From Isoetes taiwanensis (taxonomy: Eukaryota; Streptophyta; Lycopodiopsida; Isoetales; Isoetaceae): DNA of 64,000 nucleotides. Below, piece by piece: positions 1 to 64,000 of this stretch. Under the pieces are notes generated by a model that was given only the letters and a program-made list of their open reading frames with translations, did not search any database and had not been told where the DNA came from. Location: the NCBI GenBank assembly GCA_021234155.1, contig JAJEKV010000005.1:20258089-20322088 (forward strand), in the 5' to 3' direction. How positions within the stretch are numbered: the first letter of the stretch is position 1; every line of letters begins with the position of its first letter. A program made the position numbers and the translations under genes.

Positions 1-275
1 ATGTTCCACCGGTGATAAGTTTATGCACGTTTAATGCATTTAAGGTTTTGAGGGTTTTGTTTCTATGGTTTATCAATTTTGACTTTGCATTTGATAAGAT
101 TCCAATGTTTCATTGTTTTGGGCAGTTTTAGCATACCTTTATTCCGTCTGTGAATGCAGAGTCAGGTCGCACTTCTGGTTTGTCGCGTTCTAAACCATTC
201 CGCTCTCTATGCCAAGTATTCCAGGGAATGACAAACGTTGGTGCTTTTACGCTGAGGTGTTTGGAGCATGGTCAC

Positions 276-390
276 AAGATCTTCTGCCGGTTTTGCACCA
301 TTGGGTTTTGTGAATTTAGTTCGCACCATTAAAGATCTTCCTGCTTATTTTGCACCATTGGGTTTTGTGAATTCTATTTTAAAAACTACA
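276..390. repeat. Short imperfect tandem duplication (about 57 bp x 2)
   Basis: A block starting AAGATCTTC and running through TTTTGCACCATTGGGTTTTG occurs at about 276 and again at about 332, so the period is 56-57 bp with small differences. No coding content is seen in 1-470 apart from this repeat. Confidence 0.7.
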
Positions 391-470
391 AACTTTAGTC
401 GATAAGGAGGAAATTAGGTTTGAGGCTCCCTTTGATTTGGCACAATGAAAGACTATTCTCGCCCTAAATT

Positions 471-1813
471 TTAATCGCCCCACAATAAAAGATGAAGACG
501 TCTCATTAAGCAGACACAATGTAGCATATCATAGTAGTCATATAGCAATTTCTGGGCAATATATTTGTTTATGAGATTATATTTTAGAAGGCATTGGAAA
601 TGGCCCTGAAGTAATAGGCAAATTCCTTTGTCATGGAGCAATCTCAGCATGAGGATCCAAGAGGCAAAATGCAACCTCAGACCTATCTCCTTTGGTAGGC
701 ATGGCATGATGGAAGCTTGGGCAGGACCGTTGAGGGCAAGTAAATGTGGTAGATCGAGCGCCACCATCCAAAATCCGCTATCATAGACAGGGAATCCAAC
801 AAAACTAGTTATGGTAGCATCAGACCCCGCCAGGAAATTTCGTAAGCTCCAACCATCCACCAGACTTGGCTAGGTCACGTCTCCAAACACTGGATGGACT
901 TCTTCACCATTTTGGCTCCAAAAGAGAGGCCCCTGCTGCTGCACAGATCTTCGACCATGGCACTTGCTAATGTAATCTGCATGCCATTGCCGAAGAAAGA
1001 CTGCTGCAGCTCAGGATCCCATCGTTTTTTCCTTCTCAGATCAACAGGAAAAACTTTTATGTGTGTGATGGTATTGCTGAAGCCCTCGAGCCTGGCAATG
1101 GTCTCCGCAAAGGTACCGCGCTTGGAAGGAAGAAGCTCGAAGTGCATCCGTCTGATGCCTCTTCAAAGTGACCCTTCTCGACTTTGCACGATTGTGAAGG
1201 TTATCTGAACGGGCTTGGGCCCGGTGAATTGTGATAAGCTTTCAGCTTTTTGGTCGTAGCTGGCCACAAAGGAAAACAACTCGCACAGAAGTTCGAGATA
1301 GGTCGTCCACAATGGTGACTTCGGTTTCTTTCAGTATAATGATCCCATGTTGGGTTTCTTATAAATCTGAAGCCCTGCGGATCGCCCCCATGCTCCTGCA
1401 AATAAAATCATAGAGTGCGCATCAAACAGAGTATGGCATACGCCCAATCCTATAGCAATACCACCGCATCTGAACCTGGTTACTTGAATCCGAAGCAGCG
1501 GATCCCTGAACTGGTCCCTAATCGTATTCTCTCGAGGATTGCACTGGTAGTTGAAAGGGGCATTTTTTAGATCAGACCAATCGTCTAAACTGACCCTAGA
1601 GGTTGCTTCTATGAAGGGTATCCCAGCCGAGTTCACATCCACGACTAGCCTGCCGTCGTGGCCCAGTTTCAGCCTTCCTGCTACTATGGGAAAATGAGAA
1701 AGCGTCTCAGACAGAGATTTTTTCAGATTTTCCATCACATTTTCTCTGTTTGGAGGATGAGATTTGGCTCGGAAATAGAAGAGATTTTGGAGGTAGAATC
1801 TCAAATTTGGCAT
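471..1813 (-). pseudogene. BAHD acyltransferase pseudogene, frameshifted, lacking its N-terminus
   Basis: BAHD enzymes transfer acyl groups from acyl-CoA to alcohols or amines in plant secondary metabolism. The first segment (1813 to 1331) reads PNLRFYLQNLFYFRA, then SHFPIVAGRL, then the catalytic HXXXD motif as HTLFD. A second segment (1147 to 875) carries the mid-domain pattern FPVDLRRK and FGNGMQITLASA. A third (860 to about 760) carries the structural DFGWG motif as DFGWW, split by a one-base insertion just after YDS. The pieces are colinear on the minus strand but in different frames, and the linker at 1331-1147 is badly broken. The usual family length is about 430-460 residues. The reading frame enters repeat D at its 5' end, so the true N-terminus is missing. 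Family assignment is firm; the substrate is unknown. Some frameshifts could be sequence errors, but this segment is not obviously CAG/CTG-poor. Confidence 0.85.
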
Positions 1814-2692
1814 GTCTAAAAATGTAATATCTCATTTTCATTGGTCATTTGGATCAATATAATCACCTACGGCCACGGAGAATTGGTGGTAAGAACTGGT
1901 TAATACCAAAGACCGGCTCTCCTTCAGCGGCTCCTCCACCCCCTCCACAATTCCATCTAGCGAAAGGTTTGAAAAGTGTGCATCACCCATCCCTCCCCGC
2001 TGCCCGGTCAAATGTGGCCCGGCATCGACCTGCATATAAAAATATGGCATATTGTAACCTTTCGGAAAAATCCATCCGCCTTGCAAGGTTGGATGGCGGC
2101 TTTGCAACATCCAATCAAGAACACATCGCGATGCATACGATGCCCACACCTCTAGAGTGTACCCAGCCCACCTGGGTTGTCACCACAAAATTGGCAATGT
2201 ATGCAGAATCAACAACCTTTAGCTCTTCCCTTTCGACTCTCATACAAATGCGAGGGAGATGGGATATCGAACGCTCCAGGAGTCACCCAAAAGGGTCGAG
2301 TCTAACGATCTGGCGGTCAAATTCATGCAAGTGCTCGTTGTTTTCTCCTAAGGACCGTTGCCTCCCTGATTTTTAATGCAGCTAGTTGCCGTTTAGCCGT
2401 CCTCTAATTCAGCGTGCCATCTTGTCATACCCATCGGACGCGGTCCTTCAAGCCGAATATTCTCTTGAGGAAAGTGTTGGGTTCCGACTTCTCTCATTCT
2501 CTAGTTGGGCCGAGGAATATCCACAAGGTCATTCACGGCTCGACCGGACCCCTGTCACCTCCAAAAGTTGGATAGCGTCGGCAACAAGGTGTATGTAATG
2601 GTGATGGGCTCACCATGTGTGGCCCACTCTCGCTATCTTCCAATAGCTTGACCCTCTTCGTGCTGCCACCGGGCTTCTTTTGCCTCCATTTC

Positions 2693-3071
2693 CTACTCCC
2701 ATAATTTCACGGGCACTTCCTTCCAAGTCGTAGTATACTTCTGCTGCAAAACTCTTACTAAACTCACCGTTGGGGTAAATGTCCCTTCACTTGGACATGA
2801 TGCTCGATTTTGCTTTCGAACCACGGCATTCTTGCACTCGTGAGCCTTATACTTACCCCGCCTACTAGGCCACTCACTTTCAAACTCATTCTTGTCCAAA
2901 TTTGTGATTACATCGGGGCCCCCCGCTCCACTTGGACAATAGCCGTGCCCCGCCGCTTGCTACATTATGCACCTCCGTGATGGTGCAATTATCCCTCTTT
3001 GAAACTTCATCCATCGTGACGCGAACCTTTCTTAACTCCCTCGCTGCGGCGAAACTCATTCGCCCTTGCAT
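2693..3071 (-). pseudogene. Unidentified coding-like remnant in repeat D copy 1
   Basis: Two overlapping minus-strand open stretches (3071-2886 and 2899-2693) join in sense with one frame change. They give a basic, tryptophan-containing peptide with CKNAVVRKQN and TTWKEVPVKLW. The corresponding part of D copy 2 lies at about 20530-20900. No family was recognised. The spacing of W and basic residues would fit a transposon-encoded DNA-binding segment, but that is a guess. Calling it coding at all rests on low stop density and partial conservation between copies. Confidence 0.3.
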
Positions 3072-6000
3072 GTGCTGGCCGCTCTCTCCATTTGCCGAAG
3101 TACCGACATCTCAAGCTCGTTCTCCAACCCTTCATGCCAAGGAGATCAGAGTAGAGGGGGTCCTCAAATTAGAGGGAACCGAAAATCCATCTTGATCCGG
3201 CTGCTCTGACGCACTCCACATTCCGCGTGGGTCGATTCAATTCTTCGTCTGCTCGTGGGACATAATTTGGATTGCCGATTTCTATAGATGCAATCGGATG
3301 ACTTGTATAGGTGTGTTTTGACTTCTTGTCTTTATAATGTTCGTTAGGCTGCGACATAAAAAAGCATAGAATAAATAACACAAAAAACACATCTTAAAAG
3401 GAAAAACTAAGCTACACAACACACGGATAATAATCTTTCAAATAGCATCGGATAAGTGTTTAATGAATTTAGTTGGAATATTATGTAATACAAGGATGTT
3501 TGAATGTAAGTGAATATGTATAGGCGTGACTAGGACCAACTTGGTCTAATGCATAATCGCCACCCTGGCCAAGTTGAAGAATCAATCGATTCCAATTGTG
3601 GCCTCGTGCGGGGGTGGAGAGCAATGGCCCGCATTGTGTCAAGTAAGCTGGGCCATATCAAATTTTCGTGTTTTTTTGTCCCTCATTGGCGACTCAACGC
3701 AATGTTTCAAATAGTCGCACATTCTCCGATGCTTGCCTTACTGCTCCAAGTTTCCTATTGACTCCATGTAGGAGTGCTTACTAGCAAAGTCGGCTAAGTA
3801 GTAGACAATGTGTTGCCCGTGTAAATCAAAGTCAACCCTTGAGCACCGTCTTGAGCCACTACCAAAAAAAAGATCATCATGCATATATGGATGCCGGCCC
3901 TTTCCATCTCAATTCTTTTTACCTTCGCCATCCATACCCTTGTAATGCCATCGTTTTACCTCCATCGCCCGTGGATCAACTTCGATTCACCCCAATCACA
4001 AATGCCAATGTATACGGCGGGATTAATACATCCCTTCTCCTTTCCATAATCAAAATGGAGCAATATATTGCCTGGATGCAAGTCCATATGCAAATATCTT
4101 TCTTGATGGAGCTACAGAGCCAGCCCTTCTGAGAATGACATTGCTAAGTCCCCAACCCTAGATGCAACAAATAATTCTTTCTCAAGCGCTCCTCAAGCAG
4201 CCTCAAGTCAAATCTCAACTCGGGACAGCTCCCAACTTCTTAAATGCAAGCTCTGCAAAGGCATTGGACCCATGACTTGTGAAGAAGGTTTAGCGAACCT
4301 CCATTCCAAAATGGGAAAATTAAGCCTTGTCTTTCTAGGCGGTTGTGCTACCAATGCAGCGTATGATACACCCATGCCTAACTTGCATTCGACTCCCTCA
4401 TGTTCTTGACATAGCTTCCACTAACTTATTGGGTTACGTACTAGACTGAAAATTATTATGTTGAAGTTTTTACACAATAAGGTTCATCCTAATAAAACTA
4501 GACCCTAAAATATTGCACTTGTAATAATCTGCGCCATATGAACGAGGAACCAATTAGATTTATGCATTTATTATTTGTGATGAGTCTACCATGGCAAACC
4601 AAGTAGTCTTAGCACCGCTCTTCTCGAGCTTCCCCCTATCTGTCTCACCGGGGCGTTTAGCTTTTTGGTTTGTGCCAACACTTTCTTAACAAGATGGGGG
4701 TTGATGGGCTTCTTTCTTCAATTTTCGTTGGTCCATGCCGCATTCCATGTCTTTGGCTTTTTTTCAGCTCTAGCCTCAGCGATGACTACTCAAATTTGCA
4801 ACTTATGATCATATTGTTTGGTGAGTCGGCTGATATTACCATTATCCATGTATACCTCTCTTGCTCACTCTTTGCGGGCTCTGGCTCCATCATTCAAGCT
4901 TAAAAGCCCTCTCGGCATCTTTTACCCATTTTGCATGGTAGTCTAGCCATCCTTCCTCATTTCTTTGGTAATCAATTCCAAATCTTGGTGAGGGCATTGC
5001 ATAGCCGATTACACAACCCGAGTTCATAAAATCTGGTCTCAAAGTAGACCATGCTTTGTTGTGGTCTACTTTTTTTTCTCTGGCCGCATCTTTTAAGATG
5101 ACTCAAAGTTGTGACTCAGTGCTTTGTGTTTGAGACGCTTTGCGGCTCTATCTGAGACACTAATGCCACATTTGGTTGCAAGTTAACTTCCGCTCTCTCT
5201 TCTGAAGTCATCTTCGCTTGTTTTAAAGGATTGTCTAACAGACTAGCAAAATGCGACTTGCTGATAATACACAAACCATAACAAAGAACACCTACAAGTC
5301 AAGCAAAGATAAAACTTTGAATTTAGTGCTTAGCACATGAGGGTAAATCAACTCACTCTAACCAAAACAAAACGCTAATTTTACGCCTCCTATTCCTACA
5401 CTAAGACCCTAACATGAGTATGTATGTGCAAGGCCAATTATAGGTAACAAATAAAAGGACCAAAACACATTTTATGATCTATAGCCCGGCTCACGCCAAA
5501 ATGCAAGGCTAGTAAGTTTTAAATGCATTGCACTTGTCCCGTGTCATGCTTTTTTTTCAAAGACGAGACCAATGAATGCTTATCAAAACATCGCCCGGTT
5601 CCTATATTAGTGCTGGGACTTTTCATCAACAACACCATGGGAACTAGGGTGTGAATTAATAAAACATTCTTTAACCCTTAATAAAAGTACAACGCACCTT
5701 TCGACACCGCGTGATAAGGCCAACAACGGCGTCAAAGCGAGGGTTATACTCTAATAAAGGATGACCCTAGTTGCCTTAAGCCCCGGTGCCACCCACCCTC
5801 GGCATGCGCCAAATAAATGGCAATACCGGGGCAAGGGCATGCCTATGCTCTTAGCAAACACGCCGACCCTAAAAAGCCCTCTCAGCTTAATCGTTTAAGG
5901 CAAAGCAACCAATTTCTTTTCTTCTTTGGTTTTTTTTTTTACTTTACTCTTGAATTATTATTTGTTTAAATTGTTATTATTATTTTTTTTTCTAAAATAG

Positions 6001-6219
6001 GCCAAGCTCATTACTGAGCACAAGGCACTCACCATCGCTTCGCCCTTTACACTTGGGGGCAACAGGGGCCTAATCAAGGACCTAACCTGGCCTACCTATC
6101 AAAAAACAACAAAAAGACCTAAAAACTAAGAAAACAAAAAAAAAAAAGGTTTTTGGGTGGCAGGTAGGTTGGAGCAAGCCCACCTTTTTGGCGCCAAAAC
6201 CGAATCCGTAGCCACGAAA

Positions 6220-6490
6220 ATATATAAAAAATTTCACAGATAAAAACTTCACAGACGCTGAAACTTTTCACAGACAAAGCGGCGAAAATCGAAAAAGACG
6301 CTTAACATCATACCGGCTACAGACGCGTCTGCGCCAGATGTGAAAAACTTTTCGTATGGCGAATCAGTCTGGCCAGACGTCTTAAAAGTCAAATACTTTT
6401 TGCGACGAAAATTAGATTTCAGACGCTGAAGTTTTTTCACAGACGCTTTCGGAATCACAGACGCTGAATTTTTTTTTTTCCCACGGCTGA
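6220..6490. repeat. Subterminal array of CAGACGCTGAA-type motifs, copy 1
   Basis: Between 6230 and 6470 the motif CAGACGCTGAA or close variants (CAGACG, CAGACGTC, TTCAGCG) recurs many times with poly-T or poly-A spacers, in both orientations. The same array closes repeat D copy 2 at 24140-24430. Dense short motifs in both orientations next to an element end resemble transposase-binding subterminal repeats of CACTA-type elements. This is an analogy only. Confidence 0.65.
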
Positions 6491-6899
6491 GGTTTTTATC
6501 ACGTTAAATCGTATTTTATTAAAAATCGATTTTTTGACTTTATCGTCGGGAATTTTAATTTTGTGCGTGATAGAACCTATCCGATCGACGAGGTTATATT
6601 GCGAGAGTAGCATTTGTTGTAACTTATAGATATAACTACCATACCTAAGCAAGATCGATTCTTTTAGTCAGTGCCCCCCCATTTGGTCGTTGCTCAAGAG
6701 AAAAAGTAAAGGCAATTTGACAATTTCAAAAACTGCAGGAGCAACCCCATAAATATAAAGGGTTTTTTTTTTTAATTTTTCTTTTAATTCCTTAATTGAT
6801 AACGCCCAAACCCTATTTCCCTCCATTTTCTTAATGCGGTAATGGTGGAAGGAGTTGAGAGCTCCCATTTGGCCACGGATGCGGCCATGATCCACTTAG

Positions 6900-8800
6900 C
6901 GACCCATATGCCCTAAAGGACGCCGATCCATAAGCATAACATGCTTCTTTGAGAACAAGCATAGGCATGGCGCTTTTAATGAGGCTCTTCACAGAGTATA
7001 GGCATCCGGCCAGCGTCTTTCAGCTCTTACTAGCAAAACTATGAAGTCCACAGATGATTGCCCAGTAAGTAGCTCATGAAATTAAATTATTTCTGAAGCT
7101 GCAAAAGGACAGAAAGAATCACTACCCTGAAGCAGAAACTTCTATTCGATGTGAGAGCTGCTATGTGATTCATTATGGGACGATATGTATCTGGTCTTTT
7201 ATATTATCTTGTTTTATTCCTTTGCACTTACTTACTTTCAACATTCTTAGGGGGTTGTTGCAATAGATCTATTCGCGAATATTTTTGGATTATGATGCGT
7301 TTTTGCCTTACGTAACTTTTTAGATCTATGTAAGGATAATAGGTTGGCCTTTGTTCGAAGTTTTCTTGTATACAATTTTTTCTAAGTTTTATTGATTTGT
7401 GTATTCCTTATGGTATTGCAGCCTATTACGGATGTCAAATAGAAACTATTGTTTGTGAAAAACCTGTTTTGTGGCATTCTTCAATGGATGTTTAGAAGTT
7501 ATCAAAATTTGGATCTTAGGTCCTTCAATCATGAGAAGCTCAATAAAATCCATGCTTAGTTCTTGCGGTGCTTTTCTTATTTCTTTGATTTTTTTTCTTT
7601 TGAAGCTCTTGTTTTGTTGCATTAGATTTCAAGATTAGATCCTTCAACAGGTTTATTGTCTTCAACAATTTATTCATCTTTTGTATGATCCGAACCTTCC
7701 TTTTTCCGGGGTTATTCTTTGGGTTATCGAGGCCAAATGGCTTTCTTGCATATTACACTAGGTAATGCTCCTTTCTTTCCATGTTTGTTGATGTTAGAAA
7801 ATGGGTTTTGCATTTGAATGGTATTAGAGGGTTATTATTATAGTTTCTTTCTATTGAAGTAATAGTTTCTTTTTGACGTGGTGGTAGGGAGTATGGCATA
7901 GCCATGATAGAGATGTTCTAGAGTTATTTTGCGGATGGTGCGACGATGTTTTAGCTTTATATCTTGGATGTTTTGCATCGGCGATTCCCTCCATGTTTTC
8001 TCGGGGTATGGGCGGGGCGATTCTGAATCCAACAGCAGTGGTGGTTTTGGGCTGTGATCTTGCTCATTACATTTAGGAATGATTATGCTTCTAAAGAAAT
8101 TTGGCTTCTAAATTGCTCATTTCTTTTAGGTGTCCGGCTCTTTAGAGAACATACCACATGACTATATCCAATCTAATTGTATTGTGAAGCACATGGTAAA
8201 ATTGTGGGTTCAACTCCCACATGTTCATCTTCCCATTGTAGTCACAAAATTCCCTAAATCCTCTTTGCATTGTCATAAAGCGCTTTTAAATATCATAAGC
8301 TCAAAATTAGGTTGTAAAAATTATCTTTGGTAAACTATTTGGTAATATTGCAGTAGGTTAACCATTTGGTATCATGCAAAAAAGTCATCTATACTTATCA
8401 TATGTTATTTGTTACAATTAATCACTATAAACTCATACTAGCAAACCTAAACCAATTACATTTATCGTATGTTGTTACGATTAATCTCATAAATCATCGT
8501 AACATAGACACTAAAATTACCATGTGTATATGCTAAGAAAGATAGATGGGATTGATAATCATTCTATTAAACTAGACATATTTTAAGTTGTTATAAAACT
8601 ATAACTATCATGTTCTACTACCATATAAAAAACAATGATCTTTTATCGCGTGGTAGAATTGTATTGATGAACTATAATGTATAACCAAATATGGTTTGTA
8701 AACTTTTTGGCCCACATATATGGTAATGATTTTAAGATTTGGTTTTCACTAATAAATCATTTCAAAAAATCATCTTGATTCAATTTTGGGGGCCTTGTGT
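6900..8800. other. Left-arm part of the TIR element; no gene seen
   Basis: This AT-rich DNA corresponds in inverted orientation to about 30310-32200. A short open stretch near 6670-6895 has a counterpart at 32283-32474, but I recognise no protein in it. The terminal inverted repeat of the element (GGGGGCCTTGTG) lies at about 8790. Confidence 0.6.
8147..8226 (+). other. tRNA-like cloverleaf candidate (left-arm copy)
   Basis: GAACAT at 8147 can pair with ATGTTC at 8221-8226. Just before the 3' strand is a T-arm-like hairpin, GTGGGTTCAACTCCCAC, which contains a B-box-like GGTTCAACTCC. A convincing anticodon arm and A box are not obvious. The inverted copy is at about 30885-30963. It may be a decayed tRNA or organellar tRNA relic, or a SINE head. 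Confidence 0.35.
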
Positions 8801-11800
8801 TTGAACAAGGGGTATACACCGTCTGGAGGCGCTCACCTAGTGAGAGCCTTCTCGGCCTCTCTTTGGATACTTAAAATTGAGAAGAAAGTTTCCCTTGTGC
8901 GGGGAAGAAGTCTACCAATCTTGCGGGAGCTTTGAGATATCCTCCAAGCTATCCCTTGGGGAGGCCGTGGAGCGGATTGGCGTAAGGAGGCGGGCTTGCT
9001 ATCGGCAGGTTTCGGCACTGCGATGCAAGAATACCCCTACATCACACAGAACCCCCGCCCTGGCCGATATGGATTGGGAAGACGGGGGACCCAAACCATC
9101 CAGGATATTTGAGGAGGATGACGCTACCTGACTATATAGCGAGGTGAGTCTCACATTTATGCCGCTATTGAAATGTGATTGCCAACCACCTCATTATCAT
9201 CTTAATGATTGGTCAAGTAGATTGTAAACCCTACCGCCATTCTTATGGATACCGGTAGCACGCGATAACTTTGCATCTCCTAGAATGGCGCGTGGTAGTT
9301 TTTACACATCACCCCTTTGAGGTCTAAGCCACGTCCCCAGAGCATTGGCAAGTGGGGCCATGAGCCACACCAGTGGTCCTCGTATCAATTTGAGTATTCA
9401 AGTGCCGAGGGAGCACCTGTTGCTCTAGGAGGGAGATAATGGATATTGGCGGTATAATCTCATTGTGGGAATGGAATTCACAGAACGTAAAGCCAACATT
9501 GATTGTGGCGGAGGTCACCTTCAATGCACCAATGGGCGAGTCACTATAGCGGGTAAGCCAATTAGTCCTATTATGCAATGTATTTCATTCGCCCGGTTAT
9601 TAGGGCTCTCGGGGAAATTCAGTTACGGGAATGATTCGACTTGCTTCGATTGGAAGCTAAGTCCAAGCAGGATGAAGTCCTTGATGCATTGCCTCCGCAA
9701 TAGCCATAGTTCTTCCGGGAATACCATGATCTTTTTTCGATGAAATCCATCGGTTGCCACCATTGAGGGTGGAATATGAAATTACCACAAAACCGAGGCA
9801 CTAAACCTACCGGTAAGGCCCCATATCGAATGAGTATTCCTTAATGTGACCGAAGCTTAGAAGCGATTTGCAAGAACTCCTTAAATTAGGCTTGAGTTTT
9901 TGGAGCCCCGATACTTTGTTAAGAAGAAAGATGGCACCCTAAGAATGTGCATCGATTACCGCCAGCCTAAACAATCACACTATTAAGAATCGGTATGCTT
10001 CAACTGGGCGGATGATCTTATGGATCAATTGTAAGGGGCGATTGATCTACGGTCGGGTATCACCAAATAAGGATTAGGAGGATGACATCCATAAGTTCGC
10101 TTTCGGACGCGTTATGGGCATTACGAGTTTACCGTCATGCCATTTGGCTGACTAATGCTCCGGCCACCTTCATGAGGCTTATGAATGATGTCTTAGTGAG
10201 TACCTTGACGATTTTTTGTCATAATATTCTTTGATGATATCCTCATATCTGATAAGACCTTAGAGGACCATGAATGGCATCTTGGTTGGCCTTCTGACGA
10301 GGACGCCACCCGGGGTGCACCTCTATATATGGACGGATGGCATGTGCGTTCGAGGGGTCCTGAGAAAAACCCCAATATCACGGCTTTTTGGAGTAGAAAA
10401 ACCCATACCATATGGGTTTCGAACTAACTTTTACATTATAGCCTCTATCCATAGATTTCACGATTGGTTGTGCCAAATTATATAATCCCTTTCGGACTTT
10501 GTACCTTTTGTGAGGACATAGGTCTAGGGTTCTGGGAATACACGGAATTCACGGAATAGGGTAATGTCACGTAATATATGGAATAGGCTGGAATGGATAG
10601 TCTTTGAGATGAATGCGCTAGAAAGGTAAAAATGAAGCTGAAAATATAAGGATCGGCTCCTTCCATCGGATGGATGGCTCCCCAAGTCGATCATCTCACA
10701 GGAATCTCTCCTTCCCACCCGTATGAGCTCGGCCAGGTATACCTCGACCAAGGCAATAAAAACCCTACCAGGTGCACTCACTTGATCAATATGTGTACTC
10801 TAGGTGCAATTTTGGAGGCGCCACCAATTATATGCCAAATTCTCCAAGTGTTGCTTTGCTACCACTAAGGTTGATTACAGGACATATTGTGTCTAAAGAG
10901 GGAATAGCCACCGACCAGCTAAAATTGAAGTAGTCAAAGAATGGCCTATTCAACCAATGTGTGCGAGGGTTTGCGGCATCACGGGCTTGGCGGGTATTAC
11001 CCAAGTAAATTTGTCAAGGACTTTGCCAAGCTTCACGCACCTTTAGGCGACTGACCAAGCATGATAAGGTTAGGGATTGGATGGCACATTGGAAAGACAA
11101 AGTGCGGAGACCGGTTCAAGCATTAAAGGATGTTTTGACAACAGCTCTTGTTCTTACAATGCGGATCCTCAAAAAAGGATAAGTGGGTTGCCACGGATGC
11201 GATTAAAATTGCTACTGGGGGTTAATGCAAGAAGGTGGGGTTATAAAACATGATTCTCAAAAGATGAATGATGGCAGCAGCGATACCCGCATGACCAAGA
11301 GTTACTCGCCGTTGTGCGTGCTATGCATTGGCGGCATTATTTACTTGGAAGGTGATTCCGGTTAGATCGACTGATCATCAAAGCCTCCAATACATCTTTA
11401 CGCAACCCCATCTCAATTTGAGACAAAAGGCGGTGGATGGAATTCACGGAGGAATATGATTTTGAGGTCATTTATAAACCGGGCAAGCATAGTGTTGTTT
11501 TGAGCGCTCTTTCTAGACATCCATTACGTCACGAATGCATTGTAATGCTATCTCCACACTCTTCAGTGAGTTCGGCAAAGCGATTCAGCAGGCCCTTCCC
11601 ACAGACCCGGAATTCCGAGAGATTTGGCAAAGTGTATCTAGGGAAGCCAGAACGGATAAGGAGAGAGAGAGACTTTCCGCCATTATAAGAAGGAAGCTGA
11701 ACTCTTTTATTACAAGGACAAGTTATATGTTCCCGACACATCTGGAGTTCGTAAGCTTATTCTCCACGACACACATAACAGTCCAATAGCGGGGGCACGG

Positions 11801-12900
11801 AGATTCATGAAGACATATTTCAAAATCCGCTCCGACTATTTACGGCGAGCATGAAGAAGCACATTGCCACATATATCAAGCAATGCTAGACACATCAACA
11901 AACAAAGGCGGAGGCGATTCGTATTCGGGGGAGAATTGCAACCCCTCGATGTATTCAATGCTAAATGGGAAGTTATTACCATGGATTTTATCGTGGGGCT
12001 TTCGCTTTTTTAAGAGGGTTTGATGCCTTAATGGTGGTGGTCGACAAACTTCGAAGATGGCACATTTTGCCATGTCGGACCACGAGACCTTTGCATTGGA
12101 TATCGCCTTGTTCTTCACGAGGGAGGTATTTCGTGCATAGGATGCCCCGTACCATTATATCGGATCGGGATCCTAAGTTTGTTAGTGCATTTTGGAAGGA
12201 TTTCTTGGCACTATTCAAACTAAGCTTGCCATGACACGGCTTATCATCTGCCAGAACCGGATGGCCAAACAGAGCGTACCAATCGCATAATTGAGGATAT
12301 GCTATGTAATTATATGTGGAACAAAGCGGTCTCAATGGAAGGACTACATTCATTTGGTGGATTTTGCTTACAATAGTGCGAGGCGGGAGTCCTCAAGGAT
12401 GTCTCCTTTCATGATAAATTATGGTTATTGATTGCGACACGCACGGACCGTGGCATAACCCATGTATCAAGGTGGAGGTTTTCAACAATTACTCCGGACA
12501 TACAAGCGCTAGTTGAGGAAGTTGAGGCATACTTGATAGCCGCAAAGCTTCGGCAAAAAGAGTTTAGTTGATCGACAATGTACTCCCGGGAGTTTCAGTC
12601 GAGTGACTACATCGCGGCTAAAGATCAAGGTGAAACAAGCCAAACTTAAGATTGGCAAGCTGCAAAACTTGCATCTAGATGGGCGGGACCATTTTCTATA
12701 AGAGCATAGGTTCTCGAAGGCCCTACGGTTGGATCTACCCCACATCTAAAGATCCATGAGTCTTCCATGTAAGCCTTCTCAAGAAGCATCATCCGGATCA
12801 GGAAGAGATTCTTGACACACCAACATGGAGAGGCATCTCCGAGTTCGATGGGACGGGTAGGGATCACTCCCACCGAGGCTAACATCTTGACTCAAGGTGA
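8790..12900 (+). pseudogene. Ty3/gypsy gag C-terminus and pol pseudogene (left-arm copy)
   Basis: This plus-strand region is the inverted counterpart of the better preserved pol at 26153-30306. Recognisable pieces include the zinc-knuckle and protease zone (about 8980-9560), the RT stretch ending in the ATTTGG...GCTCCGGCCACC block (about 10140-10300), the RNase H tail (FEVIYKPGKHSVV near 11460) and integrase DDE-region fragments (about 11960-12420). It is broken by many short indels and by the insertion at 10311-10816. Aligning it by eye to the right arm shows most differences at CAG or CTG. The pseudogene call therefore mixes real decay with probable sequence error. Confidence 0.85.
10311..10816. 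mobile_element. Non-autonomous 9-bp-TSD element (left-arm copy)
   Basis: This is the counterpart of 28258-28766. It is flanked by GACGCCACC (10302-10310) and the near copy GGCGCCACC (10817-10825), with GGGGTGCACCTC at one end and GAGGTGCA-like sequence degraded at the other. Its presence at the identical point in both arms shows that the insertion predates the arm duplication. Confidence 0.7.
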
Positions 12901-13164
12901 CTAGAGGGCCCTTCACCGGTACTGAACTTTGAACTCCATGGAAGGTGTACACCACCCCAAAGTCTTCGAACCCATGCAAAGCCCTCACCAGGTGTGAGCG
13001 TTAGGTCTAGTGCACTATAGTCCCGATGATAGGCTTTACTACTAGAGGGCGTGATCATGAGGATCGGGGACATGAACCTCCCTTGTAAGCCGGTCACGGC
13101 CTCCACCCACAACCGGTGGGGCTCTTGTACATACCAAATTTAATAGTGCATTAAAGAGGCTAGC

Positions 13165-13937
13165 TAGGAGCATACTTTATAGCGGTCTTTGTGTGTGGGC
13201 GGGTATGGATTCGACACTCTCTGAGGCGTGAAGTCTATATGGTCATCACGGGCTCGAAGCGGGTTGATGGTCGACCTTTAGATTTAAATGAGTAAGTCTG
13301 TGCGGATGGAATGGTTGATAAACCTTGCGTGTTCTCTACACCGGGTATCCGTCATGCACCGGGAGGCGCCTCGACTGCCTCATCGAGCCGGGAAGATGTA
13401 ACCCGGAGTAGTCGAAGGGTGATTCCTTGGGATTGCGTCTGGGGGCTACAAGCACGTCATGAGATTGGCCCTATCACTTAGAAGTGTGTATGGAGGGGGA
13501 TGGAGTGGACAACCCTAGCCATTGTCTTATGCCAGATAGCGCCATGTTATAACTGGGAGTACATTTGATATCTTGAGGGTACGGCGTGGGTTGACCTTGG
13601 ATCGAGCCGGGGTAGTGCCTTGTCATAGTGTTGTTTCGTGTTGTTATTATGGATGTATTATCTTTTCCATTGATGATGATGGATGGGCCACCCCATTGGT
13701 GGTATATTATTTCGCATGATAATTGTATGCTAACGTATATGTATGCTTCCGTTGTATAGGATCTTCCATAGAGGACGTGGGACGAATGACACCTCCGTGC
13801 TCCTCGCTCGGACACTTGGCCATTCCAAGTGGTCCAAATATGACGGAGGGCCTTACCATGGTGATGTAGTCGCCATGGGAGGGGAATTCTTGTATTTATA
13901 CGATGGGCGCATCGTATAGATTCTGGGAGCAATCACA
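13165..13937 (+). repeat. Gypsy LTR, inverted left-arm copy
   Basis: This is the reverse complement of 25077-25868, ending at CACA (13934-13937) where the right-arm LTR starts with TGTG. The last 280 bp are almost identical to the right arm, while 13165-13640 has many small indels. Similarity to the right arm continues further left to about 12900. Confidence 0.8.
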
Positions 13938-13944
13938 TTGCCCA

Positions 13945-14483
13945 ACTGCCGAACATGAGTATTTAGAATCCGTTCTGGTGTTATGGCAGAATTCAACACT
14001 AGCGGTATCTAGTATAGCTCGCTTAAGCTAGCTTACATGAAATACAAGATAGATCCCAATATCCTGCAGTGATGCCAACTCAGATGATGTAGTACCTAAC
14101 CTTTTAACAATCTTAAAAGGTCCAGCATATCTTGGGGTTAACTTAGGCACTCGCCCTTTAACCAACGGTCTAAGGGTGTTGATTCATGGATACACAATCC
14201 TCAAAAACACGTAGTCACCCTCCTCATAGGTAGCATCACGTCTATGCTTATTAGCATAAACTTGGCATGATCTTTGCGCTCTATGCAAGTTTTTTAGCTC
14301 CTTTGAAACAAAATTGCATTCATGTCAATCCAATCTATTCACGGGTATCATCCGTCTTTAGATACCGCCTGTATAGCGGCATAAGTTACGGGATTTACGC
14401 CCCATCATAGCGACAAAAGTCATCTTTAATCCCGATATGATGGCTGTTGTTATAAAACTTTAGGTAAAGGCAAATACTCCTCT
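13945..14483 (-). pseudogene. Older Ty3/gypsy integrase C-terminal fragment (left-arm copy)
   Basis: This is the inverted copy of 24531-25026 (see that entry). The 13950-14330 part is nearly identical to the right arm and keeps its CAG/CTG sites. From about 14340 outward the corruption resumes (for example CTGGG in the right arm reads ACGGG here). Confidence 0.75.
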
Positions 14484-14860
14484 CGAGACTAACGTCGGCG
14501 TAACATATGCATTGTGAGCTTGCTCCTTTGCATATATCGTCTTCCTTTAGTTAGATGTAATCAAGGAGTTAAGAGACATTGTCAGTAGGGTCCGAGCAAT
14601 GGTGGCTCTTTGGTCGTACATCTACCGGAGGTGCGTCTGGCGGTCGCCATCTACCTCTAGAGGTGCGAGGATGCGTGTGATGCCGTGGCGAGGCCCACGG
14701 GACCGCGAACCGTACACATGGTCGCTGATGCTGCCGGGCGGGTCGGAAAAGAGGCCGAATAGGAGTTTGTGAAAGAGTTTGGGCTTAAATGAGTGGGAAT
14801 GTGTGTTTTGTGGATACACATGGGTAAATGGTTACGCAACAGAATTCGAGCTCACATCTT
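14484..14860. other. Unassigned DNA between left arm and hAT relic
   Basis: No gene or repeat was recognised here. The stretch is CAG/CTG-poor like its neighbours, so weak coding traces could be obscured. Confidence 0.5.
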
Positions 14861-14869
14861 ACGCGGAGC

Positions 14870-17110
14870 GAGACGATTAATGCATAACTTTCTTTGCATC
14901 CTGCCGACTTACTTGAAAGGATACCATCGAGAGATTGTCTCGACCGATGGATGGGACATAAAACGAAGAATAATATGAGAAAAAGACGAAGTTCACGAAT
15001 ACTCAAAAAGAGCGGGAGGGCCGGGCGTATGAGGCGAAGATAACTATACCACCCCGCATTTGGGACAAAGATACCAATCGGAGGGCGGACTAGGGTCCCA
15101 ATAGGTATAAACGGAGGAGAAGCGGGAGAATGATAGAGACAATTGAAATAGTGGAAAAATTTGACGAAACAAGAGGGTTGATCATTGCTTAACATCGAAC
15201 AATTGAAAGAAGAACCCTGAAAGAAGGTTGTAGAGGCATTTTATATGTTTTTTACATCTCCACATATTCGGGCATAAAAGCAATGAAAGAAGCCTTCAAG
15301 AAGTTGCCAAAGCGGGACCGGCTTTTAGATCAACGCCTTCATACAAGCATGCCAACAATAAAATGGTTGATGAAATACATGGAAAAATGGTTGAGAGGGT
15401 GGAGATGAAGTTGTGTCGATGTGGTGGCGGCCAGCTTCATTAGTGACTGATGGTTGGAGCAATGTAAACAAGGACCATCTTATTAATTTCATGATCGTGT
15501 ATCCGAGGGGTGAAGTATTTTTGAAAACCGTAGAAACCAAACGACCAAGTGACCGGGATAGGAGATTGGATTTTCGAAAACAAAGGCCGTGATAGAGTTT
15601 TGGACCGAAGAGAATATTTCAAGTTGTAATGGATAGCGTCTAATTGCAAGCTAGCGGGTCAATTACCGGAGTCGAATTTTCGGGTTGCATGCTACTAGTT
15701 GCCAATGCCATTTGCCCGAACCTATTCTTTGAAGGATTTGGTTCTCCACCTGCGTGGTTCAAAGATCCCATTCAGCAGCGTCGGCTTGTAAAATTCATCA
15801 CAAAGAAAGCTAGGCAATTTATGCCATTTACAAGTCATTGCGTCGGAAGAGCCTAGCACTCATGAATCACGGGCAAACTCGGTTTGGTTCCAATTATATC
15901 CGTCTTGAAAAGAGTGCTGAAGTGTCGTGATTGGATTATCTCAACCTTTAATCATCTGAGTTTTTGATTGGGAAAGAAGGCGAAAGGAAAAATGCCGTAA
16001 ACGTGACAAAGAAGTAGCGCCTAGCCGAGAAAATGCTTGAAGGGGAGACATTTTGGAAAGGTGTAAAAATGTTGTGAGGTGCATGCAACTTTGTTTGTCA
16101 TGCCATCAAAACCCTTGATTCTTGAAGGCAAACGGAAAGGTCGGAGGTGTTGGCACTCATTCAATCCTTCCTAGGCATTGATGGTCCCAATCGCCATTTG
16201 ACAATGCTAATGGCGGCACACTACGAGAGAGACTTCAATGAGCGATGGAAAGAAGTCATACAATGATCTTCATGGCGCCCGGCGCATGCCTTAGACCCAC
16301 ACAACCACGATATGGACCAGCATACGGATAAAAAAAGTGATGGGCTCGTTGAAGAAGGTTGCAAAAATGTTCTATCCCAACAGCTCGGACTACAAGCTTT
16401 TCATTGGAAGTTAAGCAATACTAGAACCCCGAGTGGAAGGTAGGCGGATGAAGAGCTTCACTGACCTTTGGAGAGTCATAAGAAGGAACCAAATATGGAA
16501 TCATATGCATGGTGGCAAGCCCATGGGCAAATTCACCCGGATACCTTGCGAGGCAATTGCAATGACTATCCTCTCTTTGGTATCTTCCAATAGTGCAAGT
16601 GAGAGGAATTGGAGTGCCTATAAGTACATACACAAGTGTCACCCGCAATCGCTTGCTACATAAGAAGAAGGCGACAAACTTGTATACAACTTCTCAAACT
16701 GGCGGCTATTGAATCGTAATGATGGTACATCCCAATCGATAAGCTCTGATTTCCTTTCATGGATGCGATTCGGTGGAAGAGGCGGCCGAAGGCGGTGAGG
16801 GCGAGATGCTTGCAATAAATGCTGCAAGCCATGTTGATGAAGACATTCAACGTACCCGCCGTTGATGAGCGAAGATGATATAGACCAAGCCATATTCTCA
16901 GACGGATCAACCGACGGCGAGGATACAGGGAGGAGTCTGATACGAAAGGCAGGGTTCGAAAGCAATGCGATTGATGGCGTGACTGGCTTACGTGATCAAC
17001 GGACTCACCTTTGCGCTTTACCTTGACAAACGAGAGAACGGGCTAGGAAAAACCGTCTCGGGGCGTTTCACTAAAGGAAAGGGTCATCGGAGGTTGAACC
17101 TAGGTCCCAA
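14870..17110 (+). pseudogene. hAT-superfamily transposase pseudogene
   Basis: hAT transposases are DDE cut-and-paste enzymes. The order of recognisable parts is typical of the plant DUF659-type group. Near 15440-15540 is DGWSNVNKDHLINFMIVYPR, the conserved start of the catalytic domain. Near 16050 is a TFWKGVKM segment. Near 16500 is a YAWWQAHG-like stretch. At 16560-16630 is the hATC dimerisation motif with NSASERNWSAYKYIHKC. The pieces occur in several frames with many stops and no long open frame. The region is strongly depleted of CAG/CTG, so some frameshifts may be artefacts. A zinc-finger BED domain was not identified and TIRs were not delimited. The family call is secure; the ends are approximate. 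Confidence 0.85.
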
Positions 17111-17544
17111 TAAGAAGAAGAGGATGGAACGCAAATGATGAAGCTGATGAAGAAGGCGTCCGCCTAGAAAAATGATGTGATGAGTATCTTGATCTGTTTG
17201 TAATTGGTCTTGAGGATTTTCATACTATTGTAACCGTCCCCGGCACTATTAATAAAGTTTTTTTTGGTTATAATTTTTGTCACAAATGTTTCGTTAATGT
17301 ATGATAGTTCTTTCTATGTTTCTTTCTATGTTTCTTTCATGTGTAACCGGGTGCCCTGAAAACCTTTGGATGGATCAGTCTCGACCTCCGTTGTTCTTGC
17401 CTCTTCGCATGCGCCAGAATCTTGCTGATGAGAAGTAATCTCACACGAAGGAGCGAAACGGACCTCGGACCAGCCCGGGACGAAACCGATCCATCGAAGA
17501 AGGTTCACAAGGTACCGGGCATCTAATTCGAGGAATAACCCGTT

Positions 17545-17711
17545 ATGCCAAATTGGGCTTTGAATGCTATACGGACCTATAATCAGTGCATATTCCTCTG
17601 GGTGGCACATGCTCTGAATACCCAAATGGGTTTGTATGGCATGTGCCACCCAAAGGAATGGAGGTACAAATTATAGGTCCGGATGGCATCCAAATGGCGT
17701 TGGCATGCCAT
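17545..17711. mobile_element. Foldback MITE, copy A
   Basis: A palindromic unit of about 167 bp begins TATGCCAAATTGGGC and ends with a degenerate inverted copy (CAAATGGCGTTGGCATGCC). Internal arms GGACCTATAAT / ATTATAGGTCC and GGCACATG / CATGTGCC pair around a central CCCAAATGGG. It is the sister of copy B at 18452. Confidence 0.75.
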
Positions 17712-17759
17712 CGGCGATGCAACCCGCGAATCGCAAAACAACCACTCAGGCGGATATCA

Positions 17760-18290
17760 TCATTTGCCACAATAAAAATAGAGTACTCAAAACCTTGTTA
17801 CCTACAATCCATCACCTTGCCAAAAGGGAATGCGTACTCTAATTTGAAGTCATAGTGATGCTCAGGTTCTCCATCAATAGCAGGAGTTAGGATGTTCCAT
17901 GATTTGGCGTCCAACAAACGCTATATAGATGGACAACACCCGGGCACCACTTTGGCTTGAAATTAGAGTGCTGTCTCACTCGGACGCCATAGCAAGTTCA
18001 ACCTCTAGAACGAAGCGATTTTTGCTCCGACCCCCATTGTGAGCCTCTTTGTGTAATATAACCTAGCAAAGTGACTAAGCTACATTGACGGAGAGACTAC
18101 ACAAGAAAGAGAACAAAGCCAGCTCTTTGTAGAGGAGGTAACAAGAATTTCGAGAAGTCTATATTGTTTGTAGTGAACAATATCAAGCTTTGGTGAGTTG
18201 ACAACCATTCAAGAGGATCACGCTCGGGCCGGGATGAAAGAGACACTGAGTACAAGCATCGAGACTTCCCAAACCTTGCTTTCACCCCTT
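17760..18290. repeat. Direct repeat, first copy (partner about 19015-19270)
   Basis: Blocks shared with 19015-19270 in the same order are CACAATAAAAATAGAGTACT, GCTCCGACCCCCATT, TGTGTAATATAACCTAGCAA, and GAAGTCTATATTGTTTG followed by GACAACCATTCAAGAGG. The period is about 1.05-1.25 kb. MITE copy B lies between the copies. No coding content was identified. Confidence 0.7.
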
Positions 18291-18451
18291 TTGAACAATG
18301 GAACTTAGCATGTAAACTAAGCTACATTGCCCAAAGAGGAGGGGAAAAGATTGGAGGAAGTCTCGATGCTTGAACTCATCAATCACTAACATCCAATTAA
18401 CCGAAGGACCCCAAAATGGCGGGCAACCCCAAAATGTTATGTAGACACGCC

Positions 18452-18623
18452 GGTATGCCAAATTGGGCTTTGAATGCTATTCTGGACCTATAATCATGTA
18501 CTCTATTCCTGGGTGGCACATCACATTTGAATACCCAAATGGGTTTGCATGGCATGTGCCACCAAAGGGAATGGAGGTACAAATTATAGGTCCCGATGGC
18601 ATCAAATGCCGATTTGGCGTACC
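18452..18623. mobile_element. Foldback MITE, copy B
   Basis: A near-complete palindrome runs from GGTATGCCAAATTGGGC at the left end to GCCGATTTGGCGTACC at the right end, with a terminal inverted repeat of about 26 bp. The internal arms are the same as in copy A. No ORF is present. Superfamily is uncertain because no convincing TSD was resolved. Confidence 0.8.
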
Positions 18624-18845
18624 AAAGATAACGGTGTGGCGTCCTCAATTTCAAGTCATAGTGATGCTCAAGGTTCTCCATCAATAGAAGGAGTTAGGAT
18701 GTTCCATGATTTGGTGCCTAACTTGACCACTATATAGATGGACAAGCGCCCGAGGGCACCACTTTGGCTTGAAATTAGAATGCGCTCTCACCTCGGCGCC
18801 TCGAGACACGGGTCGGGGGCGCCGAGGGCGTCCCAATCTTCTTTC

Positions 18846-18908
18846 CCGGCTCTTTGGACAATGGAACTTAGCATGTAAACTAAGCTACATTGCCCAAAGA
18901 GCCGGGAA
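18846..18908. repeat. Strong hairpin (24-bp arms)
   Basis: GGCTCTTTGG...AACTTAG pairs with CTAAG...CCCAAAGAGCC around a short loop near CATGTAAA. A single-arm relative (GGAACTTAGCATGTAAACTA) occurs at about 18300-18340. Confidence 0.7.
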
Positions 18909-19014
18909 AAGGGAAGTCTCGATGCTTGAATTCAGGAGTCAAAGCTTGCTTCAATCACTAACATCTAATGAACCCGCAGAATCATAAAGCAACCACTAGG
19001 CCTTATATCCTCCG

Positions 19015-19275
19015 TGGCCACAATAAAAATAGAGTACTCAAAAACCTTGTAACCTCCTCTGCTAACGAGCGATTTTGCTCCGACCCCCATTTTCGCATCT
19101 TTGTGTAATATAACCTAGCAAAGTATCTAAGATACATTTGACAGAGAGACGCATAAAGAGAGTGAGAGCAAAGCTCGCTCCTTTTAAAGGAGGTAACAAA
19201 ATTCGAAAGAAGTCTATATTGTTTGCCATGGAGAATATAAAACACAGTATTTGACAACCATTCAAGAGGGTTGCG
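19015..19275. repeat. Direct repeat, second copy (partner about 17760-18290)
   Basis: See the first copy. 19276-19667 has further short AT-rich repeats and no recognisable gene. Confidence 0.7.
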
Positions 19276-19667
19276 TGTGCGGATGTTTTGACTCACTCAC
19301 CATCCAACCATGACCATCCAAGAGGGTCGCAGCTCTTGGCTTACTTCCTCGAAGTTTCACATAGCGTATCTAATTCGGCCACCGAAAGTGATGTATGTCA
19401 TCCTAGGGGGCAAATTAGATCGATAAACAGAAACGAAGGAGACTAAACCCAGGGTGAGCGGGGTGAGCAAAGAGGACAAACAAAAGAGACTAAGCGGGGA
19501 TAAAAGAGATTGGGAAGTCTCAATGCCTTTACTCAAGCGAGAAAACGAAAGAGCGATTTGGAAGTCTCGATGCTTTTACTATGAGCACTACTCGATCCTT
19601 TGATAACATCATTACACCTTGTTTGAAATAACGTCATTATACCGCCATTCACAAAATGATACTGGTC

Positions 19668-22600
19668 AAAATTTGGCATGTCTAAAAATGTAATATCTCA
19701 TTTTCATTGGTCATTTGGATCAATATAATCACCCTCAAGGCCCCACGGAGGTGGTGGTAAGAACTGGTTAATGTCCGCAATCTCTCTCTCCTTCACGCGG
19801 CTCCTCCACCCCCTCCACAATTCCATCTCGCGAAAGGTTTGAAAAGTGTGCATCGCCCATCCCTCCGCGGCGGTCAAATGTGGCAACGCCGGCATGCGAC
19901 CTTGCATATTAAATATGGCATATTGTAACTTCGGAAAAATCCATCCGTCTTGCAAGGTTGGACCGTAAGCGGCTTTGCAACATCCAATCAAGAACACATG
20001 CATGTGCATAACGATGCCACACCCTAGAGTGTACCAGCCACGTAATAGGAGTTGTCACCACAAAATTGGCAATATGCAGTAATCAACAACCTTTAGCTCT
20101 TCCTAATCGACTCTCATACAAATTTCATGAGGGAGATAGGATATCGATTTTTCAGAATCACCCTAAAAGGGTCGAGTCTAACGATCTGGTCAAATGCGCG
20201 CAAGTGCTCGTTGTTTTCTCTAAGGACCGTTGCCTCCTGTTTAATGCAGCTAGTTGCCGTTTAGCGTCCTCTAATTGTGGTCATCTTGTCATACCCATCG
20301 ACACGGCCCTTCAAGCGAATATTCTCTTGAGAAAAGTGTTGGGTTCGGCTTCTCTCATTCTCTAGTTGGGCCAGAATATCCACAAGGTCATTCCATCACG
20401 GCTCGGTACACTGTCACCTCAAAGTTGGATGGCGTCCGGCCAACAAGGTATGTAATGGTGGGCTCACCATGTAGCCCACTCGCTATCTTCCAATAGCTTG
20501 ACCTCTTCGTCTTTGCCACTCACCTGCTTCCCTTTGCCTCCATTTCCTACTCCCCATAATTTACGGGCACTTCCTTCACAAGCCTCAGGTATACTTGTCG
20601 CCAAAACTCTTACTAAACTCACGGTTGTGGGGTAAAATGTCCCTTCACTTGGACATGACTCGACCGCTTTTTGCTCGAACTACGACATTCTTTGCACTCG
20701 TGGAGCTTTTATACTTACCCCGCCTACTAGGCCACTCACTTTCAAACTCATTCTTGTCCAAATTTGTGATTACATCGTCGTAAGTGATCCGCTCCACTTG
20801 ACAATAGCCCCGCCCTCGCCAGCGGCTACATTATGCACCTCCGCGGATGGTGCAATTATCCCCTCTTTGAAACTTCATCCATCGACGCAACCTTCTTAAC
20901 TCTGCCGGGTGTAAACTCATTTCCCCTTGCATGTCTTCTTTGCTCTCTCCATTTGCCGAAAGCGGTGACATCTCAAGCTTCGTTCTCCAACCCTTCATGC
21001 CAAGGGAGATCGAGTAGAGGGGGTCCTCAAATTAGAGGGAACCGAAAAATCCATGCTGATCCTGCTGCTCGACGCACCCACATTCGGCGGGTCGATTCAA
21101 TTCTTAGATCCATTCGTGGGACATAATTTGGTTCAGCGACTTCTATAGGTGCCTTGGCCCGACTTGTATAGGTGTGCTTTTGACTTCTTGTCTTTATAAT
21201 GTTCGTTAGCTGCGACATATAAAAAAGCATAGAATAAATAACACAAAAACACACGAAAAAGGAAAACTAAGCTACACAACACACATAGACAATAATCTTT
21301 CAAATAGCATGGATAAGTGTTTAATGAATTTAGTTGGAATATTATGTAATACAAGGATGTTTGAATGTAAAGTGAATATGCACGCTAGGCGTGACTAGGA
21401 CCAACTTGGTCTAATGCATCGTCGCCACCCGGCCAAGTTGAAGAATCCAATCTGATTCCAATTGTGGCCTCGTACCGGAATTGGAGAGCAATGAAAACCG
21501 CCCGCATTGTGTCAAGTATTTGGGCCATATCAAATTTTCGTGTTTTGTCCCTCATTGGCGACTCAACGCAATGTTTCAAATAGTCGCACATTCTCCGATG
21601 CTTGCCTTCTTTGCTCCAAGTTTCCTATTGACTCCATGTAGGAGTGCTTACTAGCAAAGTCACTAAGTAGTAGACAATGTACGCTGCCCCGTGTAAATCA
21701 AAGTCAACCCTTGCGTGTAACCTTGTCTTGAGCCAGCCACTAAAAAAAGATCATCATGCATATATGGATGCACGGCCCTTTCCATCTCAATTCTTTTCTT
21801 ACCTTAGCCATCCATACCCTTGTAATGCCATCGTTTTACCTCCACCGCCTCTCGTGGATCAACCTGGATTCACCCCAATCACAAATGCCAATGTATACAA
21901 ACACGAGGATTAATACATCCCTTCTCCTTTCCATAATCAAAATGGAGCAATATATTGCCCGGGATGCAAGTCCATATGCAAATATCTTTCTTGATGGAGC
22001 TTTAAGAGCCCGCTCTGAATGACATTGCTAAGTCCCCAACCCTAGATGCAACAAATAATTCTTTTTTTTCTGCTCCTCCTCAAGCAGCCTCAAGTCCGTC
22101 TCAACTCTGGGGGATGACTCCCAACTTCTTAAATGCAAGCTCTGCAAAGGCATTGGACCCATGACTTGTGAAGAAGGTTGCCAACGAACCTCCATTCCAA
22201 AATGGGAAAATTAAGCCTTGTCTTTCTAGGCGGTTGTGCTACCAATGCGCAGTATGATACACCCATGCCTAACTTGCATTCGACTCCCTCATGTTCTTTC
22301 AACATAGCTTCCACTAACTTATTGGGTTACTAGTACTAGGGTAAAATTATTATGTTGAAGTTTTACACAATAAGGTTCATCCTTAATAAAACTAGACCCT
22401 AAAATATTGCACTTGTACTTTGCGCCATATGAACGAGAACCAATTAGATTTATGCATTTTATTATTTGTGATGAGTCTACCATGGCAAACCAAGTAGTCT
22501 TAGCATCTGCTCTTCTAACGAAGCTTCCCACTCCCTATCCGTCTCACCCGGGACGTTTAGCTTTTATGGTTTGTGCCAACACTTTCTTAACAAGATGGGG

Positions 22601-24530
22601 GTTGATGGGCTTCTTTCTTCAATTTTCGTTGGTCCATGCCGCATTCCATGTGTGGCTTTTTTCTTTCAGCTCTAGCCTCAGCGATGACTACTCAAATTTG
22701 CAACTTCGTGATCATACCGCCGGTAGTGCGGCTGATATTACCCACTATCCATGTATACCTCTCTTGCTCACTCTTTGCGTGCTCTAGCTCCATCATTGAA
22801 GCTTAAAAGCCCCTCTCGGCATCTTTTACCAGCCCCGCATGGTAGTCTAGCCATCCTTCCTCGCCGGGCTGGTAATCAATTCCAAATCTTGAGTGAGGCA
22901 TTGCATAGCCGATTACACAAACCGGGTTCATAAAATCTGGTCTCAAAGTAGACCATGCTTGTTGTGGTCTACTTTTTTCGCTGGCAGTCTTTGCGAAGAA
23001 GATGACTTCAAAGTTGCGACTCTGAGTCACGTGTTTGAGGCGCTTTATGGCTCTATCTGAGACACTAATGCCACATTTGGTTGCAAGTTAACTTCCGCTC
23101 TCTCTTCTGAAGTCATACTGCTTGTTTTAAAGGATTGTCTAACAGACTAGCAAAATGCGACTGCGCGATAATACACAACTGACAACAGCAACACCTACAA
23201 GTCAAGCAAAGATAAAACTTTGAATTTAGTGCTTAGCACATGAGGGTAAATCAACTCACTCTAACCAAAACAAAACGCTAATTTTACGCTTCCTATTCCT
23301 ACACTAAGACCCTAACATGAGTATGTATGTGCAAGGCCAATTATAGGGTAACAAATAAAAGGACCAAAACACGATTTATGATCTATAGCCCAGCTACTGC
23401 CAAAATGCAAGGCTAGCAAGTTTTAAATGCATTGCACTTGTCCCCAGGTCATGCTTTTTTCAAAAGACGAGACCAATCGAATGCTTATCAAAACATACGC
23501 CAGTTCCTATATTAGTGTCGGACTTTCATCAACAACACCATCAGGAACTAGGGTGTGAATTAATAAAACATTCTTCTAACCCTTAATAAAAGTACAATGC
23601 ACACCTTTCGACACCGCGTGACCAAGGCCAACAATCCGGCGTCGGTGAGGGTTATACTCTAATAAAGGATGACCCTAGTTGCCTTAAGCTTCAGTGAGGT
23701 GCCACCCACCCCCGGCATGGCGCAAATAAATGCGGCAATACCGGGCAAGGGGCATGCCTATGCTCTTAGCAACACGCGACCCTAAAAAAGCCCTCTCAGT
23801 TGTCGTTTAAGGGAAGGCAACCAATTTCTTTTCTTCTTTGGTTTTCTTTTTTTTTACTTTACTCTTGAATTATTATTTGCTTAAATTGTTATTATTTTTT
23901 TTTTTTCTAAAATAGGCCAAGCTCAAATTATTACGGAACAAGGCACTCACCATCGTTCGCCCCTTACTGGGGGGGCAAATAAAGAGGGGCCTAAGCTGGA
24001 CCTAACCTTGGCCTACCTATCAAAAACAACAAAAAGACCTAAAAACTAAGAAAAACAAAAAAAAGGTTTTGGGTGGCAAATTGCAAGGTTGGTAGCGAAC
24101 AAATTACCTTTTTTATACAAGAAAATCAATCCTACATAAAATATATAAAAATTTTCACAGACGCTGAAAACTTCCGATACAGACGTCTGAAAACTTTTCG
24201 CAGACTGTAAACGTGAAAAATCAGCGACGCTGAACATCATGGCAGACGTTTGAAGTTGCTAAAAATAAGACGTCTGAAAAAAAAACTTTCGCGTCTTGTG
24301 GCAGTAGCGGTTCAGCGTCGCCGAAAGTTCAGTCTGTACTTTTGCGGTATAAAAGTATTCAGCGTGCCAGACGAAGTTTTTTACGCCAGACGCTTTCCGA
24401 ATCTTTGGCGTCTGTGAATTTTTTTCCGACGGCGAGGGTTTTTTATCGTTAAAATCGTATTTTATTAAAAAATACGTATTTTTTGACTTTATACGTCAGG
24501 AATTTTAATTTTGTACGTATAGAACCTATC
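19668..24530. repeat. Dispersed repeat D, copy 2 (about 4.9 kb)
   Basis: This matches 1803-6588 in the same orientation along its whole length. Differences between copies are short and clustered at positions where one copy has CAG or CTG and the other has CGG, CG, CAAG or a gap (for example 22065-22115 against 4175-4235, and 23610-23680 against 5705-5770). Copy 2 is followed directly by the right arm in its native orientation, whereas copy 1 is followed by the arm in reverse. Confidence 0.8.
24140..24430. repeat. Subterminal array of CAGACGCTGAA-type motifs, copy 2
   Basis: This repeats the array at 6220-6490. CACAGACGCTGAAA, ACAGACGTCTGAAAA, CAGCGTCGCC, TTCAGCGTGCCAGACG and GCGTCTGTGAA occur within 290 bp in both orientations. 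Confidence 0.65.
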
Positions 24531-25026
24531 CCTGAGGAGTATTTGCCTTACCTAAAGTTTGCGTATAACAACAGCCATCATATCGGGATTAAGATGACTC
24601 CCTTTGTCGCTATGATGGGGCGAAATCCCAGAACTTATGCCGTTATACATAAGTATCTAAAGACGGATGCCGCTGTGAATAGATTGGATGACATGAATGC
24701 AATTTTGCTTCAGTGTCGACAAAACTTGCATAGAGCGCAAGATCGCGCTCAAGTTTATGCTAATAAGCGTAGGCGTGATGTTACCTATGAGGAGGGTGAC
24801 TACATGTTTTTGAGGATTGTGTATCCATGAATCAACACCCTTACACCGTTGGTTAAAGGGCGAGTGCCTAAGTTAACCCCAAAATATGCTGGACCTTTTA
24901 AGATTGTTAAAAGGTTAGGTACTACATCATCTGAGTTGGCATCACTGCAGGATATTGGGATCTATCTTGTATTTCATGTAAGCTAGCTTAAGCGAGCTAT
25001 ACTAGATACCGCTAGTGTTGAATTCT
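24531..25026 (+). pseudogene. Older Ty3/gypsy integrase C-terminal fragment
   Basis: The plus-strand open stretch reads YLPYLKFAYNNSHHIGIKMT, then a basic tail with QVYANKRRRDV and DYMFLRI. This is the conserved C-terminal zone of gypsy integrases. It continues through a damaged KYAGPFKIVKRLG-like segment to HVS-stop-LKRAI at about 24975, where the stop TAG replaces the expected CAG (Gln). It starts abruptly at the D/arm junction and ends where the LTR of the large gypsy element begins (25077), so that element probably inserted into it. Confidence 0.85.
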
Positions 25027-25076
25027 GCCATAACACCAGAACGGATTCTAAATACTCATGTTCGGCAGTTGGGCAA

Positions 25077-25868
25077 TGTGATTGCTCCCAGAATCTATAC
25101 GATGCGCCCATCGTATAAATACAAGAATTCCCCTCCCATGGCGACTACATCACCATGGTAAGGCCCTCCGTCATATTTGGACCACTTGGAATGGCCAAGT
25201 GTCCGAGCGAGGAGCACGGAGGTGTCATTCGTCCCACGTCCTCTATGGAAGATCCTATACAACGGAAGCATACATATACGTTAGCATACAATCATCATGC
25301 GAAATAATATACCACCACGAAGGGTGGCCCATCCATCATCATCAATGGAAAAGATAATACATCCATAATAACACGAAACAACACTATGACAAGGCACTAC
25401 CCCGGGCTCAGACTCCAAGGGGTCAACTGACGGCCAGGGCCTCAAGATATCAACAGACGGAAGTATAACATGGCGTTGGCTGGCATAAGACAATGGCTAG
25501 GGTTGTCCACTCCATCCGCCCCTCCTGTACACACTTTGCGGATAGGCTGAATCATGCTATGACGTGCTTGTAGCCCTCCGGAGACGCAATCCCAAGGAAT
25601 CACCCTTCAGGACTACTCCGGGTTACATCTTCCCGGTTCGATGAGGCAGGTCAGAGAGGCGTCTCCTCCCCGAGCATGACGGATACCTGGGTGTGCTAGA
25701 GAACACGTGCCGCATCAGCGACCCCCGCATCCGTACCCGACTTACTCATTTAAATCTAAAGGTCAGATCATCAACCCGTTCGAGCCCAGGATGACCATAT
25801 AGACTTACGCCCTCCGGCCCAGAGAGTGTCAGACCCATACCCGGCCCACACACAGTGACCGGCTATAA
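25077..25868 (-). repeat. Gypsy 3' LTR (part shared with 5' LTR)
   Basis: It starts TGTGATTGCTCCCAGAATC and matches 40693-41480 at high identity until about GACCGGCTATAAG. Sequence between 25869 and about 26150 should be the rest of the LTR or its junction with pol, but it has no match above 41480. It also matches the left-arm copy at 13165-13937. Confidence 0.85.
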
Positions 25869-26152
25869 GTATGCTCCTAGCTAGCCTCTTTAATGCACTA
25901 TTAAATTTGGCATGTGTACAAGAGCCCCACCTGGTTGTGGGTGGAGGGGCCAGACTGGCTTACAAGGAGGTTCATGTCCTGACTCATGATCACGTCCCTC
26001 TAGTAGTAAAGCCTATCGGGGACTATAGTGCACTAGACCTAATGCTCTGCCACTGCGTGAGGGCTTTGCATGGGTTCGACACTCTTGGGGTGGTGTACAC
26101 CTTCCATGGAGTTCAAGTCGAGTACGGGCAGTGGCCCTCTAGTCACCTTGAG

Positions 26153-27139
26153 TCAGCATGCTAGCCTCTGGTGGGAGTGATCCCTACCTGCCCCATCAGA
26201 ACTGGGGAGATGCCTCTCCAGAAGTGTTGGTGTGTCAAGAATCTCTTCTGGATCCGGATGATGCTTCTTGAGAAGGCTTACATGGAAGACTCTATGGATC
26301 TTTAGATGTGCGGGTAGATCCAACCGGTAGGCCTGAGAACCTATGCGTTCGGTTATAGAAAATGGTCCCGCCCATCTAGATGCAAGTTTCTTGCAGTTGC
26401 CAATCTTAAGTTTGGCTTGCTTCACCTTGATCTTTAGCCAGACAGAGTCACTGACCTGAAACTCCCGGGGAGTACATTGTCGATCAACTAAACTCTTTTG
26501 CCGAGCTCTTGCGGCTATCAAGTATGCTCGAACTTCCTCAACTAGCGCTTGCATGTCTGTGAGTAATTGTTGAAAAACCTCCACCTTGGATACTGGGTTA
26601 TGCCACGTGTCTGGTGTCAGGCACTGATAACCATAATTTATCATGAAAGGAGACATCCTTGAGGACTCCTGTCTCGTACTATTGTAAGCAAAATCCACCA
26701 AATGAATGTAGTCTGCCCATTGAGACTGTTTGTTCCAGACATAATTACATAGCATATCCTCAATTATGCGATTGGTACGCTCTGTTTGGCCATCTGTCTG
26801 CAGATGATAAGCTGTGCTCATGGCAAGCTTAGTTTGAATAGTGCTGAAGAAATCCTTCCAAAATGCACTAACAAACTTAGGATCCCGATCCGATATAATG
26901 GTACGGGGCATCCTATGCAGACGAAATACCTCCCTCGTGAAGAACAAGGCGATATCCAATGCAGTGTCTGTGGTCCGACATGGCAGGAAATGTGCCATCT
27001 TCGAAAGTTTGTCGACCACCACCATTAAGGCATCAAACCCTCTTAAGGTGCGCGGAAGCCCCACGATAAAATCCATGGTAATAACTTCCCATTTAGCATT
27101 GAATACATCGAGGGGTTGCAATTCTCCTGGAATACGCAA
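26153..27139 (-). pseudogene. Gypsy integrase, DDE core and C-terminal domain
   Basis: The open stretch of 328 residues starts inside integrase. The catalytic triad is visible: Asp in ITMDFIVGLP, Asp in TIISDRDPKFVS, and Glu in DGQTERTNR. The C-terminal domain has VWLKIK, RWAGPFSI and HRVFHVSLLKKH. Upstream in frame, the HHCC zinc-binding region at about 27145-27300 is interrupted by a TAG where the conserved Gln after the first zinc Cys is expected (about 27165). Integrase would insert element cDNA into the genome. The stretch after HVSLLKKH is short and shows no clear chromodomain. Confidence 0.9.
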
Positions 27140-27267
27140 CTGCTCTGCCTTTGTTTGTTGACAGGTCTAGCATTGCTTGATATATGTGGCAATGTGCTTC
27201 TTCATGCCTGGCCAGAAATAGCTGGAGCGGATTTTGAAATATGTCTTCATGAATCCTGCGTGCCCCG

Positions 27268-28257
27268 CTATTGGACTGTTATGTGTGTCGTGGAGAATAA
27301 GCTTACGAACTCCAGATGTGTCGGGAACATATAACTTGTCCTTGTAATAAAAGAGTTCAGCTTCCTTCTTATAATGGCGGAAAGTCTCTCTCTCTCCTTA
27401 TCCGTTCTGGCTTCCCTAGATACACTTTGCCAAATCTCTCGGAATTCCGGGTCTGTGGGAAGGGCCTGCTGAATCTGCTTGCCGAACTCACTGAAGAGTG
27501 TGGAGATAGCATTACAATGCATTCGTGTGACGAATGGATGTCTAGAAAGAGCGTCGGCAACAACACTATGCTTGCCCGGTTTATAAATGACCTCAAAATC
27601 ATATTCCTCCAGGAATTCCATCCACCGTCTTTGTCTCAAATTGAGATGGGGTTGCGTAAAGATGTATTGGAGGCTTTGATGATCAGTATCTAACTGGAAT
27701 CACCTTCCAAGTAAATAATGCCGCCAAATGCGCAAAGCACGCACAACGGCGAGTAACTCTTGGTCATGCGTGGGGTATCGCTGCTCAGCGTCATTCATCT
27801 TTTGAGAATCATAAGCGATAACCCGACCTTCTTGCATTAAACCCCCCCCCCCCCCGGGTAGCAATTTTACTGGCATCTGTGGCAACCCACTTATCCTTTT
27901 GAGGATCTGGCATTGTAAGAACAAGAGCGGTTGTCAAAACATCCTTTAATGCTTGAAATCCGGTCTGTACCTTGTCTTTCCAATGTGCCATCCAATCCCT
28001 AACCTTATCATGCTTGGTCAGGTCAGTTAAAGGTGCGGCGAGCTTGGCAAAGTCCTTGACAAATTTACGGTAATACCCGGCCAAGCCCAGGATGCTGCAA
28101 ACCTCAGACACATTGGTTGGAATAGGCCATTCTTTGACTACTTCAATTTTAGCTGGGTCGGTGGCTATTCCCTCTACGGACACAATATGTCCCAGGTAAT
28201 CAACCTTAGTGGTAGCAAAGCAACACTTGGAGAATTTGGCATATAATTGGTGGCGTC
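27268..28257 (-). pseudogene. Gypsy RT C-terminus and RNase H
   Basis: Downstream of the 509-bp insertion the RT frame resumes with [25 protein letters not shown] and [14 protein letters not shown], then the RNase H start WVATDAS, and later [20 protein letters not shown] and FEVIYKPGKHSVVADALSRH. Three lesions are visible: a run of 14 C at 27842-27855 that shifts the frame (the left arm has only about 5 G there), a TGA near 27697 where Arg is expected, and the later TAG. RNase H degrades the RNA strand of the RNA:DNA hybrid. Confidence 0.88.
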
Positions 28258-28766
28258 CAAGGGGGGTGCACCTAGAGTACACATATTGATCAAGTGAGTG
28301 CATCGGTTAGGGTTTTTTATTGCCTTGGTCGTAGGTATACGGTCAGGAGCTCATACGGGTGGGAAGGAGAGATTCCGTAGATGATCGACTTGGGGAGCTG
28401 ATCCATCTGATGGAAGGAGCGCCGTATCCTTATATTTTCAGCTTCATTTTTACCTTTCTAGCAGATTCATCTCAGCACTATCCATTCCAGCTATTCCATA
28501 TATTGCACAGGTATTACCCTATTCCAGGAATTCCAGGTATTCCAGGAACCCTAGACCTATGTCCTCACAAAAGGTACAAAGTCGGAAAGGGATTATATAA
28601 TTTGGCACAACCAATCGTAAATCTATGGATAGAGGCTATAATGTATGTTAGTTCGAAAACCCATATGGTATGGGTTTTTCTACTCCAAAAAGCCGTATAC
28701 AGGGGTTTTTCTGTGACCCCTCGAACGCACATGCCATCTGTCCATATATAGAGGTGCACCCCCCGG
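28258..28766. mobile_element. 509-bp non-autonomous element with 9-bp TSD (Mutator-like)
   Basis: The insertion sits between identical 9-bp direct repeats GGTGGCGTC (28249-28257 and 28767-28775). Its ends are inverted: CAAGGGGGGTGCACCTAGAG at the left, against TAGAGGTGCACCCCCCGG at the right, a core TIR of GGGGGGTGCACCT. Removing it with one TSD rejoins the RT reading frame. A 9-bp TSD is characteristic of Mutator-like elements. No transposase is present. An internal CCATTCCAG/TATTCCAGG-rich stretch lies at 28480-28550. Confidence 0.85.
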
Positions 28767-29230
28767 GGTGGCGTCTCAGTTTCTGTAAGGCCAACCGAAG
28801 ATGCCATTCATGGTCCTCTAAGGTCTTACTGTATATGAGGATATCATCAAAGAATATTATGACAAAATCGTCAAGGTACTCACGGAAGACATCATTCATA
28901 AGCCTCATGAAGGTGGCCGGAGCATTAGTCAGGCCAAATGGCATGACGGTAAACTCGTAATGCCCATAACGCGTCCGGAAAGCGAACTTATGGATGTCAT
29001 CCTCCTTAATCCTTATTTGGTGATACCCGGACCGTAGATCAATCTGGCCCCTTGCAATTGATCCATAAGATCATCTGCCCGCAGCAAAGCATACCGATTC
29101 TTAATAGTGTGATTGTTTAGCTGGCGGTAATCGATGCACATTCTTAGGGTGCCATCTTTCTTCTTAACAAAAAGTATCGGGGCTCCAAAAACTGAAGCCT
29201 AATTTAAGGAGTTCTTGCAACTGCTTCTTA
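28767..29230 (-). pseudogene. Gypsy reverse transcriptase N-terminal and catalytic part
   Basis: The minus-strand reading gives the palm motif [20 protein letters not shown] (in part), [18 protein letters not shown], and the catalytic box as [17 protein letters not shown], with the two adjacent aspartates intact. The N-terminal part at 29230-29050 has frameshifts. It is cut at LRRH by the insertion at 28258-28766. Confidence 0.88.
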
Positions 29231-29533
29231 AGCTCGGTCAATTAAGGAATACTCATTCGATATGGGGCCTTACTGGTAGGTTTAGTGCCTGGTTTCAGGG
29301 TAATTTCATATTCCACCCCTCTGAATGGTGGCAACCGATGGATTTCATCGGGAAAAAGATCATGGTATTCCCGAAGAACTATGGCTATTGCAGGAGGCAA
29401 TGCATCAAGGACTTCATCCTGTTTGGACTTAGCTTCCACTGAAGCAAGTCGAATCATTCCCGTAATCTGAAATTTCCTGAGAGCCCTATGCAACTGGCGT
29501 AATGAAATACATTGCATAATAGGACTAATTGGC

Positions 29534-30306
29534 TTACCTGCTATAGTGACTCGGGCTCCATTGGCTGCATTGGGTGACCTCCAGTTTCTCACAATCAATG
29601 TTGGCTTTGGCAGCGGCCAGGAATTCCATTCCCACAATGAGATTATACCGGCCAATATCCATTATCTCCGCTCCTAGAGCAACAGGTGCTCCTGGCAGCT
29701 GAATACTCAAATTGATACGAGGACCACTGGTGTGGCTTATGGCCCCACTTGCCAATGTAACTGGACGTGGCTTAGACCTCAAAGGGGTGATGTGTAAGGC
29801 TTCTGCCATTCTAGGAGATGCAAAGTTATGCGTGCTACCAGTATCCATAAGAATGACGAAGGGTTTACAATCTACTTGACCAATCGTAGAGATGACAGAG
29901 GGCTGGTGGTTGGCTTGATCTGTTTCAATAGCAGCATAAATGTGAGACTCACCTGTTATATAGTCAGGCGCGTCATCCTCCTCAGCGTTATCCGGATGGT
30001 TTGGGTCCCCCGTGTCTTCCCAATCCATATCAGCCAGGGCGGCCTGCACTGTCTGTGTGATGTAGGGGCATTCTTGCATGCGGTGCCCCGGGCGGAAGCA
30101 CCGATAGCAAGCCCGCTCCTTACGCAACTGTTCACGGGCCTCCCTAGGGATAGCTTGGAGGATATCTCTGAAAGCTCCTGCAAGATTGGTAGACTTCTCT
30201 GGCACAGTGAAGGAAACTTTCTTCTCAATTTTCTGGTATCCAGTAGAGGCGAGAAGGCTCTGGACTAGGTGAGCGCCCTCTGTACGGTGTATACCCCTTG
30301 TTCAAA
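29534..30306 (-). pseudogene. Gypsy gag C-terminus (zinc knuckle) and aspartic protease
   Basis: The zinc knuckle CYRCFRPGHRMQEC (CX2CX4HX4C, residues 33-46 of the open stretch) binds genomic RNA in gag. The protease active site is DTGSTHNFASP at about residue 120, in the context CKPFVILM. Upstream, 30206-30306 carries a degraded gag linker leading to the TIR-element junction at 30306. The remaining protease domain (LPGAPVALGAEIMDIGRYNL, GMEFL) follows. A frameshift near 29560 separates it from RT. Confidence 0.88.
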
Positions 30307-30884
30307 CACAAGGCCCCCAAAATTGAATCAGTATGATTTTTTTGAAATGATTTATTAGTGAAAACCAAATCTTAAAATCATTACCGATATGTGGGCCAAA
30401 AAGTTTACAAACCATATTTGGTTATACATTATAGTTCATCAATACAATTCCACGACGTGATAAAAGATCATTGTTTTTTTATATGGTAGTAGAACATGAT
30501 AGTTATAGTTTTATAACAACTTAAAATATGTCTAGTTTAATAGAATGATTATCAATCCCATCTATCTTTCTTAGCATATACACATGGTAATTTTTAGTGT
30601 CTATGTTACGATGATTTATGAGATTAATCGTAACAACATACGATAAATGTAATTGGTTTAGGTTTGCTAGTATGAGTTTATAGTGATTAATTGTAACAAC
30701 AACATATGATAAGTATAGATGACTTTTTTTGCATGATACCAAATGGTTAACCACTGCAATATTACCAAATAGTTTACCAGTATAATTTTACAACCTAATT
30801 TTGAGCTTATGATATTTAAAAGCGTTTTATGACAATGCAGTAGAGGATTTAGGGAATTTTGTGACTACAATGGGAAGATGAACA

Positions 30885-30963
30885 TGTGGGAGTTGAACCC
30901 ACAATTTTACCATGTGCTTCACAATACAATTAGATTGGATATAGTCATGTGGTATGTTCTTAA
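30885..30963 (-). other. tRNA-like cloverleaf candidate (right-arm copy)
   Basis: This is the inverted copy of 8147-8226, with the same complementary hexamer ends (GAACAT / ATGTTC) and T-arm hairpin with B-box-like GGTTCAACTCC. It is not a recognisable functional tRNA. Confidence 0.35.
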
Positions 30964-32510
30964 AGAGCCAGACACCTAAAAGAAATGAGCAATTTAGAAG
31001 CCAAATTTCTTTAGAAGCATAATCATTCCTAAATGTAATGAGCAAGATCACAGCTCCAAAAACCACCCTGCTGTTCGTTCGTAATCTGGCCCTGCCCTGC
31101 CCTGCCCAGCAAAACATGGAGGGAATCTGGTTGATGCAAAACATCCAAGATATAAAGCTAAAACATCGTCAGACCATCTGCAAAATAACTCTAGAACATC
31201 TCTATCATGGCTATGCCGCCCTGTCCTACCACTTCTGTAAAAAGAAACTATTACTTCAATAGAAAGAAACTATAATAATAACCCTACTGACCATTCAAAT
31301 GCCAAAACCCATTTTCTAACATCAACAAACATGGAAAGAAAGGAGCATTACCTAGTGTAATATGCAAGAAAGCCATTTGGCCCTGATAACCCCAGTAATA
31401 ACCCTGGAAAAAGGAAGGTTCGGATCATACAAAAGATGAATAAATTGTTGAAGACAATAAACTGTTGAAGGATCTAATCTTGAAATCTAATGCAACAAAA
31501 CAAGAGCTTCAAAAAAGAAAAAATCAAAGAAATAAGAAAGCACTGCAAGAACTAAGCATAGATTTTATTGAGCTTCTCATGATTGAAGGACCTAAGATCC
31601 AGCTTGATAACTTCTAAACATCCATTGAAGAATGCCACAAAACAGTTTTTCACAAACAATAGTTTCTATTTGACATCTGTAATAGGCTGCAATACCATAA
31701 GGAATACACAGAATCAATAAAACTTAGAAAAAAATTGTATACAAGAAAACTCGGAGCAAGGCCAACCTATTATCCTTACATAGATCTAAAAGTTCTGTAA
31801 GGCAAAAACGCATCATAATCCGAAAATATTGCGAATAGATCTGTGCAACAACCCTGCAAGAATGTTGAAAGTAAGTAAGTGCAAAGGAATAAAACAAGAT
31901 AATATAAAAGACCAGATACATATCGTCCCATAATGAATCACATAGCAGCTCTGCACATCGAATAGAAGTTTCTACTTCGAAGGTAGTGATTCTTTCATCC
32001 TTTTGCAGCTTCAGAAATAATTTAATTTCATGAGCTACTTACTGGGCAATCATCTGTGGACTTCATAGTTTTGCTAGTAAGAGCTGAAAGACGCTGGCCG
32101 GATGCCTATACTCTGTGAAGAGCCTCGTAAAACTGCCATGCCTATGCTTGTTCTCAAAGAAGCATGTTATGCTATGGATCGGCGTCCTTTAGGGCATATG
32201 GCCGCTGCTAAGTGGATCATGGCCGCATCCGGCGAAGCCAAATGGGAGCTCTCAGCTCCACCGCCGCTGCCGCATTAAGAAAATGGAGGGAAATAGGGTT
32301 TGGGCGTTATCAATTAAGGAATTAAAAGAAAAATTAAAAAAAAAAACCCTTTATATTTATGGGGTTGCTCCTGCAGTTTTTGAAATTGTCAAATTGCCTT
32401 TACTTTTTCTCTTGGAGCAACGACCAAATGGGGGCACAGCTAAAAGAATCGATCTTGCTTCCGAAGTATGGTAGTTATATCTATAAGTTACAACAAATGC
32501 TACTCTCTGC

Positions 32511-35500
32511 AATATAACCTGCATTGAGCGCATTACAACATCCATTGAGAGCGAGAGCAGCCTACTCCACGATCTGATAAAAAAGCAGTATAAACATATC
32601 AATTACTCCGATCTCAATCAGACAATGAGCAATATGGCTCCGAAAAGTGGAGCTTCATCCATTACTAGATTTTAAGAAGATTGAAAAAAACTCAGACGTG
32701 AGGTCACAAAATAAATCAATTGTTGTACCCCAATGTATCAATTAGTAGATTTGTCAAAAACAAAATTGGATTTGGCGAATGAATTGGTTAGTTTTTTTAG
32801 CCCAGATCCCACTGTTTTTCATTTGAAACATCACCCGGGTAGAGATGTTTGATCGATAAGGTTCAAATGAACTATGAGAAATTGGAACTGGGGAAATAAA
32901 GAGCAATAACTTCTTCAACAGCTCGAGTTACGATTCTTAATGAAATTGTACTTTTTTAATATGGTGCTACCACATGGCACTTTGCTACACTAAAAATTTG
33001 GCTAGCCAAATTCGCATTACATGTTTTCCCAGCTACAACACTAGTTTCTCTCTCCTCTCTCTTCTTTGTGCCAACTATGGGCCTCTCCCACAAGGGCACA
33101 GTAACCTGCAACATACCTCCCAGACATTACTTGGATGGCACACAATCCAAACCTGCAAGCACACGACTACATTATTATAACGTGTAATTTATAAAAGGAA
33201 TTTAACATAACTATTGAAGCACCTCTCACAGGGATATATCAAACATGCATGGGCATAAAAAAGTCACTCTGATGTCGTCACACTTTTTAAAATAGAGTAC
33301 GTTAGGCAATTGACCAATAAAATACTAAACTATAGGCCAAAGAACCGTCATTCAATTAAATTTGGATTATGTCAATTTCAAAATCACGCCAACCTGCGGT
33401 TGTTGCCTATAGGGCTTTTTTTTATTTTTTTTATTTTTTCCTTGAACTTGACAAATCACATAAACATTGCAATTCCCATGAGTCGTTTCAGATGAGACTT
33501 GAAATATTAATGCTTGAATCATATTGTTAGAAGGCCCTTAATGGTTATCTCGGATATCAAGGCCCAATGTCAAATGTATTGATATTGATCTTGTCATAAT
33601 CAATCAGTAGTATTAGCCCACTTTCTACCAGAATTGGCAGATGTTCTCCTTTTGTATTTGTGAGGCTGAATGAATAAGTAATTTTCAGAGAAGATTTGCA
33701 GTCTCCTCCTTAGTATAGAGAACTCAAATTACTGGAGGTTCATGTACCAATAGAGAGGTAATAGATCACTATTGTGGCTTAGATTCTGAAGGCAACTTGG
33801 CCCCCCCAAAAATTGGAGCTGTAATTAAATTGGCCCTAGGTTTGTTGCCAGATGGCATCCAGAAATCCGACATTTCTCTTAAAGTCAATTCGGATCTGCC
33901 ACAATACTCTCATCAGGTGCTTTAGTCTACTAAATACTAACCATTATTGCAAATGTTCGCTCCTCAATGTGCTGATGCATATTTGCCTAGCCCACGCATA
34001 AGAGCACCATCTTCCACCCACCACAGAATTCAGACGTGCAAACTCCTAAATCCTTCCTAGTGTTTTTCTAAGCAATCTTTGGATTCACTGGCAGCATTTT
34101 TTGCTTTTTTTAGATTCACTAGTTCATATCATCGGATCAAGCAATCAAACTAAGTTGATCCAGTGCAGAAGACTGGTTTATGTGAACCTTCTATGCCATC
34201 TCACTTATTGAAGGCTTTTTAGAACCAGTGACAAGGTATGATGCCCATGTTGGATCTGATGGCGCTGAAGGTTCTACCAAAGAGGCTGGAATTCGATTAT
34301 TAAATAATATAGAAAATCTAATGACTTTTGTTTATTGAAGATGATCGTCAAGGGGCTAGCATATTTAACATACCTGCTGCCTGGCATGATGAAAGTATCC
34401 CAAGCCCACCTAGAAGTAGCCAAAGTATTTATTGACATTCATTTGTTTCTGCTAATTAAGTTACAAAATGTAAATATTACAGTAAAGCATACTTCAACAA
34501 GTGCTCCCATGCTCATGGATAAGCACCTCAGTAAGCACCTCAATCTAAAAATAGATTTTTTTTTCGAACTTTGCAAAAGCCCAAAGTAGAATGTTTTAGA
34601 ATGTTCGACGCTCTAGAACGCATTCCTTGAGAACTTTTTTTTAATTCCTTCAGTTGCTATAGATGGCTATACGCAGTTGTACTACATGCTAAAGATACCA
34701 CATGTCAAAATGCAACAATGCCCTACAAATAGCACCCAATCTAGTGGACCATAAGTTCACTCAAGTTGTTTACGACATTGAACTTGTATTGTATAACTTC
34801 TACTCAAGCTGATCTATGGCTAGAGAGAAAGATGTGAATGAAAGAAAAGTTAGTGCATCCTTCAACAAACATTTTCTAAAACATTACTCAATGGCCTGAT
34901 CACCCAAATTTATGAGCCACATAGACCTCTAGTCGATTAGAGCACTTGTAATCAGTCAAATTTGATGTCACCATGGCCGCTAAGTCCCAAGGTATGCTGG
35001 TCAAAATTTCAATAATTCTTTCTAGTTTAATGTTGGAGAATTACTATCTAGTCAATCGTACCAACCTTAAGAGTGTTAAATGAGATGGCAAAGTCTAACA
35101 AATATTTCATTGCTTCAATCTTTTTACGAAGAAATGACTATGGGTCTATTCTCATCCATCGACAAAACTATAGATAATGTGGCATATCTACATGCCACAA
35201 TTCATACTTATCACCATTCATTGACACCCACCCAATACCACATACTACAGAGAGATGGCGAACTAAAGTTCCTGGCTATTAAGATCTTCTAATGCTTTTG
35301 AAGATTGCAACACCTGAAGAATTAGATATAGTAGTTGGAATGACTAGTTAATATGGAAAATTATGCTCAAGATCAATAGTGGCTTAAGGATTGGATCAAA
35401 ATGGACTATAGAATAAGCAAGTAGCAAAAGCATAGCATATTTGCAAAATCAAATGCGATCTTTGAACTAACTTCAGCGCATTAGAACTGTGTTACAAAAC

Positions 35501-35740
35501 CCATATAGGATATTGACAATTAGCATTAGAAAGATCCTATATTGCAGTATTAAAAATGCACGCTAGAAAAAATACCTCCCAACTAGTGATGATTTCAAGA
35601 AACTAGTATAAGAAATAGAATTAGTATCAAAAATATGGTGCAAACTAGTAATGATTTACAAAACCATGCAGAATTTATGGTTTTTGATGAGATTACAATT
35701 TATCAGTATGGAAAATCACACTTATACTAGTTTTCATGGT
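32511..35740. other. Interior of the TIR element beyond the inverted repeat; no gene seen
   Basis: AT-rich sequence with only short open stretches in all frames, no conserved protein motif and no RNA gene recognised. Confidence 0.6.
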
Positions 35741-35776
35741 GATTATTTATGCGTGTTCTTTTTTGGGGGCCTTGTG

Positions 35777-36249
35777 AAAGTGAACGAAGATGTTCGTGGC
35801 AGCTGGTACTTCAGGGTGTCCTCTTCTAGGCTAAGTGCTTTAGCCTCTGCTTCTGCAACGGTCTTAGGGTCTATGGCTCGTACCATTTTCCTTATGGTAG
35901 GGGATAAGCCCTCAATATACCCTTCAACGGCCCTACGCTCATTTATCCCTGGGACGTATAAGCGTAACCTCATGAACTCATCCGTATAAGACTGGACGGT
36001 CATGTTTTTCTGTTCCAGGCGGTAGAAGGTTTGGATCTGTTGGCAACGATGGGCCCTGGGCACATAACGTGATTTGAAGGCTTTAGCAAAGACTTTATAG
36101 CAGCACCTTCCCCTTGTGAGCCCATGAGAGCGGGCATATCCCTTCCACCAGATTCGTGCTTGGAGATCAGTAAGTTGCCGCTTCATAATAGTGAGCTCTT
36201 CTTTGGGTAAGTAAGGCGGCTGGGTTGCAGGTGAGTGGGGGGCGTGCAA
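35777..36249 (-). pseudogene. Gypsy gag (retrotransposon gag domain), split by insertion
   Basis: The segment contains the gag capsid signature: FAKAFKSRYVPRAHRCQQIQ, FYRLEQKNMTVQSYTDEFMR, LRLYVPG and GYIEGLSPTIRKMV, preceded by PYLPKEELTIMKRQLTDLQAR. Gag packages the RNA in virus-like particles. The frame runs into the TIR element at 35776 and resumes at 30306. The upstream part around 36120-36160 has degraded spacing (WWKGYARSHGL). The start Met is not certain because accessory coding sequence lies immediately upstream. Confidence 0.88.
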
Positions 36250-36426
36250 ATCTAAGATAAAAACAATCCAAGATAAGCATACTAATTCCCTTAGTTATGA
36301 CAAGAGTTTTACAAAAGAAAACACTTTGATTATTAAAAGGAAAACACGGTTACGAAAACTTGTTTTGATTTCATATACAAAAGTGAAAATTGCATTTGAC
36401 GAAGGCGACTATTAAAACAAACGAGC

Positions 36427-36800
36427 TTAGGGCTGCGTAAAGGGATATAGGATAGAGTACCGAATACTCTCCCTTACCACTTGGACCATTTTGTACCTAG
36501 CCCAAGCTTGGATAATGACGTACTGGAATTCCAAGGTAGGGCTGATGATTAGAAGATTAAAGAGATCTCGGAACGCATAATATATCTGGCAAAGATGATC
36601 ATTAGCATCCGCAAAAGCTTCTTGCTTCGTGCAGTCCCAATACGACCAAGTTCGACGAAGTGTAAGCTGTAAATGTTCAAAAGCATAGTCGCGAAGGATG
36701 TTAACTATTTCGAAGCCCTTGATGGGGTCGTATGGCTCTCCCTCTTCTTCTTCTGCTTCGTCTTATTCCTCTTGCTCTTCTTCTTCTTCTTCCTCTTCTT
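36427..36800 (-). pseudogene. Accessory coding-like segment behind a splice-acceptor-like site
   Basis: Reading on the minus strand, a pyrimidine-rich tract ending CTTCTTACAG (acceptor-like, 36801-36810) is followed by a Glu-rich run and then a well-formed stretch with EPYDPIKGFEIVNILRDYAF, then TWSYWDCTKQEAFADANDH, ISPTLEFQYVIIQAWARY and VRESIRYSILYPFTQP, ending TAA at 36427. An in-frame TAA interrupts the acidic run near 36765. I recognise no family. It may be the last exon of the ORF at 36973-38175 or a gag-proximal ORF of the gypsy element. Confidence 0.5.
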
Positions 36801-36803
36801 CTG
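36738..36803. repeat. CTT/TTC-rich microsatellite
   Basis: This is a TTC/CTT-rich tract with interruptions. On the minus strand it encodes a Glu-rich run in the accessory ORF. Confidence 0.7.
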
Positions 36804-36972
36804 TAAGAAGGCAAGAATGGATATACAACAAATGGATGATTCCTTATACTTCAAACTCTAGAAAGAGAAAGGCAAGTATTGCTTGTATTCAAAAGTGCAT
36901 AAAAATATCAATGCAATATTACATATTTTTGAGTGGCCCAAGGCCATACTCTATAATGGCTGTTACATCTAG

Positions 36973-38175
36973 CTAGAAGCTAGGTCCCGCATCGTGGTCC
37001 ATTGGTGTAGGAGGAGGTGGTGGCGGCCGATGACGTAACAGGGTGACCCCTGGGTCAACCGTAGCAGCCGCAAGGGAAGCAACCTCTGGGGGATAGGCAT
37101 CAGCTAATGGGACTGCCGTAAGGAGCTTCATACTCATCCAAGGGGCTATGTCTTGACCCAAGGCGGTGAGGGCGAAGTCCCGGCGCATCCACACATAAGT
37201 GAGGACGCGTGGAGTAACCGAAGTGGCTATCTCCTTATCCAGGTCCATAAGGTCCATAAGGACCTCTTCCTCCTTAAGCTCTTTCTTCTCCTCCCTAAGA
37301 TGGACAGGGTTATGGTAAAGGTCTTCCCCTTCTTCATCTGAGTCGAAGGGGATCTCGACCATGTTGATGTTTGGGACATGAGGTCCCATGGCTGTGAAGG
37401 CTTCTAGAGGAGGCTGAGATGGAGGATCTTGAAGTACAAGATCTCTAAGCTGAAGAAGAGTGTGGGCCGGCTCTATAGTCTGCTGGTGGAACTGAAGCAG
37501 CTGCTGCACCTCTAGAGGAAGATCCACTGGTGTAAAATCGATGAAGTCATCCATGTAATATTCTGCAAGTTCATAAAGGACTTGTACTTTCTCCGTCCCT
37601 TCAAACCGGCCACTACATGGTATGTCCAGAGAATATCATCCAAGAGAAGGCTCTCCTGACCTTGGTGATAGACAACTGGAAGGGCATCCAATCCGCTCCC
37701 GGTGTGGCGGCATCTCCTCGGCCAACTGCTTCCACCGAACGAAGTCATCCATCCCAATATGCTCGTCCTCTTCCTCATCTGATGACTCCGGGACCTTGCC
37801 CTTCTCTGCTGGCAGGGTCTCATCCTCCACATACTGATCCATGAGGATGGCCAAAGCAAAGGCCACTTCAAGGAACTTCTGACCCTCATGCATGACGAAG
37901 GGTGGCCCCACCGGAGTTTGCCCTTAAGCATGTCGTATGCATGGGTGTCTCCTCCAAGCATCTCCCTCACCACATCTCGCTCAATGTAAAGGGATGCAAA
38001 AAGGAAGCATCTCCTGGGTGTAGAACTCCAAAAATCCAGCATAGTCAGGGTGACTCTGCATGTTGGATATGAAATCTATGCATTGGAGTAGAAAAGGCTG
38101 TAGGAGGTCGAAGGGGACTTGAGGGTCACAGCGTCCTCCATATTGATACCATTCAAGCAGGTTGGCGGTGGCCAT
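36973..38175 (-). pseudogene. Unidentified accessory ORF between PBS and gag, frameshifted
   Basis: It begins ATG at 38175 (MATANLLEWYQYGGRCDPQV) and can be followed to GPSF-stop at 36973, using two short detours into another frame (about 37981-38030 and 37560-37690). Recognisable features are an FLEFYTQEM helix-like segment, an acidic run (SSDEEEDEHIG), a second acidic run (REEKKELKEEEVLMDLMDL), and a proline tract near the end. The three main pieces share one frame, so about four small indels would explain the breaks. No family was recognised. Upstream is a promoter-like stretch with a TATA box. It lies inside the gypsy span, so it may be an extra element ORF or a captured host gene. Confidence 0.5.
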
Positions 38176-38243
38176 TGGCGCTGGAAGGTATGAGGGAGGA
38201 GGGTGAACAGAAAGATAAGTGATGGGGGATGAAACCCTTAAAA

Positions 38244-38283
38244 CTTTTAAATACCCTTTCTACTTTTATGCTGACGTCAGCAT
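38244..38283 (-). promoter_or_regulatory. Promoter-like: TATA-type box and palindromic TGACGTCA
   Basis: On the minus strand, ATGCTGACGTCAGCAT (38268-38283, a perfect 16-bp palindrome with the bZIP core TGACGTCA) is followed by TATTTAAAAG (38253-38244), a pyrimidine-rich leader and ATG at 38175. The spacing fits a plant core promoter for the accessory ORF. Function is inferred only. Confidence 0.5.
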
Positions 38284-38442
38284 TCAAATTTTAAATAATT
38301 ATTAAAAGTTAATTATTTATTTTAGTTTGCAATAGTAAGCCAAAAATTGGATTAATATTCATCTTTACAAAATTGATACAATGGCTATGCCTGAAGGCAA
38401 CTACAGATGATCTCCCTGGATTCTCCGGGCAAGCGCTAAGTC

Positions 38443-38802
38443 CAGTGTTGCAAAAATACGCGTATTTTTTGAAAATGATCCATTCCGTACCGTACTTGTA
38501 CGTATTTTTAAAAAATACTCCTAACGTTTTTTTTTTAAATACTACTTGTTTTTCACAGAACAGTAAACTTGCACTTACCAGGAATTGAACCTGGGCCTCC
38601 TAGATAGCAAACTAACATGCTAACCAACTTCCCCTACATCAGTTTTATGTTTTATTTCACTGTTTTATTCTACTTAAACAATGTTTTTTTTGTTTTTAAA
38701 AAATACTCCAAACGTACGTAAGGTACGTATGGCTGAAAAAAATGTATTTTTTAAAAAATACGTACAGTACGTACGGTACGGTACGCGTACGGGACAACAC
38801 TG
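38443..38802. mobile_element. 360-bp hAT-type MITE with perfect 8-bp TSD
   Basis: Its ends are CAGTGTTGCAAAAATACGCG and, inverted, CGCGTACGGGACAACACTG. It is flanked by GCTAAGTC on both sides (38435-38442 and 38803-38810). An 8-bp TSD and CAG...CTG termini are diagnostic of hAT. The arms are rich in ACGTA/TACGT repeats and AAAAAATAC runs. It splits the H3-fold frame between codons 209 and 210, and excision with one TSD restores continuity. Confidence 0.93.
38564..38637 (-). other. tRNA-derived (SINE-like) core inside the hAT MITE
   Basis: On the minus strand, GGGGAAGTTGGTTAGCATG resembles a pol III A box and GGTTCAATTCC matches the B box, with a T-arm hairpin CCAGGTTCAATTCCTGG. The region is about 74 nt long, as expected of a tRNA, but the acceptor stem pairs poorly. 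It is probably a captured tRNA or SINE head, not a functional tRNA. Confidence 0.55.
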
Positions 38803-39437
38803 GCTAAGTCCTTGGTCATAATCGTGATCCTCTTTGCATGGATAGCGCAGAGGTTCGCGTCACTGAAAAGAGCTATCAGGTAGGCTTCAACAGCCCCCTG
38901 GAGTGCCAAGATAGCAAAGGTCTGGAAGCGAAGGTCGGTCTTGAACTCTTGGGCTATCTCCCAGACCAACCTCTGGAAGGGCAGCTTCCTCAGTAGCAGC
39001 TCCGTGCTCTTCTAGTATTTACGGATTTCCCGTAAAGCCATGGTGCCCAGTTTGAAGCGATGGGGCTTTCTTGAGGTAGCAGCTTTTGGAGTCGGGCCAG
39101 ACTTCTTGGGCAGGGTTTTGCCTGCAGAAACTGGATGGGGCCATGCGGTATCCACCCGTTCTTGCCGGCGACTCGAGCTCGTGTATTTTCCTATGCTCCC
39201 GATAGCCTTGAGCTTTTCCTTATGCTGGCTGCCGGACTTCCGAGCGGTGGACTTCCGACGTCTCTTAATAGGCTGGCTTCCCTTTGGATCGAGGCTCGCA
39301 GCGGGGTTTCTGCTCTGTGTTGGCTTCTTCTTGCTGATCCGATTTTGTTGCTGCTCTGCTTTGCTCCTTGTTGTTGCTCTTGTTGGGCCCTTTCCCGTTC
39401 ACCGACCCTCACGCAGACTCTTTGCCATAATCGGCTT

Positions 39438-40029
39438 CTACGAGCAAACGCCCGACCCAGCGACCCTTCGAAGCAACTCTTGATGGTAGCGGTCTGGCCG
39501 GACTTGCATATCCAGCTGGACCGTTATCAGGTAATCCAGGCTGACATGTGCTGGGATCTCACCCCATGTGAAGCTCTGGGTGGCCTCATTCCACTCATAT
39601 GGGGGAAGTTCGAAGGGTTCACAATTGATGATGGCTCTCCCATCACCTAGGTAGACGTACTCACGGCCCCTAGCCGCGGTGTCTCCCCTTTCTATCTCCC
39701 TGATGTCGTCCTCGTGGGCCAGTTCTCTGATGCGGGCCGCCTCTCTCCGAATGGCCTCCTCTTAATATTCTTCGCACTCAGGTGGGTAAAACTTAACCAG
39801 CACCATAACTTGGTTGGGTTGTTCAACCATAGTATACGCCTGCCGTTGGAGGTTAAGCTTGATCAAAAAGCGTTCTAAGAGGTGGAATATGGGGTAGGGT
39901 ATCTTCAGGCCATCACTGAAATGCTGAACCAACTCATTTAGGGTTGGTGGCCAGGTGCTCCCCAAGCATGGCGTAGATCTGAGGTATGGTGAAGTTGGCA
40001 GGGCTCAAAGTACCTTTGGTATGGGCCAT
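39438..40029 (-). pseudogene. Unidentified accessory ORF upstream of the H3-fold ORF
   Basis: It starts ATG at 40029 (MAHTKGTLSPANFTIPQIYA) and shifts frame near 39970. It continues with NELVQHFSDGLKIPYPIFHL, RFLIKLNLQRQAYTMV and VLVKFYPPECEEY, then TAA at 39762 and an in-frame continuation EEAIRREAARIRELAHEDDI, GREYVYLGDGRAIINCEPFE and SLDYLITVQLDMQVRPDRYH, to TAG at 39438. The ATG of the H3-fold ORF lies 9 nt downstream in the same frame, so the two may have been one polypeptide of about 420 residues before nonsense changes. No family was recognised. Pyrimidine-rich sequence precedes the ATG. Confidence 0.5.
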
Positions 40030-40219
40030 GGACAAGGCGCTGACTGGAAGGAAGGCGGGAAGTGGGGCGCTAGAGGTTGGAGATGGCGAGGGCGCAAACA
40101 GGGACGGGGTTGCAAGCTCGGATTCCAGTGGCTATGGCAGACGACTAGGGTAGGCGGGGAGAAGGCGTGGGCGAAAAGAAACGTCTCTCTACCTTTTAAT
40201 TTAAAATTTTTTGAAACTT

Positions 40220-40244
40220 AAAAAAAAAAAAAAAAAAAAAAAAA
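40220..40244 (+). repeat. A25 homopolymer
   Basis: A run of 25 A on the plus strand (T25 in gypsy sense), upstream of the accessory ORF. It could be a retroposed tail from a plus-strand insert or simple-sequence slippage. Confidence 0.9.
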
Positions 40245-40679
40245 TTATACGGCGGAAATATGCGCAAATATACGGTTGGGTGCCGGTCGGGTTATACGCG
40301 TTTCTACCGAGATTCTGGAGCGCCCAAACCTAAGCGGCGCCCGAGTTAGGTTTTGGGGCCCCTCCTCGACCTGTTACCGCCAGATGGCGACTTCTCTTGG
40401 ATATTTGGACCGCGCCCGATGCGCTGGGACAAAAATCTCGTCGATCCGAGCTACCTGGAGAAAGTTATGGCGCCTACAAAACTCCAACCTTGGGCTCCAC
40501 TTTCTGAACCTAACCACTCTACTAGCGAACACTTCCCTCCACAATTAGGTCATTCCTCCCATAGCTAGGCCAACTAACATGCTAACTACAAAATTGGGAT
40601 GCTCTAACCTAGGAGAAAGTACCGTCAACTAACGAGTTAGACTATGGCCAGTGCAATAATTTTGGTCCACTAAAACCAT
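40245..40679. other. Gypsy leader region; no gene seen
   Basis: This lies between the A-run and the PBS. It has GC-rich then AT-balanced non-coding character, with no ORF or repeat assigned. Confidence 0.5.
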
Positions 40680-40691
40680 GCCCTGATACCA
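40680..40691 (-). promoter_or_regulatory. Primer-binding site (tRNA-Met type)
   Basis: In element sense the bases next to the LTR end read TGGTATCAGGGC, matching the common plant PBS TGGTATCAGAGC (initiator tRNA-Met) at all but one position. One base separates it from the LTR terminus at 40693. This fixes element orientation as minus. Confidence 0.88.
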
Positions 40692-40692
40692 C

Positions 40693-41480
40693 TGTGACGC
40701 TCCCAGAATCTATACGATGCTCCCATCGTATAAATACGGGAATTCCCCTCCCATGGCGACTACATCACCATGGTAAGGCCCTCCGTCATACTCGGACCAC
40801 TTGGAATGGCCAAGTGTCCGGGCGAGGAGCACGGAGGTGTCTTTCGTCCCACGTCCTCTATGGGAAATCCTATACAGCGGAAGCATACATATACATTAGC
40901 ATACAATCATCATGCGAAATAATATACCACCACGAAGGGTGGCTCATCAACGGAAAATATAATACATCCATAATAACACGAAACAACACTATGACAAGGC
41001 ACTACCTCGGGCTCAGACTCCAAGGGGTCAACTGACGGCCAGGGCCTCAAGATATCAACAGACGAAAGTATAACATGGCGTTGGCTGGCATAAGACAATG
41101 GCTAGGGTTGTCCACTCCATCCGCCCCTCCTGTGCACACTTTGCGGATAGGCTGAATCATGTTATGACATGCTTGTAGCCCTCCAGAGACGCAATATCAA
41201 GGAATCACCCTTCGGGACTACTCCGGGTTACATCTCTCCGGTCCGATGAGGCAGGTCAGAGAGGCGTCTGCTCCCCGAGCATGACGGATCCCTGGGTGTG
41301 CTAGAGAACACGTGTCGCATCAGTGACCCCCATCCGTACCCGACTTACTCCCCTAAATCTAAAGGTCAGATCACCAACCCGTTCGAGCCCAGGACGGCCA
41401 TATAGACTCACGCCCTCCGGCCCAGAGAGTGTCAGACCCATACCCGACCCATACACAGTGACCGACTATAAGCCTAGCAC
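40693..41480 (-). repeat. Gypsy 5' LTR (part shared with 3' LTR)
   Basis: It starts TGTGACGCTCCCAGAATC and matches 25077-25868 to about GACCGACTATAAG. One internal gap of about 12 bp is visible near 40950. Beyond 41480 the two sides diverge completely, so this LTR seems truncated or recombined at its outer end. No matching TSD was found. Confidence 0.85.
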
Positions 41481-42384
41481 ACTATAGGAATCATGTAGCC
41501 GCGCTAGGTAAGACTTCATCCCCGATTCACCCTCATACTCGTTGTCTGGTGCTGAACCACATCATAGCATCCACAGCCAGGTTGGCTCTTGTGCACAGGC
41601 CGCATCTATTGGGTATTAAGGGATCTAGCTAGAGACATCTCTAGTGCTAAGAGGCTTCTAGGTCTCTACCCTTCCCTTAATTCCCAATACACAGAAGAAG
41701 CAGAAAGAACTAATGTAAATACCCTTCAAGTATTCAGAACAACTTACAAAAGAGAATTTAATCATTCCATCTATTCAAAGAAGTGTCAGCGGAAAAGAAG
41801 CTATCTATTGACTAACCAGTGTCTTGGTTAGAGCCATGGTCACGGTAGGCATCCATAGTTCGAGGCTGGTGGGTAAGTGTTGGCAAAAACAGGTGTAAGC
41901 TGCTGGCTGCTGCTCCTCTTCACTCCCAATTCGAATTTGGGATGAATTGGGGGGTAGGACCCCTATTCCATGCCCCCAAAATGGTAAGTCCCTCCTGGCC
42001 AATCGATTTGGGCCAGGTGGCACCCCCTCATTGGTGACAATTAGTTAATTAGACTATAGCATAATTAGGTTAATTATGCCACTATAATCCATAATTATCC
42101 ATTGGTTTTATTAGCATAGCTAATAAAACCCATTATAGGCGAACCCCCCACTTGGGCCCTTAGGCCCACTATGTACTGGTGACGTGTCATGGTATGCATA
42201 CGTATGCCGTATAGATATCTAGAATGTCACAGGCAATAGAGATATTCGTGAATATCTGGTCTTGTGGCGAAGCCAGTCTCCCGCGATGCCACTTGGGAGA
42301 CGAATAAGTTTGTGCAATGTTTTCCTCATTTGAAACTCTAGACCTTGAGGACAAGGTCCTAAGGGGAGGGGAGGAAATTTTTAT
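41481..42384 (+). mobile_element. Gypsy polyprotein end and polypurine-tract fragment (partial)
   Basis: Near 42335-42377 a LDLEDKVLRGGEE-like reading is followed by the purine run AAGGGGAGGGGAGGAAA. This arrangement marks the end of many plant Ty3/gypsy polyproteins and their PPT. The upstream 850 bp is AT-rich with no clear ORF. Confidence 0.45.
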
Positions 42385-42452
42385 GGTCCAAGGGCAAGTC
42401 GCTTGGAGACCTTGTTCCAGTCCCAAAGTGCAAAGCGACTTGCCCTTGGACC
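42385..42452. repeat. Perfect 20-bp hairpin with 28-nt loop
   Basis: GGTCCAAGGGCAAGTCGCTT (42385-42404) is the exact reverse complement of 42433-42452. It follows a PPT-like purine tract and may lie at the start of an LTR. It could form a stem-loop in RNA. Confidence 0.85.
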
Positions 42453-43019
42453 GTAACAATCATCTGCAAAAGAATAAGATTCTCGAATAAGGGCTCGCAT
42501 GAAAATAGACAAAAGCTCCCGATAGCTAGCTAGTTTTTTCCTTCATCTCGGCAATTTTTCTACAATGGTATAGAGTTGATAGCTGCACATCGCAAGCTAC
42601 CCAAATAATGAAAAACATAGGGAATATCCAGTTATAACACCTGGATCCCAAATAAAATTGTGTGCTACAGATGTTGGCTAGTGTACCTGTCGAGAGTTTA
42701 TTGCCGGGATTAGAAAACACCGCCCTTTCGGGTTTTCGAGGAAAAACCCTAGCGATAAAATCTCAGCAAGGGGCTTGGACAATGCAAGGATGCTAAACGT
42801 TCCCACAAAAAAAAAAAACCCACGCTCCACAGAGAATACCGAAGTCACACATCACCCAACAAAAAACCAATAGAGAAAAAACCTCGAAAAGCAAGGGATG
42901 ATTACGCGTGCCAAGCGACAAAACACAACATTTACACCTCGAAAGAGTGAGGGGTTGGTCACGCATGCCATGCGACAAAAAACAACATTTATAATAATAT
43001 ACACATGAAGGGAGGGGGG

Positions 43020-43590
43020 GTGGGAGTCAAGGGAAGTGCTGAGAGAGGAGAAAACGCCGATGAGAAGTCGATGAAGAACCTGCAAGAAATAGCGATCCCC
43101 AAACGAACCAGAGCCCCAGAAAATGCATGCAATGCATGCATGCATGGGAGAGATGCATGCTCGCCCATTCGAGAATTTTGATCCGATGGCTCGGATCGAT
43201 GGCATTCTCGAATAAGGGCTCGCATGAAAATAGACAAAAGCGCCCGACAAAAAGAGAACTTCCTTATCAAGATAGGATCGAGGTCGAAGGTTGAAAGATG
43301 GGCAAAAAAGGGACAAGATCGGGGAAGAACATGTTACAACATGGAAAGAGACGACAAATTGGCAAACCAAGCAGGGAGAAGCCCTCCCCTGCCTGGTATC
43401 AAAGAAAGAGAGTCAAGGGAACTATTGAGAGAGGAGAAAACGCCGATGAGAAATCGATGAAGAAGCTGCAAGAAATAGCGATCGCCAAACGAACCAGAGC
43501 CCCAGAAAATGCATGCATGCAATGCATGCATGGGAGAGATGCATGCTCGCCCATTCGAGAATTTCGATCCAATGGCTCAGACCGATGCCA
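43020..43590. repeat. Tandem duplication, about 385-bp period, with nested GCATGCAT repeats
   Basis: The block GAGAGGAGAAAACGCCGATG ... AACCAGAGCCCCAGAAAATG ... GAGATGCATGCTCGCCCATT occurs at about 43040-43190 and again at about 43425-43575. A TTCTCGAATAAGGGCTCGCATG block is shared by 42480 and 43204. The GCATGCAT run differs in length between copies. Confidence 0.75.
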
Positions 43591-43599
43591 TCATTGATC

Positions 43600-44290
43600 T
43601 ACATAAGAATGTACGAACTGAGCAACATATGTATTTTTTACAAAAGATTAACTGTCTCGTTTTAGGGCAGGCTTCAAAATCAAAATTCCAAAGTGATGGA
43701 CAGTGTTATGGACTGAACATAATATTTTCGCATTGAAGCTGCTGCAAAAACATAGAATTGCATTTAACACTATAAGTAACAACTATGAGGAAATAACAAA
43801 GACTCATAGATGAATGTTGAGAAAGGGGGAGAAACAAAGAAAGAATTTATTATATTGACTACTAAAATATATCATCTACTAAAGATTAGATGAATACTAC
43901 ATATCATAGACTAGATGAATACCACATTTTAGACTTGTTAGATGTTTGCAGCCTATTGGAAATGGTATCACTAGAATGACGTACGCATTGAAGAAAGGAA
44001 TACAGAAATAAAGATTTGAAGCAGCGAAACCACAAACTATATAAAATTACCAGCACATCTGCAAATGATAAAGATGAATGAACAGAGCAACATAACATCG
44101 CACTTTGCTCTATCTTTCTTATTTCCATCTTCTAATAGTAAGTCATAGTATACCTATGCATTGGAGGTCGCGTGATGGTTTGCAAATGGTAAAGAATCAT
44201 CCATTCTTAATGCAGGCGAAGGAATCAGACCTATAAAATTATCCTGCCTGTCATAAGAAAAATGCAAATCAGGATGAAATGCATTCATCA
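43600..44290. other. AT-rich intergenic DNA; nothing recognised
   Basis: Short open stretches only, with no conserved motif. Confidence 0.5.
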
Positions 44291-44296
44291 TAGAAG

Positions 44297-47200
44297 AAGG
44301 AAGGAAGGAAGGAAGTTTATTTTAACGTCCACGGAGGCCAAAGGCCTATGAGACGGTACATGCAGAGAAAACGAGCAAAAAAGCCAAAAACCCCAACACC
44401 AAAACAAACAATGTAATCAGGTAGAACCCTACTACGGGATGAAAAAAACCCCACTTGGGAGGAAAAACCCTAGCAAGAGGCTCTCAAATACCATGCCCGG
44501 AAGAGCAAGTCGGACGGCCGTAAAATGGCAGGGATGTAAGCTCCCACCGGGCGCTACCATAGGTGATGCAAAAATCGATGTAGCGGTGTGTCGAAACATC
44601 TAAGATCGATTATTGCCACCGCCGGACATGGGCATATCTTTGGCCGGGCATCGTTGGAGGGCATGGTGCTCATCCTCTATCACGTGCATCTCACAACACC
44701 GACATATCCTTTCCTCCCCTCGGGATCCCGCGGCCGCCATTCAACCCCAAATGACTGTTTCCCCGGCGAGGTAATGGGAACCCGCCCCTCGATGGCGTAA
44801 TAGCTTTTTCTTCACGAGATGTGTGCTTTCAAGTACCGATGGGGTCCATGCTCAAGGCGGGATTAATCGAGCGTGATAGTGCTCGCCTTGGGCTTTGCAA
44901 GAGTAGAGGCATCCCCAGGGTGGCAGGATAGCCTGCATCCAATTGCCCATTCTCGCAGATCGAATCTGCCATTGCCACCATCATCATTTGGTAATCCATA
45001 GACCACCTCCTAAACCATCCCTTACGATTGCTCGTGCCATACCCTCTTCTGGCCGGGGCCCTCAGATTAACAACACACTGGTGGGGGCAAGCGATGCTCA
45101 TCCATCCCATCCACCTTATGGAAGCAAGTAAGATGCCTGCACAAGATAGCGTATTTGAAAGGCGAACCTCCGGTCTCATACAACAAAATGCGATGCGACG
45201 GCATTTGTCCTTTCACTCCCAAGCTATATGTCAAGAAAGCTTTCTGCACCCTTTCCAACCTATCCCATGTATTTTTGCTAATCTTTGGGCCCCAAACCTC
45301 CACCCCATATAGCAGCACCCAGCTCGACTAAAGCTCTAAACAGTGTGCTCTCCTCGCCGATCCACGAGATCTATCCAAGCAACCGCTTTGTTTTCAGCAT
45401 ATAAAGCCTTCCAGCACAGACCGGCTCTCCTCTCCACACACTCATCCCACAAAGATGTTAGTAGTGAAATCAATTCCCAGATACTTGAAGCTCGCACCAT
45501 CTCCACTTCACGCCCCCACGTAATATAACTCCGGGATAGGGTGTTGCGAGGGACGGGATCGCGAGAAGCTTAGTTTTGTGCAAGTTCACTGTCATTCCGT
45601 TGCCCCACGTAACCCACGAGGGCATCCAAATGCTGCTGCATCCGCTGGTCGCGTGTGGGCTAGCAAAGCTACATCATCCGCATATAGTAACCGGCCCACG
45701 AGGTCGATCGGATAATTGCACCCGGCTCCCCATGGTGTTTGTATCCACGCCTCTCAAGCTATCAATGTACAACCCAAAAGCGTTGGAGACAACGGGCAGC
45801 CCCCGCTTAACTCCCATAGTGCTAGCTACCACCGATCTTCATAAGGGCAAGCAAAGATAAATCCCATCATAAAGCCTGGTGCACCACATTCCCGCAACTC
45901 TGTGGAACTCGCAATTCTTGCAACCTGCGCCACAAGATGTCGGGGGCGGTATCATATGCGTCTTAAAATCTACAAAGCAGCAATACAAGTGCGCCACAAG
46001 ATTGCGGCTTGCCTCCATCAACACTCTCAAAGTGAAGATATGGTCGGTCGTGGAGTGAGCCGGGCTTAAAGCCCGCTCGCCAATTGCTCCGCACCCCTGC
46101 CTCCTCGGCCCACTTAGTGAGTTTCTTCTCCACCACCCCTGCCAGAGCTTTGCAAAGAGCGAAGCTTACCATAATCATCCGTAATTAGCCGGCTCATCCT
46201 CAGATACCAGCTTTTATGAGCAGGAACAACCTTACTAACCATCCACTTCCCGGGGAGGCCTCGCCGAGAGTTCGGTTAATGATCACCGTCGGGGGCCCTA
46301 CTATAGATGGGCCACCCCACTTCAACAAATTTTACCGCGCAGCCCCAGTAAATCTTTTTGCCTTGCCATTCGCCGGATGCTCGAGACCCCGCTGGACATC
46401 CTCCCGCGTGGAGCCGCAAAGACCTCCTACCTGATCCGGGACCCCGGCATTAGCTCCCGGGGGTCATATAACTCCCCGCAAGCGGTGCATCCATTGCTCC
46501 ACACTTACATTACCAGCCACTGGCGCTTCTTTGTATAACACCTTCGCCAAAAGCTTTTGGCTCGCCATAAGCATGTCAAACAAAGCTCACGGGTTTTCGC
46601 CATGTATCTCCCCTTCTTGGCTTTTAGGAAGATCTTATAGTCTTGCGGGGCCCTGTGGCGCAAGCGTGGATCTATTATTAAAGCTTAACCGGCTCTTTAG
46701 AGCCTTGCAATCGACATCAAACCACGGGTTCTCGAGGAAAATGTGCGGTGTCCCTCCTTGAGGGGCCCTTCACCGCAAAGGAAGCCTCGGCCACACGCAA
46801 GCAGCGCCCTCTCCAGCCATGCCATGCACCTGTCTTGCGGTGTGTAGAAGCTATCAAACCCTCAGAACTCCCGCACCAACACAGATTCATACTGTCCACG
46901 CCCCCGATGGCGTGGGATGTACGGTAACCCTCCATGCCCCTTTGCGGTGTCTCCACTATGGAGTGCTCCCAATTCAGCGTGACATAAAGCGGGTAATGAT
47001 CGACAAAGCCTCCTCATCCCCGTGCTTGTGCCAATGGAGAAGTGTGTAACCATGTCAAGTGTCAAGCATCTGAGGGAGAAGGTAATCCAACACACTAGCT
47101 CCCCCATCCCGCCTATCACTCCACGCAAGTAACACCCCGAGTGTGGCCATCGGCGCATACCATTACAAATTACCATGTCAAAAAACACGGCAGAGCTGGA

Positions 47201-47720
47201 CCACTTTTGCCGCCAAATGGTCTAGCCACCATATCCGGGAGTGCCGTGTATCTTTGAATAGCTGGCATCTCAAGCCAAAGCGGATCAACATTATCGTCAC
47301 CTTGGAAGGTCACCGACCGCAAGCCGCTGGCCCGTCGAGCATTGAAATCTCCAAGCAAAAACACTGCCCCTGCCGTCTATAGCGGTCTATGTCATCATAC
47401 GAGATCCCTATCTGACGACGGACATCGTGGTTAATGCATCATGTACCGTAGAACTTAGAGCTGCATGGGGAATGTAGCAGCTAGCAAGAAACAATGGGAC
47501 ATGACCGGGGCTCTAATACCATTACCCACATGTAGCGATTAAATGCATCGGACTTGAAGTGTGATCTTGCATGCTAAGGCATCCCTAAAGTAGCAAGCCA
47601 CTCCACCGCACTCCGCGTCGCCATGGCGCTCATTAGCAAGTGAGAAATGCCGATATCCTCGAATGTCCGGCAATCGATGCCCTTCATACTCCCATGTCTC
47701 CCGCAGAAGAAGGCGATGTT
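44297..47720 (-). mobile_element. LINE (non-LTR retrotransposon) copy 1, endonuclease to 3' tail
   Basis: The minus-strand order is endonuclease (LNIAFF region near 47700 and GDFNARRASG at about 47345), then reverse transcriptase (KLTKWAEEAGVR near 46110; catalytic LLYADDVALLAHT at about 45685), then the C-terminal domain (LLYGVEVWG, ERVQKAFLTYSLGVK, HKVDGMDEHRLP at 45318-45067). The 3' end is a (TTCC)n-like tail at 44297-44317. The frames are broken many times and the sequence is CAG/CTG-poor, so some breaks may be errors. It is 5'-truncated or fused at 47720 to copy 2 in opposite orientation. Confidence 0.88.
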
Positions 47721-49612
47721 GAGCCGGCGAATTACCGGATGATTATGGTAAGCTCGCTCTTTGCAAAGCTCCTGGCAGGGGTGGTGGAGAAGAAACTCAC
47801 TAAGTGGGCCGAGGAGGCAGGGGTGCGGGCAATTGGCCAGGCAGGCTTTCGCCCAGCTCACTCCACGACCGACCATATCTTCACTTTGAGAGTGTTGATG
47901 GAGGCAAGCCGCAACTTGCGCCGGGACTTGTATTGTCGCTTTGTAGATTTTAAGACGCATATGATACCGCCCCCCGGAGACATCTTTGGGCGAGAGGTTG
48001 CAAGAATTGCGAAGTTCCACAGAGTTGCGTAATGTGGTGCACCAGCCTTTATGATGGGATTTATGCTTCTATTTGCTTTATGAAGATCGGGCGGGTAGCT
48101 AGCACTATGGGAGTTAAGCAGGGGCTGCCCGCTGTCTCCAACGCTTTTGGGTTGTACATTGATAGCTTGGAGACGTGGATACAAACACCATGGGGAGCCG
48201 GGTGCAATTATCCGATCGCGACCTGCGTGGGCGGTTACTATATGCGCGGATGATGTAGCTTTGCTAGCCCACACGGCCAGCAGTATGCAGTAAAGCATTT
48301 GGATGCCCCGGTGGGTTTACGTGGGGCAACGGGAATGACAAAGTGAACTTGCACAAAACTAAGCTTCTCGCGATCCCGGTCCTCGCAACACCCTATCCCG
48401 GAGTTATATTACGGGGACGGGAAGTGGAGATGGTGCGGAGCTTCAAGTATCCGGGAATTGATTTCACTACTAACATCTTTGTGGGATGAGTGTGTGGAGA
48501 GGAGAGCCGTCAGTCGGAAGGCTTTATATGCGCGGCAAAAACGCTGTTGCCGGATAGATCTCTGTGGATCTGGCGAGGAGAGCACACCCTGTTTAGAGCT
48601 TTGGTCGGTTTGTGCGCTATATGGGGTGGAGGTTTGGGGCCCGCCAGCTTAGCAAAAATACATGGGATAGGTTGGAAAGGGGGCGCGAAAGCTTTTCTTG
48701 ACATATAGCTTGGGAGTGAAGGACAATCGCATCGCATCGATTTTGTTGTATGAGACGGGGTTTCGCCTTTCTGACGATTCGCTATGCTGGCATCTTACTT
48801 GCTTCCATAAGGTGGATGGGATGGATGAGCATCGCTTGCCCCCACAGTGCTGTGTTGTTAACGGAGGGGCCGCCAAAGAAGAGGGTATGGCACGAAAGCA
48901 ATCGTAAGGGGATGGTTTAGGAGGTGGTCTATGGATTACCAATGATGGTGGCATCGGGCGCATTCGATGCGCGAGAATGGGCAATTGGATGCGGGCTATG
49001 CTGCCACCCGTGGGATGCCTCTACTCTTGCAAAGCCCAAGCGAGCACTATCACGCCGATTAATCCCGGCCTTGAGCATGGACCCCATCGGTACTTGAAAG
49101 CACACATCTCGAAGAAAACGGAGAGCTATTGCTGCCATAAGGACGGGTTCCCATTACCCCTAATTGAAACAGTGTTGGGGTTGAATGGCGGGCACGGGAT
49201 CCCTGAGGGAGGAAAGGATATGTCGGTGTTGTGAGATGCACGTGATAGAGGATGAGCACCATGCCCTCCGGCGATGCCCAAAGATATGCCCATGTCCGAA
49301 AGCAAAGGCACACCGATCTTAGATGCTTTCGACACACACCGCTACATCGATTACTTGCATCACCTATGGTAGCGCGGCTGGGAGCTTACATCCTGCAGAT
49401 TTCGGCCGTCAGACTTGCTCTTCTGGGGCATGGTATTTGAGAGCCTACTGCTAGGGTTTTTCCTCCCAAGTGGGGGTTTTTTCATCCCGGTAGTAGGGTT
49501 CTACTGTACAGTTACATTGTTTGTTTTTGGTGTTGGGGTTTTTGGCTTTTTTGCCTGTTCTCTGCATGTACCGTCTCATAGGCCTTTGGCCTCCGTGGAC
49601 GTTAAACAAAAT
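47715..49612 (+). mobile_element. LINE copy 2, reverse transcriptase to 3' end, inverted to copy 1
   Basis: It begins abruptly in RT at EPANYRMIMVSSLFAKLLAG and matches the reverse complement of about 46190-44300. The reading continues with EAGVRAIGQAGFRPAHSTTD, the YADD box at about 48235 (split by a 2-bp insertion where copy 1 reads GCGGAT), VEVWG, and a GLGSPF-like C-terminal zone, to GGACGTTAAACAAAATGC at about 49605. It lacks the (TTCC)n tail. It is 5'-truncated at the head-to-head junction. Confidence 0.85.
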
Positions 49613-50215
49613 GCAAAACTATAATCTAAAAGCTAACTTTCAGTAGTCCCATGCATAAAGATGCCAGAAAACAAAGGTTTGGTGCAAAACCACCAGATCT
49701 CAAAGCTGGAACAGACGAACCTCTGAATACGACATGTTAGCCATGAATATAACACTAGATGGCAAACTTTGTAAGCCAGAAAGGAAAATAGCTCAAATGG
49801 GCATCCGTCTAATTGAGAAAGAGAAAGCAAAACCAAGGAGCTCGATAGAGGGCCAGAGCACGAAAACACCTTAGAGAGACGAGTTTTCAGTGCAAGAGGA
49901 CCTCTCCCCTCTTTAGTTGCTACACAGAGCTAGATGCTAGGTACATGACACTTGTAACCTGGATCGCTAGAATATTTCATGCAATTGGGATATATAGATC
50001 AAATTCAGGAGGAGGAAGCATAAAGCAAGGATACAAATGAAAAGAATAGATCCTTTTCCATAGATAGAAGCAATACAGCCTAAAACTTAGTTATTAGTTT
50101 TTTGTAGATTATATTAGAATAGCTCAGCAATAGTGGCGAACATGTGAATCAACAAAGAAAATTCATTGGGACAGGCATAAAACATATAGTTCTAAACATC
50201 TTATCTGCAACAAAG

Positions 50216-50475
50216 GATGAAACTATAATCAGATTTGGAAAAGCAACATCATTGTCATGGTTTTCGTGCTTATGGAACGAGGGCTAAACTATGATTTATA
50301 AAGGTAATTGCATCGGTTCACTTGTAGGTATGCCATAAAAGCGTGAAACTATAATCAGATTTGGAAAAGCAAGACTAATGTCATGGCTTTAGTGCTTACA
50401 TGACGAGGGCTGAACTATGATTTATGCACATAACTGCATCGAATTATCTACTTAGAGGTATGCCATAAAAGAACC
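50216..50475. repeat. Tandem duplication, about 126-bp period
   Basis: GAAACTATAATCAGATTTGG ... GACGAGGGCT-AACTATGATTTAT ... GGTATGCCATAAAAG occurs at 50218 and again at 50344, with about 10 percent differences. Confidence 0.85.
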
Positions 50476-50616
50476 TACCAGAGATAAAAAAAAGTGCGGT
50501 AATTCTTAAATCTAATATTTATGAGAGATTATATAGGTTCTGCAATGCCTAGTGCTAACTACATTCTTATTACTTTTTTTTTATCACTAAATGATACTTT
50601 TTAAGAGACATCCTAA

Positions 50617-50780
50617 GATGCTTTTACCCACAGTCAGTAAATTTAATATATTTCTTATGATGCTTTAGATCCGAGAACATGTGGACTTGTCGAATTACGA
50701 TGCTTTTACCCACAGTCAATAAATTTAATATATTTCTTATGATGCTTTAGATCCGAGAACATGTGGACTTGTCGAATTCC
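50617..50780. repeat. Tandem duplication, 82-bp period
   Basis: The unit GATGCTTTTACCCACAGTCA ... GGACTTGTCGAATT begins at 50617 and at 50699. The copies differ at about one base, so this is a recent duplication. Confidence 0.92.
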
Positions 50781-53700
50781 AAATACATGCTATAAAATAA
50801 AACATTACAACCAAATAGTGTCGGGATAAAAGCATATTAAGGTGTGCCTTAAAAAGCATCACTTAGGAACCACAAAAATACCCAAAAAGGTAGCCAACAC
50901 TATGTATTGGGTATGTTATGACACAAGCTCGGGGGCATGGCTCAGAGGACTTGCAAAATGAACACAGATGCAATCTCATGTTTAATGCCTAGAAAAGTAC
51001 ACCTATGGTCTGAATTGAAACAAGTTAATGACATTTAAAAATCATAAGTAACTTTAGGAAAGTTATTTAACATTTAAATAATAAAAATTGTGGTTTAAAA
51101 GTAGTCGCTACATCTAGTAGCGACCAGACGAAATCCGATGCCAACAGGTGAACCCGACATGGGTTGGACTTGGCCGTAAAGGACTGGAACTGGCCGAATC
51201 GGCTGGGCAGAGTGCCAATTTAAGCAATCTTGACTATATTAAGCAAAAGGTAGTAGTCCCAATTAAGAATATTTCTCAGAAGCATGGAATATTGTATAAG
51301 CGATAGTCCTTGAGGCGTAGATAGTAGTTGCTGAATATGAAGCTTGTTGTCTTAAGCCAATGGACGGTCAAAGCTAATTCATCCTTATTCTTGAAGTATA
51401 GTTGTAGAAGCTAGAGAAAATCACGATTGCTTAATCCAATTCCAGTTACTAATAAAGCCAAGTCTTATTGCAAAAGTCTCGAATGTCTTAGAGAGCCTAA
51501 TCAGATGGATAGACAGATTCTCAGAATAGGAAGAAAGAGTCAGATAGATCTTGCTTGCAGAGACAGATATTATGCAGAGTCAAATAGATCCTGTTTGCAG
51601 TGTTCGTAAGTTTGAGCTAGGTTGGATGGTGAATTTGTGCCAGAAGTTCCAGTTCCCAGAGATTATAACTGACTTTATGTATTTGAGTTTGTTGAATTTG
51701 TAGGAACTAAAGACGATTTATAACAATTGGCATCAGAGCAAAAGTTTGATCATGTTAAATAATAATTCTATGCTAGGGCCTTAAATTATTTCCAGATTTT
51801 GTTTTTGTCTGATTGAATAAACTAGTGGATCATATTCGTATGTTAAGCATTCATATAGAGAGAGCTAAATTGCAGAGGATCAGTTAGATGCTGCAAACCT
51901 TAATAGTTGTCGTAAAAAGAATGAACGCTGCTATTGTAAAAGAAAGGTGAAGTAGTTATTTTTTAAGGATAAGATAAATTCAAGCAAATGAATATGATGC
52001 AATTTGAAGTCATAGATGTTATTTTTGAAGCTCCATAGCATTAATAGAAAATTCTTGCATTGACCATAATTGAAGGAATGTAATCTTGTTTGTAAGTCTT
52101 GGTAGTAAGGCCAGTACATCGCCTTTGTTTTTGAAAGTTTTATGCAGGTAGCTCACATGAAAACATGCAATCCCTTGCTCTTAGAAGCTTAACATTATTT
52201 TGGGATTGGTTTTTTTGTGTGTGTACATGTAGTACTATAGATATAAGGAAAGTAAAAAAGAACAAGATGGAAAAAGGATTGTCCTGAGCCAGCTGGGGCT
52301 CTACTTAATAAAGGAGAACTGAAGCTATTGAGGAGCCAAAGCACGATCTCCTGCACATAATGCAAATGATCGGATTGCTCATGTTATACCTGAAAGCCAT
52401 GTCCAATTTGACAAAGCAAGGAAGAAGCATATGAGAAAGGACGACTCAGATTGGTTATATGAAAGATGATTAAACTAAACAAGTTTGTGTGTGCTTTAGA
52501 TTGCTAGTTTGACTGAGCATAGCTTTTTATTTGAGTTAAGGAACGAGTTTCTTTGTCAATCAAATGTTAAGTAAGGGGGTAATTGCAACTGCAGCACCGA
52601 AGCTAGGTTCAGAATCTTTTAGGCAGATAATAAGATTATCACCCTAGGAAATCCTTTCAAAACAGATAGTTAGTGACTAGCTTAGAGAAAAGGTAGTTAT
52701 TCCAGCAAAGCAGATAGTCAGTTGACTAGCTTTGGGAAAAGATTGTTATTTCAGCAAGACAGATGATCGAGGACTATCAGCCTTGGGAAGGGAAGGAATT
52801 GTTAATCAACTGGTCGTTCTATATTATGAGAGTGCAATAATCCAAGAGCAAATCAAGCTTGTGATTTTTCTTTTGAGCAAAAGATCGTTGTTCAAGGAAC
52901 CACTCCCATTGATTGGTCAACCGAACAACATCTAATGTCTCAATGCAACAATCAAGTTATTCCTATGTTAAACACAACTGGCTCTCTGAATAAAGCCAAG
53001 TAAGTATCCGCATTGCCTTTCTTTTCAATTATTTAAATCAAAACACCATTATTTTCAATGATCTAACTCAGAATATCTCTACCCAAGACCAAGATTAGCG
53101 GAGCTTAGAGCTTCTATTACCTTTCTTTTCAATCGTTCAACTTAGAAACTTTCCTTTCAACGATCTAACTCAGAATATTTCTAGTCATGATCTAGCTTAT
53201 CAGAGTTTAGAGTTCAAGTCTCCTATGGAATAAAGATATATGCCTAATTTCTTCCGTAAGGAGTAGGCAAAAGATTTTAATAAAATTGTAGGAAAGATGC
53301 AGATAGGGACACATAGATCAAGAGGCGGTCACCACAGAAACAAGCCAGCTTGCTCATTTGACAGAACAATATAGTTATCTGAACTCCTAGCTAATTTGCT
53401 TTTTCTGTAATAACCTTCACTTGCTCTATTTTCTGGCTCCTTTCATCCGCAAACTAATCACGCGTTGCTACTCTTTAAAGATGCCTTCAACTCCAACTTT
53501 TGTTTTGACCAACGCGTGCTGCTCCTTTTTATACAAAAATAAAGAGGATACTAGATCGTTTCAAAACTTGTAATCGAAGCCCCTAGAAGAAGCAGGCCAT
53601 TTTAGAATCTCCAACGGTAGCCTAAATATTTTTGTGCCTCCACGTGGCCAATCTTAAACATAGACATAAACTTCCATAAACTGCATTTAGGCTGCATCGA

Positions 53701-55370
53701 CCCTATTACAAATTATATATTAGGGATAGGGATGTGGCACTAAGGAGTACTACGAATAGTTCTACCAAGGTCACTCTTAAGAACATTCTTTCTTTCTTCT
53801 TCTTAAGAACATAATTTCCATGCAAAAATGACATCTAAAAAGAAGACTTAAGCCAAATTATGTCCTTGGCATAAACTTGCAACAATTTGTTTGACATTAT
53901 GGAAGAGTATTCTCGCAATGGTTGGAACTATGCTTTCAGTATTGTATTTTAATTCTAAATCGTATTTTTAGGCCACTTTGAGCTGCTTATTTATTTTAAA
54001 GATCATTTTTTTTTATTTTAAGGTGGTTTTTATTGTTTTTTTACAATAATACCAAAAAGAAAATACCAAAAAGTTCAGGTGCACGTTATGGTCACCATCC
54101 ATTTTTCCTTGCATTGGAGCAGCGTTAGAGGGTACTGACGATTCAGTGGAACAAGGTTAAGGCAGAGCAAGCCGTAGTTTTTTGGAGTTGAGGCAGGGGA
54201 AGCCATAGGTTCTGTGCATGGTTTGTTCTTATCAGATCATAGGTTTTTGCGCAGATGTTTGGGGCTCTCCAATGACCTGGAGGTTCGAATCCTCCGGCCC
54301 TGGTTTCTGGGCATTGTTCAGCTGTAAATCTTGGTGCGAATAGAGCAAGGGATGTATCAGGGATTCGGCGGGGCTGGTGTTGGCACAACAGACCTGTCTC
54401 TGTGTTTTCTAAAGCCAGATCCGACATGGCAGTGAAAATGCTATTTGCTTCTTTTAAATTTTATCTGGAGTGCTATTTCGAAGTGCTTCGTGCCATTCCT
54501 CATGCTAAATGTTATTCTGGAGTGTTATTTTGGAGTGATTATCTGATGTAAATATCATGGAACCATTGTGTTGTAATTTAGATTATCTACTGTAAGTATC
54601 ATGGAACCATTGTATTGTGATTTATCTATGTAAATATTATGGGTTTTGAACCATTTTGTTTCGTTAATATCATTTGCACCATTGAAACTTCCATTCCAAA
54701 TTTTATTGAAAAAGTTTGTGGTTGTTGATCTAGTACAATGGAGGAAATGTTCCACAGATCAATGGCTGCAAATAAAAGGTGCATATAAACCCATAGAGAT
54801 GCAAGAAGATCTAAGGCCCTTTTTCCACGATGGTCGTATTTCTAAAAGGCACATATTTTATCAAATCATGTTTAGGTTCAAATTATTTTTGGATTGTAAA
54901 TGCAGTTTAACTTTTTCCGAGGGATTTCCCTCGCCATAAAATAAGACACCTAGTCTTATTTGATAATATAGCTAGATATAAGATGTCTTATTTTTTTTAT
55001 TTTTTATTTTTTTAAGGAACGGACGTGTTTTTTTTATATATTATATAGAATAGGAATACAATGCCTCATTACAGCAAGAGAACTACTACAGGAGTAGACT
55101 CAACATCTTCATTCCCTTAACTGCAGAAGCTTATTAGAAGCTCTAATAACAGATCTACATTAAGGCACAGAAATGTCTATCCACATCTGAACCAGAAACT
55201 GCAAGATGATCAAGAAGAGCCAATGGCTCTCGAAATAACTCCTCTTGTTCTGAGAAACACACAAATAACTACAATTGCTGAAGTAATACGAAGATGTGTG
55301 ACCTGAGATTATAAGGCAGCAGCCAAATATAACACAAACAGGCATATTAGTACCTGAGGAAGCACATGCA

Positions 55371-55590
55371 CAGACTTGGTAGTATCTGGCATAGCATGCT
55401 AATTCCATGTGGAAAGCCAAGGTACTTTGGCGTCAGTACCAAAGTTTCACCCAAATTTCAGTATTTGAGTGCACAAGCTCAGACTTGGCAGTATCTGGCA
55501 TGTCATGCTAATTCCATATGGAAAGCCAAGGTACTTCGGCATCAGTACCAAAGTTTCACTCAAACTTCAGAATTTGTGTGGCTTATCAAG
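55371..55590. repeat. Tandem duplication, 109-bp period
   Basis: CAGACTTGG-AGTATCTGGCA ... GAAAGCCAAGGTACTT ... AGTACCAAAGTTTCAC occurs at 55371 and 55480 with few differences. Confidence 0.9.
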
Positions 55591-56380
55591 CTTTGCAGTG
55601 CTTAAAAAGCAACCTGAGTGCTTCTGTGCTCAATCTGGCTACTGCTATATATCCTGTTATCCTTCCCTCTTCAATATAAGCCAATAATTCTGATTAACTG
55701 CACAATTTCCCAAAGCAAATTGAATCTTTCTTATCTTCTATAACAGAACCTGGATCTTCCTGCTAGTAAGGAAAAGTGAAGGGAAAACGACATAACTAAA
55801 ATTCTTTTCAAGAAATATCTATCAGACTATTTTCACTGCAAGAATTACATATTCTGATGCATCTTTCCATAACCTGGATTTGACTGAGAAACATCTTCTC
55901 CTCTTCGCCTTATAGGCCAGTGTCCCTATTCGGGCAAACCCTTTCAGCATGACCATAACCAAGAAAGGAAAATGGACATAATGCAGGCATCAAAGAGAAG
56001 AATCACGTTTGTGCAAGCATCAAAGAGAAGAACCACGTTTGTGGTTATTGTTACAAATGGACCAAGACTCGACAGTTATTGCCGTAAAGAAGAAAGAATG
56101 TGCATCCAAAGCAGATCTTGAATCCCTGATTTCTTAAACTAAGAATTCAATCATGCCCCCCGCTAGCCTTATGCGAAGAATCTTCAACCAATGGAGGCAT
56201 GGCGGTCTTGGGATTGTGGAAGAGAAGGGCGGTCCCTCTCCCACGGCCGCCCTAGCCGCTAATGGTGGCGCAGGCGCCAAGAAACCTCATTTCACTTTTG
56301 TCTTATTTTTTCATAGTTTTCCACTAAAATTTTAATGGTGTCATATTTTATGACTACCATGCAATGAAAAAATAAGTTTA

Positions 56381-56476
56381 AATTTGTGTGTCTCATTTTT
56401 AGCCTTGGAGTCACAAATGATGTCGTAAAATTTGTGTGTCTCATTTTTTAGCCTTTGAGTCACAAACGGTATTACG
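56381..56476. repeat. Tandem duplication, 48-bp period
   Basis: AATTTGTGTGTCTCATTTTT followed by AGCCTT-GAGTCACAAA occurs at 56381 and 56429. Confidence 0.85.
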
Positions 56477-57969
56477 ACAACCATATTTTGAGACTACCGG
56501 AAAAAACAAGGTGCTGCGCACGGAGGGTTGCCCTTCGGTGGCTCGAGAGTGTGTTTTCATGTTTCTTGCTGTCGTTTCGTTTCATGGTTCTTGTTGGGTT
56601 TTGGGGTTATTAATGGTTTGAAAGGGGGGTTTTGTTTTGTGTTGTATATTAGAGTTAGCAAAACAACTGGAAAGAAGCAACAATGAGTGTAAAAGTCTCA
56701 CCTTGCATGAAGTTCCATGGCTTCATTCTATGCGTTGAAATTTGTTCTTGGGTTTGCCCCAAAAATGAACAGCCAGACTTCCCCAATTCCTCAGATCAAC
56801 AGGGCTCATTGTATACAATTTTTTTCTAATGCATCAGAATGAGAAAATGGAAAACAGGCACCTGAATCGTGCAAAAGAATGAGGGGCACTTGGTAATGCA
56901 TCGTGGAATTTTCAGCGAAGATGGAGAAACCCTGCATGGCATAGTTCTAGTCAAACCCCTGCAATTTTCGGCATGGCTGACGACCCTGGAGCCAATGTTC
57001 TCCTGGAGTCAACAAGGCTTTTTACCAGAAATTTCAAGAATCCAATCACGCGATTGACCACACAAGGCACTGCTTAGTTTTAGGGTGCAGGCATTCAGCA
57101 TTTCATATTTAACAAAACGACAAAATGAGGAGCTCAAAGCTCCAAAACTGCAATCTTTAGGGAGCTGTAACATGTAAACACAAGAACTATTAGGGATTGA
57201 ACTCGATGTTCGTAAACGGGCACATCGGCCACAAAGGGCCGGAGAATGGGCAAAATCAATGTTTAACCTAACCTAGAATGCGATCGATATTGTCCGAACA
57301 ATTGAAAAAAGCAAGCTTTGTGCCGCTCTCCTGCTTGCTTGCTTGCTTGTTGGTCTTGAGTCTCGGGGACGGTCCTCCGTACGCCACCGCGGCTCGCTTC
57401 AAGCGCTGCTCTAAATGCAAAAAATCGGGTGGCATTAATGTAGCGATCACATGAAGTATAATCTTAGCTGTGGCTGATTTCATGCTGATCCAACGCTGAA
57501 CAAAGCTTTTTTCAGCCCGTTTTGGAGTTTCAGTTGGCGCGACGTCCACGGCGCGATGCGGGGCCTTTTGGCGATAAAGTGGGGTTCTCGCTGTTAAAGC
57601 TGCGTTGTCGGCCGTGGCAAAAAAACTCCATGTGAATCACCCATAAACGGATCGGGGGTATTTGCAGGGATATTTAGTGAGCAGGTGGGCCTTCAATATT
57701 TGGGTCAAAGATTCCATTTGCGCGAACTCTCGTTGCGCTTTGCCACACCGCCGGTGATGCACCTGTAGATTTGTCGCGCAAACAGTTTACACGATGATCT
57801 ACATTTTGTGCAACAAAATTTTCAGAACTTCTGTTAAAGTGAATACGCCAATACACCACTGCCCTGCAAATCCAAAAATCCCTTTGCATGGCAGGATATT
57901 GCAAAACTTCAATTTTGCCACATAGGCATCCGTGAAGTTGAAGCGCCTGGAATCCAAGCCTGGAGTTAA

Positions 57970-58601
57970 GGCAATTATCCCATTTCTAACCAACCCGGGT
58001 CATACAAAATGTGCTTGTTAAGTATACCCTTGAAAAACTTGGTAAAATTTGAATGTTGCACCAAAATGCAATTGATATGTTTGTTTGTATTGCAGGGTCA
58101 CTCAATTATTATTTACACCAGGAGCTGCTATTGTAGATGTAAATAGGAGGCAAAAAGTGCTTGAAGCTGTACGCGGTCCAGTAGAACTATGATACCAATT
58201 TGAAAATTGTGATTATTCTTAAAGAAGTCTTGTTTTCTTCTCAGATCTGTTGCCTTTCACAGCAAACCAATGCACATGTAGTTTTTAATGAGCTCCTCAC
58301 ATCATCTATAAAAGAACTTCATAGAAGGGATGGAACAATTAAAAGGCATCTCTATACGCCATAAATAAAGACATCATAAGATCACAGTTATTGTCAACAA
58401 AAGGACTACCATGGGCACATTATTTATTCACATTGAACATCAATCTTTCAACAACGAATAAACTGCATCCAATGCACATATAGACAAACCATGCATTTGC
58501 AAGAAACAAAAAGTTATAGCCATGAGTAGAAAAATGCAATAACAAGACCTTTATCATGGGGCAATTATCCCATTTCTAACCAACCTGGGTCATACAAAAT
58601 G
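57970..58601. repeat. 42-bp direct repeats bounding about 550 bp
   Basis: GGCAATTATCCCATTTCTAA followed by CCAACC-GGGTCATACAAAATG occurs at 57970-58011 and 58560-58601 with one mismatch. The DNA between is AT-rich and non-coding. It may be a segmental duplication or the edges of an insertion. Confidence 0.75.
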
Positions 58602-60293
58602 AGAGTTTGCTCTGGTCTCACAGCATGTGTACTCTACATAAGCCCCAACAAAGCCGTTTGTGTTCTTATTCACCGTTGGCACCTCAATAGGCATCCAAAA
58701 CTCCTTTGCACCTATTTGCAGCATAAAAATGTGGTTACAGTAAACATGCAATCAAGTCCATTTCCAATAAACTACAGATGAGCTTTTAGCATGTCTCTAG
58801 ATAATCTTGAAGCCAGTATTCCTCACCAAGCATTACACTAGTTGAGCCGCTATAAAAGCTGGTTGTTACAAATATTAGCGCAATCTGAGCCTTCTTATGT
58901 GCAAGCTCCAGAATCTTGAAAGAGAAAGAGCCATTATCCTGTAAGTTAGACTACTTATTAATTACCACATTTAAGTTCATCAATCACAACTAGGTTCATC
59001 AATCTTGTCACACACAACAAGCATTGAATTAGATCCTATCATTATATATTAAGAATAATGAAAAAGCAACAACCTGGTTGAACTTACTATTTATTACAAC
59101 AATAACATACACATATTCTTTATTTGAAGGTCTTCTTCTCATCTTTCCAACGCATGCTCTTGCACGAAAAACGGAGGTTGTTTAAGAAAGTTATGGCCAT
59201 GTTTCTAATTATCTCTCAAATTGAGACAACAAATGTATTTCCATTTATTTGACATGCTTACCTTAGAAAATTCAGAAACATGCACCTAGCATCATTTTTG
59301 GAACTCTCATTGAGCTCTCCAACAAAGCCCCTTGTGCTGAGAATGGAGCTTCTCTTTGAGATTTATACACATCCTTCTAATGCTGCAGGTAAACTAGTTG
59401 TTAGTTTCCTTTGAAGAACTCAAAGTGAAGATTTCTCCTTCATTTCATAGTCCAAAAATGACAGGCAACAAGATTGACTACTAGTCTATCAATATCAGTA
59501 ATAGATAGATGTATTTTTATGCACAGATTTTACCCTTTAACTTAAATGCAGCATCAAGTTTGAGGCCGAAACTGTGGCAGAAGGCTTAAGCTCACATCCA
59601 TTCTCATCCATTCTTTACTTGTCTGGAACCATAACGGAACCATAATGCACCGCTAGATCCTATCCAACAGTCTCGAAATTTATGGGTGTATGTGAACATG
59701 AGGGCTCAAGCTGTTGCTAGGAGTTTGGATTACTGCATTGCTTTTGGAGAATGCGTAGCAGGGGCTAAGCATCAAGCATCAATAATTGCTACTAATTACT
59801 AACTCCTAACCCTCGTTTCTCGAATCGAATCGGAAGCAAAATGTCAAATAGAACCCTATATTATGTATTGAAAAAATCCGCGAGTATACAAATGAATACA
59901 TTAATGAGGTTTTATTCCTTCAAGAAATGGAAGCCACACATGCTCCCTGATTCGATAAGAAGACGATAACCTTGAATGCCGTACCGTAATGGCCTTAGAG
60001 CGAGAGATGCCGCCTATTTCTTATTTGCCAAAGCAAATGCAGTTGAATAGCCCTGAAGAATCCAATTGCAAAAGCTTGGCTATGGTCTGCCGCTTTTGCA
60101 TGAGAGAAAAGAGCAATGCAACATCATAAAATATATCGACAACTTGAAATATATATATAATCAAGAGAACCCGATCACACGAGAGGAATTCACAAATCTA
60201 AATTTAACCTTCTACCAAGAAACAAAGCCGCCTGTGCAAGGAGAAATCCATCAAATTAAGAGAAGTTTTGGCAAAACGATGGACGAAAGCACT

Positions 60294-60569
60294 TCACGAT
60301 TTTTTTGCTTGCTCTAAAGATCTTGTATGCCCGAACCGATGGAGGCATCCGGGATATTTGGAAGGAGCAAACACATAGTAGGTAGCGTAATAAAACATAA
60401 CGGGGATATATAAGAACGAGCTATCAAACCTGTTTGACCTATGTGCTTGCTTTGCCAACTTTGCCGGTTCTCTTTTATCGCGATATTGATGCCCCGCCAA
60501 AAGCTTGAAAGCTTTGAAATTTCTTTGGCAATACGGACATGGAAAACCCCTTGGCTCTTCCGGTTGCAA
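60294..60569 (-). pseudogene. Plant C2H2 zinc-finger relic (EPF/SUPERMAN-like)
   Basis: The minus-strand open stretch contains EEPRGFPCPYCQRNFKAF, KLLAGHQYRDKRE and AKLAKQAHR. It fits the single C2H2 finger of plant regulators (CX2CX12HX3H with QALGGH), but QALGGH reads KLLAGH and the second zinc His is Asp. The first codon of the stretch is TTG and no clean ATG start is seen. A neighbouring frame carries QAFGG, suggesting a frameshift within the helix. It is probably a decayed gene fragment divergent from MOS2; it could instead be a functional gene with a sequence error. Confidence 0.5.
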
Positions 60570-60888
60570 AGCCTATTTTTGTTGTCTGCGGCCATAGTCG
60601 CCTTCCCGACCACACTCGCGAAGGAATGAATTTTGGATGACCGAAAGCACTTACAGGCACCGGCCGGGTTTTTTTAGCGATCACCCGGTATATGCTAGGC
60701 ATATGCCGGCATATACCTGGATATGCCCACATACCCACATAAACGAGGGTTTGCCCCCTAGGGGCACCCCAAAAAAGGGCCTAATAAGTAAAGCTGGAAC
60801 TTATCGGATTTTAATGCAAGTGCCCAGTCCGACAAGCTTCTCAAAGGGAAATAGCCTATTTGGTGGCCCTTTTTATAAAGGGATTCGC

Positions 60889-60902
60889 TTATATAATATA
60901 CC
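60889..60902 (+). promoter_or_regulatory. Possible TATA box of the MOS2 gene
   Basis: TTATATAATATACC lies about 290 bp upstream of the MOS2 ATG in the correct strand. Distance to the transcription start is unknown. Confidence 0.45.
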
Positions 60903-61060
60903 TGCTTCTTGTGCAACCGAAAACAATATCAGGTTGTGAATCGGGTCCTTCGAAGGCCGGCCGCTCCATCGATGCTTCAGAGTCGAGTCCACAAATTTGT
61001 GTAATTTCTCGAACACTGCAGTTGTCTGTTGCTCGTCCAGAGGCCGCATCTTCGAAGCTC

Positions 61061-61070
61061 TAAACCCTAA
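61061..61070 (+). promoter_or_regulatory. telo-box (AAACCCTAA)
   Basis: TAAACCCTAA occurs about 120 bp upstream of the MOS2 start codon, probably near the transcription start or in the 5' leader. telo-boxes are frequent in promoters of growth-related and RNA/translation genes of plants. Confidence 0.6.
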
Positions 61071-61189
61071 CCCCACAAGCCTGTGCTGCCAATGCTATAT
61101 TTCCGCCCAACTTAAAAGGCGACCTGTTTCCATCCAAGCGACCTGTGTGACTCCGCCAAAATCCAACTCTGTTTGTAGCAGATTGCAGA

Positions 61190-62692
61190 ATGGATCAGCC
61201 TCAGGACTCAGCCATGGCGCCCATGAAGTTTTCTCTCAGCAAGCGAGGCCCTGCGGCTCGGAAGCCCCCCAAACCTGGCAGCCAGGAGGATGAGCTCAAA
61301 GATGAGGTAGAGTACCTAACTTCTGTAGATCAGAATGGTATCCCACAAGGTAAAGGCGTTAAGATAATTCCTAAGTTGGAAAATTCATGGCGGCCGGAAA
61401 AACGTATGAAGAGGTTTCTGCCAATGGAGCTTGATGAGCAAAGTGCAGAGGAACGTTTCGAGACAGTTACTTTGCCAACAGGGCCTGTGGAAGGTGAGCA
61501 ATATGGATTATCCTTGCGAAAGAAAGATTCTAGCGCAGAGAATGGAGAAGCCAGTGTGTCTAGGGTTTCCTTGCAAGACCTTGAAGAGCAGAGATTTCGC
61601 CAGCAGGTTGAAGAGCTACCTGATGAGGTCTCAATGGATGTCTATGAATCCATGCCAATTGAGGATTTTGCACATGCCATGCTCAGGGGCATGGGTTGGG
61701 AACGAGGGAAGCCTATTGGTCGCAATGCGAAGGTAGTTGTGGAGCCTATAGAATATGTTAGACGGTATGGTACTGCAGGTCTTGGTGCAACACCACTCAC
61801 TCTGAAGGAAGAGAGAAAAAAGATTATTAAACCTGGGGAAAGCAGAGAAAAACCCGTACAGAGGAAAGATGGAATATCTAATGGGAAAGTTATGGCAATT
61901 GTAGCTGGCAAACATTCTGGTCTTCGTGGCGAGGTGGTATTAAAGAAGGGTGGTGAGGAAAATTCTGATAAGTTTAACATGAGACTTCTAAAAAGTGGTG
62001 AATTTGTGGAGGTATTAACAAGTGAGGTTGCAGAGATTGGATCTTCTGAAGAAGATCAAGCAAGAAGAAAGCTGAAGGAACTACAAATTGGTTCCATGGA
62101 AAAGGATGCTAGCAGACATGATGGTGACAAGCTGTCCCGTAAGGGGAAGGATCAGAGAAGAGATGATAAAAGGGATGCAAAACTTGAGAAGACCAGCAGG
62201 AAGGACAGGGATAAAGGTTTAGATTCACACGTCAGGATTCATCTGGAAGAAAGGCAAAGGGAAGTCCAAACGAAGAGGTCAAACAAAACTGAAAATGGGT
62301 CATTGGGTTGCAAATCTGAAGGAGAGGGGAGCACAGTGAATAGACCATGGCTCATGAGTAATATAAGAGTCAAGGTTATTAGTAAAAGCTTCAAGGGTGG
62401 GAAGCTTTACTTGAGAAAAGCAAGGATAGTTGATGTGGCCAGCCCAACCACTTGTGATATTTTGATGGACGATACTGGGGAGCTGCATCAAGAAGTGAAG
62501 CAGGAATACCTTGAAACAGCTTTACCTAAAACAGGTGGACGTGTTATGGTCGTTGGGGGTAGATATTATGGTCTTCTTGGGAAGCTTATTGAGAGGAATT
62601 CTGGAGCAGAATTTGGTGTGGTACAACTGGAGGATACCTTTGAGATAAAAAATCTTAACCTCGATTTTGTAGCTGAGTTTATTGGAGATTAA
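61190..62692 (+). CDS. MOS2: MOS2-like G-patch and KOW domain RNA-binding protein
   Basis: The intact single-exon ORF of 500 residues resembles plant MOS2, a nuclear RNA-binding protein needed for innate immunity (modifier of snc1) and for miRNA processing, related to human GPKOW and yeast Spp2. The N-terminus has MKFSLSKRG and LENSWRPEKRMKRF (residues 63-77). The G-patch is at about 155-200 (MLRGMGWERGKPIGRNAK, then GLGATP). The first KOW motif is at about 230-262 (VMAIVAGKHSGLRGEVV). A Lys/Arg/Asp-rich linker spans 300-385. Then comes the conserved RPWLMSNIRVKVISKSFKGG, with SPTTCDILMD, and a second KOW at 447-475 (GGRVMVVGGRYYGLLGKLIE). The first ATG is used; the conserved region could also start at Met9 or Met12. 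Length fits the family (about 460-500). CAG and CTG sites look normal here. Confidence 0.96.
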   Translation: MDQPQDSAMAPMKFSLSKRGPAARKPPKPGSQEDELKDEVEYLTSVDQNGIPQGKGVKIIPKLENSWRPEKRMKRFLPMELDEQSAEERFETVTLPTGPVEGEQYGLSLRKKDSSAENGEASVSRVSLQDLEEQRFRQQVEELPDEVSMDVYESMPIEDFAHAMLRGMGWERGKPIGRNAKVVVEPIEYVRRYGTAGLGATPLTLKEERKKIIKPGESREKPVQRKDGISNGKVMAIVAGKHSGLRGEVVLKKGGEENSDKFNMRLLKSGEFVEVLTSEVAEIGSSEEDQARRKLKELQIGSMEKDASRHDGDKLSRKGKDQRRDDKRDAKLEKTSRKDRDKGLDSHVRIHLEERQREVQTKRSNKTENGSLGCKSEGEGSTVNRPWLMSNIRVKVISKSFKGGKLYLRKARIVDVASPTTCDILMDDTGELHQEVKQEYLETALPKTGGRVMVVGGRYYGLLGKLIERNSGAEFGVVQLEDTFEIKNLNLDFVAEFIGD

Positions 62693-63060
62693 GAAGATTC
62701 CGAGACTTCAATTTAAGCTCGGCTTCAGGCTTTGGATGAATGTTTGCTGATGTCTAATAGACTAACAAAGGTGAATTTCATTATAGTGAAAGTCGTATCT
62801 AATTTTTCGCCAGAAAGTCATGATATAACTGTTTTGTCCTGATATTTTAGGCTTTTCCCTCATTCTGTTGGTGACATATACTTCCAAGAAAAGCTTTGTT
62901 GAAGAACATTAGGTTTTCCTCTATGGTGGTACGAACTTCTAATTGATTATTGCATTTGTGCAAAGAGCACTGGTTGCTAGACTATGGCTGAAGCAGGGCC
63001 TGTAAACATGTAAATAAACCATGTTGGATATTGAAGATTCTTAATTCAATAGAATGCTCT
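62693..63060 (+). other. Probable MOS2 3' UTR with AATAAA-type signals
   Basis: AT-rich DNA after the stop contains AATAAA near 63013 and AATAGA near 63049, plausible plant near-upstream elements. The exact cleavage site cannot be seen. Confidence 0.4.
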
Positions 63061-63276
63061 TCAATTACATGAGGGATCCCAAGTGAAGCAAAGTTTGCAG
63101 CTATACAAGTGGGCTTGCATATATGTTACCTGATGTACATTCACACTTTGTATACTTATTTCTGTCAAAAATTTTGGTGCCTTTTCATCCCATTTTCGTT
63201 GTCCTGTTCAAACATTGTACTTTTCGCAGGTTAAAGGTCTGGATCATTCCACCCTAAAGCAGCTGGAAGCGCTGGA

Positions 63277-63603
63277 ATGATTTTGGATTTCTATTTGCCA
63301 GGTATTGCCTCCAGTAAGGGGCTATGCTCTAGAATGCAGTCAGAGAATCTAGCATTATCTTCTGCAAAGCTGTCAGCAAAAGCAGCAATTGGCGATGCTG
63401 GGACATATGTTGCAGCTGCAGCTGTGATATACAAAATGCTCTATTCCACGTGTGGACCTCTTCCAGCTTCAAACACCATTCAAAAAATACCCAGTCTTGT
63501 GTTCATGGACAATCAATTTTGCCTAACAGTCCCCCTAGCAATTATAAGTGCTGATGAGAGATTGTTAGTAAACATATTATCAAGGATTCAACCTCCTAAC
63601 TAA
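63277..63603 (+). other. Unassigned open stretch downstream of MOS2 (108 codons)
   Basis: It reads with Ala-rich helices (KLSAKAAIGDAGTYVAAAAV) and ends TAA at 63603. A pyrimidine-rich stretch ending CGCAG precedes it at 63230, so it could be a 3' exon rather than a full gene. No family was recognised and it may be chance. The rest to 64000 shows nothing. Confidence 0.25.
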
Positions 63604-64000
63604 ACCCATTAGGTTTTGAACCTTTTTTATACTGTAGCTTATGGCTATTTGTAGCTTTGTACTGTATTATTACCTACTCGAAAACCTCTGTGCCACACTT
63701 TTGCTGTTTCCAAGATACAAGTTTTTCAATTGATTACTTGCTGATAAAGCTATTTTGCATTTTGCAAATGGGTACATATGAACCTTTAAACTTAACTGCC
63801 AATTATTATTTGGGTCTAGCATTGCTTCAACGCGCTAGAAAGTAGAAGTACCCATGAAAGTGCTGCCAAGTTATTTTGCATATAGTGGATGTTCTCCTAA
63901 AGAGATTTCAATCAATAGAGGGGAATACTAGTTATATGAAATGCATCTTAGAAGTATGTCCTTCTGAATGTGCATGACACTTGATTGATATCGTTGGCTC

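Follow-up and report, generated by a model that had tools for sequence, protein, structure and literature searches.

What does a histone H3 fold do inside a retrotransposon? In a 64,000-nucleotide stretch of the genome of the lycophyte Isoetes taiwanensis (contig JAJEKV010000005.1, positions 20,258,089 to 20,322,088; hereafter the window), a minus-strand reading frame ending in such a fold lies in the leader of a Ty3/gypsy element. A first-pass annotation had weighed a CENH3-like protein carried by the element against a processed H3 retrocopy that had landed in it. The frame turns out to be a defunct ORF1 belonging to a Ty3/gypsy family of chromovirus type. In such elements ORF1 is a protein of about 430 aa, built from an N-terminal domain of about 200 aa, a glutamine-rich and basic linker and tail, and a complete H3 fold; ORF2, ORF3 and gag-pol follow downstream.

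The window copy and its element

The element runs from 42231 to 25077, further than previously annotated (Table 1), and the homology of three other copies begins at or next to 42231. It has the features of Ty3/gypsy: an LTR pair bounded by TGTGAC...GTCACA (the 3' LTR being truncated), target-site duplications (TSDs) of TTGCC, and the order gag, protease, reverse transcriptase (RT), RNase H, integrase. Over the part that they share, the 5' and 3' LTRs are 93.2% identical across 796 columns. The primer-binding site (PBS) is one that we take to be of the initiator-methionine type. Pfam has no match for ORF2, for ORF3 or for the N-terminal part of ORF1, and ORF3 lies after a putative intron. The nested insert that splits gag is 5.4 kb long and AT-rich, with a possible TTT duplication; no Pfam domain was found in six frames of 30500-35450.

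Table 1. Features of the H3-carrying Ty3/gypsy element in the window, from its 5' to its 3' end
Feature	Position	Strand	Basis or remark
TSD TTGCC beside 5' LTR	42232..42236		sequence
5' LTR (TGTGAC...GTCACA)	40693..42231	-	homology start of three other copies, ends read
PBS TGGTATCAGGGC	40680..40691	-	sequence
ORF1, broken in window copy	38401..40029	-	4 in-frame stops, frameshift, MITE
N-terminal domain of ORF1, ~200 aa	39430..40029	-	no known family
Q-rich linker and basic tail of ORF1	39069..39429	-	sequence of window and natural copies
H3 fold up to MITE	38803..39068	-	Pfam, PDB, reference comparison
hAT-like MITE in H3 fold	38443..38802	-	360 bp, ends CAGTGTTG...CAACACTG
ORF2, acidic, broken in window copy	36973..38176	-	no Pfam match
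ORF3, perhaps a further exon of ORF2	36426..36830	-	no Pfam match
gag capsid part (Ty3_capsid, Retrotrans_gag)	35743..36249	-	Pfam
Nested insert splitting gag, inverted ends CACAAGGCCCCCAAAA	30316..35776	-	ends approximate
Zinc knuckle and aspartic protease	29534..30205	-	Pfam
RT, RNase H, integrase (several frames)	26153..29300	-	Pfam
3' LTR, apparently 5'-truncated	25077..25869	-	LTR comparison
TSD TTGCC beside 3' LTR	25072..25076		sequence

The H3 fold of the window copy matches Pfam PF00125 (Histone) at E=1e-31, and its best PDB match is H3.3 (2.3e-42). Over the gap-free stretch KPHRF...KDL, 68/88 residues are identical to H3.1 and likewise 68/88 to H3.3; the folds of both references were found letter for letter in retrieved proteins. 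The fold is complete and has the canonical loop 1 of a core histone H3, its last residues lying beyond the MITE, within 38404-38442 on the minus strand. Together with the Pfam matches of the gag capsid, these results bear out the earlier placement of an H3 fold with a basic tail between PBS and gag. In a protein search, all 120 matches listed (of 3580) contain at least two H3 folds. A single-sequence AlphaFold model has a mean pLDDT of 39.5 and gave no lead.

The window copy is dead, as had been proposed. A 360-bp MITE interrupts it, and outside the MITE the ORF1 frame holds four in-frame stops and one frameshift or more; the exact ATG-to-stop frame of 220 codons described at first is not confirmed. 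The upstream ORF of about 190 codons is the N-terminal half of the ORF1 protein and no gene of its own. The suggestion that a single fusion of about 420 residues is possible fits, since an uninterrupted copy elsewhere in the genome has 430 codons and starts with MAHTK, like the ATG at 40029. The N-terminal domain of ORF1 has no match in Pfam, NCBIfam, PDB or the protein database, and in the last of these none of 3204 candidates for ORF1 residues 1-290 had E≤1. Viral contigs scanned by tblastn with ORF1, integrase and the H3 fold yielded no relative, and an Rfam scan and a tRNA scan gave no lead.

The first-pass annotation also recognised the MITE as an insert within the frame, which the 8-bp duplication GACTTAGC at 38803-38810 and 38435-38442 and its absence from other ORF1 matches confirm. 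Judged from its ends and the 8-bp TSD, it is presumably of hAT type. None of the 33 ORF1 matches elsewhere in the genome runs into the MITE; its two flanks are adjacent in 19 of them, and a 20th has a deletion there. Six further places match the MITE alone, at 93-94%. Within it, a tRNA-like stretch at 38570-38640 with a B-box, GGTTCAATTCC, was noticed by eye, and ARAGORN found no tRNA.

Copies of ORF1 and the selection acting on them

The ORF1 segment was searched for in 1.658 Gb of genome. Among the 40 of 1331 candidates that were scored, it is present at no fewer than 33 other places at 76-91% identity, two of which may be halves of one copy. Within 10-kb stretches retrieved around the best 20 of these places (L009-L028; with the window copy, family A), the 5' LTR is matched in 17/20, ORF2 in 17/20, gag in 12/20 and RT in 9/20, and the order 5' LTR, ORF1 (H3), gag, RT is complete in 8/20. 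The H3-carrying segment therefore occupies the same position in other copies of the element, which the first-pass annotation had named as a point to check. One of the 20 retrieved copies has an uninterrupted ORF1, whose 430 aa comprise the domain of about 200 aa, the linker and the H3 fold.

A second search, with H3.3 as query, points to a sister family. Among the 150 of 9103 first-look candidates that were scored, 15 are full-length host H3 genes (97-99%) and 135 are element-type folds (72-87%), eight of them with a stop. Stop-free stop-to-stop frames of at least 400 aa surround 44/135 of these folds, and all 8/8 sister-family frames retrieved have the same fusion of N-terminal domain, linker and H3; as the frames were chosen for being open and long or best-scoring, neither figure is a rate. 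ORF1 of the sister family is 56-62% identical to that of the window family over nearly its full length. The ATG stands at the same place in six of the eight frames, one of the others starting outside its stretch and one having no ATG there. In both sister copies whose downstream DNA was retrieved, ORF1 is followed by ORF2/ORF3-like frames, which match no Pfam family, and by a gag-pol frame that was Pfam-checked in one. Judged by eye, both of these copies are incomplete, one having no RT and the other running into foreign sequence.

Both families show purifying selection on ORF1. In family A (window and 20 copies, 210 pairs), median dN/dS is 0.18 in the N-terminal domain, 0.18 in linker and tail, and 0.11 in the H3 fold. 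Among the eight natural frames of the sister family (28 pairs), the corresponding values are 0.064 (25 usable pairs, 3/28 having been dropped as saturated), 0.21 and 0.022; small dN values are noisy, since host H3 genes with near-identical proteins give 0.018-0.079 by the same dN method. Controls treated in the same way, namely all three frames of the family-A leader and LTR, range from 0.66 to 0.87, and the gag capsid gives 0.26 in 10 copies. The whole ORF1 protein, and not the fold alone, is thus kept by purifying selection across two diverged families. Multiple copies, a constant place within them and this selection uphold the proposal that the gypsy element itself carries the H3. ORF1 dS among the family-A copies L009-L028 is 0.48-0.65, higher than the divergence of the leader (~0.2-0.27) or the LTR (~0.09-0.13); recombination between families or constraint on the UTR is a possible cause.

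Origin of the element H3 and the chromodomain

A tree of 37 H3 folds included 29 element rows, 18 from family A (3/21 were dropped for too many unknowns) and 11 from the sister family, three of them from copies broken upstream. In it the 29 element rows make up a single clade (100/100), which lies next to the H3s of host, seed plants and human and well away from the one CENH3 in the set; the bootstrap had not fully settled. By this tree, all of them go back to a single H3 of canonical type. The window family nests within the diversity of the sister family with weak support. Identity to host H3 is 85-89% for sister-family folds and 70-84% for window-family folds, as compared with 4/15 host genes. 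The four host genes retrieved encode ordinary H3s of 135 residues; they share the fold with the element and differ from it by their canonical tail and separate clade. E77 occurs in these four H3s and in most element folds, as expected if the H3 was taken from this host's lineage; the seed-plant H3s compared have D77. Synonymous sites between element and host H3 are saturated (raw pS 0.93), which makes the capture old. Replacements common to both element families fall at H3 positions 86, 87, 89, 102, 107, 124 and 125, and we take positions 87-90 to be the stretch that separates H3.1 from H3.3 for chaperones. Within the fold core, 80/99 columns are invariant in nine natural proteins.

No chromodomain was found upstream of the 3' LTR in the window copy, where the 3' end appears deleted. 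A sister-family copy (L044), with its frame read through stops, has a match to PF00385 (Chromo) at 6.9e-07 after the integrase, and a family-A copy (L026) has the same region by tblastn. A chromodomain at the integrase C-terminus characterises chromoviruses, so that these elements count among them and carry an H3 in addition. A replacement of the chromodomain by H3 was considered and set aside on the same two copies. Inspected by eye, it lacks the first aromatic residue of the cage. The same holds for type II chromodomains, for which PMC6317226 describes the partner as unidentified.

Possible roles of ORF1 and comparison with known systems

Taken as a whole, the best explanation is probably a selected H3 fusion ORF1 that belongs to the element and may act as a docking adaptor. 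ORF1 itself may, as a tentative assignment from its sequence, be a chromatin-docking adaptor: the H3 fold would feed into the host route for H3-H4 (chaperones, import, nucleosome), the N-terminal domain would bind element RNA, capsid or the integrase complex, and both halves together would bring the element to host chromatin or keep it there. Pairing with H4 and entry into the nucleosome are plausible because the fold keeps most H3 core positions, and the ligand of the N-terminal domain is a guess because no relative of that domain can be recognised. Host proteins more constrained than histones are few; where an element has retained an H3 at dN/dS of ~0.02 (sister family), it presumably puts the nucleosome or its chaperones to some use. 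It appears to have turned part of the cell's chromosome-packaging machinery to its own ends. A lycophyte chromovirus could, by a reading that we hold with reserve, make its own nucleosome component, a fusion adaptor between particle or integrase and chromatin that works beside a type-II chromodomain. Against an adaptor, the type-II-like chromodomain of other copies is already a candidate chromatin reader, and most family-A copies (20/21) are broken. The adaptor would be the simplest reading of ORF1, with anti-silencing and packaging as its main rivals. The element H3 gives direct access to two questions: by what means chromatin is chosen or modified by chromoviruses, and what a histone can do once a foreign part of 300 residues stands in for its tail.

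In anti-silencing, an unlikely if credible role, the element would place an H3 variant of its own on element DNA or on chromatin close by. The altered tail would lack the sites read or written by host silencing, and the N-terminal domain would sterically open chromatin. The fold looks nucleosome-competent by sequence. The tail is a rebuilt one: in the uninterrupted copy the fold comes after 331 residues, and the canonical ARTKQTARKS... is absent. By eye, Arg occupies H3 position 36 in the window copy and in 9/9 natural proteins, while eight sister-family proteins lack the K4 and K27 contexts. A K9-like lysine remains in 9/9 natural proteins, as ARKS in 5/9 (by eye). A motif GSQYK recurs in the tail of natural copies, with GSQHK in the window copy. 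Against this role, the conservation of the N-terminal domain (dN/dS 0.06) is unexplained unless that domain has a chromatin role. The resemblance of the tail to RxKxTARKS is marginal, its 7/9 identity being reached in 14/2000 shuffles and its local BLOSUM score being no better than that of shuffles; a likeness of the ORF1 tail to the H3 tail is therefore not firm.

A packaging role, which we consider quite unlikely, would have the basic H3 fold condense element cDNA or RNA in the particle, as giant-virus histones do for DNA. The basic tail and fold are encoded beside gag in the same orientation, and giant-virus histones that form nucleosome-like particles have been published (PMC11500106). A lone H3 is, however, expected to need H4, and in three frames of the leader of the window copy Pfam detected no histone besides this H3. 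Persistence by hitch-hiking, as a captured gene without present function, is very unlikely for the lineage and true for most single family-A copies: ORF1 is broken in 20/21 of them (window and 20 retrieved), whereas dN/dS far below that of the non-coding controls in both protein halves speaks against it.

A CENH3-like protein for centromere-directed integration, as first suggested, is extremely unlikely. The FSD motif of the window fold resembles plant CENH3; sister-family folds, in contrast, have FGD. Loop 1 has canonical length rather than the longer form of CENH3, with a two-residue gap in the alignment to an Arabidopsis CENH3, and only 41/89 residues of the window fold are identical to that protein, against 68/88 to H3. 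Because the element clade is separate from host H3 as well as from the single CENH3 used, and stands next to canonical H3, the CENH3 reading fails.

That a processed H3 retrocopy or captured fragment landed in the window copy only has a negligible chance of being right, even with an intronless ORF1 and a dead window copy in its favour, because the H3 segment lies at 33 other places in the same element position and under strong purifying selection. The TSD and poly(A) of its own that a stray retrocopy would carry, according to the first-pass annotation, are not borne out by a multicopy segment with no long A-run after the ORF1 stop codon in the window. The divergence of the window fold is also too large for the age of the insertion at the LTR rate, which speaks against a retrocopy: its 20 changed residues have P ~4e-7 at 0.026 substitutions/site (half the LTR divergence) and ~2e-5 at 0.034, save that P=0.05 at 0.068. 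In neutral simulations of the window fold, one stop is not unusual (P ~0.7), and the mean BLOSUM of the replacements is reached in 0-1.7% of runs, conservative replacements thus being unusual. A Pack-type DNA transposon carrying H3 was rejected, no inverted-repeat pair having been found to bound the leader.

Some grass chromoviruses reportedly have 5' extra ORFs with partial similarity to histone H3 genes, which Steinbauerova et al. are said to have described in Genetica in 2011. They resemble the present element in being Ty3/gypsy chromoviruses with a sense ORF between the 5' LTR and gag, and ORF1, which lies there in sense and resembles H3, fits the definition of that group. The present case differs in its lycophyte host, its whole H3 fold, its fused conserved domain of about 200 aa, and the presence of a sister family whose frames are open and for which purifying selection was measured. 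What is new over the grass cases is hence a fused, complete and strongly selected H3 in a lycophyte. Given those cases, the first-pass view that captured histone genes are not an established category is doubtful; at the level of titles and abstract openings, the literature yielded no retrotransposon-encoded histone. If the grass ORFs are homologous to ORF1, the trait would be very old; if they are not, chromoviruses have captured H3 at least twice, which would point to a shared need.

A chromodomain reads histones, and in this it differs from ORF1, which is itself a histone. As an element-borne chromatin module, the chromovirus chromodomain is comparable to ORF1 (PMC6317226). It is established that plant gypsy elements can have extra ORFs and captured domains (PMC7264820, PMC6317226, PMC9289625, PMC3485330). 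Retrosat2/RIRE3/RIRE8, Tekay-type chromoviruses (Table 2 of PMC6317226), have an extra ORF upstream of gag-pol, ORF0, as here, and similar LTR ends, TGTCACACCC...GGGCGTGACA against TGTGAC...GTCACA; the text of the paper that describes them (PMC3485330) mentions histone 0 times and reports ORF0 from grasses alone. In Phalaenopsis, gypsy elements with an ORF for an AlkB m6A demethylase likewise have a captured host domain kept in many copies, the domain differing from the H3 here (PMC9289625). The same source covers 121 angiosperm genomes, and angiosperms only, with 15 extra domains past its filter and no histone among those named in the text section.

Elsewhere in the window, a direct repeat (1803-6582 and 19669-24531, 85.5%) adjoins an inverted one (6591-14482 and 24534-32520, 90.4%) that extends across the 3' LTR junction, so that 1803-14482 and 19669-32520 apparently represent a segmental duplication with an adjoining inversion. 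A large imperfect palindrome at 44321-49606, with arms at 44.3-46.2 kb and 47.7-49.6 kb that are 88% identical, holds a frame resembling a LINE reverse transcriptase by eye. A BAHD acyltransferase-like fragment was noticed by eye at 1331-1813 on the minus strand. An uninterrupted MOS2-like (G-patch/KOW) frame of 500 aa lies at 61190-62692 and, in a tree set that includes green algae, groups on a long branch with the lycophyte Diphasiastrum (94/85).
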